Origin: Candidatus Peribacterales bacterium
GTDB lineage: Bacteria > Patescibacteriota > Gracilibacteria > Peribacterales > Peribacteraceae
Reading direction: 5' to 3'
Assembly (NCBI GenBank): GCA_020058765.1
Contig: JAGVDM010000003.1
Span: forward strand, 1 to 52,018
DNA: 52,018 nt
The notes below the pieces were generated by a model. It ran no database searches and was not told the origin of the DNA. It worked only from the letters and a program-made list of their open reading frames with translations. The first letter of the stretch is position 1; each line of letters begins with the position of its first letter. This document shows, one piece after another, positions 1-52,018 of the stretch. Position numbers and translations under genes: made by a program.

Positions 1-1
1 T

Positions 2-3000
2 CCTGCAACGGGTCTGTGTAACCAGAACGTTGTGAACACGGCAACGGCCAAGGCGAAGAACGCTCCACTCATGACATCATCTGTCACAACCAATGTGACA
101 TGCGTTACTCCACAGTGTTCCGACGGCATCGATAATGATGGCGACGGCGCAGTGGACTTCCCTGCGGACTTCAGCTGCAGCGATCCTACAGACAACGACG
201 AGACGAACCCGAAGGCACAGTGCCAAGACGGTATCGATAACGATGCCGATGGCCTCATCGACTTCCCGCTTGACCCAGGGTGTTCCAGCAAGCAGGACAA
301 CGACGAGTTCAACGTGATTAGCGCTGACCTCAGTATCGACAAGACAGTACAGAGCTCCGTGCCTCGCAGCACAGGCATCGTGAAGTTCTTCCTCACCGCA
401 TCAAACAACGGTCCGAACACCGCGACAAACGTCACGATTCAGGATCCAATCCCTGCAGGTTTGACGTTCAACGCAGCACAGTCCGACCCAAGCTGCGTAC
501 AGAATGGTGCAAACATTCTCTGCAATAACTTCTCGCTCACGAGCGGCCAGAGCAAGAACGTCACGATCAGCTTCAACATCCCTGCAACGTATGCGTGCAA
601 CACGCACATTTCGAACCAGGCGACAGTTGCGGCTTCTTCCACCGATCCGAACCCAGCAAATAACCAGAGCCCAAGCGTATCGACACTTGTAACATGCCCA
701 ACAACACAGTGCAGCGACGGCATTGATAACGACCACGACGGAAAGACGGACTTCCCTGCCGATAACGGTTGTTCTTCCCCAACGGACGACGATGAAGTGC
801 TCGGAGACACTTGTGTGATTGCTCGCGCATCCACATACCAGGCCGGACCAAAGTACGCATCACTGCCAAGCACATTGCCATCTGGCGTCGAATTGCGCGA
901 TCTTGATTTGTACACGAACACGCTTACGTCTCAGGATCTGAGCAACATCAAGCTGTTCATCTACGGTGATTCCAACCTCAACTCCGGTCCATTCCGCACG
1001 CTCACCACAAACGAAAAGCAGTTACTCAAGGGCAAGTTCGACAATGGCGTGAACTTCACGTTCGCAGCGGACAACCCAACAGCCGATGAAGCAAGCGCTG
1101 GCACGCGCGACATTCTGAATTACATGCAGAGCAACATGACGTACTCCGGTACGTACTTCGGTACACAATCTGGTACCCACACGCCGAATACTGCTCTCTA
1201 CCCATTCTTGCAGGGCAAGATCTTCGACTTCTCGAATACCGGCCTCAACTCGCCGGGAGATCTCGTAAGCATCTCCTCACCTGCACAATGTGTATTTAGC
1301 CTCAATGGCCGCTGCCACGCAGGTTGGATGCCTGCAGGGAATGGCAAGGGCTTCGTATTCGTGGAAGGTAATGCAGGTGTTGGTTCAGTGAACTACCTGC
1401 AGAACTTCATTCAGATGGCATGTAACCCAACACCTCCTCAGTGTCAGGACGGCATTGATAACGATAACGACGGTGCAACTGACTTCCCTGCAGACTTCGG
1501 CTGTTCCAGCCCAACAGATGATGATGAAGGCAATCCGAAGGCACAGTGTCAGGACGGTATCGATAACGACGCTGACGGTTTCATCGACTTCCCACAAGAT
1601 CCAGGTTGCACAAGCAAGCAGGACAACGACGAGTTCAACAACGTGACTGCAGACCTGAGCGTCATTAAGAGCGCAATCAGTCAGATCCAGCGCGGCAACA
1701 CCTTGCTGTACACGGTGACCGTAACAAACCACGGCCCGAACACTGCAAGTAACGTCGCCGTATCGGATGCAATCCCTGCAGCAGGCCTCGTGTTCAACGC
1801 AGCACAATCCAGCGCGCAATGTCTGCTCCACGGCAACAGTGTGGTGTGTAACAACCTCACCCTGCCTGCCAACCAGAGCCATTCGTTCGCGATCGCATTT
1901 GATGTAACGCAGAACACGCAATGCGGCACGACCATCGTGAACCGTGCAAGCGTATCCACGTCCACAACCGATCCAAACTCAGGCAACAACCAGAGTAACG
2001 ACGTGTTCACGACTGTGAACTGCCCAGTCACTCCACAATGTAGCGACGGTATCGATAATGACGGTGATGGTGCCACGGACTTCCCTGCAGACTTCGGTTG
2101 TAGCTCTGCAACAGATGATGACGAGAGCAATCCGAAGGCACAGTGTCAGGATGGTCTGGATAACGACAACGATGGCAAGATCGACTTCCCACTTGATCCA
2201 GGTTGCCAAAGTGCACAGGACAACGACGAGACGAACGCGGCACTCGGTGCAGACGTTGGTATCGTGAAGACCGGTCCTTCCCAAGTAGTACGCGGCGGTG
2301 TAGCTGTGTACGAAATCACGGTGAGCAACGCTGGTCCACAGCAGGCAGATGCCGTGCTCGCACGCGACAACATCCCTGTAGGACTGGTATTCAACGCTGC
2401 ACAGTCCTCCCCTGAATGTGCACCAAATGCGAACCAGATCCTCTGCGGCGTTTCTGTTCTCCCAAGCGGACAGAGCAAGAAATTCTCTGTCGCATTCGAT
2501 GTACCAGTAGGTCTGCAATGCAACACAAACGTGTTCAACCAGGCAACGGTAGGAGCCACATCTCCACAGGATCCAAATCCGAACAATAACCAAAGTGCGA
2601 CGATCTCTACGTTCATCCACTGTCCTGCAGGTCTCTCTGTGGATAAGAGCGGCCCTGCAACAATTAAGCCGGGTGAAGTGATCACCTACACGCTCACAGC
2701 GTCGAACAACTCCAATCTGCCGATCAACAACTTGAAGATGATCGACAAGATTCAAGCTGGCCTCACGTTCAACGCAGCACAGTCCTCCCCAGAATGTACG
2801 CTGCAGGGTAACGAGGTGCAGTGCGGAACATTCTCGCTCGCAGCTGGCGCAACCAAGACGTACACCGTGTCCTTCACGGTATCGCAGAATCGCCAATGCG
2901 GCTCGCTCATCGTAAACTTGGTGGATCTACTCCAGGGTACAAACGACCTGGCATGGGACAAGCAGGAAACACAAGTGACCTGCACCCAGTGTAGCGACGG

Positions 3001-6000
3001 TCTGGATAACGACGGCGACGGCAAGACCGACTTCCCGAACGATCTTGGCTGCGCGGATCGCAACGACAACGACGAGCGTGATCCAAACGGTCCTCAGTGC
3101 GACGACGGTAAGGACAACGACGGCGACGGTAAGATCGACTTCCCGCAGGATCCAGGATGCACTGGCCCAACAGATAACGATGAAGACGAGCCAGAATGCA
3201 GCGACGGTAAGGATAACGACGGCGACGGTGCGATCGACTTCCCTGCAGACTTCGCCTGCGACAGCGCAACGGATGACGACGAAGGTGATAAGAAAGCGCA
3301 GTGCCAGGACACGATCGATAACGACGCCGACAGTTACATCGACTTCCCGCAGGATCCGGGCTGCACAAGCAACCAGGACAATGACGAGAAGCACGTGCTG
3401 AAAGCAGACGTCTCCATCGTGAAGAGCGGCGCACCGGTCATTCAACCGGGCACAACATTGCTCTACACGATCTCGGTGACCAACACTGGTCCAGACACTG
3501 CAACGAACGTTGCAGTAGCGGACGTGATCCCTGCCGGGTTGTTCTTCAACTCTGGTGCATCGAGCCACGAATGCGTGCTCCACGGCACAAGCGTGGTATG
3601 TGACAACCTCACACTCACGAAGAACCAGAGCAAGACCTTCACGCTCGCATTCAACGTGCCAAGCACAATGCCATGCAGCAGCGTGATCGAGAACCATGCA
3701 ACGGTAGCAACGTCTTCCTCTGATCCTGATTCTAGCAACAACACCAGCGCCAAAGTCTCCACAACCGTACAGTGTGCACAGAAGCGCGCAGACGTGAGCA
3801 TCGAGAAGACCGGCCCAGCTACAACAACGAAGGGCGGCACGCTCACCTACACGCTCAAGGCAACGAACAACGGCCCAGATGCAGCGGAAGCTGTGATCAT
3901 TGAGGACATTGTTCCATTCGGCCTCACCTACACGGGCACTACGGCACAGTGTGCATACACAGCGAACGACAACACGGTGCGTTGCCAGGGCTTCAACCTG
4001 AACGCAGCCGAGAGCAAGACGTTCACAGTGAGCTTCACAGTGAGCCAGAACAGCCAATGCTTCGCACAGATCCGCAACCAGGCAACCGTAAAGTCAACGA
4101 CGCTCGATACGAACCAGGGCAACAACGTGAGCGGCGAAGTGACGACCATCGTGGACTGTCAGCAGACACCACAATGTAGCGACGGTATCGACAACGATGC
4201 CGACGGTGCAACGGACTTCCCTGCAGACTTCGGTTGTAGCTCAGCAACAGATGATGACGAAAGCAATCCGAAGGCACAGTGTCAGGATGGTCTGGATAAC
4301 GACAACGATGGCAAGATCGACTTCCCGCTTGATCCAGGCTGCGCAAGCAACCAGGACAACGATGAGACGGATGCGACTGCTCAGACTGCAGATATGAGTG
4401 TCGACAAGACCGGTGCAACGACCATCACTCGTGGCGGCGTACTCAAGTACACCGTGACGGTGAAGAACGCAGGACCAGGCACCGCAACAGACATCATTGC
4501 GGTTGACCCGGCTCCGTTCGGCCTCACATTCAACGCGGCAGAATCCAGCCAGGGCTGTACCTTTGCTGCAGGTGAAGTGACCTGCAAGCAGCAAGGCCTC
4601 ACGCTGGCTCCGAATGCAACGCATGCATTCACCATCGCCTTCACGGTACCGCAGAACGCAACATGCGGTGCAACGATTCGCAACCAGGCATTCGTTTCCG
4701 CCAAGGAGATCGATCCGATCGTAACCAACAACCGCAGCCAGACAGTGGACACGGTTGTAGACTGCGGCGTTACGCCACAGTGCAGCGACGGTATCGATAA
4801 TGACGGTGACGGTGCGACAGACTACCCAGCCGACTTCAGCTGCAGCTCCGCAACGGACGACGATGAAACGAATCCGAAGGCGCAGTGTCAGGACGGTTTG
4901 GACAACGACAACGACGGCAAGATCGACTTCCCACTTGATCCAGGCTGCCAAAGTGCACAGGATAACGATGAGATCAACGTAGCCACCGCATGTAACGACG
5001 GCGTCGACAACGACGGCGATGGCAAGATCGACTTCCCAGCAGACCCAGGCTGCAGCAGCACAACAGACACCGATGAAACAGGCACAACTGCCTGCGACAA
5101 CGGTATCGACGACGATGCTGACGGCAAGATCGACTTCAAGGCCGACGGCAGCGGCGATCCAGAATGCGTATCCCCGCAGGATCAGGACGAGGCTCCTGGT
5201 AGCTCTTCCTCCAGCAGCTCCTCGAGCTCCACATCTTCCAGCTCTTCCGTGGATCAGCGCTTCAGCCTGATACTCACCGATAGCAAGGATCCGATCAATC
5301 CTGGTGACAACTTCGACTACATCCTCACGGTCACCAACTTGGTGAATGCAGCGATCGTGAAGGATCAGGTCACACTGTCACTCGATCCAGATGTTGCCTT
5401 CCTCTCCACAACAGGAAGCGGCTCCCACACGAGCGGCGTTGTGAAGTGGACGAACATTCCGTTCACAGCCAACGGCACGGTGACATTCGTCATCAGTGTG
5501 AAGGCCTCCACGAACTTGCAGAACGGCGACATACTCAAGTCCATCGCCTTCGGCTCTCCATCCGATGAAGAACTCACCGGTGTGGTAAGCAGCAGCTCTT
5601 CCTCCTCGAGCAGCTCATCAAGCTCGTCCTCGAGCGTTGTCCCTCTCACGGTAGTGCTCACCGACTCGCTTGATCCAGTGAAGCCAAGCCAGTGCTTCGA
5701 CTACAACGTACGTGTGACGAACCCAAACACGACGGCGATCAACGATAAGACGGTGACCCTCTACCTGGATGGCGACGTAACATTCTCCTCGGCAACGAAC
5801 GGCGGCACGCACACGAACGGCACGGTCACGTGGACGGACGTGGATGTCCCAGGCGCAAGCAGCGTGACGCGCACGGCAACTGTCTGTGTGAAATCCACGG
5901 TGCAGGATGAAGAACTCCTCAAGTCCATCGCTACGCTCGACAACGTGATCGACGACGAAACGACGCGCGTAGACGACGAGGGCAACAACAATGGAACATG

Positions 6001-6949
6001 CAACGTAAGCCTGTCTGTCACCGACGACAAGGATCCAGTCGATGTGCATGACGAGATTAGCTACAGCATCCGCGTTGTGAACAACAGCGCACAGCAGAGC
6101 ACGCTTGACGTTCGTGCATTCATCGACCGCGACACCGTGTTCCTCGACGCTTCCGGTAACGGCACCGATGAGGATGACGAAGAAGTTGTATGGGAAGATG
6201 TTGTACTGCAAGGCAACGACGATGAAACGCTCCGCCTGGATGTACGCGTGCGCTCCACAGCACAGCCTGGCGACCGCCTGCGCCTGCAGGTACGCGGCTG
6301 CGACGTGGAAGAGACGGAGTACACAAACGTCGACGATGACGGCTACGTCCCACCAGTCTGTACTGGACCAAACTGTCACCCAATCCCACCGGGACCAAAC
6401 CCTGGCACGGGCGTTGTGACTGTCGACAAGCAGGCAGACCGCGGCGAAGTGCAGCCTGGCTCTACGCTCAGCTACACCCTCACAATCCGCAACATGAGCA
6501 ATGGCATCGCGACGGGCATTAGCGTTGAGGATCGCTTCACAGCAGGCACCCTCACGGTAGAAGACCCAGCCGGCGGTATCTCTACGGGCAACGGCGTGCG
6601 ATGGGATATTCCACAGCTCGGACCGAATGAAACTCGTGTCATTCGCTACCGTGTCCGCGTAAGCCAATCGATGCGCCACGGTCAGATCATCACGAACACA
6701 GTGGAAGTGCGCGGCCTCGGCTTCGACCGCACCGCAACAGACTCCACACAGGTGTACGTGATCGAGAACCTACCACAGACAGGTGACGTGAGCTTCCTCG
6801 GCGGCCTCGACCGCAGCAATGGAAACCTCTCGCGCATCCTCCCTGGTACGCAGGGCAGCGCAGCAGCCACATCGTTCGTCCTCTGGACGACGATCATCAC
6901 GCTCGGTATGACCGCAGGCAGCGTGCTCGGCAAGCGAATGTTGCTGTAG
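2..6949 (+). CDS. Giant secreted surface protein with DUF11-like domains, Asp-rich repeats and LPQTG tail (5' end outside window)
   Basis: The frame is open from base 2 and the first visible residues already belong to a DUF11-like domain, so the true start lies left of the window; the GTG at 32 is only the first start-like codon. About 2,315 residues are visible. Seven DUF11-like beta domains (typically opening AD-S-KT/SG) alternate with 17 copies of an Asp-rich unit of the type CSDGIDNDGDGxxDFPADxGC...TDDDE, resembling thrombospondin type-3 calcium-binding repeats. An unrelated domain occupies about residues 269-475. Two pure Ser linkers (about 1734-1749 and 1863-1878) separate later domains with TDSxDP openings. 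The C-terminus has LPQTG at about 2257-2261, a roughly 30-residue spacer, a hydrophobic segment and KRMLL. Probable role: a calcium-stiffened cell-surface stalk or adhesin, anchored by a sortase-like route or a membrane segment. The family assignment is firm; the function is inferred. Confidence 0.85.
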   Translation, partial: PATGLCNQNVVNTATAKAKNAPLMTSSVTTNVTCVTPQCSDGIDNDGDGAVDFPADFSCSDPTDNDETNPKAQCQDGIDNDADGLIDFPLDPGCSSKQDNDEFNVISADLSIDKTVQSSVPRSTGIVKFFLTASNNGPNTATNVTIQDPIPAGLTFNAAQSDPSCVQNGANILCNNFSLTSGQSKNVTISFNIPATYACNTHISNQATVAASSTDPNPANNQSPSVSTLVTCPTTQCSDGIDNDHDGKTDFPADNGCSSPTDDDEVLGDTCVIARASTYQAGPKYASLPSTLPSGVELRDLDLYTNTLTSQDLSNIKLFIYGDSNLNSGPFRTLTTNEKQLLKGKFDNGVNFTFAADNPTADEASAGTRDILNYMQSNMTYSGTYFGTQSGTHTPNTALYPFLQGKIFDFSNTGLNSPGDLVSISSPAQCVFSLNGRCHAGWMPAGNGKGFVFVEGNAGVGSVNYLQNFIQMACNPTPPQCQDGIDNDNDGATDFPADFGCSSPTDDDEGNPKAQCQDGIDNDADGFIDFPQDPGCTSKQDNDEFNNVTADLSVIKSAISQIQRGNTLLYTVTVTNHGPNTASNVAVSDAIPAAGLVFNAAQSSAQCLLHGNSVVCNNLTLPANQSHSFAIAFDVTQNTQCGTTIVNRASVSTSTTDPNSGNNQSNDVFTTVNCPVTPQCSDGIDNDGDGATDFPADFGCSSATDDDESNPKAQCQDGLDNDNDGKIDFPLDPGCQSAQDNDETNAALGADVGIVKTGPSQVVRGGVAVYEITVSNAGPQQADAVLARDNIPVGLVFNAAQSSPECAPNANQILCGVSVLPSGQSKKFSVAFDVPVGLQCNTNVFNQATVGATSPQDPNPNNNQSATISTFIHCPAGLSVDKSGPATIKPGEVITYTLTASNNSNLPINNLKMIDKIQAGLTFNAAQSSPECTLQGNEVQCGTFSLAAGATKTYTVSFTVSQNRQCGSLIVNLVDLLQGTNDLAWDKQETQVTCTQCSDGLDNDGDGKTDFPNDLGCADRNDNDERDPNGPQCDDGKDNDGDGKIDFPQDPGCTGPTDNDEDEPECSDGKDNDGDGAIDFPADFACDSATDDDEGDKKAQCQDTIDNDADSYIDFPQDPGCTSNQDNDEKHVLKADVSIVKSGAPVIQPGTTLLYTISVTNTGPDTATNVAVADVIPAGLFFNSGASSHECVLHGTSVVCDNLTLTKNQSKTFTLAFNVPSTMPCSSVIENHATVATSSSDPDSSNNTSAKVSTTVQCAQKRADVSIEKTGPATTTKGGTLTYTLKATNNGPDAAEAVIIEDIVPFGLTYTGTTAQCAYTANDNTVRCQGFNLNAAESKTFTVSFTVSQNSQCFAQIRNQATVKSTTLDTNQGNNVSGEVTTIVDCQQTPQCSDGIDNDADGATDFPADFGCSSATDDDESNPKAQCQDGLDNDNDGKIDFPLDPGCASNQDNDETDATAQTADMSVDKTGATTITRGGVLKYTVTVKNAGPGTATDIIAVDPAPFGLTFNAAESSQGCTFAAGEVTCKQQGLTLAPNATHAFTIAFTVPQNATCGATIRNQAFVSAKEIDPIVTNNRSQTVDTVVDCGVTPQCSDGIDNDGDGATDYPADFSCSSATDDDETNPKAQCQDGLDNDNDGKIDFPLDPGCQSAQDNDEINVATACNDGVDNDGDGKIDFPADPGCSSTTDTDETGTTACDNGIDDDADGKIDFKADGSGDPECVSPQDQDEAPGSSSSSSSSSSTSSSSSVDQRFSLILTDSKDPINPGDNFDYILTVTNLVNAAIVKDQVTLSLDPDVAFLSTTGSGSHTSGVVKWTNIPFTANGTVTFVISVKASTNLQNGDILKSIAFGSPSDEELTGVVSSSSSSSSSSSSSSSSVVPLTVVLTDSLDPVKPSQCFDYNVRVTNPNTTAINDKTVTLYLDGDVTFSSATNGGTHTNGTVTWTDVDVPGASSVTRTATVCVKSTVQDEELLKSIATLDNVIDDETTRVDDEGNNNGTCNVSLSVTDDKDPVDVHDEISYSIRVVNNSAQQSTLDVRAFIDRDTVFLDASGNGTDEDDEEVVWEDVVLQGNDDETLRLDVRVRSTAQPGDRLRLQVRGCDVEETEYTNVDDDGYVPPVCTGPNCHPIPPGPNPGTGVVTVDKQADRGEVQPGSTLSYTLTIRNMSNGIATGISVEDRFTAGTLTVEDPAGGISTGNGVRWDIPQLGPNETRVIRYRVRVSQSMRHGQIITNTVEVRGLGFDRTATDSTQVYVIENLPQTGDVSFLGGLDRSNGNLSRILPGTQGSAAATSFVLWTTIITLGMTAGSVLGKRMLL

Positions 6950-6976
6950 TCCCTACGGGTCGACGCAGAAAAGAAC

Positions 6977-7003
6977 AAAAGCCCCCTCGATGAGGGGGCT
7001 TTT
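6977..7003 (+). terminator. Rho-independent terminator
   Basis: Stem GCCCCCTC (6981-6988) pairs with GAGGGGGC (6992-6999) around a 3-nt loop, flanked by AAAA on the left and TTTT on the right. It lies 28 nt after the stop of the giant surface protein. The A and T flanks could let it work in both directions, but no - strand gene ends here. Confidence 0.9.
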
Positions 7004-7165
7004 GTGTATACAAAATATATTCAAGAAATATACCGAAGTGAAAACGAGAGAAAGATGCTTTTCATCTGAAGAAAACACAAATGGGTATCGGCAGAAATTC
7101 TGCGGTCGCGATGTGATCAGAACATAGATCTTAACATCAATTCAAGTTGTACTCAGTCCACAGAA

Positions 7166-7195
7166 TTGACGAAGACGCAAAACGATACCTAGGAT
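7166..7195 (+). promoter_or_regulatory. Probable sigma70 promoter of the second surface protein
   Basis: TTGACG (7166-7171), an 18-nt spacer and TAGGAT (7190-7195). The predicted start of transcription is about 5 nt before the ATG at 7207, so the mRNA would have almost no leader. The remaining gap after the terminator (7004-7165) holds only a small inverted repeat, GCAGAA-A-TTCTGC, at 7091-7103; I see no gene there. Confidence 0.55.
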
Positions 7196-7206
7196 TACTC
7201 CTTTCC

Positions 7207-9075
7207 ATGCGCCATTCTCTCTTCTCCGTTGCGAGCGGCTTCCTCCTGAAAAACGCCCTAGTAGTGGCAGCATGCATCGTGCCCGTCGGCGTTGCGGCGC
7301 AGGATTTTTCGGTGTCTCTCCAAGCATCCAAATCCATTGTGGAGCCACGTCAAACGTTCGTGTACACGGTACAGGTACACAACACGAGCGGCGCTGCTGT
7401 AGAGGAGGGCGAAGTAGTGCTGGCACTCGATGATGCACTAGAAGTTCTCTCGGTTTCCGGTGGCGGTCGCCGCGGTGGAGATGGCGCGCAGTGGCGGGAT
7501 CTCTCCATTCCCGCAGGGGCATCGCGCTCCTTTACGGTAAGTGCACGCGTGGAAGAAGATGCGGAAGACGGTCGCACGCTCTATGCCACGGCAGTCGCCG
7601 GTGGCGGCTTTGCCGAAACAACCGTAGAGGTGGAGAACGAAGACGACGAGAATAACGACGATGATCGACGCCTCACGCTGGAAGTGTTCGCCGATACCCC
7701 ACAAGTGGAACCAGGCGAGCCGTTCATCTTGAAGGTTGCAATCACCAACAAGGGGAGCAGGAAAGTCACAGGTGTAAACGTGACGCTGGAAACAGATGAA
7801 CGCATCGAAGTGTTCTCCGCAGCCAATCGCGGATCAGTAAGCGATACGGAAGTGGAATGGAGCGATATTGAGCTCAAGGCGTACGAAACGCGCACACTCA
7901 GTGCGAGCGCACGAGTGGATAGATCTGCGCAACGGGGAGATGTGCTCACTTCTACGGCGTACTCGGAGGCAGCGATATTTGAACATCGGCTCCCCGTATG
8001 GGCGCCGAACGCAGGGCGCGAACCGATGCATATGTTCGTATCTGCAGACGTGCGGGCTGCAGAGCCGGGCAGTACGGTGACCTACGCGCTCAAAGTGCGC
8101 AATATGGGAACGCGCGACGAACAGGTAGATGTACAGGCGTACATCGACCCACGCACCCGATTCATTTCTGCATCCGAAGGCGGTGAGCAGTTCGATGAAA
8201 CACTGGTGCTTTTTGATCGCTTAGTCATCGAGGAAGACGACACGGAGACACTCACGGTGGAAGTAGAAGTTGACCCTACACTGCAGCCGGGAACTGTGCT
8301 GCGCTTCAGTGCGCAATCGGGTATTGGCCGGCAGGAGCTGGTGCTCCCCGTCATCGCACCATCGCCAGAGAGCGAGAGTGATTTCTTTGATTCACAAGCA
8401 GCAAGCAGCTCATCGTCTTCACGACGTTCGCTGTTCTCTAGGCGAGAGTACGCACCGCAAGAAGATGATGCAAACGTAACAAGAATTGAACTCACTGCCG
8501 AGCAGAGTGCAGACAAGGACGAAGTGCAACCAGGGAGCCTGATCACGTACGCCGTGCAGGTGAGAAACGATGGGAACGAGCCAGCAGAAAATCTCGTTGT
8601 GGAGGATCGGTTCTCCCGTGAGGACATCACTATCCGCGATGCAATGAAAGGCAAAACGTCTGGCGAGAGCATCGCGTGGACGATCCCTTCGCTCGCACCC
8701 GGAGAGGAGTGGCAAGGGGAGTATCGAGCACGCGTGTCCGATAACCTTACGCACGGCACGGTGATCGAGCGGCAAGTGGTAGTGCGCAGCAACAGCACGC
8801 TCATTGCAGAGGCGACAGCAGGCACAAACGTGATCGAAACGCTGCCGCAGGCAGGAATTGGAACCTTCGTTTTTGCGCTTGATCAAGCGCGCAGTCGCCT
8901 GCACGTACCACTGGCGCAGGCAGTGCAGCCTTCTGCAACTCAGCAAACAAAACCCACTGCCACTCCAGTGCCACCCTTGCGCGTACCGCCTGCACTTTGG
9001 ATCACACTCATGCTTGCTGCAGCAGGAGTGGGGAGTGCGCTCGCCTTGCGCATGCAGCGCAATGCAGCTGCCTAA
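7207..9075 (+). CDS. Secreted DUF11-like repeat protein with LPQAG tail
   Basis: 622 residues. ATG 7207 is preferred over TTG 7147 because it directly begins a signal peptide (MRHSLFSV..., hydrophobic to about residue 30, likely cut after VAA at 31) and follows a promoter by 11 nt. Four DUF11-like beta domains follow (openings such as SKSIVEPRQTF, DTPQVEPGEPF, ADVRAAEPGSTV, SADKDEVQPGSL), with an acidic linker near 140 and a Ser-rich linker near 400. The C-terminus has LPQAG at 546-550, a roughly 45-residue Pro/Gln-rich spacer, a hydrophobic helix and a basic tail. The last DUF11-like domain and the tail mirror the end of the upstream giant protein, so the two genes look like paralogues. It is probably an outward-facing anchored surface protein. 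Its stop overlaps the stop of the convergent pth by 4 nt. Confidence 0.8.
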   Translation: MRHSLFSVASGFLLKNALVVAACIVPVGVAAQDFSVSLQASKSIVEPRQTFVYTVQVHNTSGAAVEEGEVVLALDDALEVLSVSGGGRRGGDGAQWRDLSIPAGASRSFTVSARVEEDAEDGRTLYATAVAGGGFAETTVEVENEDDENNDDDRRLTLEVFADTPQVEPGEPFILKVAITNKGSRKVTGVNVTLETDERIEVFSAANRGSVSDTEVEWSDIELKAYETRTLSASARVDRSAQRGDVLTSTAYSEAAIFEHRLPVWAPNAGREPMHMFVSADVRAAEPGSTVTYALKVRNMGTRDEQVDVQAYIDPRTRFISASEGGEQFDETLVLFDRLVIEEDDTETLTVEVEVDPTLQPGTVLRFSAQSGIGRQELVLPVIAPSPESESDFFDSQAASSSSSSRRSLFSRREYAPQEDDANVTRIELTAEQSADKDEVQPGSLITYAVQVRNDGNEPAENLVVEDRFSREDITIRDAMKGKTSGESIAWTIPSLAPGEEWQGEYRARVSDNLTHGTVIERQVVVRSNSTLIAEATAGTNVIETLPQAGIGTFVFALDQARSRLHVPLAQAVQPSATQQTKPTATPVPPLRVPPALWITLMLAAAGVGSALALRMQRNAAA

Positions 9076-9620
9076 GCATCACCCAACACAAATTGCCGAA
9101 CCATATCGGGTAATGTTGCGAGCGATGTATCGATGGCGTGCGCGTCGTCTTTCGGGAACACACTGAGCACCCACGCAGCGAGATCCACTGCAGGTGGGTG
9201 ATTCCCTAAGCCAATCCGCAGGCGGGGGAAGTCCTCACCGAACACATGCACAATGGACTTGAGTCCGTTATGTGTACCGGGGCCACCTTTCTTGCGTAGG
9301 CGCAGCTCGCCGAGCGGCAAATCAATATCATCACACAGGATCAGGAGTTGCTCTGCGTGGTTGAGCTTGTAGAAGTCCACAAGCTTTTGCACTGCCTCCC
9401 CAGAACGGTTCATATAGGTCTGCGGTTTTACCAATAGCACCGGCACCGTGACCACTCGTGCCTCCTGTATGTGCGCATGGAATTTATCCTTCGGCTGCCA
9501 CTCCCCTGCTCCAAACTCCTGCGACAGCACATCAATGGCACGAAAGCCGGCATTGTGACGAGTGTTCTCGTAATTCTTGCCAGGGTTCCCTAGGCCGACA
9601 ATGACGAGCGACGGACGCAT
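9072..9620 (-). CDS. pth: Peptidyl-tRNA hydrolase
   Basis: 182 residues, the usual Pth length. It frees tRNA from peptidyl-tRNA that has dropped off the ribosome. Visible family motifs: GLGNPG near the N-terminus (catalytic-site Asn), TRHNAGF (the catalytic His), KPQTYMNRSG, CDDIDLPLGELRLR and GGPGTHNGLKS. The ATG at 9620 follows a TACACT -10 box by 6 nt, consistent with a leaderless mRNA. Convergent with and overlapping the surface-protein gene by 4 nt. Confidence 0.96.
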   Translation of the reverse strand: MRPSLVIVGLGNPGKNYENTRHNAGFRAIDVLSQEFGAGEWQPKDKFHAHIQEARVVTVPVLLVKPQTYMNRSGEAVQKLVDFYKLNHAEQLLILCDDIDLPLGELRLRKKGGPGTHNGLKSIVHVFGEDFPRLRIGLGNHPPAVDLAAWVLSVFPKDDAHAIDTSLATLPDMVRQFVLGDA

Positions 9621-9626
9621 GAGAGC

Positions 9627-9632
9627 AGTGTA
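9627..9632 (-). promoter_or_regulatory. -10 box of pth, leaderless type
   Basis: On the - strand TACACT is followed by 6 nt and then the pth ATG, so transcription should begin at or next to the start codon. No good -35 box is visible. Confidence 0.45.
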
Positions 9633-9658
9633 CTGCAGAGAGAGGAAAGGCGGGAACG

Positions 9659-10063
9659 TCAGTCACGCACGAAGCGCGTGTAGGTTTTTTGAAAAGCAGC
9701 AAGTGCGCGATTCGCATCACCGTTGGACACCGTGGCACCGGGCACATGGGCAAGGTGATTGCGCAGTTTATGTGCCGACCAGAGTGCATCCAGATTGGGC
9801 AGGCGGGGCCCTGCAGCTTTCAACTTGTCACCGAAGCTCCCGGTATACCCCAGTGCTTGCAATAACCGATCGATTACCTTTTCTGCTTCCAGCACGCGAC
9901 GGACGGGATCCTGCAAAGATTGCGCGTGCTTCCACTGCGCGCGCAGCTCCCGCTGCGCCGCTGCAGACAAACGATCTCGTGATCGCAATCGCCACCACAT
10001 AAATACCATCAGCAAAATTGCAGCAACGAGGCAGAGCGCAACGACGGGCAGTAGATCACGCAT
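9659..10063 (-). CDS. Small single-pass membrane protein with HEPN-like RNxxxH motif
   Basis: 134 residues from ATG 10063, chosen because it overlaps the stop of the upstream PH-domain gene (ATGCGTGA) and starts right before the membrane helix (MRDLLPVVALCLVAAILLM). A longer reading to 10138 would run deep into that gene. After the helix comes a charged helical region, then a soluble part containing HKLRNHLAHVPG. The R-x4-H spacing and sequence resemble the active motif of HEPN-fold proteins, but the match is short. Translationally coupled to the PH-domain protein, so the two probably act together at the membrane. Not a family I recognise by name. Confidence 0.7.
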   Translation of the reverse strand: MRDLLPVVALCLVAAILLMVFMWWRLRSRDRLSAAAQRELRAQWKHAQSLQDPVRRVLEAEKVIDRLLQALGYTGSFGDKLKAAGPRLPNLDALWSAHKLRNHLAHVPGATVSNGDANRALAAFQKTYTRFVRD

Positions 10064-10646
10064 CACCGCGAGGGAGATCTCTCCGCTGGAGCTCACGAGC
10101 GACAACTGTTGCCAGCAATTCCTGCACGGCACCGGCATCCTTCAAATTCTTGCTGTGCAAATAGTTCTCCATGCACTGCAAAATCGTGCGCTCCACCGCG
10201 CGAGGATGATGTACGAAGTCCATGGAAATTTCACTGCCAGTGGAAATCTTCTCCACACTTACGGTGCCGTAACGCAGGAGCGTGCCCCACACGCCCTGAA
10301 TTTCGTAACTCACACCCTGCAAGTCACTGTAGAGCACGCGCGACGACTGGCGATGGAACCACCCATGCCACTCCACATCAATAATGCCGCTGTCGGTAAG
10401 AATCCATGCATCGAGGTAGTAATCGAAAAAATTTCGCAACATCCACACGAGCGTGACGCTTGCGAGTACGCCAACTACATAAAGCACCGGCACGCTGAAC
10501 GCGACACCGAGCAGTACAAGCAACCCAATGAATATACTGACAGGAAAAAACAGATGACGAGCACCAAGCAGCCAGTGTTTATGCACGAGCAGGATAATGT
10601 TCTCGTCCTCTTCCAGATGCCGATGGAACAACCATGCACGGAGCAT
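10056..10646 (-). CDS. Membrane protein with bacterial PH domain
   Basis: 196 residues from ATG 10646; GTG 10652 and ATG 10655 are alternatives. A TACACT -10 box at 10658-10663 is so close that GTG 10652 could be a leaderless start. A short N-terminal region (HRHLEEDENIILLVHKHW) precedes two hydrophobic helices, then a beta-rich PH-like domain (WILTDSGIIDVEWHGWFHR...LQGVSYEIQGVWGTLLRYGTV), the pattern of the bacterial PH_2/YdbT-like group. A charged C-terminal tail follows. It probably sits in the cytoplasmic membrane; the ligand is unknown. It lies divergent to lepB and overlaps the next gene by 8 nt. Confidence 0.75.
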   Translation of the reverse strand: MLRAWLFHRHLEEDENIILLVHKHWLLGARHLFFPVSIFIGLLVLLGVAFSVPVLYVVGVLASVTLVWMLRNFFDYYLDAWILTDSGIIDVEWHGWFHRQSSRVLYSDLQGVSYEIQGVWGTLLRYGTVSVEKISTGSEISMDFVHHPRAVERTILQCMENYLHSKNLKDAGAVQELLATVVARELQRRDLPRGDA

Positions 10647-10707
10647 ATGCACCATAGAGTGTACCCAATATCCCTCATCTTCCCTACCCAACCTGCACGC
10701 AAGCGGG

Positions 10708-10713
10708 TATAGT
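10708..10713 (+). promoter_or_regulatory. -10 box of lepB, leaderless type
   Basis: TATAGT followed by 7 nt and then ATG 10721. I see no convincing -35. The same hexamer occurs in the secE promoter. Confidence 0.5.
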
Positions 10714-10720
10714 GCTCCAG

Positions 10721-11335
10721 ATGATCGGAAATCGCAATTCGCTGTGGTTCCACACACTGGATGTCCTCCTGAATATCGTCATTATCCTCGCCATTGTGGC
10801 GATGATCCGCACGTTTTTGGTATCGCCATTCCAAGTGGAAGGCAATTCCATGCTCTCCACGCTAGAGAACAAGGAATACATCATCATCAACAAGCTCGCC
10901 TACCACATCGGCCACCCCGACCGCGGTGACGTTGTGGTGTTCCGTCCACCGAGTGATGAAACGAAGCATTACGTAAAGCGCGTAATCGGCACGCCGGGTG
11001 ATACAGTCGTGGTACGCAACGGATACGTATATGTCGATCAGTCCGGCGATTTGGTGCAACTCAACGAAGCATACCTCGACGAGAACAATCTGGGTCATAC
11101 CTACCGTCACCCTCCTAGTAGCGGAGATACCCGCGAGGAACGGTATACCGTTCCGGAAGGTCATTACTTCGTACTGGGGGACAATCGCCAAGGGAGTCTG
11201 GATTCTCGCAGTTTTCTGTCTGGTGGCGCAGAAACATCCTTCGTTCCCGAGCACAACATTAAGGGAAAAGTGTGGTTTGTTGCATTGCCTATAACGAAAA
11301 TCCACGCCCTTGAGCCCCCAAAATACGACCTATGA
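10721..11335 (+). CDS. lepB: Signal peptidase I
   Basis: 204 residues. It cleaves signal peptides of exported proteins at the outer face of the membrane; likely clients here are the secreted proteins at 7.2, 16.8, 17.5 and 35.9 kb. One N-terminal membrane helix (about 14-34) is followed by the catalytic box VEGNSML with nucleophile Ser43, then YVKRVIGTPGD with the general-base Lys86, and the conserved GHYFVLGDNRQGSLDSR box. ATG 10721 is preferred to GTG 10712 because the -10 box lies 7 nt before it. Confidence 0.95.
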   Translation: MIGNRNSLWFHTLDVLLNIVIILAIVAMIRTFLVSPFQVEGNSMLSTLENKEYIIINKLAYHIGHPDRGDVVVFRPPSDETKHYVKRVIGTPGDTVVVRNGYVYVDQSGDLVQLNEAYLDENNLGHTYRHPPSSGDTREERYTVPEGHYFVLGDNRQGSLDSRSFLSGGAETSFVPEHNIKGKVWFVALPITKIHALEPPKYDL

Positions 11336-11349
11336 TGCCGGAAAAATGT

Positions 11350-11377
11350 TTGCACTCGGCGGGCCGGGGCGTATAGT
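11350..11377 (+). promoter_or_regulatory. sigma70 promoter of the secE-nusG cluster
   Basis: TTGCAC (11350-11355), a 16-nt spacer and TATAGT (11372-11377). The predicted transcription start is about 11384, giving a leader of about 33 nt before secE. Confidence 0.7.
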
Positions 11378-11385
11378 AGGTATGT

Positions 11386-11403
11386 CCCCTTCGGGGGCTT
11401 TTT
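11386..11403 (+). promoter_or_regulatory. UUCG-loop hairpin plus U-run in the secE leader
   Basis: CCCC-TTCG-GGGG (11386-11397) followed by C and five T. It would lie at the extreme 5' end of the secE mRNA. It could be a short attenuator, a 5' stabilising hairpin, or a terminator for lepB (which stops at 11335). A 4-bp stem is short for a terminator. Confidence 0.5.
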
Positions 11404-11416
11404 CGAATCGCTTTCT

Positions 11417-11605
11417 ATGGATGCTCTCACCACCTACGTTCGGGAATCACTCGCAGAACTGCACCAAGTTCGCTGGCCTACTCGCCATCAGGCAGTGCGC
11501 CTATCGATCATTGTGATCGTCTTCGTGCTGATTAACTCTATTGCGTTCGGCCTTGTAGACTTCGGCCTCGGTCGACTGGTGAACTTCCTACTTTCCTTTC
11601 TGTAG
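11417..11605 (+). CDS. secE: Preprotein translocase subunit SecE
   Basis: 62 residues, the short single-helix form. An amphipathic N-terminal part (YVRESLAELHQVRWPTRHQA, with the conserved VRWPT) precedes one membrane helix. It clamps the SecY channel. The neighbouring nusG, 5 nt downstream, is the classic secE-nusG pair and supports the call despite the small size. Confidence 0.93.
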   Translation: MDALTTYVRESLAELHQVRWPTRHQAVRLSIIVIVFVLINSIAFGLVDFGLGRLVNFLLSFL

Positions 11606-11610
11606 ACCCC

Positions 11611-12156
11611 ATGTCAAAGCAGGACCCCAATGCCGGTCGAAACTGGTACGTAGTGCACACCTACTCTGGGTACGAGGACAGCGTGCGTGAAGCGATCCTC
11701 CAGCGCGCTGAAACATTTGGTATGCAGGACTACATCTTCGATGTGCGAGTGCCAAAGGAAAAGCAGCTCACATTCCGGAAAGGCGAGCCAGTAGAGGAAG
11801 AAAAGAAGCTCTTCCCAGGCTACGTGCTTGTAGACATGACCGTGACCGACGATAGTTGGTACCTCGTCCGCAATACGCCAAACGTGACGGGATTCGTAGG
11901 CTCAGGCAACATTCCAGTGCCTGTGACTCCGGAAGAATTCGGTGTCATTGAGCGTCGTGTTGGTGAACAGGAAGCCAAGTTCAAGAGCGACTTCCAGGTA
12001 GGTGACCTTGTAGTGATCATCGATGGTCCATTTAAGAACTACGAAGGGACGGTGGATAGCGTGGACGTGAACAAGGGGAAACTCACTGTGCTGGTGCTCA
12101 TCTTCGACCGCGAAACACCGGTCGAGCTTGATTTCACTCAGGTGAAAAAGAAATGA
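11611..12156 (+). CDS. nusG: Transcription elongation/antitermination factor NusG
   Basis: 181 residues. The NGN domain opens with NWYVVHTYSGYEDSVREAI and contains LFPGYVLVDM; the C-terminal KOW domain has FQVGDLVVIIDGPFKNYEGTV. It binds RNA polymerase and couples transcription to Rho or the ribosome. The stop TGA overlaps the ATG of the next gene, which shows that UGA is a true stop in this organism. Confidence 0.97.
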   Translation: MSKQDPNAGRNWYVVHTYSGYEDSVREAILQRAETFGMQDYIFDVRVPKEKQLTFRKGEPVEEEKKLFPGYVLVDMTVTDDSWYLVRNTPNVTGFVGSGNIPVPVTPEEFGVIERRVGEQEAKFKSDFQVGDLVVIIDGPFKNYEGTVDSVDVNKGKLTVLVLIFDRETPVELDFTQVKKK

Positions 12157-12464
12157 TCGGAAACAGCCGCCCTCCCAACGTCGATATCTGCACGCAAGCT
12201 GCAAAGCAAGATATCGCAGATCTCAAGAGCCGCCTGGAGAAAGGTGTTTCTGTTCCTGCTCATACAGTGAAAGACGCAGTCGACAGTACAAATAAGCTCT
12301 TTTACTCTGTTGTGCAGTGCCTGCATGATTCTCATGGTCCTGCAGCACTAGCAGAGGCACGATCTCTGCTGTTCGAACTCGAACCGCTCGTGCCACATGA
12401 ATGCGAACAGCAGCGAAAGAAAGTTGAGAGCCTGCTCGATTTGTGCGAGCGTATACAGGCATGA
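12153..12464 (+). CDS. Small helical protein of unknown function in the nusG operon
   Basis: 103 residues. The start overlaps the nusG stop (ATGA) and the stop overlaps the acyP start (ATGA), so it is translationally coupled on both sides, which supports a real gene. Predicted mostly helical with no membrane segment. The C-terminal part (CEQQRKKVESLLDLCERIQA) could be a short coiled coil. Not recognised. Confidence 0.75.
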   Translation: MIGNSRPPNVDICTQAAKQDIADLKSRLEKGVSVPAHTVKDAVDSTNKLFYSVVQCLHDSHGPAALAEARSLLFELEPLVPHECEQQRKKVESLLDLCERIQA

Positions 12465-12736
12465 GCACTCTTGCCCGCTTGTACCGCATTACTGGCAACG
12501 TGCAGGGTGTGTTTTTTCGTGCATCTGCAAAAACACGTGCCGAAGCATTGGGGATAACAGGGTGGGCGCGGAATCTGGAGGATGGGTCGGTAGAAGTACA
12601 CGCCGAAGGAAGTACGGACGCACTTACGCAATTTGCGTCCTGGCTCCATACAGGTCCACCCGCAGCTCGCGTAGACACCGTAGAGGAACACGACGTACAG
12701 ACGGAGAATCCAGCTGCATTCTCCATTCTACATTGA
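12461..12736 (+). CDS. acyP: Acylphosphatase
   Basis: 91 residues, the normal size of the family. It hydrolyses acyl phosphates such as acetyl phosphate. The signature GNVQGVFFRASAKTRA carries the phosphate-binding Arg, and GWARNLEDGSVEVHAEG carries the catalytic Asn. ATG 12461 is used because it overlaps the upstream stop by 4 nt and the family sequence begins directly after it. Confidence 0.93.
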   Translation: MSTLARLYRITGNVQGVFFRASAKTRAEALGITGWARNLEDGSVEVHAEGSTDALTQFASWLHTGPPAARVDTVEEHDVQTENPAAFSILH

Positions 12737-12742
12737 ATAAAT

Positions 12743-14140
12743 TTATTGTTCTAAAGTTTGTTCTTCAGGTAGAGGTTTACCTGGAACAAATTTTTTGATC
12801 AACTTCCCGAACCACGGCCCGGTTTGCAGGGCAGTACGGACCTCACTTGGAAGGAAGAGGCCAAGACCAATCATCTGGAACACTTGGCCTGCAGAGAACC
12901 CAAGCGCGAGAGCGTAGACGCCATAGTGTGGCGCGAGGAACCACGATGCCCCCACAGCAATGAGTCCGCTACATACGCTGAATACAGCAGGCTTCACACT
13001 ACTCTTGAGGGAATAGAACGCACGGAGCAGCAGATGATTCATGCTCTCAAACGGAATGCTCACTGCATACAGACCAAGACAGACCCAGAATACGTCGAGC
13101 CGATCGCTCAAATGCACCAGGCGCGCAGCTATTGGTGCGAGTGCTGTGAGGACAATGGCACCAGGGATCGTGAGGCCGAGCATGACGAACGTGCCTTTGC
13201 GCAGATAGACCCAAAACCGCTGCTCCTCGCGACGCGCGATGGACTGGCTCATGAGCGAAAAAGCCGACTGGGCGAGAGCGATGCCCACTACACCCACCAC
13301 CACCGACTGGAAGTTCCGCGCGTACGCATTGATTGTTACCGAACCAGCGGAAAGGCCAGATGCAACCGCATCGAAGAGCAATAGCTGAAACTGCAGCGCT
13401 CCAAGCGCCAGCATGCGCGGCAGCATGAGCCAGCCAAGCTCTGCCAAATCTGGGTGCCACAATCCCAGGCGAAAGAACCCGCCATGCTTGAGTACGGCAA
13501 TCGCCCGCAGCAGTACGTAGGCCACAGCACCAATCACCGATCCAGCCATGGGCCCCAGTGGCCCAAATGCCTCTGAGCCAGAAAGAAACATTGTCCCCAG
13601 GATGGTTCCGAGTGTGTAGAGCACTGGCGTGAGGCCGTAGATCCAATACCGCTGAACAGTAATCAAGTACTGCCCAAACGCATTCCCAAAGACAAAGAGG
13701 AAATTGGTGAGCAGCGCCAGCCGACCGAACGTCACATACAGATCGAATGTCTCCCCGGTAAACTGCACGGAGTACCTCGCAACCTGGGGAAAGAAGACCG
13801 CAAGTACCAGGGCAACCGCACCAAAAACGCAGGCAGCAAGACCCAGCACGCCGCCAAGCAGGCGACCCATTTCTTTGCTGTCCCCTCGACCATGATGCCC
13901 TGCAAGCAACGGTACGAGTGCCACAGAGAACCCCGCCATGATCGTGACCTGGAAGAGCAAGTCACTCGGGCGGAAGGCAGCGATGTAGGCATCCACCACC
14001 TGCAGGTCTGGGAAAGTGGCAGTGAGTGTACGATCGCGCACAAGACCCGCGATCGAAGCAGCGAACTGTGTTGCTGCAAGCACCAGCGCTCCGCCTACGA
14101 GGCGGTGCTGCTGGAATGGGAGGCGGAAAGGAAGGCGCAC
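12743..14140 (-). CDS. murJ: Lipid II flippase MurJ (MviN)
   Basis: 465 residues from GTG 14140. A multi-pass membrane protein of the MOP superfamily that flips undecaprenyl-linked peptidoglycan precursor. Recognisable blocks: AASIAGLVRDRTLTATFP near the N-terminus (the MurJ SRxxGxxRD region), FRPSDLLFQVTIMAGFSVALVPLL and FVFGNAFGQYLI, with about 13-14 hydrophobic helices. Longer starts (ATG 14209, 14293) add a Cys-rich segment that does not fit the family and would cross the purL promoter on the other strand. TATCCT lies 7 nt before the GTG. The exact start is uncertain. The 3' end nearly abuts acyP in convergent orientation. Confidence 0.88.
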   Translation of the reverse strand: MRLPFRLPFQQHRLVGGALVLAATQFAASIAGLVRDRTLTATFPDLQVVDAYIAAFRPSDLLFQVTIMAGFSVALVPLLAGHHGRGDSKEMGRLLGGVLGLAACVFGAVALVLAVFFPQVARYSVQFTGETFDLYVTFGRLALLTNFLFVFGNAFGQYLITVQRYWIYGLTPVLYTLGTILGTMFLSGSEAFGPLGPMAGSVIGAVAYVLLRAIAVLKHGGFFRLGLWHPDLAELGWLMLPRMLALGALQFQLLLFDAVASGLSAGSVTINAYARNFQSVVVGVVGIALAQSAFSLMSQSIARREEQRFWVYLRKGTFVMLGLTIPGAIVLTALAPIAARLVHLSDRLDVFWVCLGLYAVSIPFESMNHLLLRAFYSLKSSVKPAVFSVCSGLIAVGASWFLAPHYGVYALALGFSAGQVFQMIGLGLFLPSEVRTALQTGPWFGKLIKKFVPGKPLPEEQTLEQ

Positions 14141-14217
14141 AACAGTGAGGATACGCGGATATGCAGAAATGCAGAAGTGTCGTTCTTCTCCGTTTCCGCA
14201 ATTCGGCATTTCCCTAT

Positions 14218-14246
14218 TTGCGGCGAACGCAAGCAGCCCGCATACT
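14218..14246 (+). promoter_or_regulatory. sigma70 promoter of purL
   Basis: TTGCGG (14218-14223), a 17-nt spacer and CATACT (14241-14246), ending 10 nt before the purL ATG. It sits between the divergent murJ and purL starts. Confidence 0.55.
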
Positions 14247-14256
14247 TGCAGCACAG

Positions 14257-16719
14257 ATGCCATCACCCGCCACACTCCCCTTCTCCACCGCATCCGACGC
14301 CGAAATCAAAACCCTTCTTGGAACGTACAAGATCGGCTTAACGGTGGAAGAAGCACGAACGGTCTCCACGCTGCTTGGCAGAGACCCTACTGTTGTAGAA
14401 GCGGTCATCTGGGGAATTCAGGGGAGCGAGCACTGCAGCTATAAATCCTCTCGCCCGTTCCTGCGCCAATTCGTCACCGATGGCGATCACATTATTTTGG
14501 GACCCAAAGAAGATAGCGGCATCGTGGCGATTACCGATTCGCCCGATGGCAAACGCTGGGGCTTTGTTGTTACACATGAATCACACAATCACCCATCGCA
14601 GATTGTGCCCTACGAAGGAGCGGCAACAGGCATCGGTGGTACTGTGCGTGACGTGGTGTGCATGGGTGCACGCGTGATTGGGTGCCTCGACATGCTGCGC
14701 CTAGGCGATCTGCAAACGGAAGAGAGCAAGACCATCGCCCACGAAGTGGTGCGAGGCATTGGCGGCTACGGCAACCCACTTGGCGTACCCAACTTGGGCG
14801 GCGACATGCAGTTCGATGCCGGGTACAACAGCAACTGCCTGGTGAATGCCATTGCTGTGGGCATTGTCCGCGAGGATGAAGTGATCCACAGCTACGTACC
14901 GCAGGAAGCAGCGGATGTGGGCTACGATATTATCCTTATAGGAAAGCCAACTGACCGCAGCGGATTTGGCGGCGCAGCATTCGCTAGTGCCTCTATGGAG
15001 GAAGACAAACGCGAACAGAACAGCGGCGCCGTGCAGGAACCAAACCCGTTCCTTGAACGTCACATTCTGGCGTCCACATATGCCCTCTTCGACTGGCTGG
15101 TTGCCAGCAAGAACCTCCACCGTGTGAGCTTTAAGGATCTGGGTGCAGGCGGTGTGGTGTGTGCGAGTGTGGAGCAGGTGGCCGATGTGGGCTTCGGCGC
15201 GGAGATCAATCTTGATAACGTCCACACCGCGCTCCCCGATCTGCCATCGGAAGTGATTGCGTGTGCAGAAACACAGGAGCGCCTCTGCTGGATTTGCCAC
15301 CCCGATCTTACAGAGCACATTCTGCAGCACTACAACGTCACATGGGATCTGCCGAGCGTGGCAGAGAACGCTCGTGCAAGCGTGATTGGCAAAGTGACGC
15401 ACGGTGGTGTGTACCGCGTGCGACACAAAGGAGAACTCGTGTGCGAAGCAAAAGCACACGACATTACCTGTGGTCTGCAGTACAACCGCCCAACAACACC
15501 TATCGCCTACACAGGGGATGAACCAAACATACGTTGCGAGCACGACGCAATTTCGGTGAATGGCAAAACGTTTTCTGTTGCCGATGTGTTCCGAGCAATG
15601 ATCACACACCGTAACGGTTGCAGTCGCAGCCCCGCATTCCTCCACTTCGATAAAACCGTGATTGGCAATGGCGTGGTAGAAGCAGGAGAAGCAGATGCAT
15701 CGGTGATCGCGCCACTACAAGATCTGCAGAGCTACGTGCTGGAAGGCACGCACCCGGGGTGGGATGCGCTTCCCAAAGAACACCAGTGGACAGGTGTGGC
15801 GATTGCCGCAGACGGCAACGGCCGCTACGGCCGCATTTCACCGTATTGGCAGGGCGCCAATGCCGCAGTGGAATCCATGCGCAACGTGGCATCAGTCGGT
15901 GCATCACCACGTGCACTCACCGACTGTCTCAACTACGGCAATCCAGAAATCCCCGAGCAACTGTGGCAATTGGCAGAAGGCACTCGTGGTATTGCAGATG
16001 CCTCTGCACATATAACGGTAGAAGGGCAGCCTGTACCAATTATCTCAGGCAACGTGAGCCTGTATAACAGCCGTCCGGATGGCAGCGCCATAGACCCTAC
16101 TGCCATTGTGAGTTGCACGGGCGTGATGCCCGACGCGCGCAAAGCCGTGACCATGCAAATCAAACATGCAGACTCTACGATCTACCTCGTAGGTGATCGC
16201 AAAGATGAATGCGGTGGCTCGCTCTACTACGACGTGCTCGAAGGACTCACAAAAAGCACTCGCAATGCACTACTCGGCAAATATGTACCTGAACCTGATT
16301 TTGCAGAAGTATCCAAGCAGATCCACTTGGTAACCAGCACGATCCGCAGTGGTGCAGTAACAGCAGCACATGACATTAGTGATGGCGGACTCTTGATGGC
16401 ACTGTTTGAAATGCTGCTCCCGCAACGCAAGATTGGCGGCACCCTTGGCCTCTCGATTGATCTGGACGCACTCTCGTCATCACTGCGAACCGACGTGCTT
16501 CTCTTCTCGGAAACAGGTGGCTTCCTGCTAGAGGTGCCTGCGGCAAAGGAGAAGGAATTCCTCGATACCGTAGCATCAGAAGACATGCAGGCCGTAGCCA
16601 TTGGCCACACGAGCGCGGATGGAATGTTGCACGTACAGCGCGGCGATACTGCCTTGCTTACGTCGGCAATCGCCCCACTTGTGGAACAGTGGTCACACGC
16701 ACTGGATTCCCAGTGGTAA
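14257..16719 (+). CDS. purL: Phosphoribosylformylglycinamidine synthase, large subunit PurL
   Basis: 820 residues, somewhat longer than the usual 720-760 for the small PurL type. It uses ATP and ammonia, normally supplied by PurQ, to turn FGAR into FGAM in purine synthesis. Visible motifs: GSEHCSYKSSR, HESHNHPSQIVPYEGAATGIGGTVRD, GNPLGVPNLGGDM, and in the second half GNVSLYN and AAHDISDGGLLMALFEM. ATG 14257 is used; the frame is open upstream but that part has no PurL similarity. No glutaminase domain is fused, and neither purQ nor purS is in the window, so the partner genes must lie elsewhere or be missing. Confidence 0.95.
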   Translation: MPSPATLPFSTASDAEIKTLLGTYKIGLTVEEARTVSTLLGRDPTVVEAVIWGIQGSEHCSYKSSRPFLRQFVTDGDHIILGPKEDSGIVAITDSPDGKRWGFVVTHESHNHPSQIVPYEGAATGIGGTVRDVVCMGARVIGCLDMLRLGDLQTEESKTIAHEVVRGIGGYGNPLGVPNLGGDMQFDAGYNSNCLVNAIAVGIVREDEVIHSYVPQEAADVGYDIILIGKPTDRSGFGGAAFASASMEEDKREQNSGAVQEPNPFLERHILASTYALFDWLVASKNLHRVSFKDLGAGGVVCASVEQVADVGFGAEINLDNVHTALPDLPSEVIACAETQERLCWICHPDLTEHILQHYNVTWDLPSVAENARASVIGKVTHGGVYRVRHKGELVCEAKAHDITCGLQYNRPTTPIAYTGDEPNIRCEHDAISVNGKTFSVADVFRAMITHRNGCSRSPAFLHFDKTVIGNGVVEAGEADASVIAPLQDLQSYVLEGTHPGWDALPKEHQWTGVAIAADGNGRYGRISPYWQGANAAVESMRNVASVGASPRALTDCLNYGNPEIPEQLWQLAEGTRGIADASAHITVEGQPVPIISGNVSLYNSRPDGSAIDPTAIVSCTGVMPDARKAVTMQIKHADSTIYLVGDRKDECGGSLYYDVLEGLTKSTRNALLGKYVPEPDFAEVSKQIHLVTSTIRSGAVTAAHDISDGGLLMALFEMLLPQRKIGGTLGLSIDLDALSSSLRTDVLLFSETGGFLLEVPAAKEKEFLDTVASEDMQAVAIGHTSADGMLHVQRGDTALLTSAIAPLVEQWSHALDSQW

Positions 16720-16768
16720 TACCATCCATTTGGCTATGAAGTGAATATTTTGTGGTCTCTTGAAATGT

Positions 16769-16797
16769 TTGACAATTAACAATAATTATTGTTTAAT
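16769..16797 (+). promoter_or_regulatory. Strong sigma70 promoter with a 16-bp palindrome in the spacer
   Basis: Consensus TTGACA (16769-16774), a 17-nt spacer and TTTAAT (16792-16797). The spacer and first -10 bases contain AACAATAATTATTGTT (16778-16793), a perfect palindrome. That placement is typical of a repressor operator. It drives the small LPPTG protein at 16822. Confidence 0.75.
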
Positions 16798-16821
16798 GGT
16801 CAGCCAATCCCTCAATTCTCT

Positions 16822-17400
16822 ATGATCAACCGATCGATTGCACGCCTCCTGACCGGAGTGACACTCCTCAGCATGAGCACATCTGCTCTCGCACTGACCG
16901 TGCCTGCTCCATCCGAAAATGAAGGGAAGGTCACTATCCGTGCAGCTGCAATTCGCACAGAAACAATTCCCGGCGAAACGGTAGCAGTGACGGTAGAGAT
17001 CTGGAATCACGATACACGCACGCAACATGATCTCACCGTGAGCCTGCATGCGAACGATGTGGGTATTACATTGCCCCAAGCACTGCCGCAAGACGGCACA
17101 TTTGCATCGCCAAACACTGCTCTGTGGACTGTGGATGAACTTTTCGCTGGTCGAACTTGGCGCGTAACGGTGCCAGTCACCATTCAGCCAAATACGAAAG
17201 CCGGAACAACAATGTCGCTCACTGCACGCATAGCAGGTGACGATATCAACCCCGAAACATCTGTGCTCTCTGCGCAGACGACACTGGGCGTTGCAGTGCT
17301 ACCACCAACAGGTAGCCGCCTCGACCTGCTTGCAGTGATTGTGATCAGCATCACAGCAGCTATTGCTGCAACAGTGGTGCACCGAAAGACAGTGCGGTAG
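16822..17400 (+). CDS. Small secreted protein with LPPTG-type C-terminal anchor
   Basis: 192 residues from ATG 16822, which directly begins a signal peptide (MINRSIARLLTGVTLLSMST, cut likely after ALA near 25). The middle is one beta-rich domain of about 110 residues (TIRAAAIRTETIPGETVAVTV...WRVTVPVTIQPNTKAG) resembling the DUF11/CARDB fold. LPPTG is at 160-164, followed directly by a hydrophobic helix and HRKTVR, the canonical sortase-sorting layout. Preceded by a strong, probably regulated promoter. The SLH-domain gene begins 50 nt downstream and may be co-transcribed. Confidence 0.8.
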   Translation: MINRSIARLLTGVTLLSMSTSALALTVPAPSENEGKVTIRAAAIRTETIPGETVAVTVEIWNHDTRTQHDLTVSLHANDVGITLPQALPQDGTFASPNTALWTVDELFAGRTWRVTVPVTIQPNTKAGTTMSLTARIAGDDINPETSVLSAQTTLGVAVLPPTGSRLDLLAVIVISITAAIAATVVHRKTVR

Positions 17401-17450
17401 AGTGCGGGAGTTGCGTCGGTACTCCGACGATCCCCTTTCCCCGTCACGCC

Positions 17451-18746
17451 ATGTCCACCCGAATGACCGCAGCTCTTCGCCGCTCGTTTGCAGTAACGAG
17501 CGCGATGGCAATACTCTTCTGTGCTCTCCCCACTTCCCTCGCACAAGATGCACCAGAAACCGGATCCATCGAAGTGCTGCAAGATGCAGAGCTCAGCCAC
17601 GCAATCGGCACTTGGACACTCATTCGGCCAGACAACACCAAGATCGAAGTAGGCAAAACAAAACGCTACATCAACGAGATGATGTATCCGGGACGGTACA
17701 CCATCTTCATTACCAATGCGGACGGCGCCACAGCCAAGCTTGTGATGACGCGCAATGGCACGGAGGAGTTGCGCTCCGAGACACCCAAGATAACCTTCGA
17801 CGTTGCGGCGGGTGATGTAATCCAAATCAGTGTCGTGTACGCGTACACAATTACCGGCCTCGTTTCCGTAACAAGCGATCCTGCAAACATCGCCTTCACA
17901 CTCCGCGGACCAAACGGGCTCATCGAGAAAGGTGAAACGCCAATGGATTATCCACTGTACCCGCGAGGGCAGTACTCAGTGCAGTACGAATTGCCTGCGG
18001 CATGCTCCCAGCCACAACCCAAGTCAGACACCCTAGTAAAGGACAGTCGTATTGGCTTCCACATTACCTTCAAGTGCGATGCGCTCGATGCGTTGAACAA
18101 CGAAACAACAGAGAAAAAACTGCAATTTGTTACCATGATGGTCAACGGAAAGCAGATACCCATTGAGGATGTGCCGCTCAATGAATGGTTTGCAACGTAC
18201 GTCCATGCCATGACACGCACGGGCATCATGTCCGGATACAACGATGAAAATGGAGTGCCAACGGGGCGCTTTGGCCCCGGCGATCCCGTATCACTCGCGC
18301 AGCTTGCCAAAGTTGCACACGAAGTTGCAAGCATCAACGAAGACGATGCCAAACGCAGCGCTCTTCGGAACACCAGTGCAACGGGCACATGGTTCGAACA
18401 GTACATTCGTTCCGCAGAATCGATGCATTGGCTCGCCTTTCGCGACAGTCGTACCGATCTCTCCCGACCCGCAACACGTGCGGAAGTCGTCGCTACGCTC
18501 CTGCAGGCACTCAACGTACCGCGGCTCTGGCCAACGGGAACAGTGTTCAGTGACGTGTCGCCAGAAATCCCCTATGCCGACTGCATCGAAACTGCAACTG
18601 ATGTGGGTATCGTGAGTGCAGAGAGCGGTTCCTTCCGACCGGGCGACCCCGTGAATCGCGCAGAGCTTGCAAAAATGGTATCCATTGCCATGGAGGAGTA
18701 TCTCGAAAACTCACCGGAGATTACGGGGCAGTCTCGGGATTATTAA
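17451..18746 (+). CDS. Secreted protein with three SLH (S-layer homology) domains
   Basis: 431 residues. Signal peptide at 1-31 (hydrophobic run SAMAILFCALPTSLA, then QDAPETG). An N-terminal beta-rich region of about 200 residues is followed by three SLH units: WFATYVHAMTRTGIMSGY...FGPGDPVSLAQL, WFEQYIRSAESMHWL...LSRPATRAEV, and VFSDVSPEIPYADCIETATDVGIV...FRPGDPVNRAEL. The second and third keep the TRAE-like motif. SLH domains bind pyruvylated secondary wall polymers, so this protein may tether an outer layer; a CsaB-like pyruvyl transferase lies at 33.6 kb. The stop overlaps the convergent murC by 4 nt. Confidence 0.88.
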   Translation: MSTRMTAALRRSFAVTSAMAILFCALPTSLAQDAPETGSIEVLQDAELSHAIGTWTLIRPDNTKIEVGKTKRYINEMMYPGRYTIFITNADGATAKLVMTRNGTEELRSETPKITFDVAAGDVIQISVVYAYTITGLVSVTSDPANIAFTLRGPNGLIEKGETPMDYPLYPRGQYSVQYELPAACSQPQPKSDTLVKDSRIGFHITFKCDALDALNNETTEKKLQFVTMMVNGKQIPIEDVPLNEWFATYVHAMTRTGIMSGYNDENGVPTGRFGPGDPVSLAQLAKVAHEVASINEDDAKRSALRNTSATGTWFEQYIRSAESMHWLAFRDSRTDLSRPATRAEVVATLLQALNVPRLWPTGTVFSDVSPEIPYADCIETATDVGIVSAESGSFRPGDPVNRAELAKMVSIAMEEYLENSPEITGQSRDY

Positions 18747-20014
18747 TCGACCATTGCGGATGCAAGTTTCGTGACATCCCCTGCGCCTAGGCAGAGCAAG
18801 TAATCGCCAGGACGTAGCACTGCACTGCGAAGCATCTGCTCTGTGTGCGCGAGAGACTCGCCGTTGTACGCATCGATACCTTGTGCGCGCAGATCCGCAA
18901 CGAAGCGCTCCACATCGACGTGGTCACGCTCTATATCACTTCGTGCATCGTACACATTCGGCACAATCACAACGTCCGCATCAGCAAACGATTCGACAAA
19001 TTCTTGGTAGAAGGAAAACGTTCGCGCATGGGTATGCGGCTGGAATACACACACAAGACGTGCGGCACCTGCTACTTCACGTATCGCTGCGAGCGTGGCG
19101 CGTACTTCCTTTGGGTGATGACCGTAGTCATCAAAAACCGTCACACCGTTCCACACACCCTTTCGCTCCAATCGCCGCCAACACCCGCGGTATGCCTGTA
19201 GCGATCCACGAGCAGGGCTATCAGCAATGCCGAGGTGTGCAGCCAATGCGAGCGTGAGCTGCGCATTCTGCCGCATGTGCTTTCCGGGAATTGTCAGTGT
19301 GGGGAGCTCGAATGCATCCGCATCAATCATGCGACGACCCGATGCTTCGGCAAGCCGACGGCAATCAGGATCGCTGCCGTGCGTAATCACCACGCCGTGT
19401 TCGGGAAGCCGACGGAGAAATTCCACAAACGCGTCTTGGTATTCCGCAAGATCGCCGTACGCATCGAAATGATCCCCATCCACATTTGTCATGATCACAA
19501 TATCCGGCGAGAGAAAATGGAACGAACGGCGGTATTCGCAGGCCTCCAGAAGAAAAAGATCCTCTCTTCCATGGTGCCAGTTGCGGCCATCTAGATCTGG
19601 CACGCGTGTGCCCACCACGACCGTGGGGTCTTGGCCGGCATCCAGTAGTACCTTGGCGGTCATGCTGGTGGTGGATGATTTACCGTGTGTACCGCATACC
19701 GCAATTACACGCCCATTTTTGGAGAGCTCTCCTAATGCCTGAAAGTACGATTGCTGCGGAATACCCAACTCCTCGGCGCGCTTGCGCTCAGGTGCATCTT
19801 TCGGAATCGCTTCGGAATATACAAAAAGATCGGTATCTGCAGACAGTGCTGTGCCATCTTGCAACAGGGAAACCACTACACCCAACACCTCCAAATCGCG
19901 CGTGATCTGACTCTCGCTGCGATCGCTGCCGTGCACCGTATGCCCCTGCTGCACCCGCAGAGCTGCATACGCACTCAGGCCAATGCCGCCAATTCCGGAA
20001 CAGAAGATCTTCAT
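18743..20014 (-). CDS. murC: UDP-N-acetylmuramate--L-alanine ligase
   Basis: 423 residues from ATG 20014, which begins the Rossmann start MKIFCSGIGGIGLSAYAAL; the longer reading to 20167 has no family similarity. It adds L-Ala to UDP-MurNAc using ATP, the first peptide step of peptidoglycan synthesis. Visible: the ATP loop CGTHGKSSTTSM, LEACEYRRSFHFLSPDIVIMTNVDGDHFD and FDDYGHHPKEV. A little shorter than the usual 450-490. The absence of an Mpl-type extension favours MurC over Mpl. Divergent from the divIC-like gene, a cell-division neighbourhood. Confidence 0.93.
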   Translation of the reverse strand: MKIFCSGIGGIGLSAYAALRVQQGHTVHGSDRSESQITRDLEVLGVVVSLLQDGTALSADTDLFVYSEAIPKDAPERKRAEELGIPQQSYFQALGELSKNGRVIAVCGTHGKSSTTSMTAKVLLDAGQDPTVVVGTRVPDLDGRNWHHGREDLFLLEACEYRRSFHFLSPDIVIMTNVDGDHFDAYGDLAEYQDAFVEFLRRLPEHGVVITHGSDPDCRRLAEASGRRMIDADAFELPTLTIPGKHMRQNAQLTLALAAHLGIADSPARGSLQAYRGCWRRLERKGVWNGVTVFDDYGHHPKEVRATLAAIREVAGAARLVCVFQPHTHARTFSFYQEFVESFADADVVIVPNVYDARSDIERDHVDVERFVADLRAQGIDAYNGESLAHTEQMLRSAVLRPGDYLLCLGAGDVTKLASAMVD

Positions 20015-20093
20015 ATGCAGGGTAGACGACGAGAATACCGCAGGAAGGCAATTGGCAATAGTGAATGAAACCAGTACGTTGACCAGCGCTCCC

Positions 20094-20558
20094 ATGGCAT
20101 ACCGGCACATTGAACCCGTCAGCAAGCAAATCACGATCGTCGTGGGTCTCACTGTTGTGGGATTCATGGCGTTCGGTCTCGCCCTCTCGTTTTACCGTAA
20201 CACGCTCTTTGAGCAACGGTTGGAAGAAATTGATCAGCGCAATGAAGATCTGCGCAGTGGTATAGAAGATGAGAAGCGTCAGCTGGAGTACTACCGCTCT
20301 GCGCAATACAAAGACAAGTACGCCAAAGAACAGCTCGGCATGGTCAACCCCGGCGAGAATGTACTCGTGATCGCTCGAGATACTGTCGATCGCACCGGCT
20401 CACTCTCCCCGGATCCCAACACCGTGACGGATCAGGAGGAAGCTGCGTACTTTGAAATGCTGCGCCAAATGCCCGTACTGGAGCACTGGAAGCTCTACTT
20501 GTTCCGACGAGAAGCCATGCGTGAGCTCCGGCAGAACTTCTTACGGCAGAACGGGTAA
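20094..20558 (+). CDS. DivIC/FtsB-like septum formation protein
   Basis: 154 residues from ATG 20094; an upstream in-frame GTG at 20061 is possible. A short cytoplasmic tail is followed by one membrane helix (ITIVVGLTVVGFMAFGLALSF) and a coiled coil (FEQRLEEIDQRNEDLRSGIEDEKRQL), then the family-like phrase YAKEQLGMVNPGENVLVI. This layout is that of DivIC/FtsB/FtsL proteins, which scaffold the divisome. Placement next to murC fits. The C-terminal roughly 50 residues are extra. Confidence 0.75.
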   Translation: MAYRHIEPVSKQITIVVGLTVVGFMAFGLALSFYRNTLFEQRLEEIDQRNEDLRSGIEDEKRQLEYYRSAQYKDKYAKEQLGMVNPGENVLVIARDTVDRTGSLSPDPNTVTDQEEAAYFEMLRQMPVLEHWKLYLFRREAMRELRQNFLRQNG

Positions 20559-20602
20559 TCACAAAAAAAAGCAGTATTCCCCGTAAAGAAGACACACAGC
20601 TG

Positions 20603-20660
<58 letters not shown>

Positions 20661-20662
<2 letters not shown>

Positions 20663-20915
20663 ACGAATATTGTCGCATGAGAGCTTCGCATCCTACGCCT
20701 CCTTTCTGACGTTTCATCGTTCTCTCTAAATGTAATGCCTCTTTATGAGACAACGATCTGCTCTGCCAAAAAATCAACCATGGACCTCTCCCTTTTGTAA
20801 AACGAGAGAAACCTTTCTGGTGTGCCTCAAAGCGGTGATGAAGATCGGACGTGCAACCGATATATCGCATGCCTTGTGCATTCCTGAGAATATAGACCAC
20901 AAACTCTCCTTCCAT
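20661..20915 (-). CDS. GIY-YIG nuclease, small stand-alone type
   Basis: 84 residues from ATG 20915. All family landmarks are present: VVYILRN, then MRYIGCT (GIY-YIG), the catalytic Arg in DLHHRFEAH, and the metal-binding Glu in EALHLERTMKRQK. Such short proteins are often labelled UvrC-like but lack the other UvrC domains. The gene fills the space between the 3' end of the intact initiator tRNA (16 nt upstream) and a second broken copy of that tRNA's 3' half, and its stop overlaps that copy. This suggests a minimal mobile or homing unit using the tRNA as target. The enzyme family is firm; mobility is inferred. Confidence 0.88.
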
Positions 20916-20925
20916 GGACAACCGA

Positions 20926-21008
<83 letters not shown>

Positions 21009-21082
21009 CACGCCTGAAACCTGGCGCATTCTGCATGTTTTTTCTTGCATGGCCAAGGGAATTCCGCGAAAATCGGTGCAAT

Positions 21083-21367
21083 ATGGCTCATAAGAAAGCC
21101 GGCGGGTCTACGCAAAACGGCAGAGATAGCGTCGCGAAGCGTCGCGGAGTGAAGCGCTTTGGCGGACAAACGGTGAACGCCGGTGAGGTGCTCATTCGTC
21201 AGAAAGGCTACTGGTACCGCCCAGGCGATAACACGCATGTAGGGAGCGACTGGACGATCCACGCATCTGTGAACGGCAAGGTGATGTTCACGCAGAAGCG
21301 CCTCGAGAAGTTCAACGGGCGCCGCGAGCGCTGCACATTCGTGCACGTCGAGCCTCTGGCAAGCTAG
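21083..21367 (+). CDS. rpmA: 50S ribosomal protein L27
   Basis: 94 residues. Starts directly with MAHKKAGGSTQNGRDSVAKRRGVKRFGG, so no N-terminal extension needs to be removed. The N-terminal tail reaches the peptidyl transferase centre. The usual partner rplU (L21) is not adjacent. Divergent from the initiator tRNA gene. Confidence 0.96.
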   Translation: MAHKKAGGSTQNGRDSVAKRRGVKRFGGQTVNAGEVLIRQKGYWYRPGDNTHVGSDWTIHASVNGKVMFTQKRLEKFNGRRERCTFVHVEPLAS

Positions 21368-21419
21368 TTCACGGAAAACCGTGTGCAGCATCGCCATCCT
21401 GCTGTAGCATTCTTTCATC

Positions 21420-22121
21420 ATGTCTGAATTCGGAGGACCATCAGAATCATTTGGCCCGCAGGAATCGGGACAAGTATCCGAAGGCTTAAGCGAAGAAGCG
21501 CAGCAGCGGTTCGCCGCAGCTGCAGCAGGCATGCAGCAAATTCGCCGCGAGGAGAAGAAGTCGAAAAAGAAGGACGACCGCGTTGCGCAGATCATCATCC
21601 AGTTTTTGGATAACGAGCAGCACGCACACTTGTTCGTGCTCATCTCGCGCCTGGTCGCTCGCGACTGCCCAAGCATATTCATTCTGGCAATCCTCTCGCT
21701 CATCCACGAGGAATCGCGCGCGGAAGTAACGCAACACCTTGCCGAGCGTGACGTACAGTCTGCTGAGGAGGCGGCGGATCAATCCCTGGCTCTTGCGCCG
21801 GGCAATGGGCTCGACGTTGCGGGGAACAAAGTACTCATTACATGGATTACGCGCATGCAGCTTGTGCTCTCGCTCGACCCGGAGCAGATCCTGCTCAAAT
21901 TGATGGTCGATGAGAAGAACATCGACGGAACCGTACTCCAGCTCACCACATTCGTGCTGCAGGAGTTCTTCCGTTTACAAGGAAAAACTGTGCCGTACGA
22001 AAGCATTCAGCCACTCACAGCGAGCATACTGCAAACTGTGTTTGAACCGTTTGTGGGGAAAGTGCGCAAATCTCTTATTGAAGAGCGCAAGCGAAAGGAA
22101 AAGCGAGAAGAAGACGAATGA
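21420..22121 (+). CDS. Conserved-looking cytoplasmic protein of unknown function
   Basis: 233 residues. A disordered Ser/Gly/Glu N-terminus (1-25) is followed by an Ala-rich, Lys-rich helix and an alpha-helical domain of about 150 residues with alternating hydrophobic helices (RVAQIIIQFLDNEQHAHLFV, then PSIFILAILSLI), ending in a very basic and acidic tail (EERKRKEKREEDE). The helices carry too many charges for clear membrane segments. A weak TAGCAT box lies 9 nt before the ATG. Not recognised. Confidence 0.7.
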   Translation: MSEFGGPSESFGPQESGQVSEGLSEEAQQRFAAAAAGMQQIRREEKKSKKKDDRVAQIIIQFLDNEQHAHLFVLISRLVARDCPSIFILAILSLIHEESRAEVTQHLAERDVQSAEEAADQSLALAPGNGLDVAGNKVLITWITRMQLVLSLDPEQILLKLMVDEKNIDGTVLQLTTFVLQEFFRLQGKTVPYESIQPLTASILQTVFEPFVGKVRKSLIEERKRKEKREEDE

Positions 22122-22122
22122 T

Positions 22123-22677
22123 CTACACCCCAAATGCGAAGGTGTGGAGTGGCGTTTGTTTGCGCCCCTCTACCTCGGCGTAGAGCCGTATGCCTTCTGC
22201 GGAGAATGATTCACCAAACCCATTGAAGACTTTCATCACCTGCTTGCGATGCACGGCGAATTTCTGCGAATGACTTATGCGTGCAACGGTAATATGCGGG
22301 TGAAATGGCTGATCCGGGGGGTTGGGCCAAGGGCACAGCTTTTTGAGTGTCGCCAGCTCAGGGGAAAAAGCCACGGTAAGAAAAAGTACTCGCTCATCCC
22401 CTGCTTTCCCAAACGTATCCACTCCGTTGATCTGCAACGTAAACGGAGAAGTGCGTTCAGCAATTTTCGCAACCTGGGGAATCATCGCATCGTATTCGAT
22501 CTTCAGTACTGTAGGCCAGTAGTACAGCGTGAGGTGAGGGGAATCTGGATGTTGGAAACGCAGGAAATCCTCAAACGGCTTCAGCTCTTCTTGCAAAGCA
22601 TAGAAACGCTGCTTCACTGCACCTTCTAGTGGCAGGGCGATGAATGCGGATCGGAGCGGGAATTGTAGATGGGTCAC
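22123..22677 (-). CDS. thpR: RNA 2',3'-cyclic phosphodiesterase / 2'-5' RNA ligase family (2H)
   Basis: 184 residues. Two H-x-T motifs typical of the 2H phosphoesterase superfamily are visible: PHLTLYYWP near residue 48 and FHPHITVARI near 127. The N-terminus (RSAFIALPLEGAVKQRF) fits LigT/ThpR. It hydrolyses 2',3'-cyclic phosphates on RNA. The ATG overlaps the lepA stop by 4 nt, so it is translationally coupled. Confidence 0.85.
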   Translation of the reverse strand: MTHLQFPLRSAFIALPLEGAVKQRFYALQEELKPFEDFLRFQHPDSPHLTLYYWPTVLKIEYDAMIPQVAKIAERTSPFTLQINGVDTFGKAGDERVLFLTVAFSPELATLKKLCPWPNPPDQPFHPHITVARISHSQKFAVHRKQVMKVFNGFGESFSAEGIRLYAEVEGRKQTPLHTFAFGV

Positions 22678-24488
22678 GAGCGCTTGAGCACAGAGAGGAA
22701 CGCATCTTGTGTGAGCGTTACTTTCCCCATCTGCTTCATGCGTTTCTTCCCTTTCTTCTGCTTATCGAGCAGCTTATTTTTACGTGTTACGTCTCCACCA
22801 TACAAGTAGCCCGTCACATCTTTGCGAAGTGCGGAAACTGTTTCGCGAGCAATGACCTTGGCGCCAACTGCCGCCTGAATGGGGATTTGGAACTGTGCCT
22901 TGGGAATAACTTCTTTGAGCTTCTTACAAATCACGGCACCGGCGCGCTGCGCCTCGCTCTTATGAACAATAGTACTGAGTGCATCCGCGGGTTCACCAAG
23001 GAGCAGAATACTCATCTTCACCAGATCGCCGCTGCGGTAGCCAAGCGGCTCATAGCTCATCGATGCATACCCTGACGTGGAAGATTTGAGCGCATCGAAG
23101 AAGTCGAGCACGATGCCGGCAAGCGGCACTTCGAAGTGGAGGAGTGCGCGATCCGCATCGAGGTATTCGAGGGAAATATAGATACCTCGCCGTTCCTGCA
23201 GCAACGTCATCACCGGCCCAACGTCTTGCTTACGGCATACCACCTCAAGCTTCACCCACGGCTCACGCACCTCTTTGATGTGTGCAGGATCCGGAAAATC
23301 CGCAGGATTGGAGAGGAGGGCAGTCTGTTGATCGTCTGGCTTAAGCAAACTGGAGCGGATAATTTCTGCCGGGCGACTCGATGTAAGTTCAACTTCATAG
23401 AGCACGCTCGGCGCAGTGATGATCAAATCGCAATCATGCTCACGTTCAAGGCGCTCCTGCACAATATCCATGTGAAGCAGCCCTAAGAAGCCACAGCGAA
23501 AACCGTTGCCCAGTGCAACGTTGCGCTCTGGTTCCATACTCAGTGCGGCATCGTTGAGCGCGAGCTTCTCCAACGACTCGCGGAGCTTGGGGTAATCATC
23601 TGCTTCCGATGGATACAAGCCAGCGAACACCATCGGCTGCACATGCTTATAACCAGGCAATGGCTGCAGATCGGGTGCGGAAGCGACGGTGTCTCCTGTA
23701 CGAACGTGCGCCACGTCTTTTGCACCAGTCACGATGTAGCCAATTTGGCCCGCAAGGAGCAAGCCATCGGACACGTAGTGTGGTGAAAAGTGACCAACAT
23801 CGAGCATTTCAAACTTGGACTGCGTGCCAAGCAGGTGAATAGTACTGCCCTTGCGAAGCTCGCCATCAATCACGCGAACGTAGGCGACTGCACCTTTGTA
23901 CGGATCCATGACCGCATCGAAGATGAGCGCACGCGTGCCCGTGCCTCCACTGCCACGCGGAACCGGAATGCGCTCAATGACGGCATCCAGCACTTCGGGC
24001 ACTCCCCTGCCCTCCTTGGCGGAAATCAGAAGGATTTCCTCCCTTTCGCACCCGAGCAAGCGCATCACTTCCTCGCTCACACGCTCCGGGTCTGCAGCAG
24101 GAAGATCGATCTTATTGAGTACAGGAATAATTTTGAGGTCATGCTCCAGTGCCATGTAGAGCACAGCAAGTGTTTGCGCTTGAATGCCTTGCGAGGCATC
24201 GACGAGCAAGATTGCCCCTTCGCAAGCAGCGAGGCTCCGGCTCACTTCGTAGCGGAAGTCGGTGTGACCGGGCGTATCGATCAGGTTGAGCTGTACACTC
24301 TTCCAATGCATGCGCACCGGCGTGAGCTTGATGGTGATTCCACGTTCTCGCTCCAGATCCATGCTATCGAGCAACTGCTCTTTCATCTCGCGCATCTGCT
24401 TGGTGCCGGTTACTTCCAACATACGGTCGGCAAGCGTCGATTTGCCGTGATCGATGTGGGCGATGATGCAGAAATTGCGGATGTCCAT
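22674..24488 (-). CDS. lepA: Elongation factor 4 (LepA)
   Basis: 604 residues, normal length, from ATG 24488 (MDIRNFCIIAHIDHGKSTLADRML). A translational GTPase that back-translocates or remodels stalled ribosomes. G1 AHIDHGKS, G3 DTPGHTDF, G4 NKIDLP, G5 SAKEGRG. The LepA-specific C-terminal domain ends with KKGKKRMKQMGKV. The longer reading to 24518 is disfavoured. Confidence 0.97.
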   Translation of the reverse strand: MDIRNFCIIAHIDHGKSTLADRMLEVTGTKQMREMKEQLLDSMDLERERGITIKLTPVRMHWKSVQLNLIDTPGHTDFRYEVSRSLAACEGAILLVDASQGIQAQTLAVLYMALEHDLKIIPVLNKIDLPAADPERVSEEVMRLLGCEREEILLISAKEGRGVPEVLDAVIERIPVPRGSGGTGTRALIFDAVMDPYKGAVAYVRVIDGELRKGSTIHLLGTQSKFEMLDVGHFSPHYVSDGLLLAGQIGYIVTGAKDVAHVRTGDTVASAPDLQPLPGYKHVQPMVFAGLYPSEADDYPKLRESLEKLALNDAALSMEPERNVALGNGFRCGFLGLLHMDIVQERLEREHDCDLIITAPSVLYEVELTSSRPAEIIRSSLLKPDDQQTALLSNPADFPDPAHIKEVREPWVKLEVVCRKQDVGPVMTLLQERRGIYISLEYLDADRALLHFEVPLAGIVLDFFDALKSSTSGYASMSYEPLGYRSGDLVKMSILLLGEPADALSTIVHKSEAQRAGAVICKKLKEVIPKAQFQIPIQAAVGAKVIARETVSALRKDVTGYLYGGDVTRKNKLLDKQKKGKKRMKQMGKVTLTQDAFLSVLKRS

Positions 24489-24552
24489 ATTGCGCACCCA
24501 TGCTAAGGGTAGGCGCACTTGGAAACCAGCGGATCATTGATCTTCCGCAAAA

Positions 24553-27500
24553 CTACTTTTGCTCTTTGTACTCAGGAATTCCCAGAGCTGCTCGCACAGC
24601 ATTCAGCTGAGCACCTTCGACGATTGGCTTTCCCTTGGCAGCCTGCTCCATCTCTCGATAGAGCGTCTGCAGAAATATCGTAGGATCTGCTGCATCCTTG
24701 TACGCCGCTTCCACTTCAGACCGGAAGCGCAGAAAGGAATTCTGCTGCATTTCGACACTAAGAGTACAGGGGAAGAGATCAATAATGCGTCGTACAGGAA
24801 GCACAAAGTCCTCGCTAGTTCGCTCGGCAATTACGGGGCTTGTAAGCTGCTCAATTGTCCATCGATCTATCGCAATCATTACTTCGCGCTGTGCACGTTT
24901 GTCTGCAGAAAGATCCTTTTCATACTGCTGCAATTCGTCTTGCTTCATATCTGCAGGCAATTTCCGGCCGTATGCATCCCAAAGTTGCAAAGCGTTGCCA
25001 ATGTACTTCATTCGAACAATGCCCCCATTCCGATCGATCTCGCGGAGAAGGACGGCATGTGGACCAAACTGACGAGCAATAGCGCCGTCGATGCGCACAT
25101 CATGCGCCCGTCCAGAGTCACCAATGCCCATGTTCATAACCACTTCCTTGCCCATAATCAGATCACTCACGCGGCGGAATTCACGCGATCCCGCACGGAC
25201 AAAGTCACCATCATCAGACACAGATCGCGAGCGCACTTTCTCCATATCGCGCTGGCGGGTGAGCAGATTCAGTGGCACACGTGTGACCTCAGAATCTTTT
25301 CCGTCCAACGGGCTCTGCCCAACGATAACGAGTGTCACGGGCTTACCAGCTTCGTAGGCAGCTTGAATTTCATCGAAATTGTATCCGTTGTCCGGACGCT
25401 CGGTGAATTCTGCAAGTCGACAATCATACCGTGTGCGATCCTTAAGCGGAGGCACAACAACGAGACGGTTGTCGTGCAAATACACCGAAACTGAGTGATG
25501 AGTCGTCACAGGCACAGTCACTGCGCCTTCTCGCAAGCTCACAGGTAACGCTTGCGATAGATAAGCGAGATTCCCCTTGTTAATCCAACCATCGCGCAGA
25601 ATTTGTTCGAACATTCCGCGAAGGAATTGGTTTTTATCTTTTGCAGCTTCGTAACGTGGAACGAGGGACTCTACGAGTGCAGAGGAGACATTGCCAGTGC
25701 CGTCCTTTTGCACTTCATGAGAAAAGAGACCGAGCAGGCGCGTGAGAGTTGCCTTTGCATCACTTTGCGGGGTGCAATAGAGATCGATAATCCGCTCACG
25801 CTCGGCAGGGTTCAAACGGATATCTGCCATAAGGTCATACGCATTCGTAACCGTGTATTCTCGATCGGCACGATTGTCGTCGTGGTGCAGAATAATCCTG
25901 TCAAACGATGCAGGACGCAGATAGAATTGCTCCTTACCTCCTGAGCGATCGACCTGAACCACCTGCTTCGCAGACGGCATTCGAGAAATGAACAGTGCTG
26001 TGGTTTTCGGATCGAGGGCAATCAGCGATTCACCTGAAGGAAGTGTGACGAAACGGTCTGATAGCATATCGGCATACCCCTCACCGAGGTAACCAAGTGT
26101 GGCGGATTCTAGGAGCATTTGGCTTTGACGCTTCGGTGCATTGAATGCTTCGGTGACAATCGCTTCGCGATCACCGAAATACTTGAAAAGCGAAGGGCAA
26201 TCGCGCAGATATGTACGTTGCTCCAGACCTTGAATGGGGCGAGACGCATACCCTGCCGATGTGTAGCGCAGCGACGCAGCGCTCCGATGGACACGAACGA
26301 CTGCATCTGTATCGCTGAAACTGGGAATATCATCGGATGTGCTCGCATAATTCTCCAGATGAGTCGCAAGTGCCGTGAGTGTGCCATCCGGCAGAAGGTC
26401 AAACTCAACGAACACCGCAGACGGATCTGCCTCGTAGGGGAGCCTTGGATCCACTTGGCGAGTCTTCGCCACAGCGGCAAGTAAGCGCATCGCTGGAGAG
26501 TTGGGAGTAATTTCCACACCTGCAGGCAAGGAAAGGTGCAGTGCAGGCTGCACCGTCTCGCCGGAATACAGTGCACTGCCGATATGATCGGCACGGAAAA
26601 ATTGCCTGTGGGGATCAAATTCAGCACTCGGGCGTCCGCGTTCATTCGAACGCGAAAGAGCATCTGCAGTGACGCGGTCACGAAGTGACAACTCAACCCA
26701 CTCGCGCATTTGCCTGTTCTTCGGATCGAGCTCGAATTCCGAGGCGTGATAATACATGTCAGAACCGCGCGTGTAGCGCCACTCGCGATCCCACTTGCCT
26801 TCTTTTTTTACTGTCTCTTTTCCAATGAAAATTGACCGACGGAGAGTGTATGATCTTCCTTCACTATCCACGAAAAAGAACGTTGCCTGCACAAGATTGC
26901 TAGGCATGCGCCCACCGAGACCCTCATTGTATGTGAACGAACTAAAATCGAGTGTGACCGCTTCTAGATTACTGTTGCGGAAATACGGATCCTCGGCCTT
27001 GGGTGCAATATCCATGAGCTGGGTCGCAAGTGCAGTGTGATCAAATGCGCCATCGGTCGTGATAGTATTCCTTTCCGAGATCAGTACGAGGGGACGTGGG
27101 CAGGCAACAACAGTGCCGTTCGGGGCAACACGTGTAACGGTCCAATCCGGAAAGAGTTTCTTTTCCCATTCGGGAACGCGTCCGTATCCACCACCTGGAT
27201 GCTTGGCGAAATACATCGCGGATTGTTCCGTGATCCGTTGCAGTGTGTAGTCGCGAGGAGCAAACCGGCCGCCACCTAGCAGTTCAGGTGCGTACACTAC
27301 TGCGCCTGCAGATGCGCGCTTCTCCGCATCAGCTTGCCCACGGCTTGTCTGCTGGTGAATAGCAAAGAATGCAAGTACCTCGGAGCGAGAGTTCTCCTTG
27401 AAATCAGGAGAGCCAGGCTCCTGTTCATAGAGCGATCCAAGCTTCATGCGCAAAAGCGGATCCTGCACATACTGACCGTAGAGCTTGGCTCGATCTGTCG

Positions 27501-30500
27501 AACCCATTTCGGAAAACGGTACATTCAATGATGCAAGATCTTCATCGGATACGTCTCCAATTGTTCGTGGTTTCCAGCCATTTTCTGCAGTGCCATACAC
27601 CACCTCTGTATTCAGGAGTGCAATTACCTCCGTCAACCGGATCTCACGTCCTCCGATTGAAACCGTCTCATCGGCATCTACACCCTTTTCACTACGGATT
27701 TTCGCAAGGCGCTGGCGCATGTGTAACGCTCGTGCTGCATGTACATACGGCATGTATGCCACCACAGCATCACGCAATGCTGTGCGAATCTGTAATGGCG
27801 TCGCACGGGCGATAAAGTTCGTTTTTGGGTCAACTTGCGCCTCGATCAACCGATCCATTTGGCGTCCTTTGACCGGACTTACAGAATTGAGCGGATTGAG
27901 AAGTACATCCTTGAGCTGCATGGAGCCGCTCCATCGAACCGCCGTCGTATTGTCGAACTGCTCGGCAAGACGAGCATAAAAGAGTGGCAATACAATCCTC
28001 TGGAAATCACCCTTATAAAAGGTGTCGACAAATGAAATGTCGCCCGCGCCCTGTTTCTCTGCAAAAAGATCACCCATTGCGCCGGGGGCGTTTTGGCTGA
28101 GATCTTCACAGAGAGCGCTAAACAAGAGCTTATGGCGAATATCTACTTTGTCCTCCTGGGAAAGATCTGCCATCCAGTCAGACCATTCATCATCAGCAAG
28201 ACCGTTTATCATACTAAACGATGATTCGTTCAGTGTGCCTGCAACAGAAATTGCCGTGAGCAACCATGCCGGAGCATTCTTCAAAAATTCTTTCTTCTTG
28301 CCCATTTCCCACTCGCCAATTGTGGCATCGATCGTTACCTCAATAATCATGCCGCCAACACCAATGACGAGCCCAACCGGACCACCAGCCACAATGGAGA
28401 CAGCAAGGATCGCCACACCAGCACTGGCATTAATTGCCTCTGCATAACGTGCATATGTTTCGGCATCCAAGCTACCTTCCAGTGATTTGAGACTGATCGA
28501 AATACCAGAAGCCTCATGTACATATTCACCATCTTTTTCCCCTGCCTTGAACCCCAAGCCTGGTTCGCCCACTTCCGTATTCCCTACAAGCGTATTCCGC
28601 AAATACTGCTTCTTTTGCTCCACAATTTCTGGTGTTGCCACTGCCGTTTGCCATCGCTCGAAAGCAACGTATCCCTGCCATGCGAGCGCAACACCACCAA
28701 GTACGCGCCCGCCCACTTCGAGTGCGTCCATACTAGATTGTGCAGCTAGGCGACCCTCAAGATTGGATGCCTTTGCAAATTCCCGCCAACGAGCAAGATC
28801 ATCGGCTGTACTCCCTGCAGCGGCAAGACTCTTGGGGATCGGCGCACCATTGCGTGCAAGAAGCATCGCAATTTGCTCCGCCTCGCGACCGCACCAGCCG
28901 TTGCGAAGGAGATATTTAATTTCAGTTGCTTGCAGACCTGCTTCCTTAAGAATTTTCCACTTCTGCACCAAATCTGATCTTAACCATGTCCCCCCCGGAC
29001 CGGTCGCCGGAATATTGTGTGCCCTTGCAATTGCATGCTCAATTTTCGTCATCTGCACAGCAGAACGACCCTGTGCGAGAATCTTTGCTTCACGCAATCC
29101 TTCAATAGCCTTTGCTGCACGTTCTGCATCATCAGCGAACTCCACTGCCTTCATGCCCGCATATCGATTGAGATAACTTGCGGTACGACTTGCTGGCGAC
29201 AGTGCGTATTCCCCTGCTCTGTACAGACGTGCAACGTCTTGTGCCGCCTCGTATCCTGCACCCACAGTGAGCCTGTAACCCCATTTTACAAACGGAATAC
29301 TATTCACAAGTGTTGTATGACGAACGGAAAGCACAATATTTTTGCCGTACCACGCAAGAAGCGCATATGCCCACCACGGCCATTCATTGTCGCGGGCGGC
29401 ATTATTCAAATCACGATTCGCATCCAATTTTTCATTCTGCAAACGAAAGAGATCTTCTTGCAATACGCCACCCGCTTCTGCGTACTCTCCCGCATGCGCC
29501 TGCATTTCGAGGATGACATACAGCCATACTGCAGCAAGCCTAGCGGGGCTGCGCTTTAGCGCCTCCTCATCTTTCATAATATCTGCCAGCTTCACTTCCC
29601 CAGACGAGAGCTTGTCGTACAGTTCCTGATCTGGTTTCACATCCACAAGATCCATGGGGTGCTTTAGCTTCCATAGACGATCGACTAGTACAGCATCGGA
29701 CTCCACAACAGCAAGTTTGCTCTTCACATCATCCTCACGTGCCAGCAGTGCCTCCCTGGTGGTCTTAATGCGCTCGTTAATTTTCTGCCATTGCTCCTCC
29801 GGGATCGCATCCCAGTGATCGGCATTCAGCGGATCGAAAGGCTCTGTGCTCTTCTTGCCGTCACGAACCACATCAACGGTATCCGGGAGCTGCCACGCTT
29901 TGCGTACATTTTGCAGCAAGCGGTGCGCCTCCTGTTGGAACGTCACCTTCGGGAGCACATAATCCGTCGCAGTTTCTCCAGCCACTGCCTGCGATGCAGT
30001 CCGTGCCACTTCGTTGCTCAGCACTTTCGGCAAGGCATTCACACGAGCGAGGCCATCAATCAACTGAATCACTCCACCGAATCGTGCATGTTTATAGGCA
30101 TTTTCACCAATATATCTCCAATCATCGATATCTGTAATTTTCAGGTCGAACACATCGTCTACAAGCTTTCGATGTTCGGTGATGATGGACTTACTATTAT
30201 TCCATTGGCGCTCCATATCCCCCTTGAGCTCAGGATGTTCTGCAAGAAATGCAGACCAATCTTTTGGTGCATCACTCTCGTTCCCATGCTCGGTATCAAA
30301 CATACCCGTCGTAATCTGCTCAATACCGCCGATGAAATGCTGGAGTACATCATGTTGATACTGTTTGTACCGCTCAGTGAGTGACGTGCGGAATACCCGC
30401 TGTTCCTGAATGAGTTTTTTCTTTTGATCGCTCTCTTCCATATCCGTATTGAGACGAAGCTCCTCAACACGTGACGATTCCGCAACCGCCTGCAAATACG

Positions 30501-31296
30501 ACGTGTAGAACACATCGACAGGATTCTGTCCCGCATGCTCCGGACGAATGCCGGGCATGCCTTGCTGGTAAGACAAGAGCAATTCGATCTGCCTATCGAG
30601 CATGGTTTCGGCCTCCGCCAGCGCGGTATCGCTCAGAATAGCTTTCGGATCCATGCCGCGAAACTTTGCTTGGTCGATTACAACTTTGGCTGGTTTGCCC
30701 TTGAGCACTCCAGTCACTTCCGACGGAAGCGCTGCCAATGCTTCGCGAAACTGCGCATCCATTACAGCCTTCCCTTCGCTCCTACGCAGTGAAAGCATAC
30801 GAAACTCCTTGAATGCCATTAGAGTGCGCAGGGTAGCATCGAGCTCAGACAAATGATGCTCTGCGCTCATCTGCGCTGCCGGGTCCACATTCACCGTCAA
30901 TCCGCGCTTATCCACCTCAGCCTTCAGTGCCGTATAACGGGCAATAAGCTGCTGGTTCCATTGGATGATTTTTAGATTTCTTTCAAGATTTTCAATGCGT
31001 ACCTCCGCCAGTTGCATCTCTTCTTTGCGGGAACCGTGCACATGCTGTGCAAGACGCTGCCGCTCTTCATAGGCAATACGCAAGTTATACATCTCTTCAA
31101 CACCAGCAATATCGTCATCACTACTCATCGCCTCGATGACAGAGTCAACTTTCTCCTGTGTGATCGGTCCAACCGCCTCACTACCACGTGCCCCCTCTCG
31201 TCTGCGTGGCAGTTTCCACGATTCGTCACGCTTGCCAAGCGCATCGCTATAGCGATCGAATGCGGGATTTCCCTGTGGTTTTTCGGGTTCCGCCAT
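24553..31296 (-). CDS. Giant protein of unknown function (2,247 residues)
   Basis: ATG 31296 begins MAEPEKPQGNPAFD; there is no signal peptide. The N-terminal about 600 residues are charged and mainly helical, with coiled-coil stretches (near 60-130 and 290-330). Candidate membrane segments: WPWWAYALLAWYG near 635, VGGRVLGGVALAWQGYVAF near 860 and a Gly-rich stretch ASAGVAILAVSIVAGG near 955-995. The C-terminal about 1,100 residues are mixed alpha/beta without obvious repeats. I see no nucleotide-binding loop, protease, nuclease or polymorphic-toxin signature. It is the last gene of a four-gene - strand group with 31334, 31879 and 32335, whose products are also mostly single-pass membrane proteins, so a shared envelope-associated complex is likely. 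Neither name nor function can be given. Confidence 0.8.
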   Translation of the reverse strand: MAEPEKPQGNPAFDRYSDALGKRDESWKLPRRREGARGSEAVGPITQEKVDSVIEAMSSDDDIAGVEEMYNLRIAYEERQRLAQHVHGSRKEEMQLAEVRIENLERNLKIIQWNQQLIARYTALKAEVDKRGLTVNVDPAAQMSAEHHLSELDATLRTLMAFKEFRMLSLRRSEGKAVMDAQFREALAALPSEVTGVLKGKPAKVVIDQAKFRGMDPKAILSDTALAEAETMLDRQIELLLSYQQGMPGIRPEHAGQNPVDVFYTSYLQAVAESSRVEELRLNTDMEESDQKKKLIQEQRVFRTSLTERYKQYQHDVLQHFIGGIEQITTGMFDTEHGNESDAPKDWSAFLAEHPELKGDMERQWNNSKSIITEHRKLVDDVFDLKITDIDDWRYIGENAYKHARFGGVIQLIDGLARVNALPKVLSNEVARTASQAVAGETATDYVLPKVTFQQEAHRLLQNVRKAWQLPDTVDVVRDGKKSTEPFDPLNADHWDAIPEEQWQKINERIKTTREALLAREDDVKSKLAVVESDAVLVDRLWKLKHPMDLVDVKPDQELYDKLSSGEVKLADIMKDEEALKRSPARLAAVWLYVILEMQAHAGEYAEAGGVLQEDLFRLQNEKLDANRDLNNAARDNEWPWWAYALLAWYGKNIVLSVRHTTLVNSIPFVKWGYRLTVGAGYEAAQDVARLYRAGEYALSPASRTASYLNRYAGMKAVEFADDAERAAKAIEGLREAKILAQGRSAVQMTKIEHAIARAHNIPATGPGGTWLRSDLVQKWKILKEAGLQATEIKYLLRNGWCGREAEQIAMLLARNGAPIPKSLAAAGSTADDLARWREFAKASNLEGRLAAQSSMDALEVGGRVLGGVALAWQGYVAFERWQTAVATPEIVEQKKQYLRNTLVGNTEVGEPGLGFKAGEKDGEYVHEASGISISLKSLEGSLDAETYARYAEAINASAGVAILAVSIVAGGPVGLVIGVGGMIIEVTIDATIGEWEMGKKKEFLKNAPAWLLTAISVAGTLNESSFSMINGLADDEWSDWMADLSQEDKVDIRHKLLFSALCEDLSQNAPGAMGDLFAEKQGAGDISFVDTFYKGDFQRIVLPLFYARLAEQFDNTTAVRWSGSMQLKDVLLNPLNSVSPVKGRQMDRLIEAQVDPKTNFIARATPLQIRTALRDAVVAYMPYVHAARALHMRQRLAKIRSEKGVDADETVSIGGREIRLTEVIALLNTEVVYGTAENGWKPRTIGDVSDEDLASLNVPFSEMGSTDRAKLYGQYVQDPLLRMKLGSLYEQEPGSPDFKENSRSEVLAFFAIHQQTSRGQADAEKRASAGAVVYAPELLGGGRFAPRDYTLQRITEQSAMYFAKHPGGGYGRVPEWEKKLFPDWTVTRVAPNGTVVACPRPLVLISERNTITTDGAFDHTALATQLMDIAPKAEDPYFRNSNLEAVTLDFSSFTYNEGLGGRMPSNLVQATFFFVDSEGRSYTLRRSIFIGKETVKKEGKWDREWRYTRGSDMYYHASEFELDPKNRQMREWVELSLRDRVTADALSRSNERGRPSAEFDPHRQFFRADHIGSALYSGETVQPALHLSLPAGVEITPNSPAMRLLAAVAKTRQVDPRLPYEADPSAVFVEFDLLPDGTLTALATHLENYASTSDDIPSFSDTDAVVRVHRSAASLRYTSAGYASRPIQGLEQRTYLRDCPSLFKYFGDREAIVTEAFNAPKRQSQMLLESATLGYLGEGYADMLSDRFVTLPSGESLIALDPKTTALFISRMPSAKQVVQVDRSGGKEQFYLRPASFDRIILHHDDNRADREYTVTNAYDLMADIRLNPAERERIIDLYCTPQSDAKATLTRLLGLFSHEVQKDGTGNVSSALVESLVPRYEAAKDKNQFLRGMFEQILRDGWINKGNLAYLSQALPVSLREGAVTVPVTTHHSVSVYLHDNRLVVVPPLKDRTRYDCRLAEFTERPDNGYNFDEIQAAYEAGKPVTLVIVGQSPLDGKDSEVTRVPLNLLTRQRDMEKVRSRSVSDDGDFVRAGSREFRRVSDLIMGKEVVMNMGIGDSGRAHDVRIDGAIARQFGPHAVLLREIDRNGGIVRMKYIGNALQLWDAYGRKLPADMKQDELQQYEKDLSADKRAQREVMIAIDRWTIEQLTSPVIAERTSEDFVLPVRRIIDLFPCTLSVEMQQNSFLRFRSEVEAAYKDAADPTIFLQTLYREMEQAAKGKPIVEGAQLNAVRAALGIPEYKEQK

Positions 31297-31333
31297 GGTG
31301 TATTTGTATGAATGTGAAAATCAAACGGCTCAA

Positions 31334-31882
31334 TTAGAGCGTTCCTGGCAGTGGTTGTATCACTGCATCGGCTACAACACCTGTTTTCCCTGCTGCAAAT
31401 GGAAGGAAGGAGCGAAGGTACTCACCACTCTTTGCAAGAGCACCACCCGCCTCGAACCCTTCGATACTTGCGAGTATGCGCAAGAGATTCGGCAATTGCC
31501 ATGCGGCAACACCAATAGCAGCGAGTGCCAAAAGCTTATGATTCCATACAAACTCTCCCGCCTTGCCAATCCCATGCGCTGCATCGATAGGCAAATGCAT
31601 TACCTTCTCAAAAAAGCTCTTTTTATGCTCTAGCTGCTCAATATTCTCCTGCACTAGATCGGCAGCGTGATCCACATCTCCATTGAGACTTGGATCCATC
31701 AGCTTCATTTGCTCAAGCAGCTGCTTCTTTCCCTCATCGGAATTATACAATGCGATAATCTTACTCATTTCCATGCCGAATCTCTGCTCCATGCTCTCGC
31801 GATCACGAAACACCCAGTCAGTAAGCATTCTCTGCTCGGCTGCAGATACTTGTGGTGCATCTGGCGCAATATCTCTGGTCAT
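31334..31882 (-). CDS. Single-pass membrane protein in the giant-protein cluster
   Basis: 182 residues. The first about 105 residues are charged and helical (EQRMLTDWVFRDRESMEQRFGMEMSK..., QENIEQLEHKKSFFEKVMH), followed by one hydrophobic helix (HKLLALAAIGVAAWQLPNLL) and a short Gly-rich tail. The start overlaps the stop of the upstream gene by 4 nt (ATGA), so it is coupled to it. Found only by context; not recognised. Confidence 0.7.
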   Translation of the reverse strand: MTRDIAPDAPQVSAAEQRMLTDWVFRDRESMEQRFGMEMSKIIALYNSDEGKKQLLEQMKLMDPSLNGDVDHAADLVQENIEQLEHKKSFFEKVMHLPIDAAHGIGKAGEFVWNHKLLALAAIGVAAWQLPNLLRILASIEGFEAGGALAKSGEYLRSFLPFAAGKTGVVADAVIQPLPGTL

Positions 31883-32298
31883 AGAGTTGGTTCGGAATTG
31901 GTCTCAGAAAGGAGTGTGCGGATAGAGGAGATATAGGCGACTGCCTCAATATCTTCGTCCTTAGACGCGGATAGGAGAAGATAACCAATGAATCCTGTCA
32001 TGGTTTTCACACCAAGGACAAAAAAGAGTTCAGCCAGTTGCTCAGGCTCGAAAGCATCAAAACGTACCATCGATGCAATATGCGAAAATTCCTCTGCCTT
32101 CGTTGCACTCGAAAGTGCATCGGCTGCTTTTTGCATTTCTGGATTATCAAATTGTGCCATGTGTGCACGCACAGCGATTGTGCGGTCATCCTCCAGTACC
32201 AGCGAAGTATCCTGCACTATCCAACCATCCTGTAAATCATTGGACAGAGCACGAAACATGTTCTGTTCTTCGGTGGTGAGGTAGAGAGTGGTGTGCAT
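31879..32298 (-). CDS. Small soluble protein in the giant-protein cluster
   Basis: 139 residues, acidic (ASKDEDIEAVAYISSIRTLL), predicted alpha/beta with no membrane segment except a weak stretch FFVLGVKTMTGFIGYLLLSA. Overlaps the next gene by 4 nt and lies 36 nt after the Pro-rich protein. Not recognised. Confidence 0.68.
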   Translation of the reverse strand: MHTTLYLTTEEQNMFRALSNDLQDGWIVQDTSLVLEDDRTIAVRAHMAQFDNPEMQKAADALSSATKAEEFSHIASMVRFDAFEPEQLAELFFVLGVKTMTGFIGYLLLSASKDEDIEAVAYISSIRTLLSETNSEPTL

Positions 32299-32334
32299 AG
32301 GGGCAATCTAATGAAATTAGTGTGAGGGAACAAA

Positions 32335-33519
32335 TCAACGATTGCGCGGTGGTAATTTTGTGAACGTCAGTTCCGTGGAAACTTGCCACTGGCTGCCATC
32401 TGCATTCGAAATCGGCTTCGGTGCACTCGAAAAGATATTATTTGCCGCAAGGGTGAGAGCGGCAGAAATGACGCCCCAATTCGATTGGTTATCCGCTTTA
32501 CGCACAACACCCTGAATGCGAACTTTTCCTGTAGGGTTCTGTCGAACTGTACGAATGAGCTCTTGTTTGGATACGCGCCCTACTCCAGTGACTCCGAACG
32601 ATGTTCCCTGCACAAGGTATCCGTCACCCGTTTCCTCAAATGACTCAAGTGAAGCGCCATCCTTGGTGATGACATACTTGTCCTGGCCCGCCCACAGAAT
32701 CACATTGCCATTGATCATGCCCACTACCATGCGATCGGACGGTGCCTTGGCTGGAGCCTGGAGAGACTGGGGAGTTGTTTCAGACCTAGTTGCAACAGGC
32801 GGTACCTTGGCTGGAGCTTGTGGGGGCTTGGGAACTTGGGGAGACTGAGGAATTGTTTCAGACCTAGTTGCAACAGGCGGTACCTTGGCTGGAGCTTGGG
32901 GAGACTGGGGAATCGTGTCAGACGTTCCTGCAGCAGGCGGCGGCTCGTCTGGGATGGAATTGGGGTCAACATCCGGCTTCTTCTCGCTGGCTTGCAGAGA
33001 GGGGGCGTACTTCTGCCATGCCCAAGCGCCAAGTACAGCTAGACCGGAATAGCGCACGACATTGCGTAAAGCGGACTTCATCCACGAATCGCCTTCTTTG
33101 GGTTGGCTGAAGAACCATGCGCCAGCAGTGAGCGCCGCAATCGCGAGCATTGCCTCATGAGGCATGCGCTTTACATAATCCAATCCCTGCTGCAGGACTC
33201 CCTCTTCTTTTGGCTTCTCTGTAGCAGGGGGTGCTGCTGCCGGCTGCGCAGAATCTGAGGGGGTAGCAGCCGGAAGAATTCCTGTACGAGGTGGTACGAC
33301 AATAGTGGACTCGGGTGATGCACTTGGCGTCGGCGTATTAGGCGTCTCAGCATCAAATGTGGCAGATGGACTGTGAGACTGAGCAGGCAAGTATCTCTTC
33401 AGCGTATCAAGAGCGTTTTCAGCAGCCTCTTGTTCTCTGCGGAGAAGGGCATCTGTCACCGCAGACGACCCTTCATTTGGGCGCTCGGGAGACGGTTCGA
33501 TTGTTTTGGGTGTTGCCAT
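32335..33519 (-). CDS. Pro-rich membrane protein heading the giant-protein cluster
   Basis: 394 residues from ATG 33519, placed 6 nt after an extended -10 box. Layout: a disordered Ser/Pro/Thr N-terminus to about 105; a hydrophobic segment (MLAIAALTAGAWFF) and a second weaker one (YSGLAVLGAWAWQKYAP); a Pro-rich stalk of three tandem repeats (PQSPQAPAKVPPVATRSET type); and a C-terminal beta-rich domain of about 130 residues (MVVGMINGNVILWAGQDKYVI ... VQGTSFGVTGVGRVS). The N-terminus has charged tails around two short helices and no cleavable signal. The first gene of the cluster, so it is likely expressed with the giant protein. Confidence 0.72.
   Translation of the reverse strand: MATPKTIEPSPERPNEGSSAVTDALLRREQEAAENALDTLKRYLPAQSHSPSATFDAETPNTPTPSASPESTIVVPPRTGILPAATPSDSAQPAAAPPATEKPKEEGVLQQGLDYVKRMPHEAMLAIAALTAGAWFFSQPKEGDSWMKSALRNVVRYSGLAVLGAWAWQKYAPSLQASEKKPDVDPNSIPDEPPPAAGTSDTIPQSPQAPAKVPPVATRSETIPQSPQVPKPPQAPAKVPPVATRSETTPQSLQAPAKAPSDRMVVGMINGNVILWAGQDKYVITKDGASLESFEETGDGYLVQGTSFGVTGVGRVSKQELIRTVRQNPTGKVRIQGVVRKADNQSNWGVISAALTLAANNIFSSAPKPISNADGSQWQVSTELTFTKLPPRNR
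32741..32938 (-). repeat. Three tandem repeats (60, 78, 60 bp) coding a Pro-rich stalk
   Basis: Units 32741-32800, 32801-32878 and 32879-32938. Each begins GGTRCCTTGGCTGGAGC on the + strand and ends GCAACAGGC or GCAGCAGGC. The middle unit has an 18-bp insertion. All differences keep the reading frame, so copy number could change by recombination. Confidence 0.85.
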
Positions 33520-33525
33520 CAAAGA

Positions 33526-33534
33526 AGTATAGCA
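33526..33534 (-). promoter_or_regulatory. Extended -10 promoter of the giant-protein cluster, leaderless
   Basis: TGCTATACT on the - strand, then 6 nt and the ATG at 33519. The extended TGn motif makes up for a poor -35. It is nearly the same arrangement as the promoter at 35877-35885. Confidence 0.6.
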
Positions 33535-33570
33535 GAATGTACAAAGCTCTGGAAGGGTGAATTGCCACTT

Positions 33571-34509
33571 CTACCTTTGTAGCCAGGATCGGAATTCGGA
33601 TTCGCCCTGTTGGGCTAGCGCCCGACACATGGCAGCGTCTTGGCTGCGAAGCGACGAGAGTTTGTCTTCCTGCTTCTGCTGTACAACCTCGAATGGCACA
33701 CCGAGCCCCAAAGCCACCAGCGCACCATGGTAACGCTCAGAGAGGACATACGATGCGGTTTGCACATTCTTCGTGAGCTCTTCGAGAGTCCGAACACCAA
33801 TGCATTGCGCTGGAACCGAGCACAGTGCCCGGATGCTTTCGCAATACTGCTTTTCCTGCGGGTCATCTGGCGCGAGGGAGAGAATGCGCACCTCGGTCCA
33901 CTCCGGGTGTTCCTTGAGCAACGTTTGCACGCGTTTGCGGAAACTATCGCCAGAGTTCATTCGTGGTATAACAGTGAATATATTTTTTGTTCTTACATCG
34001 AATTTCTTGTCTTCCAGAAGCAAAATAACAGGATCAAAAGTTTGAACAATTTTTCTGTTCAAATTCCAAGACTCGACGCGAGAATACGAGTGCTTGTCAC
34101 GAACGGAAATATGGTGGCACCTATACACTGCTGAGCGAGCAAACCACTCGCCTATCTTGGTATGAAAGGGGCCAATCCCCTGGAACTCCAAAGCAACGCG
34201 TGCGCCAAGCGCCCGCGCAACGCATACGTGCCACCACCAGAGAATGCACGCATAGACCGATTCGATATCCGTAAAGAGTGTTCCACCGCCAAATACCACC
34301 ACGTCTGCCTGCCGGATGGCTTTGACGGTGCTCCACCATGGCTGAAAGAGCGAACGTATACCGCACGGAAGGCGGGGAACCTGCCCTGCGCCAGGGTGCA
34401 CAGACACTGTCACCCACTCCACCTCTGGGAATCGCTGCAAAAAATAACCCTTGAGCGCCTCATCGCCCAAGTTCCCCACGCCGTAATTCCCGACGAGCAC
34501 GCAGCGCAT
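33571..34509 (-). CDS. csaB: Polysaccharide pyruvyl transferase (CsaB-like)
   Basis: 312 residues. N-terminus VGNYGVGNLGDEALKGYFLQ, middle VVVFGGGTLFTDIES and C-terminal VLSERYHGALVALGLGVPF match the pyruvyl transferase fold (GT-B-like halves; S-x-R-x-H-x-x-I/L-A motif). CsaB adds ketal pyruvate to secondary wall polymer, which makes the ligand for SLH domains; an SLH protein is at 17.5 kb. A patch at about 33960-34070 is unusually AT-rich for the window and encodes residues near 150-185. It lies 23 nt after rplS on the same strand. A TACAGT box 7 nt before the ATG may give it its own promoter. Confidence 0.8.
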   Translation of the reverse strand: MRCVLVGNYGVGNLGDEALKGYFLQRFPEVEWVTVSVHPGAGQVPRLPCGIRSLFQPWWSTVKAIRQADVVVFGGGTLFTDIESVYACILWWWHVCVARALGARVALEFQGIGPFHTKIGEWFARSAVYRCHHISVRDKHSYSRVESWNLNRKIVQTFDPVILLLEDKKFDVRTKNIFTVIPRMNSGDSFRKRVQTLLKEHPEWTEVRILSLAPDDPQEKQYCESIRALCSVPAQCIGVRTLEELTKNVQTASYVLSERYHGALVALGLGVPFEVVQQKQEDKLSSLRSQDAAMCRALAQQGESEFRSWLQR

Positions 34510-34532
34510 CGTTCATACTGTAGCGGAGAGTC

Positions 34533-34958
34533 TTACTCTGCGCTCTCTACTGTTTCTACTGTTTCTGCAGGAACATCCTCTCCTGGAATTGCGAATTCAC
34601 CTGCAGTGGTGAAACGCTCGTTCATGCGAGCGGACTTGCCGTGACGACCACGGAGGAAGAACAGCTTCGCGCGGCGAACCTTCGCCACCTTCTTCACTTC
34701 GATCTTCTCCACGTTCGGGGAGTTGATTGGGAAGATCTTCTCCACACCCACACCAGAAACAATGCGGCGTACCGTCATTGTAGAATCGGCAGGACCATGA
34801 CCTTTATGCAGAGAAATCACCAATCCCTCAAAGATCTGTACGCGCTCCTTCTCCCCTTCCTGGATCTTCTCGTGCACACGCACGGTGAACCCGGGACGGA
34901 TATCGGGGCGAGCCTTTTTGAAGGCTGCCGACTGTGCTTGGATGAGCGCAGAAGACAT
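34533..34958 (-). CDS. rplS: 50S ribosomal protein L19
   Basis: 141 residues, with about 25 extra acidic residues at the C-terminus ([16 protein letters not shown]). Core motifs: [48 protein letters not shown] and [19 protein letters not shown]. It lies at the 30S-50S interface. The usual neighbours trmD and rimM are absent. Confidence 0.96.
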
Positions 34959-34970
34959 AAAAGCGGACAG

Positions 34971-34999
34971 AGCCTACAGTCGGGCTGCTGCGGAGTAAA
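34971..34999 (-). promoter_or_regulatory. sigma70 promoter of rplS
   Basis: On the - strand TTTACT (34999-34994), a 17-nt spacer and TAGGCT (34976-34971). The leader before the rplS ATG would be about 5 nt. Confidence 0.5.
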
Positions 35000-35026
35000 G
35001 TGGAATCCGTAGAAATTACCAGAGAG

Positions 35027-35614
35027 CTACTTCGCGATCGCGTCGGCCATTTCCTGCTGAATAGCATTCATCACCATTAAATGCCGTGGATCGTTCGTAA
35101 TCTCAGAGATAAAGCGATCCCGGAGGCTCAAGCGGTACAGGAAGTCTCCTTCTGTGAAGATGGAATACTTCACGTTCTTGAACGTAGGATCCTGCAAGAG
35201 CAATGCCTCGAGCATTTCCTTCTTTACTTCTCCAACAACAAGGAGATCCACCTTGCTCTCGGTGCCCACGAAGGCGCCGGCAAGGACTACCAGTTTTACA
35301 TGTGGGAGCTTCTTTAAGGAGGCAACAATTGGACTGTCTGCCTGTACTTCCTTGGCGAAAATGCTTTTGAGCTCTGTATAAAGGAAGAACTCCGTATCCA
35401 CACGGTAGTACTTCTTGCGATTGCGATGGCGTGCCTTTACAAGACCCACGCGGCGGAGGTTCTCGAGCTCACGACGAATAGAGTTGATTTGCTCGTTGAG
35501 CAAGCGTGTCAGCTCGCGAATGAAATACTCCTGCTCGGGATGGAGCAGGAATGTAGAGAGCAGCTTCACTCTCGTTTGGGAGCTGAACAATGCTTTAAGT
35601 ACAGAGGAAGACAT
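35027..35614 (-). CDS. Winged-helix transcription regulator with a nucleotidyltransferase-like C-terminal domain
   Basis: 195 residues. The first about 75 form a winged helix of ArsR/MarR type (VLKALFSSQTRVKLLSTFLL, QEYFIRELTRLLNEQINSIR as recognition helix, VGLVKARHRNRKKYYRV wing). Residues 100-165 (KLVVLAGAFVGTESKVDLLVVGEV) resemble the core of minimal nucleotidyltransferases, with GAFxG in place of GSxxxG and one clear Asp, so it is probably not catalytic. It is divergent from the VirB6-like gene; matching inverted sites TTTGTGAACA overlap both transcription starts, which points to autoregulation and control of the divergent genes. Confidence 0.78.
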   Translation of the reverse strand: MSSSVLKALFSSQTRVKLLSTFLLHPEQEYFIRELTRLLNEQINSIRRELENLRRVGLVKARHRNRKKYYRVDTEFFLYTELKSIFAKEVQADSPIVASLKKLPHVKLVVLAGAFVGTESKVDLLVVGEVKKEMLEALLLQDPTFKNVKYSIFTEGDFLYRLSLRDRFISEITNDPRHLMVMNAIQQEMADAIAK

Positions 35615-35632
35615 ACGGCGCAGCGAAGTGCG

Positions 35633-35671
35633 TGTTCACAAACTGTACTCATACATGGATTGGTAGTGCAA
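35633..35671 (-). promoter_or_regulatory. Promoter of the regulator with operator half-site
   Basis: On the - strand TTGCAC (35671-35666), an 18-nt spacer and TACAGT (35647-35642), followed at once by TTTGTGAACA (35642-35633) over the expected transcription start. Leader of about 20-27 nt. Confidence 0.55.
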
Positions 35672-35684
35672 GAAAATTGATCGA

Positions 35685-35708
35685 TATAATGTTCAGTATT
35701 TGTGAACA
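35685..35708 (+). promoter_or_regulatory. TATAAT box with palindromic operator
   Basis: Perfect TATAAT (35685-35690) on the + strand, with a loose TTGGTA 19 nt before it. The box runs into TGTTCA-GTATTTG-TGAACA (35690-35708), a 6+6 bp perfect inverted repeat over the expected start site. Its right half, TTTGTGAACA (35699-35708), is the exact inverted copy of the site at 35633-35642. Confidence 0.6.
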
Positions 35709-35712
35709 GGTT

Positions 35713-35734
35713 ATTTGGCTTTAAAAAGCCAAAT
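35713..35734 (+). other. Perfect hairpin in the leader of the VirB6-like gene
   Basis: ATTTGGCTT (35713-35721), loop TAAA, AAGCCAAAT (35726-35734). No U-run follows, so it is not a standard terminator. It lies in the RNA that would start near 35697, about 160 nt before the gene. Confidence 0.6.
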
Positions 35735-35861
35735 ATTAATAATACTGACTGCAAAATGATTGAATGTTGATCAAAATTTATACTCACAACTGAACCTATT
35801 TTATGTTCTCGAGTACATTCGTTCGTCACTTCAGGAAGGCGGATTGGGTGGGAGGATTGTC

Positions 35862-35885
35862 TTTGAAGGCGAAAACTGCTACACT
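35862..35885 (+). promoter_or_regulatory. sigma70 promoter with extended -10, leaderless start
   Basis: The -35 is the TTGTCT that ends 17 nt before the -10, and the -10 is TGC-TACACT (TACACT at 35880-35885, extended TGn). Six nt later comes ATG 35892. This is the best leaderless promoter in the window. Confidence 0.65.
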
Positions 35886-35891
35886 GTCTTG

Positions 35892-37694
35892 ATGCCTTCA
35901 CACACAAAAATCTTCTTCGGTTTACTCGGTTCTTTGATCCTCTCTTGGTACATCGTGACCGAAGGGGTACTCGGCACAGGCATGGCGTTTGCGCAGGCTA
36001 CTGGAGCAGCTCCTGGAGGCTCAGGATCACTCAGTACCGCACAGCTGCTGGAGAAGCTTGGACTGTTTTTCAATGTGTGCATTTTTTTAATGCATATCAT
36101 CCTGCAATTTGTTTCCGCCCTCATTGACCCGGAACGCATGATGGTAGTGCTCAGCGGTGCAGGTGGAACAAATACCTTGCTCGAAATTTGGCAGCTTTCA
36201 CGTGGAATCACCAACACGATTCTTGCCTTCATGCTGATCTTTGTAGCGCTCTACGCCGTGATCAATCCAGACGGCGGCACCGCAATGATCAAAGAGAAAA
36301 TTGGAAAGTTCGTGCTCGCAGTGATCCTTGTAAACTTTTCCTGGTTCTTCCCACGCGTCATCATCGACATTGCAAACGTGCTCACTGCAACGATCTACCA
36401 AATCCCCTCCACTATCGGAATCGACTGTAAAACAACAGATGATGCAGGTGGAGAAAAGCCGTGCTCTGTCATCAAGAACGTGTGGCTGTACCCAAAATTA
36501 CCGCGTACTGGCGGTGGAGGTGTACCTGTTCCAGCGGAATGCAAATCTGGAGCAAGCACGAACCCCAATATTAAACCAATGGGTGAAGTGGTGTGTGTAG
36601 AGCTTGCACCATGGGACCCATCGATCAATACGGGGCACGGCATGCTCCAGGGATTGTATGTGAACCACGTGCGCATTCTTTCACTCGCAAAGGTGCCCCG
36701 AGAACCAGGCCCAGCCGACGGCTCGTGGGCAGGTATTAAGGAATTGGGACGGTTCTTCGTACAGTTCGTCTTCGCATTCACAATCTTCCTCGCAGCCCTC
36801 ATTCCGCTCCTTGCCATGGCGGCGGTCTTCGTTGTGCGGCTTGTGATGATCTGGCTCACAGTGGCATTCATGCCATTCATGTTCATTGGCTTTGTGATGG
36901 GCGACAAAATGGGTGAGTTCAACACCATGAACATGATCTTCAAGAAGTTCCTCGCTGCAGCGTTCCTCCCCGCAGCTGTCGCCATTCCGTTGGTCGTTGG
37001 TATTCTTATGATCAACGCGGCAACCGCTGGAATGCCCTGCCCCAGCGGTGACGCGAAGCTGAAATTCCTCTGTGAGGATCACGGCATGCTCATTCCTGGT
37101 GTGAAGAACCTGTGGGTGCTCCTCTGGAACTTCGCTGCAATTGTCATTATGTGGCTTGGGTTCTTCAGTGCACTCAAGATCGACACCCTCTACGCGAGCG
37201 TAGGAGGCGTGTTTAAGAGCGTAGGCGAGAACTGGTTCAAGTTCGGCCTCAAGGCTCCGCTTGCATTGCCAATCCTGCCTATGGGCTCCGGGAAGAATAA
37301 ATCGATCCTGGAAACAATTGGCGGCGATGCCGGTCTTGCTGTGGCTCGTAACCCGAACCTCATGATCAACTCGGCGGGCAAAATCGACTTTGAAGACACG
37401 AAGAAACAATTCGCTGCACCCACCTCTCGAGACAGCGGTACAGACAGCGCCCTGGCACGCAACGAAGGCGAACTGGCGAAAAAGCTTGGCGACCTTACCA
37501 GTGCTCTCAATACACGAGATGCGACTGGAGCCGAGATTCAAGAGCTAACGAACTTCTTCAGGAGCAACCGAGCGAACGGCATCACCAATATCAAAGCCGC
37601 GCTGCAATCCAGCACGCTCGGCGACAATCGTATGCGTGATCCCGAGCGCCTCGATGCGCTGGCAACACGCCTTGAAGAAGAACTCGCGAAGTAA
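35892..37694 (+). CDS. Polytopic membrane protein, VirB6/TrbL-like
   Basis: 600 residues from ATG 35892, which begins a signal-like helix (FFGLLGSLILSWYIVTEGVL...AFAQA). The longer TTG start at 35760 lacks a sensible N-terminus. About eight hydrophobic segments: after the signal, FFNVCIFLMHIILQFVSAL, TILAFMLIFVALYAVI, FVLAVILVNFSWFF, then an extracytoplasmic region with Cys and Pro (about 185-270), a block of two or three helices (FVFAFTIFLAALIPLLAM..., LTVAFMPFMFIGFVM), FLAAAFLPAAVAIPLVVGIL, and LWVLLWNFAAIVIMWLGFF. The cytoplasmic tail of about 150 residues is soluble. The pattern resembles VirB6/TrbL inner-membrane components of type IV secretion or pilus systems. No other such component is in the window, so this is tentative. 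Followed by its partner after 15 nt. Confidence 0.55.
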   Translation: MPSHTKIFFGLLGSLILSWYIVTEGVLGTGMAFAQATGAAPGGSGSLSTAQLLEKLGLFFNVCIFLMHIILQFVSALIDPERMMVVLSGAGGTNTLLEIWQLSRGITNTILAFMLIFVALYAVINPDGGTAMIKEKIGKFVLAVILVNFSWFFPRVIIDIANVLTATIYQIPSTIGIDCKTTDDAGGEKPCSVIKNVWLYPKLPRTGGGGVPVPAECKSGASTNPNIKPMGEVVCVELAPWDPSINTGHGMLQGLYVNHVRILSLAKVPREPGPADGSWAGIKELGRFFVQFVFAFTIFLAALIPLLAMAAVFVVRLVMIWLTVAFMPFMFIGFVMGDKMGEFNTMNMIFKKFLAAAFLPAAVAIPLVVGILMINAATAGMPCPSGDAKLKFLCEDHGMLIPGVKNLWVLLWNFAAIVIMWLGFFSALKIDTLYASVGGVFKSVGENWFKFGLKAPLALPILPMGSGKNKSILETIGGDAGLAVARNPNLMINSAGKIDFEDTKKQFAAPTSRDSGTDSALARNEGELAKKLGDLTSALNTRDATGAEIQELTNFFRSNRANGITNIKAALQSSTLGDNRMRDPERLDALATRLEEELAK

Positions 37695-37709
37695 TCCCCT
37701 TCTCTTTCT

Positions 37710-39005
37710 ATGAGTGGCGAACAGGTAGAAAAAATAAACGTGCAGCCCAGCAACGGGGAAAAATATATGGATGTTCTCCGAGCAGATATTGAAAAGCTCG
37801 AAGGAAGTGTGCTGCCTAGCACAGGCAGAAAGCTGAGCTTACTGGGATCCATGGATGCAGCGCATACAGAGGAACTGCGCCAGCAGGAAATGCGCAATGC
37901 ACACATGGAGTACGGCGAGCTTGTGAGCAAACGCATGGAGTACTTCCTGCGTTCTCCAGAAACAAATGGACGCATAAAAGGTCTGTGGACGGAGCTACAC
38001 AAGCGCAGTAATGAGCTGGCCTTCCCACAAACAGCCATTGAGATGATCAATCGTCTCTTTAAGGTCTTTGCGCCAGGGCGCCCAAACAAACAGGGGCAGA
38101 TCACCACGCCCATGCTCATGACCTACCAGAAGATTTCGCGGGTACATGTAGGCGGGGCATTGGTGGACCATCTGCGCGATATTGATGCATACATGGAAAT
38201 TGCCACACCTGCGCAGAAGGAATATTTGGCACGATTGCGCGGGCTCATTGTGAACGGAGACAAACCCGTGGGCGACGTGTCGTGGTCTGCCACAAACGAC
38301 GGCGTGATGGACATTGATCCCATTGCTAAGGCGGAACTTGCATTCAAGCAGATGCGCAATCTGGATCCTGCTGACCCGAATCTTGCAGCGAAGCTAGCCG
38401 ACGCACGCATAACACCAGAAGTTGCAGGTGCACAGAAGGGCTGGTCACAACTGGGTCTCACTACACGTTTCTTTGGTACTGTTGCTGCGAGCGGCATGGC
38501 AGTCACTGCCTTCTTGAGCAACAAGCGCGTGGTGGACTGGCCAGTAGCTGCCTATGCGGGCCTGGCACTCTTGGGTGCAAACGGCATGCCAAAGGGGAAG
38601 TTTGACGCAGTGATTGACCAAGTAAAGCCGCTCCTGAGTGAGGAATTCGTACGGCTTTCGGATGTATATGACTTCCATGAGCAGCCAAAGGACTGGTCTG
38701 ATCTTGCACTGAAAGTGAACGGATTCCGCAAGAATGATGTAAAAAACTACAACAAATTGATGCGGCCTATCGAAAAGGGCGCAACGGAAGAAGAGCGTCG
38801 CAAGGGATTGGAAGCATTTGTGAAACTCCTTACAAAAGAGGGCACACCTGTGCATGCGAAGTTGAAAGCGAATACTCCAGCAGATTTTGCATCCTTTGCG
38901 GCAATAGTGACCACAAGCCGCAACCGCGATGCTCAGATCATCATGCGCCAGTACTTCGAAAAAAACCTCGGGCCACACCAACTGCAAAAGCTGGCACCAA
39001 AGTAG
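37710..39005 (+). CDS. Partner of the VirB6-like protein, unknown function
   Basis: 431 residues, 15 nt after the VirB6-like gene and clearly in the same operon. A charged helical N-terminal half (YMDVLRADIEKLEGS..., EELRQQEMRNAHMEYGELVSKRMEYF) is followed by a weak hydrophobic pair near 250-285 (RFFGTVAASGMAVTAFLS, VAAYAGLALLGANGM) and a helical C-terminal domain. No signal peptide. Similar in style to the helical parts of the 2,247-residue protein, but I cannot align them by eye. Not recognised. Confidence 0.7.
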   Translation: MSGEQVEKINVQPSNGEKYMDVLRADIEKLEGSVLPSTGRKLSLLGSMDAAHTEELRQQEMRNAHMEYGELVSKRMEYFLRSPETNGRIKGLWTELHKRSNELAFPQTAIEMINRLFKVFAPGRPNKQGQITTPMLMTYQKISRVHVGGALVDHLRDIDAYMEIATPAQKEYLARLRGLIVNGDKPVGDVSWSATNDGVMDIDPIAKAELAFKQMRNLDPADPNLAAKLADARITPEVAGAQKGWSQLGLTTRFFGTVAASGMAVTAFLSNKRVVDWPVAAYAGLALLGANGMPKGKFDAVIDQVKPLLSEEFVRLSDVYDFHEQPKDWSDLALKVNGFRKNDVKNYNKLMRPIEKGATEEERRKGLEAFVKLLTKEGTPVHAKLKANTPADFASFAAIVTTSRNRDAQIIMRQYFEKNLGPHQLQKLAPK

Positions 39006-39012
39006 GAGATAC

Positions 39013-41280
39013 TTACGACCGTCGCTTGAGCTCCTTGGAGTACACCTCTAGCACATCGCCTTCGAGGATGAGCAAGGTAGTGTCTACTCGCATGCCGCAT
39101 TCGCTGCCCTCCGGTGCTTCTTTGATGTCCTTATCTACCTTTTTGAGCGACGTGATACGACCAGTACCCACCAATTGACCATCACGCTGCAGGCGGAATG
39201 GCAAGCGCTTGATGACACCATCTGTCACCTTGCCTCCCACAATCTGCTCGGACTTCTTCGTGAGGAAGACCTGTTTTACTTCCAAATGGCCGAGGATCTT
39301 CTCCTCTTCCTCCGGAATAACCAAGCCTTTGAGGAGCGCATCGACTTCCTCCAGCAGAGTGTAAACCACATCGTATTCACGTACCTGCACACCCTCTCTG
39401 TCGGCCGTCTGCTGCACGGAACCCGGAACAGTGACATGGAAGCCGATCACCACACCTTCGCTGGCTGCAGCCATCATGATGTCGTTCTCGGATACAGCGC
39501 CTACTGCACCGTGGATCACCTTCACACTGAGGCCTTCGGTTGCGAGGCGGCTCAGTGCCTCTTTCACAGCTTCAAGTGAACCTTGCGTATCTGTCTTGAG
39601 GACAACTTTGAGCTGCGTGACCTTGCCCTCGCTCAGGCGACTCACAAGGTCGGCAAAGCTACGCTTACCGCGCTGCTCTTCACGACGACGTACCTCCTCC
39701 ATCATAGAGCGAGCTTCCTGTTCGGATGGCATCACTTGGAGGATATCCCCCACCTGTGGCACTTCTTCAAATCCTGAGATGCGCACCGCACCGGAAGGAC
39801 GGACTGTTTCCGTGCGCACAGCATGCGCATCCATCATGGCGCGAATCTTGCCGTACGTGCGGCCGCAGATGAACGCATCGGTTTTGCGCAAGGTACCCGT
39901 ATTCACAATGACCGTGGCGAGTGCACCCATGGACGGATCCAAGTGGCTCTCAATCACCGTAGCAACGGCATTACGATCAGGATTGGCTTTGAGCTCCGCA
40001 AGATCGGATACAAGTAGAATGGTATCGAGGAGTGTATCGATACCGAGCTTGCTCTTTGCGGAACATGGCACCATCGGCACATCCCCTCCCCAGTTCTCCG
40101 CCTGCAAACCATGACCAGCCAGCTCCCCTTTTACGCGCTCGGGATCAGCGCCTTCTTTGTCCATTTTGTTGATCGCAACAATGACAGGAACACCTGCCTC
40201 TTTGGCATGGTTGATTGCTTCAATCGTCGTAGGCTTCACACCTTCATCTGCAGCAACCACAATCACCGCAACGTCTGTGACCTGCGCACCACGAGCGCGC
40301 ATGGCAGTGAATGCTTCGTGACCCGGTGTATCCAGGAACGTGAGGAGCTTGGTTTCCCCTGAGCCCTGCACGATGTGTGCCACCTGATACGCACCGATGT
40401 GCTGCGTGATACCTCCGGCTTCACCTGCTGCAACATCGGTTTGGCGAATGGCATCCAAGATGGATGTTTTGCCGTGATCGACGTGCCCCATGACCACAAT
40501 GATCGGTGGGCGCTGCTGCAGCTTCGCTGGGTCATCTTCTTTCAGGAGTTCTGCAAGGTTTTTGCTGAGCAGATGCTCCACATCCGCAACAGACTCCTCA
40601 CGCTGCACATCTATACCGAGATCCGCAGCCATGATGGCGGCAGTATCGAAGTCGATTGTTTGATTGATGGTGGCCATGATGCCGTTTTGCATCAATGCCT
40701 GAATAATACGCGGGATCTGCACACCGGCCTTCTCTGCGAATTCCTTCACTGTGAGCTGCGCAGGGAGCACAACCGTTCCGCGCTTCTGCTTGATCTGTTC
40801 CTGAACGGCAAGAGCCTCTTTCTTCTTCTCTCCGGCAGCCACTCGGCTTGCCGCACGATCCTCCTGCTGTGCCTCCTGGAACTCACGCCGATTGGCAGGC
40901 TGCTGCGCATCGAGCTTCTTCTTCTCTTTGGCAATCGCCTCTTTGGATACATCTTCTAACGTGAGCTTGCGAAGGACTTTGAGACCTTCGCTCGACACAC
41001 TCTCCTCGTCGCGTCGTTCTTTGGCAGGCGCAGCTGCAGCAGGTGATTCGGCAGATGCTTGTGGTGACTCGTTATCCGTTTCCGGCTGATCTTCAAACCC
41101 CAGAGAATCCATATCCACCTCAAGGCCGTGCTTCCGTGCAATAAAACGCACAATACCTTGCGCGAGGGAGTCGGGAATTTCACGGTCAGTCGCCTTTACG
41201 CCGAAATCGACGCTCTCAAGCTCGTGCCGGAGCTGCTGTCCGGTCATATTCAATGCTTTGGCCACCTTCACCAGGCGCAT
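39013..41280 (-). CDS. infB: Translation initiation factor IF-2
   Basis: 755 residues. The N-terminal IF2_N-like helical segment ([17 protein letters not shown]) and a charged linker precede a second IF2_N ([20 protein letters not shown]). The GTPase domain has [23 protein letters not shown] and SAKSKLG. Domains II to C2 follow to the end ([10 protein letters not shown]). It places initiator tRNA on the ribosome; the initiator tRNA gene is at 20.9 kb. Convergent with the gene ending at 39005. Confidence 0.97.
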
Positions 41281-41315
41281 AATTAAACGGGAAAACTACG
41301 AAAAGGACCGCTCCC

Positions 41316-41343
41316 AGTCTAGTGCATGCGGCGAAGATCACAA
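41316..41343 (-). promoter_or_regulatory. sigma70 promoter of infB
   Basis: On the - strand TTGTGA (41343-41338), a 16-nt spacer and TAGACT (41321-41316). The leader of infB would be about 30 nt, one of the longer ones in the window. The promoter lies near the 3' end of nrnA. Confidence 0.5.
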
Positions 41344-41360
41344 GCGAATGCCCTTCGGAC

Positions 41361-42683
41361 TCATGCAGGCTCCTGTGTGCTTGGTGGAGGAGTGGTGAGC
41401 TCTCGGAGTACGTCACTGCCCGCAGACAGAGGTTGTATCGCCTCAGATGTTCCCTCTTTTGGTGCGGATTCCTGCGGTGCAGCGGGGAGCACCAATGGAG
41501 ACGGAGGAAGTGATTGCGACTCCTGTCTCTGCCGCGCAATACCTTCTTTCAATTTCTGGACACACTCCACTACCTGCAGCTCAAAATTGGAGAACTGCGC
41601 TACGCGGAACCCGGCCGCCTGCGCATGACCGCCGCCGCCGTACGCTTCACCTGCAAGCTTGCTCACGTTCAGTCCAGGCGAAGAGCGCATACTCGCCTTG
41701 AGCCCGCCCTCTTCGAGTTCAGTAAAGAGGATGTGCACATCTGCATCGGGGATAGTGGAAATCAGTTCATCAAGAATGCCATGCGTTTCTCGGCTCTTGG
41801 CACCCATTTCTGCAAGATCCTCACGCGAGACAGATGACCATACAATGCCAGACTCCGCATCAACCTGTATGCGGTTGAGTGCGCGCCCCCAGATCTTGAG
41901 CGTCGAGAGTGGCTTAGTTTTGTAAATATGCTGAATGATCTCCTGCTGGCGGGCACCAAGCTCAAGGAGCTCCGCGGCAACCTCCAGCGAACGGGGCGTG
42001 GTATTGGGGTTCTGGAAACTCCGTGTATCGGTAATGAGACCTGTGAGCAGCAGTGTTGCTACATCTGCGGTGAGCGATTTGGCAAACTCGGGCTCTTGGC
42101 GGAACCACTGATAGAGCACCTCGGTTGCACTCGCCGCCGTGGGATCAATGATGTGCATCTGGCCGTATCGTGTATTGCTGATGTGATGATCGATATTCAG
42201 AATCGGCACCGAGGAAAACAGATCAATGTGCTCGGTATAGGCAGAGCCAAATAGGTGCAGGTCTGCAGTATCCACCGCAACGATGAGGTCATACCGACCA
42301 TCACCATCGGAAAAGGAAATCTGCTCCCTGCGGATAGCGCCCTTCTTGGGCACCACAATGATATTCACTTTGTGGTCTTCAACGGTATAGCGCAATTTAT
42401 CGACCTCCACTCCCCCTTCTAGATTCACCGTAATCACGAAATTCTGATGCCCCTCGAATTCTTGTGTGAGCTTTTCAAACCCGGGCAAAAACTCGAGTGA
42501 ACTCGGGAGCGTATCGGGGCATACCACAGTGACGTCTTTGCCCAGTGCGCGGAAAATCTGGTAGCAAGCAAGAGCGCTGCTCAAGCCATCTGGATCCACA
42601 TTCGCATGTGGGATCACCAGGATGCGATGATGCTCCTGGATGAGGGCGTAGGCTGCCTGTAGATCGTCTCGGGACACACTCAT
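41361..42683 (-). CDS. nrnA: DHH/DHHA1 phosphoesterase, NrnA-like oligoribonuclease
   Basis: 440 residues. DHH domain: ILVIPHANVDPDGLSSALA (metal site DxD), IVAVDTADL, and PILNIDHHISNTRYG (the DHH motif). The DHHA1 domain ends with YGGGGHAQAAGFRV. It degrades very short RNAs or pAp. A Pro/Ser/Gln-rich disordered tail of about 75 residues (375-440) is an extra part compared with typical NrnA (about 320 residues). It lies upstream of infB on the same strand, with an internal promoter between them. Confidence 0.9.
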   Translation of the reverse strand: MSVSRDDLQAAYALIQEHHRILVIPHANVDPDGLSSALACYQIFRALGKDVTVVCPDTLPSSLEFLPGFEKLTQEFEGHQNFVITVNLEGGVEVDKLRYTVEDHKVNIIVVPKKGAIRREQISFSDGDGRYDLIVAVDTADLHLFGSAYTEHIDLFSSVPILNIDHHISNTRYGQMHIIDPTAASATEVLYQWFRQEPEFAKSLTADVATLLLTGLITDTRSFQNPNTTPRSLEVAAELLELGARQQEIIQHIYKTKPLSTLKIWGRALNRIQVDAESGIVWSSVSREDLAEMGAKSRETHGILDELISTIPDADVHILFTELEEGGLKASMRSSPGLNVSKLAGEAYGGGGHAQAAGFRVAQFSNFELQVVECVQKLKEGIARQRQESQSLPPSPLVLPAAPQESAPKEGTSEAIQPLSAGSDVLRELTTPPPSTQEPA

Positions 42684-42692
42684 GTGGTTAAC

Positions 42693-42726
42693 AGTATATT
42701 ATGACACATTTTCATAGAAATTACAA
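42693..42726 (-). promoter_or_regulatory. sigma70 promoter of nrnA
   Basis: On the - strand TTGTAA (42726-42721), a 17-nt spacer and CATAAT (42703-42698). An overlapping TATACT (42698-42693) lies 9 nt before the ATG. The rest of the gap to the tRNA (42727-42801) holds nothing I can name. Confidence 0.55.
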
Positions 42727-42801
42727 GAGTCCAAAGGGCGAAGGAACTATGAAAGCAAACCGCCAAAGGAATGGCAATTGTTTCGGATGGAAAGACGGAA
42801 A

Positions 42802-42878
42802 TGGTCGGGATGACAGGACTTGAACCTGCGGCCTCACGCCCCCCAGGCGTGCGCTCTAGCCAACTGAGCTACATCCCG
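42802..42878 (-). tRNA. tRNA-Pro (GGG anticodon)
   Basis: 77 nt with encoded CCA. Acceptor CGGGATG/CATCCCG, D arm GCTC-AGTTGGCTA-GAGC, anticodon stem CACGC/GCGTG with loop CTGGGGG (anticodon GGG), and T arm GCAGG-TTCAAGT-CCTGT. All stems pair apart from one G-U. Confidence 0.93.
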
Positions 42879-42942
42879 ACGATGATGGAAAAGATACTGC
42901 TGCCAGGACGCGCATGCGACTTATTGTATTGCTCGGATCCTC

Positions 42943-42981
42943 AAGCGGATCCTCGACCCAACTGAGCTACCTATCTGCCGA
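42943..42981 (-). pseudogene. tRNA-like fragment (D-arm region)
   Basis: On the - strand AGGTAGCTCAGTTGGGTCGAG looks like the start of a tRNA (acceptor end, TA, D stem and loop). Thirteen nt (42958-42970) are identical to the D-arm region of the intact tRNA-Pro (42860-42872). After it come two GGATCC boxes instead of an anticodon arm, and there is no T arm. It lies in the roughly 300-nt gap between tRNA-Pro and eno (42879-43180), in which I see no gene. Confidence 0.45.
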
Positions 42982-43129
42982 CAGGTATCCGACAACGACG
43001 GAGAGTATGCAGAACCCAATCGGTATTAGCCAGAAGGCAGAAGTATCTTTTCTCGCACTGGAGGAGCCGCGCGCCACGGGGGGTGAAGGGGCAAGCGGAG
43101 AGGTGTTGGCGCGCGGTGAGTTTTCTTTG

Positions 43130-43162
43130 GTACTTTCTTTGTCTAGCTGACAAAGAAAGTAC
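43130..43162. repeat. Long perfect hairpin downstream of eno
   Basis: GTACTTTCTTTGTC (43130-43143), loop TAGCT, GACAAAGAAAGTAC (43149-43162): a 14-bp perfect stem. No U-run follows on either strand. It lies 18 nt after the eno stop and could act as a 3' stabiliser or weak terminator, or be a palindromic repeat element. Confidence 0.8.
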
Positions 43163-43180
43163 AAGAACGCAGTACCTGAA

Positions 43181-44446
43181 TTAGAACGGTGACACATACT
43201 GCGCGCTCTTACCCAGCTCTTCTTCGATGCGCAGGAGCTGATTGTATTTGCACACACGGTCTGTTCGGGAGAGTGACCCCGTCTTGATCTGCCCAGTGCG
43301 GAGGCCAACGGCGAGATGTGCAATGAAGGTATCTTCTGTCTCGCCGCTACGATGGCTCACCACGGCAGTCCAACCATGTTGTTGCGCGAGCTGGATCGCA
43401 TCGACAGTCTCACTGACTGTACCGATCTGATTGAGCTTAATGAGCACAGAATTCGCCGCCTTGCGCTTGAGCGCTTCTTCGATGCGGCCAACATTGGTGA
43501 CAAGCAAATCATCGCCAACAAGCTGCAATGCATCGCCATGCGCCGCAAACATTTCAGTAAAGCCATCCCAATCATCTTCACTGTGGCTGTCTTCGATACT
43601 CACAAGCGGGTACTTGGCACAGAGCTCACCGTAGTACGACGTGAGTTCCGTAGAAGTGATCGAACGACCATCGACAGCGTAGATACCATCTTTACAAAAT
43701 TCGGACGCAGCCGCATCGATTGCGAGCTGTACTTTGCCGGTGTATCCAGCAACCTCAATAGCCTGTACGAGGAATGAGAACGCCTCGGTCGCATCCTTCA
43801 CTTTGGGGGCAAAGCCTCCTTCATCGCCGACGGATGTACTGTGCCCCGCCTTCGTAAGGAGCTTTTTGAGTGTATGAAAAATATCTGCACCAGCACGCAG
43901 CGCATCGGCAAAAGTCTCAAACCCCGTCGGCACGATCATGCACTCCTGGAACGAGAGTCCACTATCGGCATGCTTGCCTCCGTTGAGCACGTTCATGAGC
44001 GGCACGGGGAGGAGCGTTGGGTCTTCCACTTCGAATTGATCCGCAAGCGAACGGAAAAGCGGCCGATGTTCCGCGCCGGCTCGGGCGCGACACACTGCCA
44101 TAGATACACCGAGAATGGCGTTCGCCCCCAGTACAGACTTATTTGCCGTACCATCGAGTGTGAGCAGCGCAGCATCCACCATGCGCTGATCTGCAATATC
44201 CTTGCCCTGCAGTGCGGGAGCGATCACGTTCGTGACGTTTGCTACCGCCTTACGCACAGATTTTCCACCATACATTGATGGATCGCCATCGCGCAGCTCC
44301 AGTGCTTCGTGCGAACCGGTAGATGCACCAGACGGCACTGCACTACGACCGAAGTTTCCATCGGAAAGCTCACAGTCGACCTCGATTGTTGGGTTGCCCC
44401 GAGAATCCAGAATCTGCCGTGCGTGGAGAGAGCGAATAGTAATCAT
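43181..44446 (-). CDS. eno: Enolase
   Basis: 421 residues from ATG 44446 (MITIRSLHARQILDSRGNPTIEVD), normal length. It interconverts 2-phosphoglycerate and phosphoenolpyruvate. Motifs: PSGASTGSHEALELRDGD, LLPVPLMNVLNGGKHADSGLSFQECM, SVGDEGGFAPKV, LVSIEDSHSEDDWDGF, LVGDDLLVTN, LIKLNQIGT and SHRSGETED with the catalytic Lys and metal Asp/Glu. The longer reading to 44476 is unlikely. The only glycolytic gene in the window; PEP is also the pyruvyl donor for CsaB. Confidence 0.97.
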   Translation of the reverse strand: MITIRSLHARQILDSRGNPTIEVDCELSDGNFGRSAVPSGASTGSHEALELRDGDPSMYGGKSVRKAVANVTNVIAPALQGKDIADQRMVDAALLTLDGTANKSVLGANAILGVSMAVCRARAGAEHRPLFRSLADQFEVEDPTLLPVPLMNVLNGGKHADSGLSFQECMIVPTGFETFADALRAGADIFHTLKKLLTKAGHSTSVGDEGGFAPKVKDATEAFSFLVQAIEVAGYTGKVQLAIDAAASEFCKDGIYAVDGRSITSTELTSYYGELCAKYPLVSIEDSHSEDDWDGFTEMFAAHGDALQLVGDDLLVTNVGRIEEALKRKAANSVLIKLNQIGTVSETVDAIQLAQQHGWTAVVSHRSGETEDTFIAHLAVGLRTGQIKTGSLSRTDRVCKYNQLLRIEEELGKSAQYVSPF

Positions 44447-44471
44447 GCATGCATGCGGAAAGAATGACCGC

Positions 44472-44480
44472 AGCATAGCA
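44472..44480 (-). promoter_or_regulatory. Extended -10 promoter of eno
   Basis: TGCTATGCT on the - strand, with a leader of about 18-25 nt before ATG 44446. No clear -35. Confidence 0.45.
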
Positions 44481-44501
44481 CAGGTATAGCAGAGTGAACC
44501 C

Positions 44502-45437
44502 TTACGCGAGGAAGCGCTTCTTTGCGCGGCCGTGCACCGCAGCGGAATAGCTGCCGATCAGTGTGACCACAAGGAATCCAAGCTCCATGCCCGATGCGGG
44601 CAGATGTGTAGGATCCGTGACCGTGTCAGTGATCGTAGGCTCAGGTTCCGGCGCAGGTGGCGTTGGCTCTACGGCAATCAGCGAACCAGTACCTTCTGTG
44701 CTCGATACGCTGCTGTCGGCACCCGTGTTGTTCCAGCGTTCCATCATCACACGATCCATGCGCTCCTTGAGTGCTCTGAGCGATGCGCGCCAGCGCTCTT
44801 CCTGTGGATCATCCGAAGGATCCAGGTTTGTATCTTCGGAAATCGACGAGCTTACAGCATTGCCAGCAATAAGGTCAGATGGTGCAGACGATACGGAGCC
44901 GCTACCCCACTGTGGGAGCAACGCCAGCACATCGCCACGGTGCGCGTTTACGAATGCCGTTACACGAGCAGGAAGATCGATCCCCTGCTGCTCGGTAACG
45001 AGGGCGCCCGTAGCAAACGGCACAAAGAGCAACGCGAGCAGAAGAATGCGCACCACTCGCTGCCGGATTACCTGCAAACAGAATACGAGAAGCAGGAAGA
45101 ACCCCAGCACCACGAGAGGCAGTGTCCACCCCCAGGCGTACCAAGCTGCAAAGATGGCAAGATCTGGGAAGAACATGGCTCCACCCTGCAGCACGAACCA
45201 CAGCAGCAGCATGCCCGCAGGGAACCAGTGCAATCGACGGAACGTGTTGTCCGCACGGTTGCGGCGCAACATACCAGAAAGAAGCATGGGGTAGAGCACA
45301 GCAACGATCATCGCCACCACCCAGGGCACAATGCCGCTCGGGAGGGGTGGCAATACAGCACACGTAATACCCGCGAGAGCGATTGCAAAGCCGAGGAGAA
45401 AGACGAGGCGCGTTTCTTGCGCGTGTTTAAGTGGCAT
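44502..45437 (-). CDS. Membrane protein with exposed C-terminal region and LPASG anchor motif
   Basis: 311 residues. Four or five N-terminal membrane helices (LVFLLGFAIALAGITCAVL, VPWVVAMIVAVLYPMLL, WFPAGMLLLWFVLQGG, LPLVVLGFFLLLVFCLQVI, ILLLALLFVPFATGALV) are followed by an outward-facing region of about 125 residues rich in Ser, Asp and Pro, then LPASG at 279-283, a hydrophobic helix and GRAKKRFLA. A sortase-type tail on a polytopic protein is unusual; processing would release or re-attach only the tail. Function unknown. A leaderless promoter precedes it. Confidence 0.72.
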   Translation of the reverse strand: MPLKHAQETRLVFLLGFAIALAGITCAVLPPLPSGIVPWVVAMIVAVLYPMLLSGMLRRNRADNTFRRLHWFPAGMLLLWFVLQGGAMFFPDLAIFAAWYAWGWTLPLVVLGFFLLLVFCLQVIRQRVVRILLLALLFVPFATGALVTEQQGIDLPARVTAFVNAHRGDVLALLPQWGSGSVSSAPSDLIAGNAVSSSISEDTNLDPSDDPQEERWRASLRALKERMDRVMMERWNNTGADSSVSSTEGTGSLIAVEPTPPAPEPEPTITDTVTDPTHLPASGMELGFLVVTLIGSYSAAVHGRAKKRFLA

Positions 45438-45445
45438 AGGAGGGA

Positions 45446-45475
45446 GTATTATTCCCCCATTTGCATTGGAGTCAA
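45446..45475 (-). promoter_or_regulatory. sigma70 promoter, leaderless start
   Basis: On the - strand TTGACT (45475-45470), an 18-nt spacer and TAATAC (45451-45446), then 8 nt to the ATG at 45437. Confidence 0.6.
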
Positions 45476-45508
45476 CTCATTCCCTGATAATCGAATGTAC
45501 AGCAGGGA

Positions 45509-46420
45509 TTACAACCACCGACGACGGATGAAATAGGCAATCATCGAGAAGATGAGCAGACCCATTCCTGCCACAATACCAATGAATACAAAGGGATGTT
45601 CCTGCATGGGCAGCTCCACGTTCATCCCATAGAGACCTGTGATCACTGTGAGCGGGAGCATAGTGACCGAGAACACGGTGAGAATGCGAATGACCTCATT
45701 GGTTTTGTGGCTCAACCACGATTCGTGCGTGCTCTGGAGCGAGTCACTCATTTCCTTGGCGGTCTCCAGCAATGACCATTGTCGTTCAACGGCATCCAGA
45801 ATGTCATCGAAGTAGAGTGCCAGATCATCGGACACGAATTTCTTGTTCTTGTGCTCCAGTGCGGCAATGAGCGTGCGTTGTGGGAGCAAGATGCTGCGCA
45901 TGGTGATGATGTTACGCTTGAGCAACATGATGTCTTTGAGCAGGTCAACTTCGTCCTCGCTCTCAAAGAGTTCATCTTCCATGCGTCTGAGCTGTTTGGT
46001 GATGGTATCCACGAGCGGGAACACATCTTCAAAGAAGTGCTGCATCAGCTCATAGAGGAAGAACCCCGTACCATGTTCCATGTACTCATGGCGCTTTACC
46101 TTGGAGGCCTTCAGATCATTCCAGAGGGAATCGAGAATGGGGATCTTGCCTTCGTGCAATGTGACAATGAAGTTCTGCCCAAGGAAGATGTTCACCTCTT
46201 CTTTGAGAATGCGACGTGTCGTGCGGCTCAAATACGGAATGTGGAACACGATGAAAAGGTACTCATCGTATTCCTCTACTTTCGGTCGCTCGTGTTCGCT
46301 CAAGCAGTCCTCAATATCGAGCTCATGGAAATTGTACCGCTTTTGCAGTTTCACAAGCTCGTTCTCTGTTGGGCTCGGATCATCGTGCCAGGTGATGTTC
46401 TTGTACGTGAGTGTACGCAT
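45509..46420 (-). CDS. corA: CorA-family divalent cation transporter
   Basis: 303 residues from ATG 46420 (MRTLTYKNITWHDDPSPTE). An acidic cytoplasmic N-terminal domain with long helices leads to two C-terminal membrane helices, with the selectivity motif YGMN (GLYGMNVELP) between them and a basic end (RRRWL). It forms pentameric Mg2+ (or Co2+/Ni2+) channels. Starts up to 46474 are possible but add no family sequence. Confidence 0.94.
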   Translation of the reverse strand: MRTLTYKNITWHDDPSPTENELVKLQKRYNFHELDIEDCLSEHERPKVEEYDEYLFIVFHIPYLSRTTRRILKEEVNIFLGQNFIVTLHEGKIPILDSLWNDLKASKVKRHEYMEHGTGFFLYELMQHFFEDVFPLVDTITKQLRRMEDELFESEDEVDLLKDIMLLKRNIITMRSILLPQRTLIAALEHKNKKFVSDDLALYFDDILDAVERQWSLLETAKEMSDSLQSTHESWLSHKTNEVIRILTVFSVTMLPLTVITGLYGMNVELPMQEHPFVFIGIVAGMGLLIFSMIAYFIRRRWL

Positions 46421-46539
46421 GATGCAACGAATGAGCGGCGGGCACGTGCGAACCACATCGCCGTCGCGCACCATTCAAGACGCATCAAGCAAGCGGCGCA
46501 AGAGAAAGCGCTCGCCCGATGGCACAGATGACGCGCGAT

Positions 46540-46956
46540 CTATCGTCGCTTCTTGCCAGGCAAGTACTTGCTGCGTGGGTCCTCACTGCGCTGCATTGGC
46601 AGCACTTCGTAATGACGTGCTCTGTAGATGCGCACTTGAAGCAAGCAATACAATGCGAGCGCAACAATCCAGATAACCCACCAAAAACGCATGGAGATGT
46701 ACCCGATTTCCTCAATGCGTGCGAAGACGAGGAAGAGGCCAATGAGACCAAACCAAAAGCTGGCACTCGACCATGACTTACTCAATTTGCGCGTAACGCT
46801 GTTCTGCAACTTGTTGCGCCAACGACGAATAGCAAATGATGCCACAAGCATCACAGCACACACGATGAGCAGAGCCAACGCCTTGGGGCTCGTGAATGCG
46901 GCATTGCCCGGGTTGGGATAGAACAGATACGTGAGCGGATCGGAGAGGAGCGTCAT
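46540..46956 (-). CDS. Small membrane protein of unknown function
   Basis: 138 residues with three hydrophobic helices (ALALLIVCAVMLVASFAI, SFWFGLIGLFLVFA, FWWVIWIVALALYCLL) and a conserved-looking basic end SKYLPGKKRR. Both neighbours are membrane proteins on the same strand (19 nt from the next). Not recognised. Confidence 0.72.
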   Translation of the reverse strand: MTLLSDPLTYLFYPNPGNAAFTSPKALALLIVCAVMLVASFAIRRWRNKLQNSVTRKLSKSWSSASFWFGLIGLFLVFARIEEIGYISMRFWWVIWIVALALYCLLQVRIYRARHYEVLPMQRSEDPRSKYLPGKKRR

Positions 46957-46974
46957 ACGGAGAGGGAGAAATGC

Positions 46975-47355
46975 TTACTTCTTCTTTGTAGGCTTCTTGT
47001 CTTCCTGCGCCTTGGTAGGCTTGGCAGGAGATTGTGCAGGTTTTGCAGTGAGTTTTGCAACCAGCATGGCGACGTTCTTTTCGAGCTCGCGTTCCTTGAT
47101 CGTTCGAGCAGGGCGAATGAGCAGGTACACAAAGAAACCGACGACCGGTAGCGCCGCCACTAGCACGATGCTCACGAACATGTAGAAAAAGGAATTCGTG
47201 CGAAGCAGAATGTCTCGTGTAGTGAAGAACACAAGGAAGATGACGATTACACCAATGAGCAACATCCCCGCCTGCAGCAAGCGGAGTAACGGATCATCCG
47301 CTAAAAAGAGTAACCATGGTTCAAAGAGAGACTGGAGAGCGGGCGGAAGCGGCAT
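46975..47355 (-). CDS. Small membrane protein with Lys/Pro-rich tail
   Basis: 126 residues. Two clear hydrophobic helices (AGMLLIGVIVIFLVFF, FYMFVSIVLVAALPVVGFFVYLL), then a cytoplasmic tail rich in Lys, Pro and Ala (AKPAQSPAKPTKAQEDKKPTKKK). It lies 3 nt after the lgt-like gene and is therefore co-transcribed. Not recognised. Confidence 0.72.
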   Translation of the reverse strand: MPLPPALQSLFEPWLLFLADDPLLRLLQAGMLLIGVIVIFLVFFTTRDILLRTNSFFYMFVSIVLVAALPVVGFFVYLLIRPARTIKERELEKNVAMLVAKLTAKPAQSPAKPTKAQEDKKPTKKK

Positions 47356-47358
47356 AGG

Positions 47359-48282
47359 TTAGAGGTGAGGATATTTGCGACGATGGACGATAACGTACAC
47401 TACGGTCGCGAGTAACGCGAGCACAGCGAGGAACTGACTGAATCGCAGCTCAAAACTGGGGAGTGCAAGCCACGAACGCACAATCACATATCCTGTAACA
47501 CAGAGGAACAGGAAGCCTTCGTATATGTACATTTGCATGTGTGAGAGCCGGAGCTCAACAACAGCAAAGAGCCCCAAGCTCACGAAGAGCAAGAGCAGAA
47601 TAACGAAGTCGAGCTGTGTGGCGAACACGGGAATGCTGAAGTCACCACGAAGGTATTCAAAGAAGAACGTCACAATCGACGCGAGCACAATGCCTGCAAG
47701 TGTTTCTGATCCAGCACGCTTCGCATTTTTGCGGATGATGAGCAGAAGGAATGTAAGTGCGAAGAAGAAGATGGCATAAAAGAGCTGCACGGGCTGCACT
47801 GGCACAACGTAGCGCACGTGCATCGCCTCGTACGTCACACCCCAAAAGAAGTCCGTTGGCCGACCGTACGCCTGGCCAGACGCGAACTTCCCAAGCCAAT
47901 CGAATGCGAGGCCGAGTGATGCAGCAGGGAGAATGACATCCAGCCACTGCAGAAACGTGGTGCGATGACTGCGAGTGAGCAGGTGCAGCAGTACGCCAAT
48001 ACCGATCACTCCGCCAAGGAAGCTGAATCCCCCATCCCAGAGCACGAAGAGCCGCAGTGGATCACGCATGTACACGCGGTACTGCCCGAGCACAGCAAAG
48101 AGCCGGGCACCGAGGAGAAACGCACCCAGGTACCACCAACCGCGCTCGCGGAAATGATCAAGCGACAAGCGCGCACTTTTGGAGAGGCGCAGGAAGAATT
48201 CAAACGAGAGCCAGACCCCAATGAGCAGGAACACTGCCCGGGTCCAGATGAGCATGGGACCGACGGAGAAAGCTTCAAACAT
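47359..48282 (-). CDS. lgt: Lgt-like prolipoprotein diacylglyceryl transferase, diverged
   Basis: 307 residues, with seven or more membrane helices. The Lgt frame is visible: WDGGFSFLGGVIG (usual GGxSFHGG), LGKFASGQAYGRPTDFFWGVTY (usual GRxGNFINGExxGRPT) and PVQPVQLFYAIFF (usual RHPxQLYE). Several normally conserved residues differ: His in SFHGG is Leu, GNFINGE is GKFASGQ, and HPxQLYE is QPVQLFY. Either the enzyme has an altered active site or it has another role in lipid modification. I see no obvious lipoprotein signal in the window. Promoter TGCTACGCT, 8 nt before the ATG. Confidence 0.75.
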   Translation of the reverse strand: MFEAFSVGPMLIWTRAVFLLIGVWLSFEFFLRLSKSARLSLDHFRERGWWYLGAFLLGARLFAVLGQYRVYMRDPLRLFVLWDGGFSFLGGVIGIGVLLHLLTRSHRTTFLQWLDVILPAASLGLAFDWLGKFASGQAYGRPTDFFWGVTYEAMHVRYVVPVQPVQLFYAIFFFALTFLLLIIRKNAKRAGSETLAGIVLASIVTFFFEYLRGDFSIPVFATQLDFVILLLLFVSLGLFAVVELRLSHMQMYIYEGFLFLCVTGYVIVRSWLALPSFELRFSQFLAVLALLATVVYVIVHRRKYPHL

Positions 48283-48290
48283 CGCGGGTC

Positions 48291-48299
48291 AGCGTAGCA
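48291..48299 (-). promoter_or_regulatory. Extended -10 promoter of lgt, leaderless
   Basis: TGCTACGCT on the - strand, then 8 nt to ATG 48282. Weak -35. Confidence 0.5.
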
Positions 48300-48346
48300 G
48301 AATGGAGAACGAATCGGTACTCGGTACAGCGGGGAAAAGAGAGGTA

Positions 48347-48367
48347 TTGAACAATAGTATTGTTCAA
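48347..48367 (-). terminator. Hairpin downstream of thrS
   Basis: TTGAACAATA, one central base, TATTGTTCAA: a 10-bp perfect inverted repeat, 14 nt after the thrS stop. On the - strand it is followed by TACCTCTCTTTT, a loose U-rich tract; on the + strand by AATTTTATCTC. Probably a modest terminator separating thrS from lgt. Confidence 0.55.
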
Positions 48368-48381
48368 ATTTTATCTCTTCT

Positions 48382-50187
48382 TTAAAAGGAAGAATGGAGT
48401 TTCCTCTCCTGAATATCGGCAACGGTCTTCTGGGTGAATTCCGCAAGCGGAATCGTCACCTGCGCTTTTGTGTGCACGTTGCGCAGTGCAACAGACTGGC
48501 TCTCCACTTCTTTATCACCAAGCACGAGGAGGTACGGAATGCGCATGCGTTCACCTTCGCGCACACGTTTGCCAAGCGATTCGCCTGGATCCATATACTC
48601 CGCACGCACTCCCGCAGAGAGCAACCCATCGAGTACTGTCTTGGCATATCCTTCGTGCGCTCCGGCAACCGGAATGACGGCAACCTGCACGGGCGCGAGC
48701 CACAGCGGGAAGTGCCCCGCAAAGTGCTCAATAAGGAACCCAATGAAGCGCTCGTGCGTGCCGAGCGGCGCACGGTGAATGCAGAGCGGCACTTGCTGAC
48801 TGCCGTCTGCAGCAACATAGGAGAGGCCTACCTTGCCTGGCACATCGAAGTCGACTTGGTTCGTTGCAAGCGTGAACTCTCGGCCAATGGCGCTCCACAC
48901 TTCTACATCGATCTTGGGGCCGTAGAACGCAGCCTCATTTGGTACTTCAACGAATTCACACTTCGCCTTCTGCATCACTTTGCGCACCATGTCTTCTGTC
49001 TTCAGCCACAGCTCCGGTGCGTTCACGTACTTCTTGCCGAGTTCGGCAGGGTCATGGAGCGACAGGCGCATCACATATTTCTCAACACCAAACAGCTCGA
49101 AGTACTTGAGGTACAAATTGATCACAGCCATGAACTCACTTTCGAACTGTTCCTCGGTGCAGTAAATATGCGCATCGTTCATGGTGAGCGAGCGCACGCG
49201 CATAAGCCCAAAGAGCGCGCCGCTATCTTCGAATCGGTAGCAGTGGCCATACTCTGCAAGCCGCAGTGGGAGATCACGATAGCTGCGTGGCTGGCACGCA
49301 AAAATCTCGTGGTGATGCGGGCAGTTCATCGGCTTGAGGTAGTACTCCTCTTCCTCGCCATCGAGCTGCATGGGCGGGAACATGGACGTCTTGTAGTGCG
49401 CGAGGTGACCGGTGCGGGCGTACAGCTTGCCCTTGGCAATATGCGGCGTGCGCACGCGTTTGTACCCACCTTGTGCCTCCAGTTCGTTGGCGAGTGTTTC
49501 CAGCGCATCGGCAATGATGGTGCCGCGGGGTGTCCAGAGCGGTAACCCGGCACCCACCATTTCGCTAAAGGTAAACAGATCCATTTCTTTGCCGAGCTTG
49601 CGGTGATCACGGCGCTTGGCTTCTTCCAACATGTGCATGTGCGCGTCGAGCTCCTCTTTGGATGGGAACACTGCAACGTAGATACGCGTGAGCTGCGGCT
49701 TGTTCTCATCGCCGCGCCAATAGGCGCCGGCAAGGCTCGTAATCTTGAATCCATCGGCGGGGATATCTTTCAAATTCTCCACGTGCCCGCCACGGCACAA
49801 GTCCACGAACGTCTCTACGCCCTTGGCGGTAACGTTGCGGTAATGGGTCACCTGCGTCTCCCCTTTCGTACTCAAGTCTTCCACGAGTTCCACTTTGAAC
49901 GGCTGCTTGCGCTCTTTCCAAAAGGCGACCGCATCGGCAATGGAGAGCGCTTCGGATTCGAACGTCTGGTGCTGCTTCACGATCGCACGCATTTCCTTTT
50001 CGAGTTTCGGGAGCTCCGCATCGGTAATGGGCTGCGGGAAACGGATGTCGTAGTAGCAGCCGAAATCGATCGGTGGACCGATGGCGAGCTCCGCGCCGGG
50101 GTAGAGCTTGAGTACCGCCTGCGCAAGCACGTGCGCGGTGGAGTGACGCAGTTTTTCGAGATCGGTCATGGGGGCGATATCGGCCAT
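48382..50187 (-). CDS. thrS: Threonine--tRNA ligase without TGS domain
   Basis: 601 residues from ATG 50187, which lies 7 nt after an extended -10 box; ATG 50169 is an alternative. The protein begins at the editing domain (DLEKLRHSTAHVLAQAV with HxxxH, and later VDLCRGGH), so the N-terminal TGS domain of about 60 residues is absent. Catalytic class II core: MFPPMQLDGEEEEYYLKPMNCPHH (zinc Cys), YRFEDSGALFGLMRVRSLTMNDAHIY, and IHRAPLGTHERFIGFLIEH. The C-terminal anticodon domain follows. It charges tRNA-Thr. Confidence 0.96.
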   Translation of the reverse strand: MADIAPMTDLEKLRHSTAHVLAQAVLKLYPGAELAIGPPIDFGCYYDIRFPQPITDAELPKLEKEMRAIVKQHQTFESEALSIADAVAFWKERKQPFKVELVEDLSTKGETQVTHYRNVTAKGVETFVDLCRGGHVENLKDIPADGFKITSLAGAYWRGDENKPQLTRIYVAVFPSKEELDAHMHMLEEAKRRDHRKLGKEMDLFTFSEMVGAGLPLWTPRGTIIADALETLANELEAQGGYKRVRTPHIAKGKLYARTGHLAHYKTSMFPPMQLDGEEEEYYLKPMNCPHHHEIFACQPRSYRDLPLRLAEYGHCYRFEDSGALFGLMRVRSLTMNDAHIYCTEEQFESEFMAVINLYLKYFELFGVEKYVMRLSLHDPAELGKKYVNAPELWLKTEDMVRKVMQKAKCEFVEVPNEAAFYGPKIDVEVWSAIGREFTLATNQVDFDVPGKVGLSYVAADGSQQVPLCIHRAPLGTHERFIGFLIEHFAGHFPLWLAPVQVAVIPVAGAHEGYAKTVLDGLLSAGVRAEYMDPGESLGKRVREGERMRIPYLLVLGDKEVESQSVALRNVHTKAQVTIPLAEFTQKTVADIQERKLHSSF

Positions 50188-50194
50188 CAAGCTC

Positions 50195-50203
50195 AGCGTA
50201 TCA
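50195..50203 (-). promoter_or_regulatory. Extended -10 promoter of thrS, leaderless
   Basis: TGATACGCT on the - strand, then 7 nt to the thrS ATG at 50187. It lies in the 94-nt gap after dnaA. Confidence 0.5.
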
Positions 50204-50281
50204 GGAGAGCGGAAATTCCGAAACGTCGAAGTACACGGAAATACGCACATGACCCCAGCAGCGCTGCGCGCCGGAAGCAGT

Positions 50282-51763
50282 CTATCGACCGAGCCCCAAT
50301 TCCTGCTCGATTGCGCGTACTTCGCGCAGTAGTTGCGGATCATCCTGCATCTTCGTTTCGATCTTCGTAACCGCATTCATCACCGTGGTGTGATCGCGAC
50401 CAGAGAAAATTTCACCAATGCGCACAAAGCTCATACGCAGGTATGCCTTGCCCACGAACATGGCAATCTGCCGCGGCACCAGGATCTCGCGAACGCGCGA
50501 CGCACCGAGCATGTCATTCACCGACACGGAGTAATAGCGGCTCACGGATTCCAATACATCTTGGAATGTGGGAGCGCGGCGTGTTTGCACTTGGAATCCG
50601 ACAGACTCCTCTTCTTCGTACGGATCTTTGTTCAACTTGCGCATGATCTCGGCGATGCTCTTTACCGTAGGCATGCGCTGCTCCAGTTCGTAGAGCGCGA
50701 ACGCCTGCATGAGAATGCCCTCCAGTTCGCGAACATTGCGAGTGACGTGCTGTGCAATGAACTGCAGCACGGCAGGATCGATGAACATCTCATACTCCTT
50801 GGCCTTCTCACTAATGATCGCAAGGCGTGTTTCATAGTCTGGAACAGACACGTCGGCGATCATGCCGCGTTCAAAGCGAGACGTGAGGCGATCCTCCAGT
50901 TGCAGCTCCTGCGGTGGGCGGTCTGCCGACAGGATGATTTGCTTTCGTTCTTCGTACAGAGAATTGAACGTGTGGAAGAACTCTTCTTGTGTGCGCTCCT
51001 TGTTTGCAAGGAACTGTACGTCGTCAATGATGAGCACATCCACCGATCGGTAGCGGCGACGCAACTGATCCATTTTTTGCGAGCGAATGGCTTCCACCAC
51101 CTGATTCGTGAAGTCTTCGGTAGTGGTGTACACCACAGCGGCACGCGGCATATGCCGCAGAATGGCATTGCCCGTGGCTTGTAGCAGATGGGTTTTGCCG
51201 AGACCCACATCACCGTAAATGAACAGCGGGTTGTATTTGCCACCCGGCGCGCCGGCCACGGCCTGACACGCAGCATTCGCAAGACGTGAGTGCGATCCTA
51301 CGACGAAATTCTCCAGCGTGTACTTGGGATTGAGGATCTTACTCACGATGCCTTCTGCCATCTTCACCTCTTGCTTGCCTGGAAGTTTGCGACGCTTTTT
51401 TTCGGGGAAATGTTCTAGGATATCCACAGCACGTTCGCGGTTATCTTTGAGCGTTCCATCCACTTTGTAGACGACATTTTCAATAGTGGAATCACATATT
51501 CTGGCGGCATCCAGTGTGGTGTTGCGGTAGTTCTGCAGGTGCCAATCGAGTGCCATGGGGATCGGCAACCCGATCACAATGGTTGCCCCTTCGCGTGTGA
51601 GTAGTGCTGTATCGCGAAACCACGTAATGAACTGACTGCGCTGCAATTTTGGTTCGAGCTCACGCAGAATCGCGAGCCACAACTCCGACATACCCGTAAC
51701 GGGGACTGCGGGATCTTCGCGCGCCGGTGCATCGATAACGCTAGAAGAGGCGGAGGATGTCAT
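50282..51763 (-). CDS. dnaA: Chromosomal replication initiator protein DnaA
   Basis: 493 residues from ATG 51763; ATG 51691 (MSELWLAILRELEPKL) fits the usual family N-terminus and is a good alternative. Domain I at the N-terminus; AAA+ domain with Walker A GDVGLGKTHLLQ, Walker B VDVLIIDDVQFL and the Arg-finger region SRFERGMIADV; domain IV with the signature GRDHTTVMNAVTKIE. It unwinds the origin. No dnaN follows, and I see no cluster of DnaA boxes, so this is not a classic oriC. The start overlaps the 3' end of the protease gene by 23 nt. Confidence 0.97.
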   Translation of the reverse strand: MTSSASSSVIDAPAREDPAVPVTGMSELWLAILRELEPKLQRSQFITWFRDTALLTREGATIVIGLPIPMALDWHLQNYRNTTLDAARICDSTIENVVYKVDGTLKDNRERAVDILEHFPEKKRRKLPGKQEVKMAEGIVSKILNPKYTLENFVVGSHSRLANAACQAVAGAPGGKYNPLFIYGDVGLGKTHLLQATGNAILRHMPRAAVVYTTTEDFTNQVVEAIRSQKMDQLRRRYRSVDVLIIDDVQFLANKERTQEEFFHTFNSLYEERKQIILSADRPPQELQLEDRLTSRFERGMIADVSVPDYETRLAIISEKAKEYEMFIDPAVLQFIAQHVTRNVRELEGILMQAFALYELEQRMPTVKSIAEIMRKLNKDPYEEEESVGFQVQTRRAPTFQDVLESVSRYYSVSVNDMLGASRVREILVPRQIAMFVGKAYLRMSFVRIGEIFSGRDHTTVMNAVTKIETKMQDDPQLLREVRAIEQELGLGR

Positions 51764-52018
51764 GGTAGGTAATCAAGACGAGTAGAATCAGCAAGAACAC
51801 AAACCCCACGCCGTTGGTAACCACTTCAAACTTGCGATTGACCGGTTTGCGCTGGATGAACTCCACAAGCACAAAGAGCAAACGCCCACCATCGAGTGCT
51901 GGGAGCGGCAAAATATTGAGCGCTGCAAGGCTCAAGCTGAGCAGTGCCACCAAACGGAAGTACGCACCAAAGCCTTCTTGCACAGTGGTATGCGTGTACT
52001 GCGCAATACCCACAATGC
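51741..52018 (-). CDS. rseP: Site-2 (M50) zinc metalloprotease, RseP-like, C-terminal part only
   Basis: The open frame continues past the right edge, so about 92 C-terminal residues are visible. The diagnostic stretch LAALNILPLPALDGGRLLFVLVEFI contains the NxxPxPxLDGG motif with the third zinc ligand Asp. It is followed by RKPVNRKFEVVTNGVGFVFLLILLV and the last helix. The HExxH motif and PDZ domain lie outside the window. A membrane protease that cuts within or next to membrane helices, for example anti-sigma factors or leftover signal peptides. Confidence 0.88.
   Translation of the reverse strand, partial: IVGIAQYTHTTVQEGFGAYFRLVALLSLSLAALNILPLPALDGGRLLFVLVEFIQRKPVNRKFEVVTNGVGFVFLLILLVLITYHDILRLF

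Follow-up and report, generated by a model that had tools for sequence, protein, structure and literature searches.

Two short inverted repeats lie between a regulator gene and the divergently oriented gene for a VirB6-like membrane protein, and raise the question of which protein reads them and which of the two genes they serve. A preliminary description had placed each repeat directly after a -10 box, one for each gene, and had proposed that the winged-helix product of the neighbouring gene represses both itself and the VirB6-like operon. The sites, their spacing and conservation, their constraint at the DNA level and the predicted fold of the regulator were computed for a stretch of 52,018 nucleotides (the window), for the genome it comes from and for related genomes. 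Genome-wide work combined pattern searches with sampled stretches of other genomes.

The inverted repeats are fragments of a dyad array

The 10-mer TGTTCACAAA at 35633-35642 is the exact reverse complement of TTTGTGAACA at 35699-35708, as had been described, and the second copy is indeed extended into an exact palindrome, TGTTCA-N7-TGAACA (operator C in Table 1). This is the single exact occurrence in the whole genome (1,168,903 bases), which contains the pattern with one mismatch at five other places; simple base counting predicts about 0.07 exact occurrences per genome. Three inverted 10-mer pairs are present in the 277-bp intergenic region, compared with 0.058 in dinucleotide shuffles, 0.2% of which reach three. 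One of the other pairs is a GGCT dyad separate from the pair first described. The exact palindrome alone is mildly improbable, and the weight of the evidence is conservation.

Anchoring 66 Candidatus Peribacteraceae (Peribacteria, Patescibacteria) loci on the regulator gene revealed that the two 10-mers are fragments of a larger array at fixed spacing, made up of 19-bp dyads (B, A, C and D, plus a weaker site E). Both sites of the preliminary description are real, and the pair is incomplete: the array holds four to five sites, two more lie within csaB, and others occur elsewhere in the genome. The likely promoter of the regulator is TTGCAC-18-TACWGT. Operator B, with the consensus TGAGTAC-NN-TTTGTGAACA, is almost invariant in all 66 family orthologs and covers both the -10 box and the predicted transcription start. 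The regulator start codon follows B by at most 5 nt in 38 of the 66 genomes, which suggests a leaderless message there. Element A is highly conserved at fixed spacing; it is weak as an operator and strong as a promoter element. The position of operator C is kept in the family, with 71% of sites scoring above 6, operator D lies 133-138 bp upstream of B in nearly all orthologs, and the TGTTCT element of site E is present in many relatives.

The training set of a symmetric position weight matrix (PWM) comprised 31 sites that precede class-level orthologs of the regulator and 18 that precede rsmH in other genomes, and left out the array sites and all sites of the genome under study. Among 52,000 window positions the matrix ranked D 4th, B 8th, C 9th, E 13th and A 19th.

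Table 1. Positions of the genes, promoter elements and putative operators at the regulator locus.
Feature	Position	Strand	Description
csaB-like polysaccharide pyruvyl transferase gene	33571-34509	-	second gene downstream of regulator; two intragenic sites
Putative intragenic operator 2	33975-33993	-	csaB offset 516; 68 bp from operator 1
Putative intragenic operator 1	34043-34061	-	csaB offset 448
rplS (ribosomal protein L19)	34533-34958	-	directly downstream of regulator
Regulator gene	35027-35614	-	195 aa; ArsR-like winged helix (1-96) and degenerate minimal-nucleotidyltransferase-like domain (~106-195)
Putative operator B	35633-35651	-	TGAGTACAGTTTGTGAACA; contains TGTTCACAAA; overlaps regulator -10 TACAGT (35642-35647)
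Element A	35665-35683	-	CGATCAATTTTCTTGCACT; 32 bp upstream of B; holds regulator -35 TTGCAC (35666-35671)
Putative operator C	35690-35708	-	TGTTCA-N7-TGAACA palindrome; 57 bp upstream of B
Perfect 10-2-10 dyad	35713-35734		ATTTGGCTTT-AA-AAAGCCAAAT; between C and D
Putative operator D	35768-35786	-	TGAGTATAAATTTTGATCA; 135 bp upstream of B
Weak site E	35791-35809	+	TGAACCTATTTTATGTTCT
VirB6-like promoter	35857-35891	+	TTGTCT-17-TACACT with upstream TGC; ATG at 35892; apparently leaderless
VirB6-like membrane protein gene	35892-37694	+	divergent from regulator; start corrected from TTG at 35760; family synteny

At the position of the perfect dyad ATTTGGCTTT-AA-AAAGCCAAAT, 78-79 bp from B, 11 of 65 relatives have GGCT-N-AGCC, with a control of 0, and a similar GGCT...AGCC element adjoins a dyad at the rsmH locus of another genome (G006, L297). 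The perfect dyad could be a second operator or a hairpin. No meaningful Rfam match to a known RNA element was obtained at the locus.

Other strong dyads in the window are at 7005-7023, 12734-12752, 12783-12801 and 48348-48366, the last upstream of an Lgt-like gene. The best-scoring of these lies between a giant ORF (32-6949, 2305 aa) and an ORF at 7147; a second giant ORF near the locus spans 24553-31296 (2247 aa).

The operator accompanies the regulator, not its divergent neighbour

Nearly all family loci in which the contig reaches far enough (57 of 61 named loci) have the VirB6-like gene in divergent orientation. The name VirB6-like is the label of the preliminary description; no Pfam family scored above cut-off for the protein. 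The TATAAT at 35685-35690 that had been taken as its -10 box is present in the window, and five of its six bases are kept in 8 of 66 relatives only, so that it was rejected. Relatives instead carry an extended -10, TGnTAnAAT, about 7 nt before the VirB6-like ATG (window position 35877-35885), with at least six of eight matches in 50 of 54 and a distance to the ATG that is mostly 6-8 nt. The placement of the 10-mers directly after -10 boxes accordingly stands on the minus strand, where B overlaps the regulator's -10 in 66 of 66 loci, and falls on the plus strand. The VirB6-like promoter is about 190 bp from the plus-strand palindrome. Only D and E are nearer, some 70-110 bp upstream of its -10, and control through these two sites is possible.

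Orthologs of the regulator outside the family but within the class are 41-53% identical to it. The general dyad (TGWNYAM-N5-KTRNWCA) was found within 300 bp upstream of 29 such orthologs, exactly in 18 and with at most one mismatch in all 29; shuffles gave 0.05 and 1.7, and the reversed pattern 0 and 2, respectively. In these loci the gene on the upstream side encodes trigger factor, a small membrane protein or other products (names read from the sequences), and a VirB6 HMM found no match among these neighbours. The dyad thus stays with the regulator when the gene on the other side is a different one, which assigns the operator to the regulator and not to VirB6. Beyond the class, the dyad is near background upstream of homologs (1 of 45 exact). 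Autorepression by the regulator, which presumes that it binds these sites, is the best reading of them and is well supported by the overlap with its own promoter and the class-wide company of operator and ortholog. Repression of the VirB6-like operon, the other half of the original proposal, is at most weakly suggested with its promoter ~190 bp away.

A second pair of sites is kept within csaB

Two dyads about 1.6 kb from the array lie inside the csaB-like gene, at offsets that are constant among orthologs. Each csaB ortholog was recoded 500 times with synonymous codons at its own codon usage. Site 1 scored above 8 in 30 of 53 orthologs, whereas after recoding the number of orthologs doing so averaged 8.4, with a maximum of 16; for site 2 it was 27 of 59, with a mean of 1.6 and a maximum of 6 after recoding. 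Elsewhere in csaB the fraction scoring above 8 is 0.00006 per position. Protein sequence contributes sizeably to site 1 and little to site 2. Because both sites exceed the synonymous null and the peptides encoded there vary among orthologs, the pair points to selection on the DNA itself, beyond codon needs. By analogy, putative looping between the pair and the array is a natural reading of this arrangement.

Dyads elsewhere in the genome and candidate targets

The preliminary description would have been undermined by a motif scattered at random across the genome. That pattern was not seen: this genome has 13 copies of the general dyad and one of the reversed control, and the dyad count was above control in 39 of 40 genera (equal to control in one, G043). 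The division cluster is headed by rsmH, and the dyad in front of this gene was exact in 14 of 30 genomes and present with at most one mismatch in 21, with controls of 0 and 0; the copy in this genome has one mismatch. In the sampled genome G050, 13 of 22 dyads are intragenic.

Two further candidates were set aside. Counts for clpC (6 of 30 exact; 8 of 30 with one mismatch, control 3) are suggestive only and do not make it a core target. A virB4-like gene shares the dyad in 3 of 30 genomes only and would be a lineage-specific target at most. A strongly conserved promoter-like sequence (TTCTGCTATAATA, then GATT) is found upstream of a VirB4-like ATPase gene in the family (L099-L128).

The regulator is predicted to combine a winged helix with a degenerate nucleotidyltransferase-like domain

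A single-copy ortholog of the regulator is present in 66 of 74 family genomes, and homologs occur in 220 of 287 genomes across the phylum. One record titled 'Kiritimatiellales bacterium' (JAIPIN010000009.1) encodes a regulator 81% identical to that of the window and was placed among Peribacteraceae; it is probably mislabelled or mis-binned. The regulator is adjoined by rplS in all 66 family loci and in most class-level loci, and the two genes are probably co-transcribed.

In the AlphaFold2 model (pLDDT 88), residues 1-96 form an ArsR-type winged helix, in agreement with the fold first proposed; the best structural matches of this predicted model are BigR (Z 11.7, rmsd 2.4, 92 aligned residues), CzrA (Z 11.6) and SqrR (Z 11.3), and P. 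furiosus Phr (2p4w) matches with Z 11.0 and 25% identity over 75 residues. A separate model of the C-terminal domain (pLDDT 94) weakly matches minimal nucleotidyltransferases (best Z 6.9; Foldseek probability up to 0.97, best E ~0.01). The domain has lost the first catalytic acid, with SKVD in place of SDxD; relatives have K, R, E, A, S, P or T where the window protein has K, and the second D alone is invariant. The 195 residues include no cysteine. The regulator scored 28.2 bits with the curated model NF033788, below the cut-off of 55; no Pfam model scored above cut-off, and no sequence homolog was found in the PDB. A few literature searches found no description of the regulator or its motif in Patescibacteria.

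Proposed mechanism and alternatives

We propose that the regulator is a repressor recognising the 19-bp dyads. Bound at B, over its own -10 and start site, and aided by A, C and D, it would silence its own gene and probably also rplS downstream. The csaB sites would most likely act as auxiliary operators, through looping or local concentration as in the lac operon, and the rsmH/dcw cluster would be among the further targets. The C-terminal pseudo-nucleotidyltransferase domain may serve in ligand sensing or in holding subunits together. We assign this explanation as a whole, in which the regulator's binding and repression are inferred from comparative data, a probability of about 0.74.

Some other global DNA-binding protein might bind the dyads, the regulator gene being merely one of its targets. 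The genome-wide distribution fits this idea, as does the presence of some dyads far from any promoter, and one family genome that is 96% complete (G001) has 11 dyads against a control of 0 while its regulator went undetected even with a profile. We nevertheless judge it unlikely: the site follows the regulator class-wide while the other neighbour changes, the array at the regulator gene is dense and rigid, and its TGAACA/TGAATA half-sites are similar to the ones used by ArsR/SmtB proteins (PMC8790569), which have the same fold as the regulator. The dyads could also form a chromosome-organising code of the matS/SBS kind, read by the winged-helix or another protein, with autoregulation secondary. 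Many sites are intragenic, including the conserved pair in csaB, and 20 of the 22 sites sampled in G050 fall within 180-680 kb, around the GC-skew terminus, with few near the skew origin (stretches of this genome that read as N were left out of the counts). That interval was picked post hoc, however. A terminus test fixed in advance failed in G018 (p 0.999), where the skew was so flat that the terminus could not be located, and its result in G042 (8 versus 7, p 0.21) did not reach significance. The clear promoter overlap at the regulator also weighs against such a code, which we consider improbable, and the terminus clustering is reported as unexplained rather than as a finding. A combined role is a long shot on the same sequence evidence: the winged-helix/pseudo-nucleotidyltransferase protein, widespread in Patescibacteria, would in this class be an autorepressor and also a region-specific chromosome organiser, its dyads, of which many are intragenic and some constrained as DNA, marking the origin-distal half of the chromosome and the cell-division cluster.

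The array could also be read as a replication origin carrying divergent DnaA boxes, but this is hardly credible. The array is AT-rich, intergenic and full of repeated boxes, and dnaA (50282-51763 in the window) lies 15-20 kb from it in six of six genomes, but the array contains no TTWTNCACA box, and the single one in the whole window is elsewhere. Two TTATCCACA boxes were found instead near dnaA, at 618.8 and 621.1 kb in G050 (140 kb examined), and the GC-skew minimum of that genome, near 1.07-1.09 Mb, is far from both the array and dnaA; the origin was rejected on these grounds. The dnaA gene of G050 lies closer to the skew terminus than to the skew origin, and is thus apparently not at the origin there. 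Inverted repeats arising by chance in AT-rich intergenic DNA would account for the exact palindrome, which at ~0.07 per genome is not compelling alone, yet conservation at fixed positions in 66 genomes and the independent PWM ranks leave this explanation with next to no weight.

Implications and comparison with known systems

Most Patescibacteria are not culturable. The comparative data point to a specific regulator with a specific 19-bp operator and predict its targets, among them the dcw cell-division cluster and ribosomal protein L19; a single purified protein would be enough to test all of these in vitro. The retention of an operator pair inside a gene, over and above what the codons require, is an unusually clean indication of intragenic regulation. 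Taken together, the comparisons indicate a class-wide operator system, very probably autorepressive, with a putative intragenic pair and a predicted division-cluster target.

The closest parallels are the ArsR/SmtB autorepressors CzrA, SmtB, BigR and SqrR, which share the winged-helix fold (Z 11.7-10), an operator over their own promoter and TGAACA/TGAATA/TGAGTA half-sites. Their operators are 12-2-12 inverted repeats with these half-sites (PMC8790569), whereas the half-sites of the present dyad are 7 bp apart rather than 2 bp, and the regulator has no cysteine, carries an extra C-terminal domain and scores below the family cut-offs. The regulator would behave like an ArsR-type autorepressor, yet given its score, its operator spacing and its lack of sensor cysteines we do not assign it to the ArsR/SmtB family. 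The heat-shock regulator Phr of Pyrococcus furiosus (2p4w) is likewise an ArsR-like winged helix in a protein of ~200 residues, but the winged helix alone aligns, and a clpC site is found in 6 of 30 genomes only. Minimal nucleotidyltransferases (MNT antitoxins, HalB, 3c18) resemble the C-terminal fold in a weak match (Z 6.9-5), whereas the domain here is without the first catalytic acid and is fused to a winged helix. The lac operon has a main operator on its promoter and an auxiliary operator inside the downstream gene; in the system described here two intragenic sites lie ~1.6 kb away, the repressor fold is unrelated, and looping is putative.
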